Positions 1 to 35,608 of a DNA stretch of 35,608 nucleotides are shown piece by piece; within the stretch, counting starts at the first letter, position 1; every line of letters begins with the position of its first letter. The DNA comes from an uncultured Piscirickettsiaceae bacterium. Lineage in GTDB: Bacteria; Pseudomonadota; Gammaproteobacteria; Methylococcales; Cycloclasticaceae. Below the pieces are notes generated by a model. The model searched no databases and was not told where the DNA came from. It saw only the letters and a list, made by a program, of their open reading frames with translations. The position numbers and the translations under genes were made by a program. Location: assembly GCA_913061075.1 (NCBI GenBank), contig CAJXSK010000015.1:1-35608 (forward strand), in the 5' to 3' direction.

Positions 1-5
1 AAAAC

Positions 6-66
6 TATCGGGATTCCCGATAATACTGTTTTGTGGGATACAATCCCATAAAACATACTGTTATAC
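6..66 (+). other. Right part of an attC recombination site (preceding cassette)
   Basis: The stretch holds two hairpins: a perfect 8-bp stem at 6-13/15-22 and a 13-bp stem with one G-T pair at 27-39/43-55. It ends in the box GTTATAC (60-66), which fits the GTTRRRY-like core of attC. GTTATAC is the exact reverse complement of GTATAAC at 790-796, the box that opens the next attC, so the following gene is bracketed as a cassette. The left half of this site, if it is one, lies outside the window. Confidence 0.5.
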
Positions 67-80
67 CCTCAAGGATAAAT

Positions 81-785
81 ATGTTTAGCCAAGCTGTCAT
101 TGAAAAACTCGATTACTACGTTTATTTCCTTCAAGACCCAAGTACAGACGAAGTTTTTTATGTCGGAAAAGGAAATGGTAATCGAGTATTTAATCATATG
201 GCCTGTGCGATAGAGACCGATGGCGTAACTGAAAAGCTAGACACTATTCGAGCAATTATAAATTCTGGGCTTAAGCCAAGGCACTACATTTTAAGGCATG
301 GCCTTAGTGAGCAGACAGCATTTGAAATTGAAGCGGCCTTAATTGACTTTATAGGAATGAAAAACTTATCCAATCTACAAGGCGGCCACTATTCAAGTGA
401 TTTTGGAATTAAAACATCAGAAGAGATATCGGCAATTTATGAAGCCGAGGAACTATCAACCGACATGCCCTCATTGCTTATTAACATCAACAAGCTGTAT
501 CGCCGAGAAATGACAGAAGAAGAACTTTACGATGCTACGAGAAAATCTTGGGTTCTCGGTAATAGGAAAGAAAAAGCACAATATGCCATAGCCACATATC
601 GTGGATTAACGCGTGAAATATATAAAATTGAAAGTTGGTTCCCTGTTGAAGTAAATGGGAAAACTCGCTACGGCTTTAATGGCTGCATTGCCGAAAAGGA
701 TATTCGTGAAAGTATTAGATATAAGTCTATTGCTTCATTTTTCAGCAAAGGTGCTGCAAACCCTATAAAGTATTTAAATTGCTAA
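81..785 (+). CDS. GIY-YIG (LEM-3-like) domain protein in an integron cassette
   Basis: This is a 234-residue protein. The ATG at 81 is preferred over the upstream ATG at 33 because it has AAGGAT just upstream and lies after the cassette boundary at 60, whereas 33 lies inside the hairpin of the previous attC. Residues 12-40 read YYVYFLQD...VFYVGKGNGNRVFNH, a variant GIY-YIG nuclease signature of the LEM-3-like type, with Y, Y, G and a downstream R. The rest (about 95-234) matches nothing I recognise. It has no signal peptide and no membrane segment. Family members are structure- or site-specific DNA endonucleases, and a nuclease role here is inference. It is the sole gene of cassette 1 (61-843), with no visible promoter of its own. 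Confidence 0.75.
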   Translation: MFSQAVIEKLDYYVYFLQDPSTDEVFYVGKGNGNRVFNHMACAIETDGVTEKLDTIRAIINSGLKPRHYILRHGLSEQTAFEIEAALIDFIGMKNLSNLQGGHYSSDFGIKTSEEISAIYEAEELSTDMPSLLININKLYRREMTEEELYDATRKSWVLGNRKEKAQYAIATYRGLTREIYKIESWFPVEVNGKTRYGFNGCIAEKDIRESIRYKSIASFFSKGAANPIKYLNC

Positions 786-789
786 TCAG

Positions 790-849
790 GTATAACAATC
801 ACATCCAGCGGACTCCGCTACGCTACGCCGCTGATGTGAAGCGTTAAAA
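790..849 (+). other. attC site 1 (end of cassette 1)
   Basis: The site runs from GTATAAC (790-796) to GTTAAAA (843-849). Between them the arms TCACATC-C-AGCGG and CCGC-TGATGTGA pair with an unpaired extra base, which is the hallmark of a folded attC bottom strand. It is about 60 bp, the short attC class. The left box is the exact reverse complement of the box at 60-66. Confidence 0.8.
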
Positions 850-1036
850 GGACACTTCGCTCTGGCTCAGTGCCCTTTTAACGTTCCGTGTTGTCGGATG
901 CCCTGCCAAACCATCGTGTTAGTAATCCGCTACGCGTCCTACTAACAAGACGGTTCGTCAGGAAAGCTTCCCGTATAATATGATAAGCCTTCGGACTCAC
1001 CAATTACACGGGAAGCTTTCCCGACAACACGGAACG
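844..1036 (+). mobile_element. Gene-less integron cassette 2
   Basis: The cassette starts at the G/TT point of GTTAAAAGG (843-851). Its attC opens with the exact complement CCTTTTAAC (874-882) and ends at the next G/TT point (1036/1037). Only about 22 bases lie between its two boxes, so there is no room for a gene. No convincing ORF, promoter or RNA signal is visible other than the palindromes described for its attC. Confidence 0.75.
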
Positions 1037-1042
1037 TTAGGG
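874..1042 (+). repeat. attC site 2: large three-way nested palindrome
   Basis: The outer arms 879-897 and 1021-1039 are perfect 19-bp inverted repeats. Inside them lie two further hairpins: 902-924 with 940-962 (imperfect) and 961-974 with 1008-1021 (perfect 14 bp). Either strand could fold into a three-way junction. The ends CCTTTTAAC and GTTAGGG fit attC core boxes. Known attC sites usually have short imperfect arms with extrahelical bases, so perfect arms on this scale are atypical. A small non-autonomous element sitting inside an attC is an alternative. Confidence 0.7.
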
Positions 1043-1064
1043 CTCATAAATACAGAGATAAATT

Positions 1065-1577
1065 ATGAAAGAAGATATTAATGATCTAGCTAAGGAACAT
1101 TTGGGTTCCGCATACAAAGACCTTGAAGCGTCAGAGCAAAAGGTAATTGACAGTATTGTAGAAGCCGAACCTATCGTAGAAAACGTTAATGAGATATTTC
1201 ATGAGCAGTTGTCTTTTGGTCAGCGACTCGCTGATAAGATTTCATCTTTCGGTGGCTCATGGACATTCATAATAATATTTTTAACCGTTCTAGTATCATG
1301 GATGGCGATAAACTCATTTTTTTTAGTAAGTCCAAAAGAACCCTTTGATCCATACCCATATATTCTTCTGAACCTAATGCTGTCGTCTATAGCAGCTCTT
1401 CAAGCACCAATCATAATGATGTCTCAAAATCGAAATACAGCTAAGGACAGATTAGACATTACTGAAAACTATAAAGTAAGTTTGAAAACAGATTTAGAAA
1501 TCACACGCTTACATCAAAAAATAGACGCGCTTATGAAAATCATAAGTGCAAAAAATGCTAGCAATGAAAAGCCCTAA
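1065..1577 (+). CDS. DUF1003 family membrane protein in an integron cassette
   Basis: This 170-residue protein has an acidic N-terminal soluble part (1-60), a first membrane helix at about 67-88 and a second at about 98-119. The DUF1003 signature lies in and around helix 2 (FDPYPYILLNLMLSS...QAPIIMMSQNR, residues 94-123), followed by a charged helical tail. The function of the family is unknown; it sits in the inner membrane. It is the only gene of cassette 3 (1037-1622). The TAA stop (1575-1577) lies inside the attC box AGCCCTAAC, so the recombination site supplies the stop codon. Upstream there is only a weak ribosome site (GAGATAA) and no clear promoter, so expression probably depends on upstream transcription. 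Confidence 0.85.
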   Translation: MKEDINDLAKEHLGSAYKDLEASEQKVIDSIVEAEPIVENVNEIFHEQLSFGQRLADKISSFGGSWTFIIIFLTVLVSWMAINSFFLVSPKEPFDPYPYILLNLMLSSIAALQAPIIMMSQNRNTAKDRLDITENYKVSLKTDLEITRLHQKIDALMKIISAKNASNEKP

Positions 1578-1628
1578 CAAATCACTCAACTGGACGAGCT
1601 ACGCTAACGCTTCGCTCGCCCGTTAGCT
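1570..1628 (+). other. attC site 3 (end of cassette 3)
   Basis: The site opens with AGCCCTAAC (1570-1578), the exact reverse complement of the cassette start GTTAGGGCT at 1036-1044, and closes with GTTAGCT (1622-1628). Inner arms CGAGC...GCTCG with unpaired bases surround a short loop. The length, about 59 bp, is typical of a short attC. Confidence 0.85.
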
Positions 1629-1641
1629 GTAAAAGAAATTC

Positions 1642-1676
1642 TTGAAAATTCACAAGTGATAGTATAGTATCACTTT
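1642..1676 (+). promoter_or_regulatory. Promoter and operator of the phd-parE cassette
   Basis: TTGAAA (1642-1647) could be a -35 box, with TATAGT (1663-1668) or TAGTAT (1665-1670) as -10. A perfect inverted repeat, AAGTGATA (1654-1661) and TATCACTT (1668-1675), covers the -10. This is where a Phd/YefM antitoxin would autorepress. The predicted transcription start falls within a few bases of the antitoxin ATG at 1677, leaving no space for a ribosome binding site. Confidence 0.6.
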
Positions 1677-1934
1677 ATGAAAATTGAATTAGTTACTACT
1701 TTAAAGCGTCAGGCCACCAAAATATTGGCTGAATTACATGATTCAAAAGAGCCTGTACTTATCACCGAACATGGTAAACCATCTGCATATCTTGTTGATG
1801 TTCAAGATTATGAAATGATGCAAAATCGAATGGAAATCCTAGATGGATTAGCTAAGGGTGAAACGGCTATTTTAGAAAATCGTATTTATACTCAAGCAGA
1901 AGCAAAAGATAAAATGAGTAAATGGCTCAGGTAA
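1677..1934 (+). CDS. Phd/YefM family antitoxin (partner of ParE-type toxin)
   Basis: This 85-residue protein has an N-terminal Phd/YefM DNA-binding fold (MKIELVTTLKRQATKILAELHDSKEPVLITEHGKPSAYLVDV, residues 1-42) and a C-terminal toxin-binding helix rich in charged residues. By family knowledge it neutralises the adjacent toxin and represses the operon by binding the palindrome immediately upstream. No Shine-Dalgarno sequence is visible and the ATG almost coincides with the predicted transcript start, so a leaderless mRNA is inferred. It overlaps the toxin gene by 13 bases, which suggests translational coupling. It is the first gene of cassette 4 (1623-2343). Confidence 0.85.
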   Translation: MKIELVTTLKRQATKILAELHDSKEPVLITEHGKPSAYLVDVQDYEMMQNRMEILDGLAKGETAILENRIYTQAEAKDKMSKWLR

Positions 1935-2233
1935 TATGGACCGAACCAGCTCTATCTGACCTTAATGCAATAGCTGAGTATATAGCTCTTGATAAACCAA
2001 GTGCTGCTATTAATCTAGTGCAAAAAATTTTTTCTAGTACAGACCAACTTGAGGAGTTTCCAGAGTTAGGCCGTAAACCCCCAGAATTTAAAAAATCAAG
2101 ATATTTAGAAATTATTGTCAATCCATGTCGTATTTTTTATCGCATAGAAGGTGATAAAGTATACATACTTTACGTTATGCGAAATGAAAGAACATTGCGA
2201 AAATATCTGCTTAATGCAAAAAAAAACAGCTAA
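1922..2233 (+). CDS. ParE/RelE superfamily toxin (ParE type)
   Basis: This 103-residue protein begins VIWTEPALSDLNAIAEYIALDKPSAA, the two-helix start of ParE-type toxins, and carries the core FPELGRKPPEFKKSRYLEIIVNPCRIFYRIEGDKVYILYVMRNERTL. ParE homologues poison DNA gyrase, while RelE homologues cut mRNA. The sequence looks more ParE-like, but the target is inferred. Its ATG overlaps the antitoxin gene. The TAA stop (2231-2233) lies inside the attC box CAGCTAAC, so the recombination site supplies the stop here too. Confidence 0.85.
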   Translation: MAQVIWTEPALSDLNAIAEYIALDKPSAAINLVQKIFSSTDQLEEFPELGRKPPEFKKSRYLEIIVNPCRIFYRIEGDKVYILYVMRNERTLRKYLLNAKKNS

Positions 2234-2349
2234 CAAAAAGTTCCAGTTAACCGCTGGCAGCGCAGTTCGTTTCTAAGGTTATTTTTATCAACGTTCTGTG
2301 CGTTGTTAGAGTTCATCGTATATCTGCCAGCGTCAACGGAACGTTATGT
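2227..2349 (+). other. attC site 4 (end of cassette 4)
   Basis: The site opens with CAGCTAAC (2227-2234), the exact reverse complement of the cassette start GTTAGCTG at 1622-1629, and ends at GTTATGT (2343-2349). The left arm (GTTCC-a-GTT..., from about 2241) pairs with the right arm (CTGCCAGCG-TCAACGGAAC, about 2324-2342) with extrahelical bases. An unpaired terminal region of about 60 bases lies between them. At about 120 bp it resembles the long Vibrio-repeat class. Confidence 0.85.
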
Positions 2350-2358
2350 TCTAAAAAC

Positions 2359-2400
2359 TTGATTATCCGTACGTTTTAGCGTACGCTCTATTCAGAGGTA
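2359..2400 (+). promoter_or_regulatory. Candidate operator/promoter of the yefM-yoeB-like cassette
   Basis: Two CGTACG hexamers (2368-2373 and 2380-2385) lie 12 bp apart, just downstream of a possible -35 (TTGATT, 2359-2364). YefM-YoeB operators are known to use paired TGTACA-type hexamers, and this spacing fits that geometry. The -10 box is not clear. AGAGGT (2394-2399) is a plausible ribosome site for the ATG at 2408. Confidence 0.5.
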
Positions 2401-2407
2401 AATAATC

Positions 2408-2650
2408 ATGACCATTATAAATGCAACTGAGGCAAGAACTAGGTTATACAGTCTTATTGACGAGGCTACTGACACTCATCAACCTGTTGTAATTACAGGA
2501 AAAAGAGGTAATGCAGTATTAGTTTCAGAAGAAGACTGGAATGCTATTTCTGAAACACTCCATTTACTGTCAGTACCAGGAATGAGAGAGTCTATCCAAG
2601 AGGGATTAAAACAAGACCTATCTGAAAGCTCCAAGGAGCTTGATTGGTGA
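2408..2650 (+). CDS. YefM/Phd family antitoxin
   Basis: This 80-residue protein has an N-terminal YefM fold (TIINATEARTRLYSLIDEATDTHQPVVITGKRGNAVLVSEEDWNAISETLHLLS) followed by an acidic C-terminal segment (SIQEGLKQDLSESSKELDW) of the kind that wraps the YoeB/Txe toxin. It should neutralise the next gene product and autorepress through the CGTACG pair upstream. Its stop codon overlaps the toxin start (GTGA), the usual coupled arrangement. It is the first gene of the last cassette (2344 to about 2923). Confidence 0.9.
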   Translation: MTIINATEARTRLYSLIDEATDTHQPVVITGKRGNAVLVSEEDWNAISETLHLLSVPGMRESIQEGLKQDLSESSKELDW

Positions 2651-2910
2651 CTTGGGAGATAGTGTATACAAAACAAGCTCAAAAGGATGCCAGAAAACTT
2701 GCTTCTTCTGGGCTAAAGAACAAAGCTAAAACTCTTTTAGATGTAATTCAAAAAGACCCTTACCAAAACCCACCTCCATATGAAAAGCTGGTAGGTGATT
2801 TATCTGGTGCTTATTCACGCCGTATCAATATACAGCATAGGCTGGTGTATCAAATATACGAAAAAGAAAAAACTATAAAAGTTATCAGGCTTTGGTCACA
2901 CTATGAATAA
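2647..2910 (+). CDS. Txe/YoeB family ribosome-dependent mRNA endonuclease toxin
   Basis: From the GTG at 2647 the protein has 87 residues. The GTG is preferred over the TTG at 2644 because AGGAG (2634-2638) is 8 bases upstream and GTG overlaps the antitoxin TGA by three bases. Family hallmarks are PPPYEKLVGDLSGAYSRRINIQHRLVYQI and the C-terminal WSHYE. Glu46, Arg65 and the His85-Tyr86 pair sit where YoeB has its catalytic Glu46, Arg65, His83 and Tyr84. Known homologues cleave mRNA on the ribosome. It pairs with the antitoxin immediately upstream. Confidence 0.9.
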   Translation: MTWEIVYTKQAQKDARKLASSGLKNKAKTLLDVIQKDPYQNPPPYEKLVGDLSGAYSRRINIQHRLVYQIYEKEKTIKVIRLWSHYE

Positions 2911-2913
2911 GCT

Positions 2914-2976
2914 GAACATAAAGCGATAATTAGTAATTAGAGTAATTAGAGTAATTAGGGTCAGACTCGACTTAAT
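2914..2976 (+). repeat. Decayed attC box and AGTAATTAG tandem repeat at the array end
   Basis: The last cassette starts with GTTATGTTC (2343-2351), so its attC should open with GAACATAAC. At 2914-2922 the sequence is GAACATAAA: eight of nine bases match but the critical final C is lost. No right half follows. Instead there are three perfect tandem copies of AGTAATTAG (2932-2940, 2941-2949, 2950-2958), preceded by a partial copy, and then GGTCAGACTCGACTTAAT (2959-2976). The latter resembles sequences I associate with edges of IS200-like/REP elements, but no transposase is present. The rest, 2977-3062, shows nothing I can name. Confidence 0.6.
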
Positions 2977-3197
2977 CGCAAATCTGAAATAATCAATCAT
3001 CGCCCATCATATATTCATACTGCTCATGCTTAGCAAAGGTTAAAAACGTCGTACTAGATTAATGGGGAGTTGCCCATTTAAATCTAACGTTATCGTTTTT
3101 CAGAATTAAGCCTTATAATTTAAGGGTTTCAATAAACGCAAATAGAACCCATATCAAAACACCAACCTGCTTTACAGAACTTGCCTTAATTCCACCC

Positions 3198-4403
3198 TTG
3201 TTAGCCCGATTAACTGAGTTGGATTATAAGCAACCTACCCCTATTCAAGCACAAGCAACTCCTATTGTATTAGCGGGGAGAGACTTAATTGCAGGGGCAA
3301 ATACCGGCTCGGGAAAAACGGCCGCCTTTGCGTTACCTATGTTGCAAACCTTATTGGCTGAAAAACCAATGGGTTGTAAAGGCACGAAAGGTAACTTTGT
3401 TTCTGGGTTAATTTTAGTTCCGACGCGTGAACTGGCCAAGCAAATTGCGGACAGCATTAATTCTTATGCACTGCATTTGAATGGTGCGATTAAAACAATA
3501 GCTGTTTATGGTGGTGTATCCGCGAATACTCAAATGCTAGCATTACGCGGTGGTACCGACATGTTGGTGGCAACGCCAGGCCGGTTGCTTGATTTGATTT
3601 CAAGTAATGCGGTTAAACTCGACAAGCTTAAAACCTTAGTGCTTGATGAAGCTGATAGGATGTTAAGCCTTGGTTTCAATGATGAGTTATCCGCTTTATT
3701 AGAATTGATGCCTAAGAAAAGACAGGTTGTATTATTTTCCGCGACTTTTCCTGAAAAAGTACAAACGTTAACCAAAGAGCTGTTAAACAACCCTGTTGAA
3801 ATTCAATTGCAAAATAAAGATGCCAGCACCTTAGTACAGCGCGTTTTTACCGTGAATAAGGGCAATAAAACAGCCCTTTTGGCGCATTTAATTAAGCAAC
3901 AAGAATGGCGGCAAATACTTGTTTTCGTTAATGCCAAAAACCACTGTAATCACTTAGCTAAAAAACTGGCTACACGTGGCATTACCGCAGAGGTGTTCCA
4001 TGGTGATAAAACTCAAGAGGCTCGTCACCGTACGCTTGATGCATTTAAAGCAGGCAAAACGAATGTGTTAATTGCAACGGATATTGCTGCCCGTGGCTTA
4101 GACATAGAAAGACTGCCCGTGGTCATCAACTTTGATTTACCAAGAAGTCCGCTGGACTACATACATCGTATTGGCAGAAGTGGCCGCGCCGGTGAAGTGG
4201 GCTTGGCCATATCCCTTATTGATCATGAAGATTATCACCATTTTACAATCATCGAAAAGAAGAACAACATTTGGCTTAAACGCGAGCAAGTGGTTGGCTT
4301 TGAAGCTGATGAAATGAGTAGTGATGATTTATTAGCAGCCAAGAGGCCGATGGCAAAACCACAAGGTACTGGTAAGAAAAAACGCAAACCATCAGTTAAT
4401 TAA
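3198..4403 (+). CDS. DEAD-box ATP-dependent RNA helicase (RhlE-like)
   Basis: From the TTG at 3198 this is a 401-residue protein. It has all helicase motifs: Q motif (PTPIQ, 13-17), motif I (ANTGSGKT, 34-41), PTRELA (75-80), TPGR (126-129), DEAD (150-153), SAT (181-183), ATDIAARGLD (293-302) and HRIGRSGR (323-330). A basic tail, KKKRKPSVN, follows. Such enzymes remodel RNA duplexes in ribosome assembly or mRNA decay. The start is odd: the family-conserved Phe and following residues (CFTELALIPPLLARLTEL) are encoded in the same frame upstream from about 3168. That frame is open back to 3063 but contains no ATG, GTG or TTG before 3198. TAAGGG (3121-3126) lies 5 bases before an ATA (3132), a possible rare start. 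Either TTG is used and the N-terminus is short, or the start codon has been lost. Confidence 0.85.
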   Translation: MLARLTELDYKQPTPIQAQATPIVLAGRDLIAGANTGSGKTAAFALPMLQTLLAEKPMGCKGTKGNFVSGLILVPTRELAKQIADSINSYALHLNGAIKTIAVYGGVSANTQMLALRGGTDMLVATPGRLLDLISSNAVKLDKLKTLVLDEADRMLSLGFNDELSALLELMPKKRQVVLFSATFPEKVQTLTKELLNNPVEIQLQNKDASTLVQRVFTVNKGNKTALLAHLIKQQEWRQILVFVNAKNHCNHLAKKLATRGITAEVFHGDKTQEARHRTLDAFKAGKTNVLIATDIAARGLDIERLPVVINFDLPRSPLDYIHRIGRSGRAGEVGLAISLIDHEDYHHFTIIEKKNNIWLKREQVVGFEADEMSSDDLLAAKRPMAKPQGTGKKKRKPSVN

Positions 4404-4451
4404 TATTGATTTGATGTTATAAAAAGAAAATTCGGCAGCAAAGTGCCGTAT

Positions 4452-4485
4452 TATAATGACTCTAATTTTAGAGTTATGTAGAGGA
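4452..4485 (+). promoter_or_regulatory. Promoter -10, leader hairpin and ribosome site of the small Lys-rich gene
   Basis: A perfect TATAAT (4452-4457) is followed by a short inverted repeat, CTCTAA-TT-TTAGAG (4460-4473), in the predicted leader, and then by GAGGA (4481-4485) seven bases before the ATG at 4493. No good -35 is seen. The helicase gene ends 48 bases upstream of the -10, so the small gene probably has its own transcript. Confidence 0.5.
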
Positions 4486-4492
4486 AAAACCA

Positions 4493-4636
4493 ATGGCTAA
4501 AACCAATTACGCGTTTGAAAAGCGTCAGAAAGAAATCGCAAAAAAGAAAAAGAAAGAAGAGAAGCGTTTGCAAAAAGCTGCGGCAGCCGAAAATCAGCCA
4601 TCAGATGATACTGCTACGACAACCGATGACACATAA
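4493..4636 (+). CDS. Conserved small Lys/Glu-rich protein, 47 residues
   Basis: The protein starts MAKTNYAFEKRQKEIAKKKKKEEKR and ends with an acidic Thr/Asp-rich tail (QPSDDTATTTDDT). It has its own TATAAT box and a well-placed GAGGA ribosome site, which supports it as a real gene despite its size. The N-terminal pattern MAK-NY-FEKRQ-E-AKKKKKEEK resembles a small gammaproteobacterial family of unknown function that I recall only loosely. It should be a soluble, highly charged helix, and nucleic acid or ribosome binding is a guess from charge alone. Confidence 0.75.
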   Translation: MAKTNYAFEKRQKEIAKKKKKEEKRLQKAAAAENQPSDDTATTTDDT

Positions 4637-4673
4637 AAACTCATACTATCTACTCTCAAGTAGCTGATAATCG

Positions 4674-4697
4674 AGGGCTATCTGCCCTTAGTCTTTC
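4674..4697. terminator. Possible bidirectional terminator between convergent genes
   Basis: AGGGC (4674-4678) pairs with GCCCT (4684-4688) across a 5-base loop and is followed on the + strand by TAGTCTTTC. The stem is short and the T tract imperfect. Its position between two converging genes is the main reason to list it. Confidence 0.35.
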
Positions 4698-5050
4698 TAA
4701 AATCCCCACCTCTTAAGGTCCACCACTGGTTGTTTAGCATCTATTGCTTTTAAGCCTTTCACGCATCGTACTATCATCCAAATGACCAGCACCAAATACA
4801 TGATGTAGCCAATACCTACAAACATCAAAATACTCGCTATAAATGCAAATAAAATACCTATCCAAAACGTTCTTATTTGATATTGGTAGTGTGTTTTGAG
4901 CCAAGATTCGACGTCTTGTTGATTCATATAGGCCATAACGATGCCTATTATTGCGGTAATGCCAAATACTAAGCTCGCTAAAAATAAAAAGTAAACGATT
5001 TTTGCATTTCCTCTGCTGCTACTTAACCCTAGGTTTTGCATGTCATTCAT
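4697..5050 (-). CDS. DUF4870-like small integral membrane protein
   Basis: This 117-residue protein has three predicted membrane helices, at about 18-41, 61-79 and 80-96, ending with the basic motif IVRCVKGLKAIDAKQPVVDLKRWGF. The region HYQYQIRTFWIG between helices 1 and 2 is typical of the Tic20/DUF4870-like family of bacterial membrane proteins. The function is unknown. It is the last gene of the leftward zapE operon, 24 bases after the YebC-family gene. Confidence 0.75.
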   Translation of the reverse strand: MNDMQNLGLSSSRGNAKIVYFLFLASLVFGITAIIGIVMAYMNQQDVESWLKTHYQYQIRTFWIGILFAFIASILMFVGIGYIMYLVLVIWMIVRCVKGLKAIDAKQPVVDLKRWGF

Positions 5051-5074
5051 TTGAGTTTTCTCTGATAATATTAG

Positions 5075-5794
5075 TTAAGCATTTTCAACATTATGATAGA
5101 CGTGCTGAACATCATCTAAATCGTTCAGCATATCTAAAAACTTCTCAAACATTTCCACATCATCTCCACCAATTGATGTGAATGCGTGCGGAATAAACTG
5201 AATCTCATCTACATCAAAGTTTACTTCTGGAAATGCATCTAACACTGTTTGGCGGGCTTTATAGTAGTCTGTATGTGGTGCAAAAATAGATAATACGCCG
5301 TCTTCGTTTTCGATATCTGTTACGTCAACATCGGCATCCATAAGTGCGTCTAACACAGCTTCTTCATTATCATGCTTGAACACTAGAATAACTGAGTGAT
5401 CAAACATATGGCTAACACTGCCTTGTGTGCCAATTTTACATTTTGTTTTTGTGAACGCTTGGCGAACATCACCAAAGGTGCGGTTTGGGTTATCCGTTAA
5501 ACAATCAATAATGGCCATACAACCGCCTGGGCCATAGCCTTCGTAACGCGCTGGAGAGTAATCTTCGCCACCGCCGCCTTTGGCCTTATCTATGGCTTTG
5601 TCTATAACATGCGCTGGCACTTGGTCTTTTTTAGCACGGTCTATAAGACTGCGTAGTGCCAAATTGCCTTCTGGGTCAAACCCGCCTGTTTTTGCAACAA
5701 CATAAATTTCACGGCCATAACGGCTGTAAACCTTGGCTTTCATGTCCGATGTTTTAGCCATCGACTCTTTACGGTTTTGGTATGCTCTTCCCAT
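5075..5794 (-). CDS. YebC/PmpR family protein, YeeN-type
   Basis: This 239-residue protein begins [35 protein letters not shown] and contains the family core [29 protein letters not shown] and GSVSHMFD. It ends YHNVENA. The lack of the GHSKW start and the MGR...YHNV ends place it nearer E. coli YeeN than classical YebC. The family has been called a transcriptional regulator and, more recently, a ribosome-associated factor that helps translation through difficult proline-containing stretches; which applies to this subfamily is open. It is 48 bases downstream of the DUF1244 gene. Confidence 0.9.
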
Positions 5795-5842
5795 CTAATT
5801 TATCTCCATTACTTTTTCAATCTTTCGTTAATTGGTACTCGT

Positions 5843-6145
5843 TTAGCCTTTGCGTCTTTTTTCGCCTACTTCAAATGCTGCCAATTGTTCGGGTGTAGCC
5901 GGCTGTTGATATTTGCCTTTCCATTCAGCAAATGGCATCCCATAGACTACTTCACGCGCTGCGTCGTAATCTATCTCTACGCCCTTTTCTTTAGATTCTG
6001 CCATGTACCATTTAGAAAAACAGTTGCGGCAAAAGTCAGCTAAGTTCATTAGGTCTATATTTTGCACTTCGGTATGGTCTTGGAAGTGTTTGATAATGCG
6101 TCTAAACGCCGCTGCTTCTATTTCTAATTGTGTTTGTTTGTCCAT
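5843..6145 (-). CDS. DUF1244 family protein
   Basis: This 100-residue soluble protein carries the family signature IEAAAFRRIIKHFQDHTEVQNIDLMNLADFCRNCFSKWY (9-47) and YGMPFAEWKGKYQ (68-80). The CRNC pair (Cys39, Cys42) is conserved and could bind metal, which is inference. The function is unknown. It starts 12 bases after zapE ends, so the two are almost certainly cotranscribed. Confidence 0.85.
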   Translation of the reverse strand: MDKQTQLEIEAAAFRRIIKHFQDHTEVQNIDLMNLADFCRNCFSKWYMAESKEKGVEIDYDAAREVVYGMPFAEWKGKYQQPATPEQLAAFEVGEKRRKG

Positions 6146-6157
6146 GGGGTTCTCCTA

Positions 6158-7264
6158 TTACGGTAAATGGGGGCGCTCTAAGTATTCTTGTGATTGCATT
6201 TCTAGTAATCGGCTAACGGTTCGTTCAAACTGAAACGCGAGTTTTTTACCTTGATACAGTTGATTACACGGCACTTCTGCCGATATGATTAATTTAACAT
6301 TGTGATCGTATAGCTCATCAACTAAATTAACAAAACGATTCGCCAAATCATTACTCATGTCATTCATAACGGTAACATCTGACACGAGCACTGTGTGGAA
6401 ATAGCGTGAAATCTCAATGTAATCTGCTGCGCCACGAGGTATGTCACAAATGGTTTTGTAGTCAAACCACACAACGCCTTCGGCACAATGTTTAACGTCG
6501 ACTAGACGGCCTTCTATTTCAAGTTCTGATTCTGGCTCAACATCTGCCGCCGTCATGTGTTCGAACAATTCTGTTAACGTAATATTTGCCTTTTCATCTA
6601 GCGGTGAGTGGTATATTTCGGCCTGTTCTAATTCACGTAATCGATAGTCCGTACCGCTATCTAACTTTAATACATCGCAGTGTGTTTTTAGGGCTTCAAT
6701 CGCTGGCAAAAATCGTGCGCGTTGTAAGCCGCCTTTATAAAGGCCATCAGGTTCTATATTAGACGTGGCAACCAAACACACGTCTTTTTCAAATAATGCT
6801 TCAAATAGCCGCCCCAGTAACATAGCATCTGTAATATCCGAGACGAAGAATTCATCAAAACAAATGACTCTATTGTGTTTCGCAATATCTTCAGCAACGG
6901 TTTGTAAAGGGTCACTAACATTACTAAGCTCACCTAGTTTTTTATGCACTGTTTGCATGAAGCGATGGAAATGCTTACGCTGTTTTTGTTCAAACGGCAG
7001 TGCATCGTAGAAGATATCCATTAAATAGGTTTTACCCTGTCCTACACCACCCCATAAATATAGACCTTTAGGCACTGTTGCCTTTACTAACGGTTTACTT
7101 CTAAATGATGAAAAAAAGCCCTTTGGAGCCTTTTCTGTCGTTTTAACAGGGTTTATCAGCTCATTAAACAAGGCTTCCAAACGTTCAATGACAATTCGTT
7201 GGGCATCATCTGCAATAAACCCATGCTTTGCGAGGTCTGATTGATAACGTTCTAGTGGACTCAT
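6158..7264 (-). CDS. zapE: Cell division protein ZapE (AFG1-like ATPase)
   Basis: This 368-residue AFG1/ZapE family AAA-type ATPase has a Walker A motif, GGVGQGKT (72-79), and a Walker B, VICFDEFFV (133-141). These are followed by SDITDAMLLGRLFEALF and the ATSNIEPDGLYKGGLQRARFLPAI sensor region typical of the family. In E. coli, ZapE associates with the divisome and affects Z-ring stability in an ATP-dependent way. It heads the leftward operon zapE-DUF1244-yeeN type-DUF4870. The 85-base gap to the divergent gene at 7350 must carry both promoters. Confidence 0.93.
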   Translation of the reverse strand: MSPLERYQSDLAKHGFIADDAQRIVIERLEALFNELINPVKTTEKAPKGFFSSFRSKPLVKATVPKGLYLWGGVGQGKTYLMDIFYDALPFEQKQRKHFHRFMQTVHKKLGELSNVSDPLQTVAEDIAKHNRVICFDEFFVSDITDAMLLGRLFEALFEKDVCLVATSNIEPDGLYKGGLQRARFLPAIEALKTHCDVLKLDSGTDYRLRELEQAEIYHSPLDEKANITLTELFEHMTAADVEPESELEIEGRLVDVKHCAEGVVWFDYKTICDIPRGAADYIEISRYFHTVLVSDVTVMNDMSNDLANRFVNLVDELYDHNVKLIISAEVPCNQLYQGKKLAFQFERTVSRLLEMQSQEYLERPHLP

Positions 7265-7349
7265 GGTGATATACAGCTGTAACTGTGATAGATTATGCGG
7301 GCTTTAATTATTAGATAACAACCGGACAACATTGTAACAATTTTTATCA

Positions 7350-7682
7350 ATGAACATTCAATCTAGCAACATTAACGTAAATCTACCCGCTGCGCTGAAT
7401 AGTGCAAACCGTGGCAGGCCGTTAAATAGTGTTGAAACGGCTAAGCCAGACACTGCTCGTTCGCAAAGCTCTAACCCATCCAACACAGTTAATGGGGCTG
7501 AGAAGCGTGCCGTTCTCGATGCCTTGAACACTATTGACCAACATAACAAATTAGACAGAGTCTCTAAAGAAAACACGCCCCCTTCTCAATCTATTCAAAC
7601 CTACTTAGACAATGCGAATCTTGCTAGCCAGCCCCAACGGGATGAATTGCAACTGTTACTTGGCATTGATATTTTTGTTTAA
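7350..7682 (+). CDS. Hypothetical protein, 110 residues
   Basis: I do not recognise a named family. The N-terminal two thirds is low-complexity and polar (Asn, Ser, Thr rich), with no signal peptide or membrane helix. The C-terminus, SIQTYLDNANLASQPQRDELQLLLGIDIFV, is the compact part and looks conserved. Short proteins ending in similar R-D-E-L-LLGID-(hydrophobic) motifs are, as I recall, common in gammaproteobacteria. It lies 18 bases upstream of yciB and is divergent from zapE. No strong Shine-Dalgarno sequence precedes the ATG. Confidence 0.6.
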   Translation: MNIQSSNINVNLPAALNSANRGRPLNSVETAKPDTARSQSSNPSNTVNGAEKRAVLDALNTIDQHNKLDRVSKENTPPSQSIQTYLDNANLASQPQRDELQLLLGIDIFV

Positions 7683-7700
7683 AACCCAATACCACACATC

Positions 7701-8276
7701 ATGAAGTTTTTATTTGATTTTTTCCCCATCATTCTTTTCTTTATTGCCTATAAATGGCAAGGCATCTACGCAGCCACCGTCATTGCTATTGCAGCTTCAG
7801 CGGTTCAAGTCGCTTATTACTGGCTGAAAAATAAATCGTTTGAAACAACGCATGTTGCCACTTTTTTGATTATTACCGTATTTGGTGGGCTAACACTCTA
7901 TTTGCAAGACGAAGCTTTCATTAAATGGAAACCTACCATCGTTAATTGGTTATTTGGCTTGGTCTGTCTTGGCAGTCAGTTTATTGGCAAGCAACCTGTT
8001 ATTCAACGAATGATGAAAGGCAACATTTCATTACCTGATAATGTATGGACAAACCTTAATGCGATGTGGGCCGCATTTTTTATATTTTTAGGTGGCATCA
8101 ACCTATGCGTTATGTACAATTTCGACACGGACACTTGGGTAAACTTTAAGCTCTTTGGCATGCTTGGGCTTACCCTTTTATTTGTTGTACTGCAGGGCTT
8201 TTACTTAATGAAACACATTCAAGAAGATCCAGACACCCAAGAAACCAACCAAGAAACCAACCAAGAACTTAAATAA
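7701..8276 (+). CDS. yciB: YciB/IspZ family inner membrane septation protein
   Basis: This 191-residue protein begins MKFLFDFFPIILFFIAYKWQGIYAAT, the standard YciB start. It has about five membrane helices and the conserved loop KPTIVNWLFGLVCLGSQFIGKQPVIQRMM, with NVWTNLNAMWAAFF later. The family affects cell envelope integrity and septation. The tail is a short internal duplication (QETNQETNQELK). Its stop codon shares one base with the bolA start, so the two are translationally coupled. Confidence 0.93.
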   Translation: MKFLFDFFPIILFFIAYKWQGIYAATVIAIAASAVQVAYYWLKNKSFETTHVATFLIITVFGGLTLYLQDEAFIKWKPTIVNWLFGLVCLGSQFIGKQPVIQRMMKGNISLPDNVWTNLNAMWAAFFIFLGGINLCVMYNFDTDTWVNFKLFGMLGLTLLFVVLQGFYLMKHIQEDPDTQETNQETNQELK

Positions 8277-8563
8277 TGAACATAACTGAATTAATTAATG
8301 AAAAAATTACTGAGGCTCTTCAGCCTGAGTTCATCGAAGTATTAGATGATAGCCAAGCACACGCGGGGCATGAAGGTGCAAAATCGGGCGGCGGCCATTT
8401 TTACTTAACCGTAACCTCCGATCAATTTGAAAATAAATCACGCATTCAACGTCATCAACTTGTTTACAAAGCACTCGGTGAGATGATGAAAAAAGACATT
8501 CACGCTTTAAGCATTAAAGCGTATACCCCGGAAGAAAAACCTCAACAACAGGAGATATCATGA
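8276..8563 (+). CDS. BolA family protein
   Basis: This 95-residue protein has the BolA fold signature. FIEVLDDSQAHAGH (18-31) gives the HxGH-type region, followed by GGGHFYLTVTSDQFENKSRIQRHQLVYKAL and HALSIKAYTPEE. BolA proteins work with monothiol glutaredoxins in Fe-S and iron handling, and some act as transcription factors; the exact role is not readable here. It sits between yciB and a parvulin with overlaps of 1 and 4 bases, an arrangement common in gammaproteobacteria. Confidence 0.93.
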   Translation: MNITELINEKITEALQPEFIEVLDDSQAHAGHEGAKSGGGHFYLTVTSDQFENKSRIQRHQLVYKALGEMMKKDIHALSIKAYTPEEKPQQQEIS

Positions 8564-9354
8564 AGGTTACTGTTTCAATTATCGCGTCACTTTTACTAGT
8601 GACTGCTTCACAACTTACTATCGCAGCTGATGACCCAACTGTAGCAACAGTTAACGGCACCAATTTAAAAAAATCAATGTTGCAATTTTATGCATTAGAA
8701 AGAAGGCAAGTTGATCCTAAAAGCACTGTGCCGATAGACAAGCTAACAACTGACCTTGTTAACATGGCTTTATTAAAGGATGAGGCTATTAAGAAAAAAC
8801 TAAACAATAACGACGATTTTAAAGCACGTATGGATTTCATTAATCTAAGCATGTTATCTCAAGTTGCTATGATTGATTTTTTAGATAATAACCCTATTCC
8901 TGAAAAGCGTCTAAAAGAAGAATACGATGCAAGAATTGGTCAAATAAAAGTTCAAGAGTTTAAAGCCAGCCATATTTTGCTTAAAGAAGAAGGTAAAGCT
9001 AAAGAAGTTATTGCCAAGCTTGCAAAAGGTAAAAAATTTGCTGATCTTGCAAAAGAAAACTCTACAGGTCCTACTGCATCAAAAGGTGGTGATTTAGGTT
9101 GGTTTAACCCACAACGTATGGTGCCAGAGTTTTCACAAGCGGTAGCAAAACTGAAAGATAACGAATACACGAAACAAGCGATAAGAACGCAGTTTGGCTA
9201 CCACGTTATTTTACGTACCGGTGCACGTGATGGCAAACCACCAACATTTGAAGAAGTAAAGCCAAACATTTCAGCGGCACTTGAACAAGAACATATTCAA
9301 AAGCACATTAATGAACTTCGTAAATCTGCAAAGATAAGCATTACTAAGCAATAA
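8560..9354 (+). CDS. Parvulin-type periplasmic peptidyl-prolyl isomerase
   Basis: This 264-residue protein has a signal peptide (MKVTVSIIASLLLVTASQLTIA, cleaved near 22). A SurA/PrsA-like helical N domain follows (25-130), then a parvulin domain at about 135-225 with ASHILLKEE, FADLAKENSTGPTASKGGDLGWF and FGYHVILR. It catalyses prolyl cis-trans isomerisation of exported proteins. It resembles the PpiC/PrsA group rather than two-domain SurA. The start overlaps bolA by 4 bases. A strong terminator follows. Confidence 0.9.
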   Translation: MKVTVSIIASLLLVTASQLTIAADDPTVATVNGTNLKKSMLQFYALERRQVDPKSTVPIDKLTTDLVNMALLKDEAIKKKLNNNDDFKARMDFINLSMLSQVAMIDFLDNNPIPEKRLKEEYDARIGQIKVQEFKASHILLKEEGKAKEVIAKLAKGKKFADLAKENSTGPTASKGGDLGWFNPQRMVPEFSQAVAKLKDNEYTKQAIRTQFGYHVILRTGARDGKPPTFEEVKPNISAALEQEHIQKHINELRKSAKISITKQ

Positions 9355-9379
9355 TTAATCCACATATTACGACCTACAC

Positions 9380-9415
9380 AAAAAGGCCTTTAACTCAGTG
9401 TTAAAGGCCTTTTTT
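9380..9415 (+). terminator. Intrinsic terminator after the yciB-bolA-parvulin operon
   Basis: AAAAAGGCCTTTAAC pairs perfectly with GTTAAAGGCCTTTTT around the loop TCAGT, and the right arm runs into a T tract. The A/T symmetry means it could work in both directions. Confidence 0.9.
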
Positions 9416-9547
9416 ATGCCTACTCCGACCATAAGAATCTTCAATACGTACTTTGTACGCCACAATCACAGATAGAATGTGACCTCATTCGCATAACTTT
9501 TTTAGAATTGCTCTATATTTATACGTACAGATAAATAAGGGAACGTC

Positions 9548-10969
9548 ATGAAAGTAGCCAATCAAGTAGAAAAGCAATTTCTATTTCATCATATTGATTA
9601 TGAAGCAATACCCGTTGACGATAAAACTCTTTCTTTAGAAGAGCTCGATAAGAAATTCAGCAACAACCAGCAAGTACTCCTACGTACCGTATTAATACGC
9701 TGTAATAACCAAATTGAACTGATTATTGTTCCCGTAAACGAATTAATCGATTTCAGTGCGCTTGAAGGGATTAAAGAGAACATCCTAGATATTATCCCCT
9801 TAGCAGAATGTGCAAATTTTTACCCAAGCTGCGATGTAGGCATCGTTCCGCCGATAAGCTCTAAAGAAGTGGCGCGTACACACATTGCCAATTCAATAAA
9901 CAACTTCAGTACTGTTGTTTTTGAAACAGGAAAGGCCAATGACCTTGTCTCTTTATCAACATCTGACTTTTATAAACTCCATAAAAATGCACTGACAGTT
10001 GATATAACAACACCTGCAAAAGACTTGGTGTTTAATGAAATTAATGAAACTGAGAGTAAAAAATTAAAACAAAAATTCACACCTGATAACGATAAAAAAA
10101 ACAATTTACAACGTTTATATAAGCTGCCACCGTTACCAGATATTACTACTAAAGTTATTCAATTAAAAAACAACCCTAGTGCTGATGCGAAGGCTTTAGC
10201 CAGCCTTATAGAAAAGGATCCTAGCCTGACTGCACAGGTCATTCGTTATTCAAAATCAGCCTTTTTTAACTATCAAGGTGAAATAACGTCCGTTCAAGAA
10301 GCAATATCACGCGTTTTAGGTTTTGACCTCGTCATGAATATGGCCCTAGGCTTATCGGCTGGTAAAGCATTAACAAACCCACCTGACGGCCCTTTGGGTC
10401 TAAATGAATTCTGGAAACACGCCGTTTATAGCGCAACGTTAGCTCAACGGTTGTCTCAAAAAATACCTCAAGATATTCGACCTAATTCAAATTTAGCCTA
10501 CCTTTCTGGATTACTCCATAATTTTGGTTTTTTATTGCTGGGACACTTGTTTCAACCAGAGTTTTTTCTCTTAAATAAACTATATGCCGCTAATTTAAAA
10601 TGTTCCATAGTCGCCATTGAAAAGCATGCGCTTGGTATGGGCGCAGGGCAAAATGCCATCAACATGGGCCATGCTGAATTAGGGTCATGGCTATTAGATA
10701 ATTGGCAAATACCCAAAGAAGTTATAGTCGCAACGAAGGAACACCACAATCACAGTTATTCTGGAGAGCATGCAAACTATGCCTCTTTAATTGCTCTAGT
10801 AGATAGTGCGCTTGGTATCCACGGCATTGGCGACAACCGTAATGAATACTTGAATACAAAATTCTGTAAGGCGCTTAAAATATCACCTGATGTTGTCTTA
10901 GAAGAATTAGAAAAAATCATAAGCGAACACGAACAAATTGAATCAATTGCCAAACAGTTTGCAGCATAA
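9548..10969 (+). CDS. HDOD-domain protein with YbaK-like N-terminal region
   Basis: This is a 473-residue protein. Residues 1-160 resemble the YbaK/aminoacyl-tRNA-deacylase fold (HHIDYEAIPVDDKTLSLEELDKKF ... NFYPSCDVGIVPPIS). Residues about 186-400 form an HDOD domain (LYKLPPLPDITTKVIQLKNNPSADAKALASLIEKDPSLTAQVIRYSKSAFF). At the place of the HD pair it reads LLHNFGF (His324-Asn325), so catalytic metal binding is unlikely, as is usual for HDOD proteins. HDOD proteins are regulatory scaffolds in signalling and motility. AAGGGA lies just upstream of the ATG. It stands alone between a terminator and adk. Confidence 0.8.
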   Translation: MKVANQVEKQFLFHHIDYEAIPVDDKTLSLEELDKKFSNNQQVLLRTVLIRCNNQIELIIVPVNELIDFSALEGIKENILDIIPLAECANFYPSCDVGIVPPISSKEVARTHIANSINNFSTVVFETGKANDLVSLSTSDFYKLHKNALTVDITTPAKDLVFNEINETESKKLKQKFTPDNDKKNNLQRLYKLPPLPDITTKVIQLKNNPSADAKALASLIEKDPSLTAQVIRYSKSAFFNYQGEITSVQEAISRVLGFDLVMNMALGLSAGKALTNPPDGPLGLNEFWKHAVYSATLAQRLSQKIPQDIRPNSNLAYLSGLLHNFGFLLLGHLFQPEFFLLNKLYAANLKCSIVAIEKHALGMGAGQNAINMGHAELGSWLLDNWQIPKEVIVATKEHHNHSYSGEHANYASLIALVDSALGIHGIGDNRNEYLNTKFCKALKISPDVVLEELEKIISEHEQIESIAKQFAA

Positions 10970-11017
10970 ACCTTAATAATTTTAAGCAATTTATATAAGG
11001 GTCAGTGGATAAAATAA

Positions 11018-11713
<696 letters not shown>

Positions 11714-11733
11714 TAGAGCCTTCTAAATAGTCA

Positions 11734-11759
11734 ACATTCAACCCTACTAGGTTGAATGT
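11734..11759. repeat. Perfect hairpin after adk
   Basis: ACATTCAACC (11734-11743) and GGTTGAATGT (11750-11759) form a perfect 10-bp stem with a 6-base loop. It is followed by an A tract on the + strand, so it is not a conventional rightward terminator. It could act in mRNA 3' stabilisation, or as a terminator on the minus strand. Confidence 0.6.
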
Positions 11760-11768
11760 AAAAATCAA

Positions 11769-11810
11769 TAAATAGCCAACCTAGTTTTTCTTAGTTGGCT
11801 ATTTACTTTT
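11769..11810 (+). terminator. Terminator after adk
   Basis: Perfect 12-bp arms at 11769-11780 and 11794-11805 enclose a 13-base loop and are followed by CTTTT. It lies 10 bases after the preceding hairpin and ends 29 bases before asd. Confidence 0.7.
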
Positions 11811-11839
11811 AAAAATCCAAATTATCAAGGAATTAAAAA

Positions 11840-12859
11840 ATGAAAACTTATGACGTTGCTGTTGTTGGTGCCACAGGCGCTGTTGGTGAAACAATGTTAT
11901 CCATTTTGGAAGAAAGAAATTTTCCCATAAGAAATTTATACCCTTTGGCAAGTAGTCGTTCTGCTGGTGGAACGATTCAGTTCAAAGGCAAGAATATTAA
12001 AATTACGAATTTAGCTGACTTTGATTTTGCACAAGTCCAAATAGGTTTGTTTTCTGCCGGTGGCTCTGTCTCCGCGGAATATGCACCAAAAGCTGCAGCT
12101 GCAGGATGTGTCGTTATCGACAATACATCTCATTTTAGATATGACGATGACATCCCTCTTGTTATCCCTGAAGTCAACCCAGAAGCCATTGCCCAACATA
12201 CCAATAAAGGCATCATTGCGAACCCAAACTGTTCAACCATTCAAATGTTAGTGGCCCTAAAGCCAATTTATGATGCTGTGGGTATTGAACGCATCAACGT
12301 GTGCACCTATCAAGCAGTGTCTGGTACAGGTAAAAGCGCTATTGAAGAACTCGCTGGCCAAACTGCAAAGTTACTCAATGGCAAAAAAGCAGAAGCTAGC
12401 GTCTACCCCAAACAAATTGCTTTCAATGTTTTACCTCAAATAGACGTTTTTCTCGAAAATGGCTACACAAAAGAAGAAATGAAAATGGTTTGGGAAACTA
12501 ATAAGATTTTTAATGACCAAACCATAAAAGTTAATCCAACTGCCGTCCGAGTCCCTGTTTTTTATGGGCATTCAGAAGCTATACATATTGAAACAAAAGA
12601 AAATATTAGTCTCGAAAAAGCCAGTGAATTACTTTCAAACTTTGATGGAATCACCCTGCTTGATGAACGGGAAGATGGAGGATACGCCACTGCCGTTACT
12701 GAATCAGCCGGACAAGACGACGTATACGTAAGCCGAGTAAGAAAAGACATCTCGCATCCAAATGGTTTAAATATGTGGGTTGTTGCCGATAATGTAAGAA
12801 AAGGCGCAGCACTGAATAGTGTACAAATTGCAGAGGTACTGGTAAAAAATTATCTATAG
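11840..12859 (+). CDS. asd: Aspartate-semialdehyde dehydrogenase
   Basis: This 339-residue enzyme reduces aspartyl phosphate to aspartate semialdehyde with NADPH, the branch point to lysine/diaminopimelate, methionine and threonine. The NADP site is VVGATGAVGETML (8-20). The catalytic Cys is in NPNCSTIQM (Cys131), followed by QAVSGTGKSAIEEL, and the catalytic His lies in FYGHSEAIHIE (His244). The length and motifs fit the shorter class found in Pseudomonas and Gram-positives rather than E. coli Asd. The start has AAGGAATTAAAA upstream. It is a single gene upstream of fimV. Confidence 0.95.
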   Translation: MKTYDVAVVGATGAVGETMLSILEERNFPIRNLYPLASSRSAGGTIQFKGKNIKITNLADFDFAQVQIGLFSAGGSVSAEYAPKAAAAGCVVIDNTSHFRYDDDIPLVIPEVNPEAIAQHTNKGIIANPNCSTIQMLVALKPIYDAVGIERINVCTYQAVSGTGKSAIEELAGQTAKLLNGKKAEASVYPKQIAFNVLPQIDVFLENGYTKEEMKMVWETNKIFNDQTIKVNPTAVRVPVFYGHSEAIHIETKENISLEKASELLSNFDGITLLDEREDGGYATAVTESAGQDDVYVSRVRKDISHPNGLNMWVVADNVRKGAALNSVQIAEVLVKNYL

Positions 12860-12935
12860 TCTATATTAAGTACATATACAAACTATAGACACTTCACTAT
12901 TACAGAAAAGTTGTCCACACAATCAGGAGATTCTC

Positions 12936-15113
12936 GTGAGAAATACAAAACAAGCCATCGCTGCTCTATGTTTAATTAATAGTTCAAGCGCATTCGCATT
13001 AGGCATTGGCGACATTACAACTCACTCTGCACTTAATCAGGTACTGAACGCAAAAATACCCTTGGTTAGTTCAAAAAATGAGGACCCGACAAACATCAGT
13101 GTTGATCTTGCTTCGAGAGAAACATTTAAACAAGCCGGAATCGATCGTCCGCAATATTTGTCTGATTTAAAATTCACGCCGATTGTGAATGCAAATGGCG
13201 ATGTAACCATTACAGTTACATCAAGCTCAAGCATTAAGGAGCCCTTTGTCAATTTCATTCTAGAAGTAGAATGGCCTCAAGGAAGAACATTAAAAGAGTT
13301 TACTATTTTGCTCGACCCGCCTATCACAATGGCCGATGTTACGACAGCACCAGTAGAACTTGCTAAAAGCTCATCTATGACGGCTCTTCCAGCAACAACA
13401 AAAGCTACAACAGCGGTTCGTAGCACCCTGCCCTCTAAATCTAGGCAACTAGCATCAAACTATGGACCAACAAGAAGTAACGATACCGTATGGGGAATAG
13501 CAAAAAAACTGCTCTCTAACAACAACGGCATCAGTCATGAACAAATGATGATGGCTTTATTTGAGAACAATCCCAAGGCATTTTACAAAAACAATATCAA
13601 TGCTTTAATGAAAGGCCAAGTATTACAAGTGCCTGATAATGATGCTGTTAATCAACTATCTGCTCAACAAGCCCAGTCAGCATTTAATGAACAAAACATT
13701 CAATGGTCTGCTTCTGCTAGGGCTAAACAAGCACAAAGCTCAAACAACACGAACAATGGCAGTTCAAGCAACACGTTTACCGAGGCTACGTTAACTTTAT
13801 TAACGCCTGAGGAACCTGCTGACAACCAAGTAGCAAATACAGACACTAGCAACGTAACATCTCCTGCCGCTACATCAGGCTCATCAAATGCTGCCAATCA
13901 AGCAAATATTGCTCTTGAAATGGCAACGACCAATGAGCAGGAAAACAAAGAATTAAAAAGCAGGCTAAGTGAGCTTGAATCCCAAGTTGAAAAACTGCAA
14001 CGCCTCATCGCATTAAAAGATGACCAATTGGCTCAGCTTCAAACTAAACCTGTAGAAACAACAAAAACCATCCCAGCAAAAAAACAAGCACCCGTTGCTG
14101 TTGCTCCTGTAGAACCAGAAGAAACTGAGGAAAGCATGCTGCCTTTATATGCAGGCGGTGGTCTACTCATTGCGTTACTTGGCCTATTTTTAGCTCGACG
14201 CAAAAAAAGTGACGACCAACCATTCCCAATGTCTGATGAGCCCGCAAACGAAAAGCGTGACTTATTTGAAGAAACAATGAGTGAAATAGAAGTAGTAGAA
14301 GAACTTCCAACAGCGGAAAACGACACTCATCTTGAGTCAGAATCACTTCTCAGTGAATTTACGCCCAGTGAATTTGAAAACCTTGATGAATCTTTAGAAG
14401 CAGACCCATTAACAGAATGTGATGTTTACATAGCCTATGGACGCTATCAGCAAGCTGAAGATCTTATTCAAAAATCCATTGAAGAAGACCCTACAAATGA
14501 AGCATATAAACTGAAACTACTCGATGTGTATTATTCATCAGAAAACCCTTCTGCTTTTGAAGACCTTGCTAAAGATTTAGATCATCTAAAAACATCTGAC
14601 CCAGAAATGTGGGCCAATATTTCAAACATGGGCGCAGATATTTGCCCCGAATCTATTTTATTCGTTTCACCAATGAGTGATGACAACCAGTCTGATGACC
14701 TGTCTGATACAGACCTTTCTGAAGCCGTTGAAGAAACCAATGAAACAATGCTTAACATTGAAGATGAAACTACTGAAGAATTGGGTTCTCTCGATTTTGA
14801 AATGCCAGAAGCAACAACGGAAATATCAGATATAAGTGAAGAAATATCACTTGATTCTACTGATGAACCAATTAATGAAGAAACTCCTTCAGATGAAGAT
14901 AATAACGAATTTGATTTTGACTTTGATCTGATAAAACCAGACGAAGATTCAAGCGGTTCTGTGGATTCAAATGCTGATACTAAACTTTCACTTGCAGAAG
15001 CTTACATTGACATGCTTGATATGGAATCAGCTAAAGAAGCATTAGATGAAGTCATAGAAACCGGCAGTGCAGAACAAATCGAAAAAGCAAAATCATTGTT
15101 AGATAAATTATAG
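12936..15113 (+). CDS. fimV: FimV/HubP-like peptidoglycan-binding polar protein
   Basis: This 725-residue protein starts with GTG, chosen because AGGAGA lies just before it. It has a signal peptide followed by LGIGDITTHSALNQVLNAKIPLVS, the FimV N-terminal hallmark. A LysM-like segment follows (about 183-232, TVWGIAKKLLSNN...MKGQVLQVPD), then a coiled coil (about 333-370) and one membrane helix (about 401-421). A very acidic cytoplasmic part with TPR-like helices (490-545) precedes a FimV C-terminal motif (SLAEAYIDMLDMESAKEALDEVIETGSAEQIEKAKSLLDKL). FimV/HubP proteins organise the cell pole, type IV pili, flagella and chemoreceptors. Its location between asd and a metabolic operon is common in gammaproteobacteria. 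Confidence 0.92.
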   Translation: MRNTKQAIAALCLINSSSAFALGIGDITTHSALNQVLNAKIPLVSSKNEDPTNISVDLASRETFKQAGIDRPQYLSDLKFTPIVNANGDVTITVTSSSSIKEPFVNFILEVEWPQGRTLKEFTILLDPPITMADVTTAPVELAKSSSMTALPATTKATTAVRSTLPSKSRQLASNYGPTRSNDTVWGIAKKLLSNNNGISHEQMMMALFENNPKAFYKNNINALMKGQVLQVPDNDAVNQLSAQQAQSAFNEQNIQWSASARAKQAQSSNNTNNGSSSNTFTEATLTLLTPEEPADNQVANTDTSNVTSPAATSGSSNAANQANIALEMATTNEQENKELKSRLSELESQVEKLQRLIALKDDQLAQLQTKPVETTKTIPAKKQAPVAVAPVEPEETEESMLPLYAGGGLLIALLGLFLARRKKSDDQPFPMSDEPANEKRDLFEETMSEIEVVEELPTAENDTHLESESLLSEFTPSEFENLDESLEADPLTECDVYIAYGRYQQAEDLIQKSIEEDPTNEAYKLKLLDVYYSSENPSAFEDLAKDLDHLKTSDPEMWANISNMGADICPESILFVSPMSDDNQSDDLSDTDLSEAVEETNETMLNIEDETTEELGSLDFEMPEATTEISDISEEISLDSTDEPINEETPSDEDNNEFDFDFDLIKPDEDSSGSVDSNADTKLSLAEAYIDMLDMESAKEALDEVIETGSAEQIEKAKSLLDKL

Positions 15114-15120
15114 GTCAAAA

Positions 15121-15173
15121 TGCCAATAAATATGCTAATAAAGTATATGCATATGGCAACAGAAACATATAGA
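15121..15173 (+). promoter_or_regulatory. Candidate regulatory dyad upstream of the sox operon
   Basis: In the 98-base gap before soxC, TGCCA (15121-15125) and TATGC (15131-15135) are mirrored by GCATA (15149-15153) and TGGCA (15154-15158). ATATGCATAT (15145-15154) is itself palindromic. TATAGA (15168-15173) could be a -10. No convincing -35 is seen, which would fit an activator-dependent promoter. The regulator is not in the window. Confidence 0.35.
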
Positions 15174-15211
15174 ATAATGAACACAATTCTAAACAGTGTG
15201 ACAGTGGCCAA

Positions 15212-16522
15212 ATGGATAATAATAAGAAAGAAAGCACTAAAGATTATTTAGGTAAATTAGCCAACCAAGTACCAGAAAACTCTCGTAGAGATTTTCTAAA
15301 ACAAGGGGTTAAGTTTAGTTCAGGACTAGCGGCAACTGTTGCGTCTGGAAGCCTAATAGCTAACAACAACTTACCTCCTAATGTTCCAAGTTGGAGCAAA
15401 TCATTAGGCACTGGTGTTGTTTCAACACCGTATGGCATCCCATCAAAATTTGAAACAAACGTCATCAGGCGAACCGTACCATGGTTAACTGCTGATAAAA
15501 TTTCTTCTATCAGTATGTCGCCTATTCAAGAGTTGAAGGGCATCATCACACCCAATGGCCTAGTATTTGAGCGTTACCATGCTGGTGCGCCGACTGTTAA
15601 TCCTGAAGAACATAGGTTGATGATTCATGGCTTAGTAGATAACCCATTGATATTCACGATGGATGACTTAATGCAATTCCCTTCTGAATCAGCAATCAAT
15701 TTCCTTGAATGTCCTGCTAATGGTGGTATGGAATGGCGTGGCCCTCAAATGGAAGCGCTACAATTTACACACGGCATGATCAGTTGTTGCGAATGGACCG
15801 GTGTAAAATTATCTACTTTACTTGCTGAAGTTGGCGTACAAACAAAAGGTAAATGGATATTGGCTGAAGGCGCTGATGGTGCCGGCATGAGCCGTAGTAT
15901 TCCAATGGATAAAGCGTTAGATGATGCATTAATTGTTTATGCACAAAACGGCGAAATGCTTCGCCCTGAACAAGGATATCCAGTACGCTTGTTCAACCCG
16001 GGTTGGGAAGGAAATACATCCGTTAAATGGCTCCGCCGTTTAGAAATTGGAGACAAACCTTGGCATCACCGTGAAGAAACGTCGAAATACACCGATTTAA
16101 TGCCAGATGGTCGTTCTAGGCGCTTCTCATATGAACAAGAAGCCAATTCTGTTATTACCTCACCCTGCCCTGAAAATCCATGGGGCCAAAAAGGCTCATA
16201 CGAAATCGAAGGGTTGGCATGGAGTGGCCGTGGAAAAATCAAACAAGTAGATGTTTCAATTGATGGTGGTGTTACTTGGCGACCAGCTAGACTTAAGGGA
16301 CTTGTCCTGCCAAAAGCATTAACTCGTTTTTCACTACCATTTAAATGGGATGGAGCACCCGGCTTACTTCAAAGTCGTGCTATTGATGAAACGGGTTATG
16401 TGCAACCAACCATCTCACAATTACGTGATGCACGCGGTACGAACTCTATTTATCACAAAAACTCAATCCATACATGGAAATTACAAAGCAACGGGAAGAT
16501 CAAAAATGTTCAGCTTAAATAA
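15212..16522 (+). CDS. soxC: SoxC, molybdopterin subunit of sulfane dehydrogenase
   Basis: This 436-residue member of the sulfite oxidase family has a twin-arginine export signal, NSRRDFLKQG (Arg25-Arg26), and a following hydrophobic stretch. The Moco-ligand Cys is in NFLECPANGGMEWRG (Cys167). The dimerisation domain follows (about 300-420, WSGRGKIKQVDVSIDGGVTWRPARL). With SoxD it forms the periplasmic sulfane dehydrogenase, which oxidises the sulfane sulfur bound to SoxYZ and yields most of the electrons of the pathway. It is the first gene of the operon and has no strong Shine-Dalgarno sequence. It overlaps soxD by 17 bases. Confidence 0.95.
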   Translation: MDNNKKESTKDYLGKLANQVPENSRRDFLKQGVKFSSGLAATVASGSLIANNNLPPNVPSWSKSLGTGVVSTPYGIPSKFETNVIRRTVPWLTADKISSISMSPIQELKGIITPNGLVFERYHAGAPTVNPEEHRLMIHGLVDNPLIFTMDDLMQFPSESAINFLECPANGGMEWRGPQMEALQFTHGMISCCEWTGVKLSTLLAEVGVQTKGKWILAEGADGAGMSRSIPMDKALDDALIVYAQNGEMLRPEQGYPVRLFNPGWEGNTSVKWLRRLEIGDKPWHHREETSKYTDLMPDGRSRRFSYEQEANSVITSPCPENPWGQKGSYEIEGLAWSGRGKIKQVDVSIDGGVTWRPARLKGLVLPKALTRFSLPFKWDGAPGLLQSRAIDETGYVQPTISQLRDARGTNSIYHKNSIHTWKLQSNGKIKNVQLK

Positions 16523-17438
16523 AGTAATTATTGTTTTATCAATTATTCTAGCCACATTTGTCTCTGGTAATACAGTTGCTGCAGAAACAGGACATTTTGG
16601 ACTAGGTACAAAGGCTACTAAAGCAGAAATCGCCGGTTGGGACATCGATGTTCGTCCTGATGGCCAAGGCTTGCCCAAAGGACAAGGTAGCGTGTCTCAA
16701 GGTGAGGGTATGTATGAAGCAAAATGTGCGTCCTGCCATGGTATGTTTGGTGAAGGTGAAGGTCGTTGGCCTCCTTTAGCGGGTGGCGAAGATTCATTAA
16801 CTGAAGACCGTCCTCATAAAACAGTAGGAAGCTACTGGCCATATGCTTCAACGTTATGGGACTATATCAACAGAGCCATGCCCTTCCCTGCACCTCAAAC
16901 ATTATCTGTAGAAGAAGTGTATGCCATATCAGCCTATGTACTTTATCTAAACGACCTTGTAGAAGATGATTTTGTATTGACACAAGATAATTTAGCGTCC
17001 ATAAAAATGCCTAATGAAGCAAACTTTTATATGGACGATAGACCTGATACAAGCAATACGCGTTGCATGAAAAACTGCAAAGACCCTAAAAAGATAATCG
17101 TTGTAGAATCGCTTCGTGGCATAACACCAGAACAAGAAGCCTCAGAATCTAGTACAGCAGCAAGTAAACCTAAATTAAGTGCCGCTGCTATTGAAGGTAA
17201 GGCGACGTACACATCAAGTTGTGTGGTTTGCCATGGCAGCGGTGTCGCTGGCGCACCTAAACTTGACGATAAAGAATCATGGGCAAAGCGCTTGGAACAA
17301 GGAATGGATACTGTTGTTAAGCACGCTATAGATGGTTATATGGGCGAAAATGGCATGATGCCACCTAAAGGCGGCAACCTAACATTGACGGACGAACAAG
17401 TTAAAAATGCCGTACAGTACATGGTAGAGGCTGAATAA
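16506..17438 (+). CDS. soxD: SoxD, dihaem cytochrome c subunit of sulfane dehydrogenase
   Basis: This 310-residue protein starts at ATG 16506, which gives a proper signal peptide (MFSLNKVIIVLSIILATFVSGNTVAA). The in-frame ATG at 16350 would put 52 non-secretory residues in front, deep inside soxC. Two haem motifs, CASCH (74-78) and CVVCH (239-243), match the two cytochrome c domains of SoxD. Extra Cys187 and Cys191 lie between them. It accepts electrons from the SoxC molybdenum centre and passes them to soluble cytochromes. It ends one base before soxX. Confidence 0.93.
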   Translation: MFSLNKVIIVLSIILATFVSGNTVAAETGHFGLGTKATKAEIAGWDIDVRPDGQGLPKGQGSVSQGEGMYEAKCASCHGMFGEGEGRWPPLAGGEDSLTEDRPHKTVGSYWPYASTLWDYINRAMPFPAPQTLSVEEVYAISAYVLYLNDLVEDDFVLTQDNLASIKMPNEANFYMDDRPDTSNTRCMKNCKDPKKIIVVESLRGITPEQEASESSTAASKPKLSAAAIEGKATYTSSCVVCHGSGVAGAPKLDDKESWAKRLEQGMDTVVKHAIDGYMGENGMMPPKGGNLTLTDEQVKNAVQYMVEAE

Positions 17439-17439
17439 C

Positions 17440-17778
17440 ATGCATAAAAAACTGCTAATAATAATCTCCATTACATTATTAACATTAATGTCTAATTTAC
17501 TATTTGCAAATGACATGGATGGCAAAAAAATAGCATTCGATCGTAAAAAAGGTAATTGCCTAGCCTGCCACGTGATGGATGATGGTGATATGGCAGGTAA
17601 CATTGGGCCACCGCTCATTGTAATGAAAGCACGGTTCCCTGACCGCGAGGCGTTGAAAGCCCAAATATGGGATGCAACAACGAAAAATTCAATTTCAATT
17701 ATGCCTCCCTTTGGAAAGCATCAAATATTAAGCGATGCAGAAATTGAAAAACTACTTGATTACTTATACACACTTTAA
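17440..17778 (+). CDS. soxX: SoxX, monohaem cytochrome c of SoxXA
   Basis: This 112-residue protein has a signal peptide (to about residue 23), one haem motif CLACH (40-44) and the Met ligand region IMPPFGKH (Met88), as in SoxX. The short length fits the small SoxX type. With SoxA it forms the complex that oxidatively joins thiosulfate to the SoxY cysteine. It lies between soxD and soxY rather than next to soxA. Confidence 0.92.
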   Translation: MHKKLLIIISITLLTLMSNLLFANDMDGKKIAFDRKKGNCLACHVMDDGDMAGNIGPPLIVMKARFPDREALKAQIWDATTKNSISIMPPFGKHQILSDAEIEKLLDYLYTL

Positions 17779-17800
17779 ACCTATAGCAACTGGAGAAAAC

Positions 17801-18259
17801 ATGGCTATTTCACGAAGAAAATTCTTAAACATGCTAACCATAGGCTCGACTGCCTGCTTGGCATTATTATCACCAATAACATCATGGGCGGCATGGGCAA
17901 GCGATGCATTTAATGCAACAAGCCCAGACGATGCCTACAAAAACTTGTTTGGCTCAACAGATACAGTAGATAGTGATGAAGTTAAACTAAAAGTGCCTAA
18001 AATTGCAGAAAATGGTGGTGCTGTACCTGTATCAGTTAAAACGGATCTTAAAGATGTAGAGTCTATTACTATCTTTGTAAAAGATAACCCTCAGCCTCTA
18101 ACAGCAACTTTTCAAATCTCTGCAAAAACAATACCTGACATCTCAACACGTATTCGTTTAGCTCAAACAAGTACTGTTACTGCCGTAATAAAAGCTGGCG
18201 GAAAGCTATATAGCAAGAGCCAAGAAGTTAAAGTAACAATCGGCGGCTGCGGCGGCTAA
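17801..18259 (+). CDS. soxY: SoxY, sulfur-carrier subunit of SoxYZ
   Basis: This 152-residue protein starts at ATG 17801, where GGAG lies 5 bases upstream and a twin-arginine signal (ISRRKFLNML) begins. The longer frame from 17735 would overlap soxX. The C-terminus is GGCGG with the swinging-arm Cys150, to which sulfur intermediates are covalently bound. The body is a beta-sandwich (LKVPKIAENGGAVPVSVKTDL). It partners SoxZ, encoded 19 bases downstream, and is exported by Tat. Confidence 0.95.
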   Translation: MAISRRKFLNMLTIGSTACLALLSPITSWAAWASDAFNATSPDDAYKNLFGSTDTVDSDEVKLKVPKIAENGGAVPVSVKTDLKDVESITIFVKDNPQPLTATFQISAKTIPDISTRIRLAQTSTVTAVIKAGGKLYSKSQEVKVTIGGCGG

Positions 18260-18278
18260 CCCATAATCGGAGACAAAC

Positions 18279-18581
18279 ATGAAAGTTAAAGCAAAATCAA
18301 AAAACAACATCACGTCTGTTCGTGTGTTAGCAAAACACCCAATGGAAACAGGGCGTCGTATCAATAAAGAATCGGGTGAAAAAATTCCGGCTAAGTACAT
18401 TCAAGAACTAACGTGTGAACACGATGGTAACGTTGTATTTGTTGCACAATTTGGCACATCGGTTTCTAAAAACCCATACTTAGCGTTTTCATTTGAAGGC
18501 GGTAAAAAAGGTGATGCATTACAGATACGTTGGAATGACAATACCGGTGATGTAGCAAAAGTTGAAGCAAAAATTAAATAA
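18279..18581 (+). CDS. soxZ: SoxZ, partner subunit of SoxYZ
   Basis: This 100-residue protein has no signal peptide of its own, as expected because it rides with SoxY through Tat. Family features are HPMETGRRINKESGEKIPAKYIQELTCEHDGNVVFVAQFGTSVSKNPYLAFSFEGGKKGD. It forms the immunoglobulin-like partner that holds SoxY during the cycle. GGAG lies just before the ATG. Gaps to soxY and soxA are 19 and 8 bases. Confidence 0.95.
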   Translation: MKVKAKSKNNITSVRVLAKHPMETGRRINKESGEKIPAKYIQELTCEHDGNVVFVAQFGTSVSKNPYLAFSFEGGKKGDALQIRWNDNTGDVAKVEAKIK

Positions 18582-18589
18582 AATCACCT

Positions 18590-19423
18590 ATGAATCTTCT
18601 ATCTAAAGCACTGATTACATTATTATTAATTTCACTAACAAGTGTAAGCTATGCCACACCTGAGCAAGATAAGGAAACCTTTCAGTCTTTTTACACTGAA
18701 AGGTTTCCAGATATCAGCAAAGCAGAGTTTGGTGATGGTGTTTATGCATTAGATCAAGATGCACGAGATCAATGGGAGGCTATGAACGACTTCCCTCCTT
18801 ACGAAGATGATCTAGAAGAAGGTGAAACACTATTTAATACGCCGTTTACTAATGGTAAAAGTTACGCCAGTTGTTTTGAAAATGACGGTGAAAACATTCG
18901 TCAACATTACCCAAAGTTCGATTCTAAACGTAACATGGTGGTTACCCTAGAATTGGCCATCAATGAATGTAGAACAAATAACGATGAAGAACCCCTGCCA
19001 TATAAAAAAGGTGATATTGCTAAAATATCAGCCTACATGGCCTCAACATCCGAAGGGTCTGAAATTAATATTGCTACACCAACAAGTAAAGGTGAGTTAG
19101 CAGCTTATGAAGCAGGAAAACAGTACTTTTACTCCAAACGTGGTCAATTAAACTTTTCTTGTGCTAATTGTCATATACAAAATGTTGGAAGAAAAGCACG
19201 TTCAGAAACGCTAAGCCCTGCACTAGGCCATCCTACGCATTTTCCAGTTTATAGAATGAAATGGGAATCCTTTGGCACCTTACAAAGAAGGTTTGATTCG
19301 TGTAACAAACAGGTGCGTGCAGAACCGCTACCTGGGCAAAGTGAAGCTTACCGTAACTTAGAATACTTTATGACCTATATGAGTAATGGCTTACCCGTAA
19401 ATGGCCCAGCCTCTAGAAAGTAA
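18590..19423 (+). CDS. soxA: SoxA, cytochrome c subunit of SoxXA (single-haem type)
   Basis: This 277-residue protein has a signal peptide (about 1-22), one haem motif CANCH (191-195) and the active-site Cys in RRFDSCNKQVRAEPLPG (Cys238), the persulfide-type ligand of SoxA. The first haem site of dihaem SoxA is absent. Only Cys95 and Cys127 remain there, probably as a disulfide, as in other single-haem SoxA proteins. It catalyses formation of SoxY-S-thiosulfonate. Codons 28-40 contain a perfect 14-bp hairpin. It is followed 13 bases later by the soxK-like gene. Confidence 0.94.
   Translation: MNLLSKALITLLLISLTSVSYATPEQDKETFQSFYTERFPDISKAEFGDGVYALDQDARDQWEAMNDFPPYEDDLEEGETLFNTPFTNGKSYASCFENDGENIRQHYPKFDSKRNMVVTLELAINECRTNNDEEPLPYKKGDIAKISAYMASTSEGSEINIATPTSKGELAAYEAGKQYFYSKRGQLNFSCANCHIQNVGRKARSETLSPALGHPTHFPVYRMKWESFGTLQRRFDSCNKQVRAEPLPGQSEAYRNLEYFMTYMSNGLPVNGPASRK
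18673..18708 (+). repeat. Perfect 14-bp stem-loop inside the soxA coding region
   Basis: GGAAACCTTTCAGT (18673-18686) and ACTGAAAGGTTTCC (18695-18708) are exact inverse complements separated by 8 bases. The stem lies about 84 bases into soxA, just after the signal peptide codons. No T tract follows at once, so it is not a standard terminator. Confidence 0.8.
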
Positions 19424-19436
19424 ACACAGGCAATAT

Positions 19437-19742
19437 ATGAAACTCAAAGCATTATCGTTAATAATTATTTTTGGATTTTTCTGCACATTAGCAAACGCAA
19501 CGACTGCTACTGACGCTGCAAAAAGCATTCAACTAGCTGAAGATTTATGGGATAAAACAAAATCAGCTGGACACGAATGGAACACAATTAAACCTCTTGT
19601 TGCCCAGGCCAAACAAGCACTTGAAAGCAAAGACTTTGCAACTGCAATTGAATTATCTAACAAAGCCTCTCAACAAGCTGAGCTAGCATTAATACAAGCT
19701 GAGCATGAGAAGACTAACTGGTTGAATAATTTACCCAAATAA
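19437..19742 (+). CDS. soxK: SoxK / SoxXA-binding protein (SAXB-like)
   Basis: This 101-residue protein starts at ATG 19437, which gives a clean signal peptide (MKLKALSLIIIFGFFCTLANA). The mature part is one helical hairpin (AAKSIQLAEDLWDKTKSAGHEWNTIKPLVAQAKQALESKDFATAIELSNKASQQAELALIQAEHEK). The pattern of a KxAxxxxxEWR/N segment followed by AxKxxDFxxAIxLANKAxxQAEL is what I recall for SoxK/SAXB, a small protein that binds SoxXA and raises its activity. Its place between soxA and soxB supports this. Assignment is from memory of the family. Confidence 0.8.
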   Translation: MKLKALSLIIIFGFFCTLANATTATDAAKSIQLAEDLWDKTKSAGHEWNTIKPLVAQAKQALESKDFATAIELSNKASQQAELALIQAEHEKTNWLNNLPK

Positions 19743-19762
19743 CACCGTTTTAGGGCTCTATA

Positions 19763-21511
19763 ATGAATCGTCGTGAATTTAATAAGCTATTAGCAGCAGG
19801 AACAGTTGCGGGCATTTTTCCAAAAACAAGCCTAGCGTTATCATCTAAACCGGTTGACTATACCGTTCCAAACAAAGGGAATGCTCGATTACTACACATT
19901 ACCGATTGTCACGCTCAATTGAATCCAATTTATTTTAGAGAACCTAATGTAAACATGGGCATTCACGATGCTATTGGCCGTATACCACATATTGTTGGTA
20001 AAGCATTCTTAAAAAAAAATAATATTTTAGAAAACTCTCTTGAATCTCATGCCTTCACGTATTTAAACTTTGACAGTGAAGCTAAAGATTATGGAAAAGT
20101 TGGTGGATTCGCGCACTTAAGCACCCTAATCAAGTCCCTAAGATCAGCAGCTGGTGATAAATCAAACAGCCTGCTACTTGATGGCGGTGATACTTGGCAA
20201 GGCTCTGCAACAGCTTATTGGACCCGCGGTGATGATATGGTCCAAGCAGCCAACTTACTCGGTGTAGATGTAATGACAGGCCATTGGGAATTCACCTATC
20301 AAGATGAAGAAGTTTTCACCAATGTCGATAACTTTAAGGGTGAGTTTTTAGCACAAAATATTAAACTGACTGAAGATGCATTATTTGAAGGTAAACGTGC
20401 TCATAATGAAGATACTGGGCATGTCTTTAAGCCTTATAGCATAAAAGAAATGAATGGTCATAGAGTGGCTATTATTGGGCAAGCATTCCCCTACACACCT
20501 GTCGCTAACCCAAAACGCTTCATACCGGATTGGAGCTTTGGGATACAAAATGAAGATCTTCAAGAACTCGTTGATACCATCAAAGCAGATGAAAGCCCTG
20601 ATGCCATTATAGTCTTGTCACACAACGGTATGGATGTGGATTTAAAACTTGCATCTGTTGTAACAGGCATTGATTTTATTTTAGGCGGCCACACACATGA
20701 TGGTGTCCCCATCCCTGTTACTGTTAAGAACAGTGGCGGCCAAACTGTTGTTACAAATGCAGGATCTAATGGCAAATTTGTAGGTGTACTTGATCTGAAT
20801 TTAGAGAAAGGTAATGTTAAAAGTTACGACTATAAGCTGTTACCTGTGTTTTCTAACTTCATTAAACCTGACCCTGAAATGTCAGCATTAATTGAAAAAA
20901 TTCGCAAACCTCACCTAGAGACTCTTAATGAAGAACTGACTGTAACTGAATCGTTACTTTACCGCCGTGGAAACTTTAACGGCACATTTGACCAGTTAAT
21001 ATGTGATGCCCTAAGGCACGAACTCGATGCTGAGATCTCACTATCGCCAGGCTTCAGATGGGGAACTACTGTCTTAGCTGGTGAACCTATTACCTTTGAA
21101 AATGTAATGGATCAAACCTGTATAACATACCCAGAAACATATGCTCGAAATATGTTTGGAAAAGAAATAAAGTCTATTTTAGAAGATGTGGCAGATAACT
21201 TGTTTCATCCAGACCCGTTCTATCAACAAGGTGGCGATATGGTGCGTGTTGGTGGTATGAATTACTTCTGCGACCCTACGGCACCTTCAGGGCAGCGTAT
21301 TTCGAATATGACACTTGATAACGGTAAAGCCGTGGAGCCTAATAAACATTATAAAGTTGCCGGCTGGGCCATTGTTGGCTCAAAAGCTCCGGGGATTCCT
21401 ATTTGGGATGTTGTTGCTAATTATTTACGTGGCCAAAAAAGTATTAATATATCTAAGATCAATTCACCTAAGCTTATCAATGTAGCCAACAACCCGGGGA
21501 TTGTTCTTTAA
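19763..21511 (+). CDS. soxB: SoxB, dimanganese thiosulfohydrolase
   Basis: This 582-residue protein has a twin-arginine signal, NRREFNKLL (2-10). Metal-ligand motifs are TDCHAQ (Asp48, His50), GGDTWQGS (Asp143), GHWEFTYQ (173-180), LSHNGMDVD (His287) and GGHTHDG (His310, His312). The 5'-nucleotidase-type C-terminal domain follows from about 370. It releases sulfate from SoxY-bound thiosulfonate in the periplasm. It is the last gene of the sox operon. Its stop lies only 2 bases from the stop of the converging fliT-like gene, with no terminator between them. Confidence 0.96.
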   Translation: MNRREFNKLLAAGTVAGIFPKTSLALSSKPVDYTVPNKGNARLLHITDCHAQLNPIYFREPNVNMGIHDAIGRIPHIVGKAFLKKNNILENSLESHAFTYLNFDSEAKDYGKVGGFAHLSTLIKSLRSAAGDKSNSLLLDGGDTWQGSATAYWTRGDDMVQAANLLGVDVMTGHWEFTYQDEEVFTNVDNFKGEFLAQNIKLTEDALFEGKRAHNEDTGHVFKPYSIKEMNGHRVAIIGQAFPYTPVANPKRFIPDWSFGIQNEDLQELVDTIKADESPDAIIVLSHNGMDVDLKLASVVTGIDFILGGHTHDGVPIPVTVKNSGGQTVVTNAGSNGKFVGVLDLNLEKGNVKSYDYKLLPVFSNFIKPDPEMSALIEKIRKPHLETLNEELTVTESLLYRRGNFNGTFDQLICDALRHELDAEISLSPGFRWGTTVLAGEPITFENVMDQTCITYPETYARNMFGKEIKSILEDVADNLFHPDPFYQQGGDMVRVGGMNYFCDPTAPSGQRISNMTLDNGKAVEPNKHYKVAGWAIVGSKAPGIPIWDVVANYLRGQKSINISKINSPKLINVANNPGIVL

Positions 21512-21513
21512 TC

Positions 21514-21816
21514 TTACGTCGCTAAATATTGGTTAATCGCTTTATGAGCATGCCCTGCTTTAGACATTTCAAGATGTAAACTATCACGCTGACTATGTGA
21601 GTACTGCATAAGAATTTTGTTTTTTTGCAAAATGTATTGCAAACCATCGTGTAGAACAGATTCATCTATATCAGGTTGGTTGGAAAATAAACTTTTTATC
21701 GCTAACTCTCTCTTTTTTTCTAAACTAATTAGCTTATCCCATTCACCTAATTCAGCCAGTTTAATTAGTTTACTCGTATCTTTTAAAATTTCGTCAAATT
21801 TTATTTCAGCATTCAT
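21514..21816 (-). CDS. fliT: FliT-like flagellar chaperone
   Basis: This 100-residue, almost wholly helical protein (LIKLAELGEWDKLISLEKKRELAIKSLF ... LQKNKILMQYSHSQRDSLHLEMSKAGHAHKAINQYLA) is typical of FliT in length and pattern. FliT family proteins are export chaperones for the filament cap FliD and can inhibit the flagellar master regulator. The call rests on weak similarity plus its position after fliD-fliS. It is the last gene of the leftward flagellar run, 25 bases after fliS. Confidence 0.75.
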   Translation of the reverse strand: MNAEIKFDEILKDTSKLIKLAELGEWDKLISLEKKRELAIKSLFSNQPDIDESVLHDGLQYILQKNKILMQYSHSQRDSLHLEMSKAGHAHKAINQYLAT

Positions 21817-21841
21817 AAATGTTCCTTAGTGGAGCCTTTAA

Positions 21842-22228
21842 TTATGATTGTGGTTCAATCGCATCCCAACCCATTTTAACTTGGCTTAACAACTTGCCTG
21901 CCTCGTCTAATAACTCAGGATTATTTTCTGTATTTGCTTTTAATAAAATATGTCCAATATACTCATATAAAGCATCTAGGTTTTTAGAAATCTCACCACC
22001 ATGTTTAAAATCCAAGCTTGCTTTGAGGCTTTCAATAATTGATATCGCATTACCAATTTGTTCACCTTTTTTAGCTATATTGTTTTGCTTCATATGCCCT
22101 TTTGCAGACAATATTCTTGTTAACGCACCGTCTAATAACATTTGAATTAACCGATGCGGAGTTGCATCCATTATTGCCCCGTGAACACCCACTTGCTGAT
22201 ACTGTTTTAACGCTGTCGCACCATTCAT
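21842..22228 (-). CDS. fliS: FliS flagellin export chaperone
   Basis: This 128-residue helical protein has the FliS signature ALKQYQQVGVHGAIMDATPHRLIQMLLDGAL (6-36), then a central IGNAISIIESLKASLD and a C-terminal LLSQVKMGWDAI. FliS binds the C-terminal helices of flagellin to prevent premature polymerisation. It lies 20 bases after fliD. Flagellin in this window is interrupted upstream of the FliS-binding end. Confidence 0.93.
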   Translation of the reverse strand: MNGATALKQYQQVGVHGAIMDATPHRLIQMLLDGALTRILSAKGHMKQNNIAKKGEQIGNAISIIESLKASLDFKHGGEISKNLDALYEYIGHILLKANTENNPELLDEAGKLLSQVKMGWDAIEPQS

Positions 22229-22248
22229 ATTGTTCTCCCTACTTATAT

Positions 22249-23646
22249 TTAATTTGATTTATTTGGGTCAATTGAACCAGGTAAATTGGCCAATTGTTGT
22301 GTTAAAAAATTGCTCTGATTGGTTAATGAACTAACCAATGTGTCTAACGCTGTAAATTGCGCTAACAACCTGCTTTCTAAACTGATTAAACGTCTATCCA
22401 ACGCTTCTCGCTGTTCTGTTATGTCATCAACACGTGATTGAAGTCCATCTGTACGGGTATCTAATATGCCTGCTGAACTAACGTATTGTTCTATTGCATT
22501 GTCCAGGGTATTAGCGATACCGTTTGATGCTGAAAACAATTCTCCAATTTGATCAAAGTCTTCATCCAAAACGGTGCTGAGTTTTGCACTATCTAACGAA
22601 AGTTTTCCGTCATCACCCGTTGTAAGCCCTATTTCAGCTAATGTACTAAAACTGCCTGTTAAACCCGAGACTGATGAAGACATCTCTCGCCTTATTAGGT
22701 TTTGTACACCCCGCAAGGTAGCATCACCTATTAAAATACCTGCTGCATCGGTGCTCCCATTAAAAGAACCTAACGCAGAGAACGTATCTATCAGTCCGTT
22801 ATAATTAGCAATAAATGTGTTTATTTTTTCTGTTACTGCTTCTTTATCAGTCGTTACTGTTAGGGTTTCCCCTGCTCCAATTGCAACTGAACTAATGGTG
22901 ACGCCCTCTATAACCTCTCCAAAGTCATTATTCGAACTACTGACCAATTGCCCATCCACTTTAATTTGGCCATCTAATGCAGCCGCTGGTTCTGTTAAAT
23001 TCCCACTAACCAGTCTTGATAATCCTAAAGCATCTGTATTGTTTGAATCACTATCAATTGCTGTAATCGTGATGGCATTGTCTAAGCCTGATTCATTGGC
23101 TGTGAAAACTAATTTGCTTTCAGTCCCCCCACTTCCATCGTCAACATTGATGATAGCTGCTGATACGCCGGTGTTATCCGCTGCTGCATTAATTGCATCA
23201 CGGATATCCGTTAACTTATCTGTTCCACTAACAGAAATTGAAAAAGAACCCGTTCCTTGCGTTAGTGTTAAGGTTCCACTGCCAATAACATCTGTTGATG
23301 CGAAACCATCATTTGTAATCAGTTTGTTTGCTTGTGCTAATTGAACAACCTCTATGCCATATTGCGACACATCGGCTGACTCATCTGCTGTTACTAGAAA
23401 GACTTCTTCGTTACTACTAGCTGCAGACCGTAATTGGAAATCGCTCGCTGTTTGCAAGTCTTTTACGGCCGTTTGAAAAATTGACAAGGCACTTTTAAGT
23501 GACCCATACGCAGAAATATCGCCTTGATATTCTGCTTCTCGTAAATTCAATCGATTAGATTTTGCTGAACCTTCAGCAGTAACCAATTGCGTAATAAGGT
23601 TGCCTATATCTAAGCCTGAACCTATACCTGGTGATGAAATTGACAT
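22249..23646 (-). CDS. fliD: FliD filament cap protein (HAP2)
   Basis: This 465-residue protein begins MSISSPGIGSGLDIGNLITQLVTAEGSAKSNRLNLREAEYQGDISAYGSLKSALS, the FliD N-terminal domain. A flagellin-hook IN motif-type repeat region lies in the middle (150-200, IRDAINAAADNTGVSAAIINVDDGSGGTESKLVFTANESG). The C-terminal coiled coil is RTDGLQSRVDDITEQREALDRRLISLESRLLAQFTALDTLVSSL. It caps the growing filament and directs flagellin assembly. AGGATT precedes the ATG. It follows flaG by 53 bases. Confidence 0.95.
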   Translation of the reverse strand: MSISSPGIGSGLDIGNLITQLVTAEGSAKSNRLNLREAEYQGDISAYGSLKSALSIFQTAVKDLQTASDFQLRSAASSNEEVFLVTADESADVSQYGIEVVQLAQANKLITNDGFASTDVIGSGTLTLTQGTGSFSISVSGTDKLTDIRDAINAAADNTGVSAAIINVDDGSGGTESKLVFTANESGLDNAITITAIDSDSNNTDALGLSRLVSGNLTEPAAALDGQIKVDGQLVSSSNNDFGEVIEGVTISSVAIGAGETLTVTTDKEAVTEKINTFIANYNGLIDTFSALGSFNGSTDAAGILIGDATLRGVQNLIRREMSSSVSGLTGSFSTLAEIGLTTGDDGKLSLDSAKLSTVLDEDFDQIGELFSASNGIANTLDNAIEQYVSSAGILDTRTDGLQSRVDDITEQREALDRRLISLESRLLAQFTALDTLVSSLTNQSNFLTQQLANLPGSIDPNKSN

Positions 23647-23699
23647 AATGAATCCTATTTACATTTATCTATAAGATAATATGCAATATTCAAGCCTCC

Positions 23700-24092
23700 T
23701 TATGCACTTTGATTAAAAACTATACCCTTTGAAACATCGCTTACTTGTGCTCTCGTTTCAGCAATATAGTCGGCAATGGCCAAGGCCTCTTCGGATGGGA
23801 ATTTACGTATCTCTTCCCCTGTCTCTCTGTCTGTTACGGTAATGATGCTTCGCCCTGTTTCCTCATGAACACTGAACTGAATGCCGCGCTGAATACTTTG
23901 AACAAATTTATTTAAATCACTCACGGTTTCTTCAATTTGTTGTGACGGTGATACTTCCGGTTTTTTAGGTTCTTGTGGCAAACCCTTGCCGACTTCCGTT
24001 TCAACTGATTGAGCATTATTTACTACGGGAACAGACGCTAGTTTCGGGGCAACTGATTTGCTTACCTCATTCACTATGTTTGTTATTTCCAT
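23700..24092 (-). CDS. flaG: FlaG family protein
   Basis: This 130-residue protein has a variable N-terminal half. The FlaG core is at 50-130 (QIEETVSDLNKFVQSIQRGIQFSVHEETGRSIITVTDRETGEEIRKFPSEEALAIADYIAE). FlaG homologues affect filament length; the mechanism is unclear. GGAG lies just before the ATG. It lies 63 bases after fliC, separated from it by a strong hairpin. Confidence 0.9.
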   Translation of the reverse strand: MEITNIVNEVSKSVAPKLASVPVVNNAQSVETEVGKGLPQEPKKPEVSPSQQIEETVSDLNKFVQSIQRGIQFSVHEETGRSIITVTDRETGEEIRKFPSEEALAIADYIAETRAQVSDVSKGIVFNQSA

Positions 24093-24112
24093 AATCTTCT
24101 CCGTTAAGGATT

Positions 24113-24142
24113 GCTGGCTCTAGCTTTAACACTAGAGCCAGC
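24113..24142 (-). terminator. Hairpin between fliC and flaG
   Basis: Perfect 11-bp arms (24113-24123 and 24132-24142) enclose an 8-base loop, 14 bases after the fliC stop. No T tract follows in the leftward direction (AATCC). It may therefore be a partial terminator or an mRNA-stabilising 3' end that keeps fliC mRNA more abundant than the downstream genes. Confidence 0.6.
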
Positions 24143-24155
24143 GTTACCTACCGGT

Positions 24156-25394
24156 TTACTGTAATAAAGCCAATACGTTTTGCGGCAAAGAGTTAGCTTG
24201 CGACAAAATTGACACACCAGCTTGTTGTAGAATTTGCGCTCTTGTTAAAGCAGCAGTTTCTTCAGCAAAGTCAGCGTCACGGATACGGCTACGTGAAGCA
24301 CTTAAGTTTTCTGATGTTGTTTGAATACTGGCTACAACAGAATCAAAACGGTTCTGAATAGCACCTAAAGACGCACGAGATCCGTTAATTGCTGTTAACG
24401 CACTATCAACAGATAGAATCGCCGCGTTAGCACCGTCTACAGTTGCAACAGTCGTATCAGCAATCGTTGTACCAATTAATGCTGCTGATGCGGCTGTTGT
24501 ACCTGCTGTTAAACCAGCTTGTGCAGCACCTGCACCTGCAATAACAAGGTCAGAATTTGCAGATGTAATAGTATCAATAACACTACGGAAGGTTGTTGAT
24601 AATGCTGTTAAACCCTCTGCAGCCGAATCAGTTCCACTTTCAACTAAAGCAATATTTCTACCGTCAGCCGCTGTAATATCTAGTGTCGCACCAGCTGCTG
24701 ATGCAGTAAAACCAGCCACGTTATTAATAACACCTGCTACTTCTGCCGCAGTAATTGTGCCATCAGCACCCGCTGCTGTTAAATCTAACGTAGAACCTGC
24801 AAGGGTTAGTGTGTAATCAGGAGCCGCAGCTGTAACAGCAACTGTACCCGCTTGTGTTTCACTTTCAGTAATGCTTCCTGCAACGCCTGTTAGTGTACTT
24901 GTTCCTGTTGCAAACGTTATTGCAGTACCATCCGCTTTTTCAAGGACCAAATCGCCGCCTGAAAGGGAACCAGCCGTAACAGTATAAGCACCGCCACTAG
25001 CAGCAACAAACGCAGTCAAATCAGCATCTAGTTCAGCAGCAATAGCTACTGTAGCTACAGTTTCAGCTGCACCAAATGTTACATTTGCAGCTTCCGCACC
25101 GTCAATTGTTAATATGAATTGTTCACCAGCGCCTGCACCTGCTGTACCAGCAATAGCAGTTAATGTATTTTCTGTTGCCACGCCTGTTACAGCAGCCGTA
25201 CCCACAACATCAACAAACGCAATGCCTGTTTGCACATTCGCTGCGGCAGTAGCAGTTAAGTTACCATCAGACGCTGAAATGGCAGCAGCAAGAGCAGCCG
25301 CATCGCCATCAACAGCACCTAAAGTATTACCATTAATCGTTAATGTTCCCGCTGCTACATCACCTACTACCGCTGTTGCGTTGGCTAATGACAC
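24156..25394 (-). CDS. fliC: Flagellin C-terminal ORF (variable and D1-D0 part)
   Basis: This is the part downstream of the TAA, in the same frame as the N-terminal ORF. The first possible start is a GTG at 25394 without a convincing ribosome site, so independent translation is doubtful. The intervening codons 25395-25475 are also flagellin-like, which shows that this is one broken gene rather than two genes. Confidence 0.6.
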   Translation of the reverse strand: MSLANATAVVGDVAAGTLTINGNTLGAVDGDAAALAAAISASDGNLTATAAANVQTGIAFVDVVGTAAVTGVATENTLTAIAGTAGAGAGEQFILTIDGAEAANVTFGAAETVATVAIAAELDADLTAFVAASGGAYTVTAGSLSGGDLVLEKADGTAITFATGTSTLTGVAGSITESETQAGTVAVTAAAPDYTLTLAGSTLDLTAAGADGTITAAEVAGVINNVAGFTASAAGATLDITAADGRNIALVESGTDSAAEGLTALSTTFRSVIDTITSANSDLVIAGAGAAQAGLTAGTTAASAALIGTTIADTTVATVDGANAAILSVDSALTAINGSRASLGAIQNRFDSVVASIQTTSENLSASRSRIRDADFAEETAALTRAQILQQAGVSILSQANSLPQNVLALLQ

Positions 25395-25475
25395 GCCATT
25401 TGATTGACCTAGCGAGAATGTACGCGCACTGGCGATAGAGTTAATACCGACTACTTCACCGGCATTAGCACCTAC

Positions 25476-25919
25476 TTAGAATTGTTGGCTAGCAAAACTA
25501 CCATCTAACAAGTTAACGCCGTTGAACGAACTTGATGTTGCAACACGATCAATCTCTGAAATTAGTTCAGATACTTCGTTTTGAAGCGCTGCTCTATCAG
25601 ATGCTGAGTTGGTCGCATTAACTGATTGAACGGCTAGCTCACGAACACGTTGTAAGTTATTAGTGATTTGTGCTAAATCACCCTCAGCAGTTTGTGCTAA
25701 AGAGATACCGTCGTTGGCATTTCGTGCTGCTTGGTTTAAACCACGAATTTGTGTGGTAAAACGCTCTGAAATAGCAAGGCCGGCCGCATCGTCTTTCGCG
25801 CTGTTGATACGTAAACCAGATGAAAGTCTTTGTAACGACGTGTTCAAATCATTCTGAGATGTATTCAGATTTCTTTGAGCCGTTAAAGACGCAATATTTG
25901 TGTTAATAATTTGTGGCAT
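25476..25919 (-). CDS. fliC: Flagellin N-terminal ORF (D0-D1 part), 147 residues
   Basis: This is the portion translated before the TAA. It contains the N-terminal D0/D1 helices only ([44 protein letters not shown]) and lacks the C-terminal helices needed for polymerisation and FliS binding, so on its own it should not build a filament. AAGGAG stands 8 bases before the ATG. Confidence 0.8.
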
Positions 25920-25934
25920 TTAAATTGCTCCTTT

Positions 25935-25952
25935 GTAAACCTTTCGGTTTAC
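25935..25952 (-). promoter_or_regulatory. GNRA-type leader hairpin just before the fliC ribosome site
   Basis: On the minus strand GTAAACC-GAAA-GGTTTAC forms a 7-bp stem capped by a GAAA tetraloop, 3 bases upstream of AAGGAG. Such a stable hairpin next to the ribosome site could protect the mRNA 5' end or control flagellin translation. Confidence 0.6.
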
Positions 25953-26016
25953 TTAATTTTTATACATGACGGATATATCTTTTAATAAATCTAGATATTC
26001 ACCGCCTCCGAGTAAG

Positions 26017-26043
26017 TTATCGGCAAGGAGCTTGAAATCTTTA
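26017..26043 (-). promoter_or_regulatory. Sigma-28 (FliA) promoter of fliC
   Basis: Reading leftward, TAAA (26043-26040), 15 bases, then GCCGATAA (26024-26017) match the sigma-28 consensus exactly. It lies about 100 bases upstream of the fliC ATG, so the leader is about 90 bases. Confidence 0.92.
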
Positions 26044-26110
26044 GTGCGTTTATTAAGTATTTATGGAATTGCTAGAAACTGTGACATAGAGCAAACTTTC
26101 TATTTGATTC

Positions 26111-27349
26111 TTAAAGTTCATTAAACAAGGAGAGCCCTTGAACTCGCACAAATGCTTGTTGTGCAGCTTGGAGTGCAACAATTTGAAGATTAAATTCACT
26201 GATCGCTGCCGCCAAATCCAAATCTTCCACTTGAGATTTTGTTTCTTGAATTGCTAAGGTGAAATCTTGGTTTATTTCATCTTGGCTATCAACAACATTT
26301 AAGCGAGCACCAATTTGTGAACGAACATCTAAAATACGCCCTAACGCTGTATCTATTTGATCTAAATGATCATAAAGAGGCACTGAAGGGCCGCTAGTTA
26401 TAGAGAAGTCACCACCTGTTGCATCAGTAAAATTCAGCGTGCCTGGCCCTTCGGCATCTGCTAGCAACGTTAGGTTACTACCCACTACTGTGGCCGTTAC
26501 ATCTGTATTACCCAAGCCTTGTTCAGTATTGATTGCATTGCCTAAATTAGCCGTCGTAATGTCTGTTGTGCCACCAATAGGTACAGCAGTATTGCCCAAC
26601 GTAACTCCACCGGCACTTTCAAATTCATAGGTAATACCATTTATTGTGACGGTTTCTCCATCTGCTGGTTGAAGAGCAGTGGAAATGACCGCTTCTTCTT
26701 GTGCTGGCTTGTTAGTCGACAAGTCTGTTGCCAAGCTATACAGCGTGGTAAAAATATCTTCTTGGTTGCCGTCTTTATCCGTAATGTCGTAAAAAATTTC
26801 AGCACCAGAATTGCCATCGGCAACGGTTCTACCCTCGCCGACTTGAATCAGCCGCTGGCCTTGATCACCTTGATAACTAAAACTACCCGAATCAGAATTT
26901 CCCGTAAACGGTTGTGTTTGGCCTTTGAAACCTGCATATAAGTAGTCGCCACTGGCATCTTTTATATTGGCCAACGCCAACACTTCGTCTAAACGCTCGA
27001 ACATTTCTTCGGCTATTGACGCCCTATCTGATGCTGTATTGGTCGCATTAAACCCTTGTACTGCTAATTCTCTTACGCGCTGAATGCTATTGGTAACACT
27101 TTGCAAGGTACCATCCGACAAAGCCAACCGATTTTCTGCATAATCAAGGTTTGTTTGATATTGTTCTAATCTGCTAAGGGATTGATTTAAATCTAAAACC
27201 CGTACTGCACCTGCCGGGTCATCTGAAGGTTTTAAAATCTTTTTACCCAATGATATTTGCTGCTGCAACTCATTTAGGCGCGCTTGTTGAAGCGTTATAG
27301 CGTTTATCCCTAGCTGTTGAGATAAGTTTGTTGAAATTCTATCGACCAT
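26111..27349 (-). CDS. flgL: FlgL hook-filament junction protein (HAP3)
   Basis: This 412-residue protein has flagellin-like N-terminal helices (MVDRISTNLSQQLGINAITLQQARLNELQQQISLGKKILKPSDDPAGAVRVLDLNQSLSRLEQYQTNLDYAENRL) and C-terminal helices (SQVEDLDLAAAISEFNLQIVALQAAQQAFVRVQGLSLF). A beta-rich insert with an IN-type repeat (about 218-320, ADGETVTINGITYEFESAGG) makes it longer than the E. coli protein. It joins the hook to the filament. The start overlaps the flgK stop by one base. Confidence 0.94.
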   Translation of the reverse strand: MVDRISTNLSQQLGINAITLQQARLNELQQQISLGKKILKPSDDPAGAVRVLDLNQSLSRLEQYQTNLDYAENRLALSDGTLQSVTNSIQRVRELAVQGFNATNTASDRASIAEEMFERLDEVLALANIKDASGDYLYAGFKGQTQPFTGNSDSGSFSYQGDQGQRLIQVGEGRTVADGNSGAEIFYDITDKDGNQEDIFTTLYSLATDLSTNKPAQEEAVISTALQPADGETVTINGITYEFESAGGVTLGNTAVPIGGTTDITTANLGNAINTEQGLGNTDVTATVVGSNLTLLADAEGPGTLNFTDATGGDFSITSGPSVPLYDHLDQIDTALGRILDVRSQIGARLNVVDSQDEINQDFTLAIQETKSQVEDLDLAAAISEFNLQIVALQAAQQAFVRVQGLSLFNEL

Positions 27350-29262
27350 TATCTGAATGCCCCTATTAATGTATCAAAAATGGTACGTGACGTTAATACC
27401 ACCTGACTAGCCGCTTGATATGCTTGTTGAAAACGAACCAAATCGGCCGCTTCTTCATCCAAGTTCACACCACTGACTGAATCTTTAGCCGCTATGGTTT
27501 GGTTGAGCAATCCTTCCTGTGCGGTAAGGTTAGCTTCAGCAGATTGTGTTTTTCGACCCACATCTGCGACAATCTGGCCATATACATCTTGAAACGATGA
27601 GCTACCACCAGACATTGTTAATGCCGTTTGTAAACCAGATAATAAGTTGGCATTTCTATTATCCCCAACGCCACCCACATTAGCGGTTAAGTCGATTGTG
27701 TCGGTATTCGCAGGTTGCCCCGTTAGGTTGAAATTAATATCGCCGAAACCTGCAACATTTAAGGTATAGCTAGCTCCATTATTAACGGTTGGGTCGTAGG
27801 CAAGTGGGCCACCTGTCGCGCCAGCAACCGTATATTGCTGTAATACAGAATCGTACGTTAGTGTCACATTCGCGGGTAATGTGGACGCTGATAAATTACT
27901 GATACTGATATTATTCAGTTGGCCGGATCCAGAATTGATGGCAGGAACATTGCTACTAACCGGCAACCCCATGGCAATTGATTCGGGGTTTGTGATGGCC
28001 ACAGAAAAAGTCCCTGCCGCACTGCGAGTTGGCCGAACTCGGTAACTATCATTGGCCGCCACACTAGCAAGGTTAAAGGTTAAACCATCTTGCGTAACTG
28101 ATCCTGCAGCCACTAAACCTGAGAATTGAGCATTGTCAGACAACCGCGTAATAGTGTAATTGGTGTTGGTTGCATCGGTAGTGACAGAATAATCGCTTGT
28201 AGTTAAGTCTGCTATATTCGCAAATGCCACATTTAGTGACCCTGCACCCGCCAAACTAATAACATCGGCTTGAGGGCTGGAAAAAAAGTCCAAACCTTGA
28301 TTTCCATTTAAATCAATACCATTAGTATGTTGCTCATTAACAGCAAGAGCCAATGATGTAGCCACTTGACCCAATGTATTAATAGATGGGTCCAACACCT
28401 CATTTCTAAAACGAATCGTGCCTCCAAGTTCCCCACCCGTCATAAACTTGGTGACGACTAAATTACCCGCAGGTTGTTGGATGACAATGTCCACAGCTCC
28501 CGCATCAAACCCTGTCTGTTGCGTACCTAACGTATAAAACGTTGTATCCAAAACCAACGATTGACCACTGCCAATGAAGACATTTACCGCGCCGTTCTCC
28601 TGTGTTGTAGTACTTACATTAACGAGTTTTGATAAGTCGTCAATTAACGTATCCCGCTCATCGAGCAAATCATTTGGCAACGAGCCATTACCAAAACTTG
28701 TAGTAGTTACAATTTGCTGATTAAGCGCAGCAATACCACTGGCAATATTATTGATATTTTGCAAGTTACCTTGCAGGCCACTATTGACCTGGGATGTAAG
28801 GTCACTTAAATAATTATCAAGCGTATTAAATCTATTTTCTAGCACCTCGCCTTCAGATAACAGAACTTGCCTAGCGGGAATTGACGTTGGGTCGTCGGCA
28901 ACAGCTTGCACCGCATTAAAAAAATCTTGCATCGCCGTGCTTAAACCAACGTTTTGATTAGCCAAAACGCTATCAACTTGAGACGATAAATTTGCGAACG
29001 CATCTAACTCTGAACTCGCAGCACTGCTGTTGCGAAACTGGACGCTTAAAAATTGATCGTACAATCGTGTAACTGCGCCACTATTAACACCAGTGCCTAC
29101 ATAAGATGACCCCAGTAGCTGCGGATCGCGCGCATCAAGTTCAACACGTTGGCGACTGTAACCATCTGTATTAACATTGGCTATATTATGACCCGTTGTA
29201 TTCAGCACGTTTCTAAATGCTGTTAAACCGGACAAGCCTGTTAATAAAAGATCACCGGCCAT
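27349..29262 (-). CDS. flgK: FlgK hook-filament junction protein (HAP1)
   Basis: This 637-residue protein begins LLLTGLSGLTAFRNVLNTTGHNIANVNTDGYSRQRVELDARDPQ, the FlgK/rod-hook N-terminal domain. It ends SVSGVNLDEEAADLVRFQQAYQAASQVVLTSRTIFDTLIGAFR, the conserved C-terminal coiled-coil. The middle holds long beta-rich variable domains. It is the first junction protein on the hook. A sigma-28-type -10 box precedes it, and flgL follows with a 1-base overlap. Confidence 0.95.
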   Translation of the reverse strand: MAGDLLLTGLSGLTAFRNVLNTTGHNIANVNTDGYSRQRVELDARDPQLLGSSYVGTGVNSGAVTRLYDQFLSVQFRNSSAASSELDAFANLSSQVDSVLANQNVGLSTAMQDFFNAVQAVADDPTSIPARQVLLSEGEVLENRFNTLDNYLSDLTSQVNSGLQGNLQNINNIASGIAALNQQIVTTTSFGNGSLPNDLLDERDTLIDDLSKLVNVSTTTQENGAVNVFIGSGQSLVLDTTFYTLGTQQTGFDAGAVDIVIQQPAGNLVVTKFMTGGELGGTIRFRNEVLDPSINTLGQVATSLALAVNEQHTNGIDLNGNQGLDFFSSPQADVISLAGAGSLNVAFANIADLTTSDYSVTTDATNTNYTITRLSDNAQFSGLVAAGSVTQDGLTFNLASVAANDSYRVRPTRSAAGTFSVAITNPESIAMGLPVSSNVPAINSGSGQLNNISISNLSASTLPANVTLTYDSVLQQYTVAGATGGPLAYDPTVNNGASYTLNVAGFGDINFNLTGQPANTDTIDLTANVGGVGDNRNANLLSGLQTALTMSGGSSSFQDVYGQIVADVGRKTQSAEANLTAQEGLLNQTIAAKDSVSGVNLDEEAADLVRFQQAYQAASQVVLTSRTIFDTLIGAFR

Positions 29263-29307
29263 AATAATTTATTTCGTTCGTTAGTTTCATGATTTACCTT
29301 TATCTGT

Positions 29308-29334
29308 TTATCGGCCTAAGCCGCTTTTTCTGAA
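29308..29334 (-). promoter_or_regulatory. Sigma-28-type promoter of flgKL
   Basis: GCCGATAA (29315-29308, leftward) is a perfect sigma-28 -10 box starting at the base after the flgJ stop codon. Fifteen bases upstream is TTCA (29334-29331), only a half match to TAAA. The position between flgJ and flgK is where enteric bacteria have a FliA-dependent flgKL promoter. Confidence 0.7.
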
Positions 29335-30251
29335 CCTGTAGCTAATGTGCCACTGTTTAACGAAGACAAATGTTCATTGTTTAATATTGAGATAATTTTT
29401 TTGGCGTAAGCTGGGTCAGTCGCATAACCGGCTTTTTGAAGCCCTTTTACAAACCGTTCATTAGAGTCAACATTTGATAACGCTTGCTGATAAAGCGGAT
29501 TTTGTTTTAAGAACTGAACATAATCATTAAAACTTTCTTGATAGTTATCATATGCCCGAAAAGACGCCTGTTTTTTTACAGCTACACCATTTTCATATTC
29601 GACGGTTTGTACAGATACCGTTTTACCTTGCCATCCACGTGATGCTTTAATGCCGAATAAATTATGACTGCTTTGGCCGTTTCTATCTGACATAACGTGC
29701 TTACCCCAACCCGTTTCTAATGCAGACTGTGCTAGTAAAACTTTTGGGTTAACACCTAATTCTTCAGCCGCTGTTTTGGCATGTGACCATAACTTGTCTA
29801 TAAACTGTTCAGGCGATTTTATATCCGACGTTGGTTTACTTACCAAACCATTAATACGCAGTTTTTGGGTATGAAAAGCAGAAACAGCTCGATAATCATC
29901 TATTGTTTTAATGTTGTTTTTTGCATTAGCATCAGATGAATTCACGCCACCCAACTGCTGGACAATCATATTTGCAAGCCCAACGTTGCCACGTTTTGTC
30001 AAATCAAGAGAAATTTGATCGTCGTACATTGATTGATAGAAGCGTGTTTTATCATTGTTAATCAAATCAGATTCTGGCACCGTATCACGCATGCTTTTCA
30101 GCATCATTTTCATAAAGATACTTTCAAACTGCCTAGCCGCTTCACTCAGCGCTTTTTGCTCGCTGGCCTTGTTACCACCTGCTTTAGCGCGTAGCTCAGC
30201 CAAGCCATGGAAATCGGCGTAGGTATCAACTTGTACGTTTGCTAGGCTCAT
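29316..30251 (-). CDS. flgJ: FlgJ rod cap protein and peptidoglycan hydrolase
   Basis: This 311-residue, two-domain protein has an N-terminal rod-binding part at 30-105 (ALSEAARQFESIFMKMMLKSMRDTVPESDLINND...YQSMYDDQISLDLTKRGNVGLANMIVQQL). The C-terminal glucosaminidase/muramidase domain is at about 145-300 (LLAQSALETGWGKHV, catalytic Glu179; NLFGIKASRGWQGKTV). It opens the wall for rod growth. It begins 6 bases after flgI. Confidence 0.95.
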   Translation of the reverse strand: MSLANVQVDTYADFHGLAELRAKAGGNKASEQKALSEAARQFESIFMKMMLKSMRDTVPESDLINNDKTRFYQSMYDDQISLDLTKRGNVGLANMIVQQLGGVNSSDANAKNNIKTIDDYRAVSAFHTQKLRINGLVSKPTSDIKSPEQFIDKLWSHAKTAAEELGVNPKVLLAQSALETGWGKHVMSDRNGQSSHNLFGIKASRGWQGKTVSVQTVEYENGVAVKKQASFRAYDNYQESFNDYVQFLKQNPLYQQALSNVDSNERFVKGLQKAGYATDPAYAKKIISILNNEHLSSLNSGTLATGSEKAA

Positions 30252-30257
30252 ATTCGT

Positions 30258-31364
30258 TTAAATAACTATTAGCTCGGCACTCAGTGCGCCCGCACCTTTT
30301 AAGGCTTCTAAAATAGCCACTAGATCACTGGGGCCTGCACCCACTTGATTAACTGCCCTAACAATTTCATCCAATGAAACACCCGGGTTAAACACAAACA
30401 TACGACTATTTTCTTCACTGATAGACACATCAGATTCCGGCGTCACAACTGTTTCACCATCTGAAAATGCGCCTGGCTGGCTGACATTTGCGCTTTCATT
30501 AATTGTTACTACCAAATTACCGTGAGACACCGCCGCTGGTCGCACTTTAACTTGGCTATTAATAACCACCGTGCCTGTTCTAGAATTAATGATCACTCTG
30601 GCAGCCGTTTGAGCCGGTTGTACTTCCAGATTCTCTAACAATGAAAGGAAGGCCACTCGCTGCGCAGAATCTCTAGGCATGTTCACTTTAATGCTGCCAC
30701 CATTAATGGCACGTGATGTATTCGGGCCCACTGCATTATTAATAGAACCTGCTAAACGATTTGCCGTTGTAAAATCAAATGTATGCAAATTTAGTGTTAA
30801 AGATTTACCATCCCCAAATGAACTGCGAACTGAACGCTCTACCGTGGCCCCATTAGGTATATTACCTACAGTGGGTATATTGACACTCACTTTTGAACCA
30901 TCACTTCCTGCTGCGCTTAGGCCACCAACTACTAAATTACCTTGGGCAATGCCGTAGACATTGCCATCAACACCTTTTAGTGGTGATATTAATAAGGTAC
31001 CGCCCCGCAAACTACTGGCCTCACCAATTGAGTTAACGGTGACATCAATATTTTGACCAGGAACCGCAAACGCTGGCAAGCTGGCATGAATAACCACGGC
31101 TGCAACGTTTTTAGATTTTATTTGGATGCTGGATGGGATTTTTACACCCACTTGAGCCAACATGCTCCGAACACTTTGTGAGGTAAAATCACCCGATTTT
31201 ACTTTATCGCCCGTACCATTTAAGCCAACTACAACGCCATACCCTATCAATTGGTTTGAACGAACACCTGATATTGATGCTAAGTCTTTTATACGTTCAG
31301 CATGAGCCGCCGTAACACTTAGTGCCAACAGTAATGCTATAAATAGTTGTTTAATATTCATCAT
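30258..31364 (-). CDS. flgI: FlgI periplasmic P-ring protein
   Basis: This 368-residue protein has a signal peptide ([22 protein letters not shown]) and the FlgI start [32 protein letters not shown]. It ends [28 protein letters not shown]. It forms the P-ring in the peptidoglycan layer around the rod. Two ATGs are adjacent (31364 and 31361), and the second has better spacing from AAGGAG. The gap to flgH is 7 bases. Confidence 0.96.
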
Positions 31365-31371
31365 TCACTCC

Positions 31372-32052
31372 TTAAAACGGGAACACGGCACTAATAAAGA
31401 ACCTTGCTAACCAGCCAATCCTGTTTGCATCAGCTAGAGCACCTTCGCCTGTGTACATAATGGTGGCATCAGCTATTTTGGTAGATTCAACGCTATTGTC
31501 TGGATTGATATCGGTAGGGCGAATAATCCCTGCCACCCTAATATATTCATTTCCTTGGTTTAAACGTACGCGCTTTTCACCACGTATTTTCAAGTAACCA
31601 TTTGGCAATACGTCCATAACACTCACTGTGATACTGCCACTCAAACTGTTCTTTTGCGTACTTTCAGTTTCACCTGCAAAGTCATTGGCTGAGGTTAAGC
31701 TACTATTTAGGTTTAGCCCAAACTTTGACGGGTCAGCAATGCCTAAGAATGTTGGGGTAGAAATTGACGTGGTATTACCTTTTTTAATGTCCGTATCAGA
31801 CTCTTTTTTAGCATCGGTTTTTTCTACCAAGTTAATGGTTAAAATATCACCAATTCGTCGAGCCCTAATGTCTTCAAAAAACCGCACATCGTACCCAGCT
31901 TGATATATTGAACCATTACGGTGCTGAGGCATTTGATAAGCCGATGGTGCTGCAGGTTTGTATTCTGCATCATGTCGTGGCTTAGCCATTTCATCCATCA
32001 TTGCGCAACCCGGCAACACGGTGAATAATATTAAAAAGTTTAATAGCTTCAT
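31372..32052 (-). CDS. flgH: FlgH outer membrane L-ring lipoprotein
   Basis: This 226-residue protein has a lipoprotein signal ending in LPGC (Cys16). The FlgH body is visible (GSIYQAGYDVRFFEDIRARRIGDILTINLVEKTDAKKESDTDIKKG...SLSGSITVSVMDVLPNGYLKIRGEKRVRLNQGNEYIRVAGIIRPTDI). It forms the L-ring in the outer membrane. It lies between flgG (16 bases) and flgI. Confidence 0.96.
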   Translation of the reverse strand: MKLLNFLILFTVLPGCAMMDEMAKPRHDAEYKPAAPSAYQMPQHRNGSIYQAGYDVRFFEDIRARRIGDILTINLVEKTDAKKESDTDIKKGNTTSISTPTFLGIADPSKFGLNLNSSLTSANDFAGETESTQKNSLSGSITVSVMDVLPNGYLKIRGEKRVRLNQGNEYIRVAGIIRPTDINPDNSVESTKIADATIMYTGEGALADANRIGWLARFFISAVFPF

Positions 32053-32068
32053 CTTAATATTCCCTAAC

Positions 32069-32857
32069 TTACAGGTCCTGCATTAAACGTTGCAACATCT
32101 GATCGGTTGTTGATATTGCTTTTGAATTCATTTCGTAAGCACGTTGTGTTTCAATCATTCCTACTAATTCTTCTACAACATTTACATTGGATGTTTCCAA
32201 TGAGCCTTCACTTAAAATACCAACGCCCGATGTGCCCGGTGTTCCAACAATTGGGCTGCCACTGGAAAGCGATTCTCTAAATTGATTCTCACCAATCGGA
32301 TCTAAGCCAACCGGGTTGATGAAATCTGCTAACGTAACATTGCCAACTTGTGATGGTGTGGCATTACCCGGTTGAAGAACCGATACCGTGCCATCAATGC
32401 CTACGGTAACGCTCAATGCATCTTCTGGAATTGAGATGGACGGCTCTAGCGGGTAGCCACCTGATGTTACTAATTGACCCGTTGAATCTAGTTTGAAGCT
32501 TCCATCTCGTGTATAGGTAATGCTTCCATCAGGCCGCAATACTTGGAAAAAACCGCGGCCGCTAACAGCCATATCCAAAGAATTGCCTGTTTGTAAAATA
32601 CTGCCTTGCGTATGCGTTTTTTCAGTCGCAACCGTTCTAACACCTGTGCCAATTTGCAAGCCTGTTGGCAGGGTTGTGTCTTGTGAAGATTGCGCACCTA
32701 CTTGCCTGATATTTTGGTAAAGTAAATCTTCAAAAATGGCGCGAGACTTTTTGAAACCCGTTGTGTTTACGTTAGCCAAGTTATTCGAAATAACGGCCAT
32801 ACGAGTTTGTTGAGCTTCTAGCCCTGTTTTACTGATCCATAATGCTTCTGTTGCCAT
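32069..32857 (-). CDS. flgG: FlgG distal rod protein
   Basis: This 262-residue protein begins [48 protein letters not shown], with the FlgG-specific [10 protein letters not shown] region. It ends [37 protein letters not shown]. It builds the distal rod through the P and L rings. It is 13 bases after flgF. Confidence 0.97.
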
Positions 32858-32870
32858 CTTATTCTCCTAC

Positions 32871-33611
32871 TTAACCTACACGCATTAACTGCGCACTAGC
32901 TGCTTCGTTATCGTCAATTGTTTTCATCATTTTTACTTGTAACTCGAAATTTTTGGCTAATTCAATCATACTAACCATCGCAGACACGACACTCACATTA
33001 CTGCCTTCTATAGAACCTGACACCAACCTCACATCCGCACTCACTTCAGCTTGCTGGCCCTGCTTTAGTCTAAATAAACCATCATGGCCCTTCTCTACTT
33101 CTGACAAATCGGGGTTAACCAGCTTTATCCTGTCGATTGCTGTGAGCGTTTCCGCGGAATCACCTAAAGGAATGACGCTAACCGTGCCATCCACACCAAT
33201 TTCCATTTTTGCCGATACTGGCACCGTAACGGGCCCACCGCCGCCCAATACTGGCAGGCCGGTTCCCGTTGTCAGCAAGCCATCCGCTGTTAACCGTAAA
33301 TCACCGGCTCGCGTATAGGCTTCTGACCCATCATTTGCCTGCACTGCAATCCAACCATCGCCATTTATAGATACATCTAGTTCACGACCCGTTTGCTGAA
33401 AAGCGCCGGCATCAAAATCAATGCCCGGGCGTTCTGTCATCGCATAAACATGTGATGGCAAACCAGGGCCATACACGGGCATACTTCTAAACTGAGACAA
33501 GTCCGCTTTAAAACCCGTTGTATTAGCGTTGGCTAAGTTATGCGAATTAACGGCTTGCGAAAGCAACACTTGTTTCGCTCCACTCATCGCTACATATAAG
33601 CTACTGTCCAT
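32871..33611 (-). CDS. flgF: FlgF proximal rod protein
   Basis: This 246-residue protein begins MDSSLYVAMSGAKQVLLSQAVNSHNLANANTTGFKADLSQFRSMPVYG, typical of FlgF. It ends SVVSAMVSMIELAKNFELQVKMMKTIDDNEAASAQLMRVG. It is part of the proximal rod. It is 26 bases after flgE. Confidence 0.95.
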   Translation of the reverse strand: MDSSLYVAMSGAKQVLLSQAVNSHNLANANTTGFKADLSQFRSMPVYGPGLPSHVYAMTERPGIDFDAGAFQQTGRELDVSINGDGWIAVQANDGSEAYTRAGDLRLTADGLLTTGTGLPVLGGGGPVTVPVSAKMEIGVDGTVSVIPLGDSAETLTAIDRIKLVNPDLSEVEKGHDGLFRLKQGQQAEVSADVRLVSGSIEGSNVSVVSAMVSMIELAKNFELQVKMMKTIDDNEAASAQLMRVG

Positions 33612-33637
33612 TTAGATACCCTCTTTTTCCTAATAAT

Positions 33638-34879
33638 CTAACGAATATTAATGATGGCTTGCTGAATCGTATCTTGCGTTGAAATAGCCTGCGCATTGGC
33701 CTGGAAATTACGTTGCGAAGTAATTAAGTTAACCAGTTGGGTTGCAATATCAACATTTGACGATTCAAGAGCACCCGATTGCAAAAGACCAAATCCCGCC
33801 GTACCACCAGACCCAACAGTCCTATTACCAGAAGAAAATGTTTCCGCCCATGATGAATCGCCTAATTGACGCAACCCTTGAGCGTTTGGAAACGTTGCCA
33901 TGGCAATTTGGCCTAAAGAGCTGGTTTGGCCATTTGTAAACTGAGCAAAAATAACGCCCGTTGGGTCAATATCAATTCCGTTTAGTCGGCCCGATGCAAA
34001 TCCATTTTGGCTTAAACCGTTGACTGCAAAGTCACCGCCAAACTGGGTCATTTGCGAATAATCATAGGTCAACCCAATGGGAGCAGAACCATTACCAATA
34101 CTTGTATTATCTAACGTCACCTGCCCTGTTACCGCGCCATTTGCGGATAGAAAAGTACCATCCGTATTAAATGCCAATGGAAAAGACGCCGCACCACCAA
34201 TGGTTACAGGGGAATTGTTAACTTCCGTAAATACATTCCACGTGTTCAAAACTGGATTTGAAGATTGAAAGTACATTGTGGCCGGAAAGCCGTTCCCTAA
34301 GGAATCATAAATAGTCGTAGACGTTGAATGATTGTATGAATTAGCGTCTAACGGATCAAATGCAGGATTTATCGGCACAGCTTGTCTAGCGTCTAGATTA
34401 AGCGTAGGCGTTACAGTTGACGTTGGGTTAGGTGCTGAATCACTGGTGCTTAATTGAACAGATGATAATGACCCCGTATTAAACGTGCCATTATTGTTGG
34501 GTGGAAAGGCCTGCAATTGACGACCAGAGCTATCCACAACAAACCCATCTCTATCTGTCGTAAATGCGCCAGCGCGTGTGTATGCCTGTGCTCCACTGTC
34601 ATCAACAATAAAGAACCCTTCCCCACTAATTGCTAAATCAAGATTGCTGGACGTGAATTCTATATTACCTTGGCCAAACTGCTGTGCAACAGTAGCCACA
34701 CGGACACCACTGCCAGGCGTGTTACCCGATACACCCGTAAATGTCGTTGCGAACACGTCAACAAACTCAGCACGTGATTGTTTAAAGCCATTTGTTGAGG
34801 CATTCGCTATATTATTACCGACGACAGACAGATCTGTTGATGCTGCGTCTAAACCACTTAATGAAGTACGAAATGTCAT
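33638..34879 (-). CDS. flgE: FlgE hook protein
   Basis: This 413-residue protein begins MTFRTSLSGLDAASTDLSVVGNNIANASTNGFKQSRAEFVDVFA and ends SNVDIATQLVNLITSQRNFQANAQAISTQDTIQQAIINIR. The middle D1/D2 hook domains (STSTTIYDSLGNGFPATMYFQ; LTYDYSQMTQFGGDFAVNGLSQNGFASGRLNGIDIDPTGVIFAQFTNGQ) are complete. It polymerises into the flexible hook. It is 12 bases after flgD. Confidence 0.96.
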   Translation of the reverse strand: MTFRTSLSGLDAASTDLSVVGNNIANASTNGFKQSRAEFVDVFATTFTGVSGNTPGSGVRVATVAQQFGQGNIEFTSSNLDLAISGEGFFIVDDSGAQAYTRAGAFTTDRDGFVVDSSGRQLQAFPPNNNGTFNTGSLSSVQLSTSDSAPNPTSTVTPTLNLDARQAVPINPAFDPLDANSYNHSTSTTIYDSLGNGFPATMYFQSSNPVLNTWNVFTEVNNSPVTIGGAASFPLAFNTDGTFLSANGAVTGQVTLDNTSIGNGSAPIGLTYDYSQMTQFGGDFAVNGLSQNGFASGRLNGIDIDPTGVIFAQFTNGQTSSLGQIAMATFPNAQGLRQLGDSSWAETFSSGNRTVGSGGTAGFGLLQSGALESSNVDIATQLVNLITSQRNFQANAQAISTQDTIQQAIINIR

Positions 34880-34891
34880 AACCTTCTCCTA

Positions 34892-35563
34892 TTAAAATAT
34901 TCTTGTTACGTTACTGAAATCAACGCTACCTTGATTCGCCAAGTTCAGCTGCAAACCACGTCCAACGCCACCTAAGGTGACACTTTCTACGTCGGCAACA
35001 ATTTGCGTATCCAAATCAAAATTTTGCCCGTCAATTCGTGCTTGTGCATCCACTGAATATTGGCCAGCTGGTGCAGAAGTTCCATCAGCTTTTAAACCAT
35101 TCCATACAAAAGGCACTGGGCCGGCCACTTGAGAACCTAAGTTAATACTCTGAACAACCTGGCCAGATTGATCTGTAATTTTGATTGAAACATCCGGTGA
35201 ACTAGCCGGTAAACTTAACTCACCTTGGATAGTTCCACCGTCACTTAAGATGCCAGATTCCAAAGGAACAATGACTTTTCGCCCCACTAAATTAGCGGCT
35301 TGTAATGCCTGATCATTAGCAATAGAGGAAGCAAAGTCCGTAAACGATGATTGCAAATCTTGAATCCCCGTCACTGTACTAAATTGGGCAATTTGCCCCA
35401 AGAAAGCACCACTGTCTTGTGGGTCTAATGGGTCTTGGTTATTAAGTTGAGTCACCATCAACTTTAAGAAATCACCTTGCCCAAGATCACTCTCAGGTTT
35501 CTTATCTTGAGTAGGTGTGGTTAAGCCAAGGCTTTGTAAGGTATTGAAGTCGACTTCTGGCAT
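34892..35563 (-). CDS. flgD: FlgD hook-capping scaffold protein
   Basis: This 223-residue protein has the FlgD N-terminal export/assembly motif, LGQGDFLKLMVTQLNNQDPLDPQDSGAFLGQIAQFSTVTGIQDL (27-70). It also has the Ig/tudor-like body VPFVWNGLKADGTSAPAGQYSVDAQARIDGQ. It caps the growing hook and is removed at completion. It is 12 bases after the end of flgC. Confidence 0.95.
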   Translation of the reverse strand: MPEVDFNTLQSLGLTTPTQDKKPESDLGQGDFLKLMVTQLNNQDPLDPQDSGAFLGQIAQFSTVTGIQDLQSSFTDFASSIANDQALQAANLVGRKVIVPLESGILSDGGTIQGELSLPASSPDVSIKITDQSGQVVQSINLGSQVAGPVPFVWNGLKADGTSAPAGQYSVDAQARIDGQNFDLDTQIVADVESVTLGGVGRGLQLNLANQGSVDFSNVTRIF

Positions 35564-35575
35564 CGTTAGTCTCCG

Positions 35576-35608
35576 TTATTGTCCGATTTTTAAGGTTTGT
35601 TGTAAGAG
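35576..35608 (-). CDS. flgC: 3' end of flgC (partial, proximal rod protein)
   Basis: Reading leftward from the window edge, the frame gives LLQQTLKIGQ and then TAA (35578-35576). This matches the usual FlgC C-terminus (a run ending TL-LGQ), and flgC is the expected neighbour of flgD. Only ten codons are visible. Confidence 0.7.
   Translation of the reverse strand, partial: LLQQTLKIGQ

Follow-up and report, generated by a model that had tools for sequence, protein, structure and literature searches.

A flagellin gene interrupted by a single stop codon

What does one stop codon in the middle of an otherwise intact flagellin gene mean for the cells that carry it? The question is raised by fliC in an assembly assigned to the genus Cycloclasticus (2,256,817 bases, or 2.26 Mb, spread over 20 contigs, with ratings of 100% for completeness and 0% for contamination), where the gene lies on a contig that was analysed over its whole length (C15; 35,608 nucleotides, hereafter the window). 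The fliC frame runs on the minus strand from 25919 to 24156 (588 codons) and holds stops only at codons 148 and 588. Codon 148 is a TAA (25478-25476, minus strand), after which the same frame remains open for another 439 codons and ends at 24156. Neither a frameshift nor an additional stop occurs before this normal end.

Profile matches to the gene fall on either side of the stop. Flagellin_N (PF00669, E 3.6e-46) covers codons 1-147 (25479-25919, minus strand), and Flagellin_C (PF00700, E 3.3e-27) covers codons 149-587, wholly past the TAA, in the remainder of the gene that leads to the normal TAA (24156-25475, minus strand). A single translated product has the N-terminal domain and is without the C-terminal one. 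In random bases with the composition of that part of fliC, the chance of 439 open codons is about 8e-12; the run is too long to be accidental, which argues that fliC is one gene. Together with the way in which the domains are split, this rules out two separate genes. Past the stop there is no ATG, and translation could begin there at the earliest from a GTG at 25394, 27 codons in.

Upstream of the gene, an exact match to TAAA-N15-GCCGATAA, which we take to be the sigma-28 promoter consensus, lies at 26043-26017 (minus strand), and the ribosome-binding site AAGGAG is found at 25933-25928 (minus strand). With at most one mismatch allowed, the promoter consensus has 2 matches in the window against 0.28 expected, and 4 of 100 shuffles gave at least two. 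A sequence-only reading of this DNA had described a flagellin gene broken by one in-frame TAA at a usual glutamine codon, with its promoter and ribosome site intact. Our results agree with it on all of these points, as the frame and the relatives bear out the broken codon, the exact promoter match and AAGGAG are present, and the coordinates given there for fliC and the stop are correct.

Comparison with related flagellin genes

We found fliC in 11 of the 17 other genomes of the genus, and the in-frame stop of codon 148 is absent from all 11 orthologues. In the codon alignment, all ten aligned relatives (L034 to L037 and L039 to L044) have glutamine at the stop site. The eleventh, L038, was excluded from the alignment because it runs off its contig; its sequence, read directly, gives FQVGANAG at the site. 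A broader search covered 61 genomes, our own included, and yielded a match in 40 of them. Among the matches listed, no stop lies inside any stretch, a result that does not extend to the stop site itself, since the query ended at codon 147. Viral contigs were scanned for either form of the site and nothing was found. In one related genome (G008; L168 13677-15931), fliC and flgL are separated by 2255 bases, versus 191 in the window.

The codon comparison was also used to assess constraint on the two parts of the gene. With L034, the nearest relative, the comparison gives a dN/dS of 0.080 before the stop (147 codons) and 0.081 in the C-terminal 98 codons, with 0.24 in the naturally variable middle of fliC. 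In the 32 codons right after the stop, dS against L034 is saturated and hence uninformative on constraint there. L034 is a distant relative (dS 0.54 in the N part and 0.78 in the C part), so "recent", as used below, means recent on that scale only. Against the eight other relatives used, dN/dS ranges from 0.10 to 0.18 in the N part, where unsaturated, and from 0.07 to 0.25 in the C part. Five pairs of relatives with intact fliC give 0.04 to 0.21 and 0.03 to 0.22, respectively. L035 was aligned but omitted from the rates, as its stretch ends ahead of its stop codon.

Constraint is thus undiminished on both sides of the stop, and no other lesion is present, which suggests that fliC encoded a full-length protein until lately, or does so still. 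An old pseudogene fails as an explanation, because the codon comparison revealed neither of its signs: constraint is unrelaxed and further decay is absent. It is worth stressing that undiminished constraint is equally expected of a fliC that still works or has been wrongly read.

The rest of the flagellar system

When the whole assembly was searched with PF00669 and PF00700, each profile recovered two genes, namely fliC and the neighbouring flgL (26111-27349, minus strand). The latter is intact, judging by profile matches and length, and no gene besides it and fliC was found to have flagellin domains. Other copies of fliC, suggested for checking by the sequence-only reading, did not turn up, and no second flagellin was detected in the 20 contigs, between which there are gaps. 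An intact paralogue that replaces fliC was therefore rejected, within the bounds set by these gaps. In the 11 relatives of the same genus with flagellin-domain matches there are two matches each and no third, so a further hidden copy is not expected in this assembly either.

The remaining flagellar genes of the window appear whole. On one side of fliC, flgK, flgJ, flgI, flgH, flgG, flgF, flgE and flgD are all full length by family and length (27349-35563, minus strand); on the other, flaG, fliD, fliS and fliT are open and of normal length by the same measures (21514-24092, minus strand). Elsewhere in the assembly, fliE to fliJ are complete by family on contig C10, FlhA is complete on contig C1 with a MotA-type gene near it, and the start of contig C7 holds two rod-protein genes; most genes on C1 and C7 owe their names to gene order and background knowledge.

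When the window and the stretches from C1, C7 and C10 were compared with two related genomes (G008 and G004), fliC was the only flagellar gene judged to be shortened, and wider decay of motility genes was not found in these stretches. Some of the other rows in this comparison were flagged for alignment coverage below 90%. Inspected by eye, they were antisense frames, genes cut at the ends of stretches or proteins with poorly aligning ends, and their dismissal is a judgement made in that way. Poorly aligning ends, with frames of similar length in both genomes, were seen at C1 32607-33044, C1 30634-31197 and C7 1399-3041 and in fliT and flaG.

Across the genus, a match to FlhA is missing in 6 of 18 Cycloclasticus genomes, our own included in the count. 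Three of the six are incomplete (73, 80 and 83%); the rest, in 80 to 240 contigs, have completeness ratings of 98 to 100%. One of them, G012 (120 contigs, completeness rating 100%), lacks an FlhA match although its fliC is open, and another genome (G013; 87% complete) has two FlhA pieces and no fliC match. The fliC stretch of G012 (L036) does not differ over 3441 bases from L080, a sequence of a Cycloclasticus symbiont of Bathymodiolus heckerae, and the assignment of our assembly to Cycloclasticus rests on this identity.

Stop codons, tRNAs and repeats

TAA is a working stop in this genome. In 290,609 bases we counted 220 long ORFs (150 codons or more) that do not overlap one another; the stop is TAA in 139 of them, TAG in 51 and TGA in 30. 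We obtained 34 tRNA matches, 32 of them above the cut-off, and ARAGORN read 31. None of these 31 carries a UUA anticodon, in a set that is incomplete, and the sole tRNA-Gln read has the anticodon TTG. The assembly yielded no tRNA for Ala, Ile(GAT) or Trp, perhaps because rRNA operons were left unassembled. A change of the genetic code or a suppressor tRNA, as candidate explanations, are thus unsupported by the use of TAA and by the tRNAs read from this partial set.

Contig ends also truncate two matches that resemble a tRNA or tmRNA (L182 438-506 and L183 1-110, on contigs C7 and C12), which is a further mark of the incompleteness of the tRNA set. For the match that closes C7, an alignment read by eye gives the anticodon UUC (Glu), and to the one at the start of C12 no anticodon could be assigned. 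A third, weak match (C7:73243, 20.8 bits) is below the cut-off.

No tandem repeats occur in 23700-27400. The inverted repeats of this region are imperfect (77-87% complementary) and lie in coding sequence, and there are neither repeats nor invertible elements at the stop itself. One pair (79%), also in coding sequence, has its arms at 25017-25040 and 25588-25611 and flanks the stop at a distance. The RNA around the stop, considered as a possible recoding structure, is not unusually folded (z -0.89; 36 of 200 shuffles fold as well).

In-frame stops were also sought elsewhere in our own stretches, by a scan limited to splits that leave 100 codons or more on each side of the stop, and blind to frameshifts. 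It revealed 38 places where two open segments of that length share a frame with one stop between them. In 31 of these an ATG follows within 11 codons after the stop, as in neighbouring genes; the other seven are fliC and six more. In one of the six (C9 12161) the halves belong to two unrelated families, and two (C4 9109 and C5 15219) have no Pfam match. The remaining three (C1 177396, C10 17387 and C10 16023) were taken to be adjacent genes or an antisense frame and dropped with no family search. In the 290,609 bases, fliC is the one clear case of a gene divided by a single in-frame stop, and the assembly does not look rich in errors of this kind.

Possible explanations of the stop

The probable explanation, in our view, is that a point mutation recently placed a nonsense codon in the single flagellin gene, and that the filament was thereby lost in the sequenced strain or population. 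Translation would stop after 147 residues, and the product would be without the variable domain and the C-terminal helices. In the D0/D1 core of flagellin filaments, these helices are paired with those of the N-terminus. The hook and the basal body would presumably still be built, no filament would form, and the sequenced strain, or the majority of the population, would be non-swimming. Of the four options offered by the sequence-only reading, the evidence most favours recent loss of the filament, because no other flagellin was found, the relatives are open at the site, and the remainder of the gene is constrained and intact. From this we infer that the stop base is real, the filament absent and the mutation recent, with the base itself read from a single assembly for the species. 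The TAA may instead have arisen as an error in sequencing or assembly, or have entered a metagenome consensus from a minority variant, in which case living cells would have an open fliC. This is unlikely, yet it carries appreciable weight, as a one-base lesion in an otherwise well-kept gene, with the flagellar genes otherwise whole, is how an error would look, and the comparisons with relatives fit an error as well as a mutation, the general cleanness of the assembly apart. It is this cleanness, within the reach of the scan described above, that speaks against it, and a single-base error is less likely than recent loss of the filament.

The two other options seem to us scarcely credible. If readthrough of the TAA, with glutamine or another residue, were frequent enough for a filament to form, the undiminished constraint on the C-terminal part past the stop would be accounted for. 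However, TAA terminates most of the long ORFs, the tRNAs read, incomplete as they are, include no UUA anticodon, the RNA near the stop has no unusual structure, and not one of the 11 relatives with fliC shares the stop. The insertion of glutamine at ochre codons and an ochre suppressor tRNA, both brought up by the sequence-only reading, therefore gain no support. A reversible switch of the population between swimming and non-swimming by mutation at codon 148, suggested there as well, would agree with that codon being the only break seen in the flagellar genes examined; positive evidence for it is lacking, though, as the region has no tandem repeats, its inverted repeats are imperfect and away from the stop, and an intact remainder is equally expected after any recent mutation. 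With no repeats at the stop, any such switch would have to run on ordinary point mutation. That ochre readthrough yields small amounts of flagellin, or that the codon flips within the population, with swimming confined in either case to a few cells, is very improbable too.

Relation to known systems

Events of this type are ordinary. Natural strains in which one flagellar gene carries a stop while the others are retained are already known. According to PMC6520453, Bordetella pertussis has a stop in flhA, stated to be present in all annotated genomes, while its flagellar genes are otherwise present. The same paper reports motility of B. pertussis nonetheless and proposes a bypass of the stop as one possibility, without demonstration. 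The present case resembles this one in that a single stop affects one flagellar gene and the remaining system is kept. It differs in that the filament gene itself is hit, in a genus of marine hydrocarbon degraders, whereas in B. pertussis the gene is flhA and motility is reported. Since motility is reported for B. pertussis despite its stop, loss of swimming in the present strain should not be assumed.

Loss of the flagellum also occurs in other Cycloclasticus, as indicated by the genomes without an FlhA match; unlike in those six, where a whole gene is missing, only one codon is hit here. If the stop is real, an early step in the loss of swimming has been caught, with only the filament gene seen to be affected. 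This makes the fliC stop useful as an example and not as a new mechanism.

In the literature, no paper matched all terms of a search for a premature fliC stop tied to non-motility, readthrough, symbiosis or experimental evolution. A stop in a flagellin gene is not described in the portions consulted of an Edwardsiella paper (PMC2764856) and a Ligilactobacillus paper (PMC12688256), and words that start with motil, flagell or chemota are absent from the main text, as retrieved, of a Cycloclasticus paper (PMC12510462).

Apart from the flagellar genes, the window carries a cluster of the sox type for thiosulfate oxidation (15212-21511, plus strand), located between fimV and fliT. It comprises a molybdopterin oxidoreductase, a cytochrome with two haem domains, SoxZ, SoxA and a protein of the 5'-nucleotidase family, which is presumably SoxB-like. 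Between the counterparts of fimV and fliT in G004, there are matches only to 17735-18259 of the window and to SoxZ. PMC12510462 reports a sox operon in a Cycloclasticus MAG.
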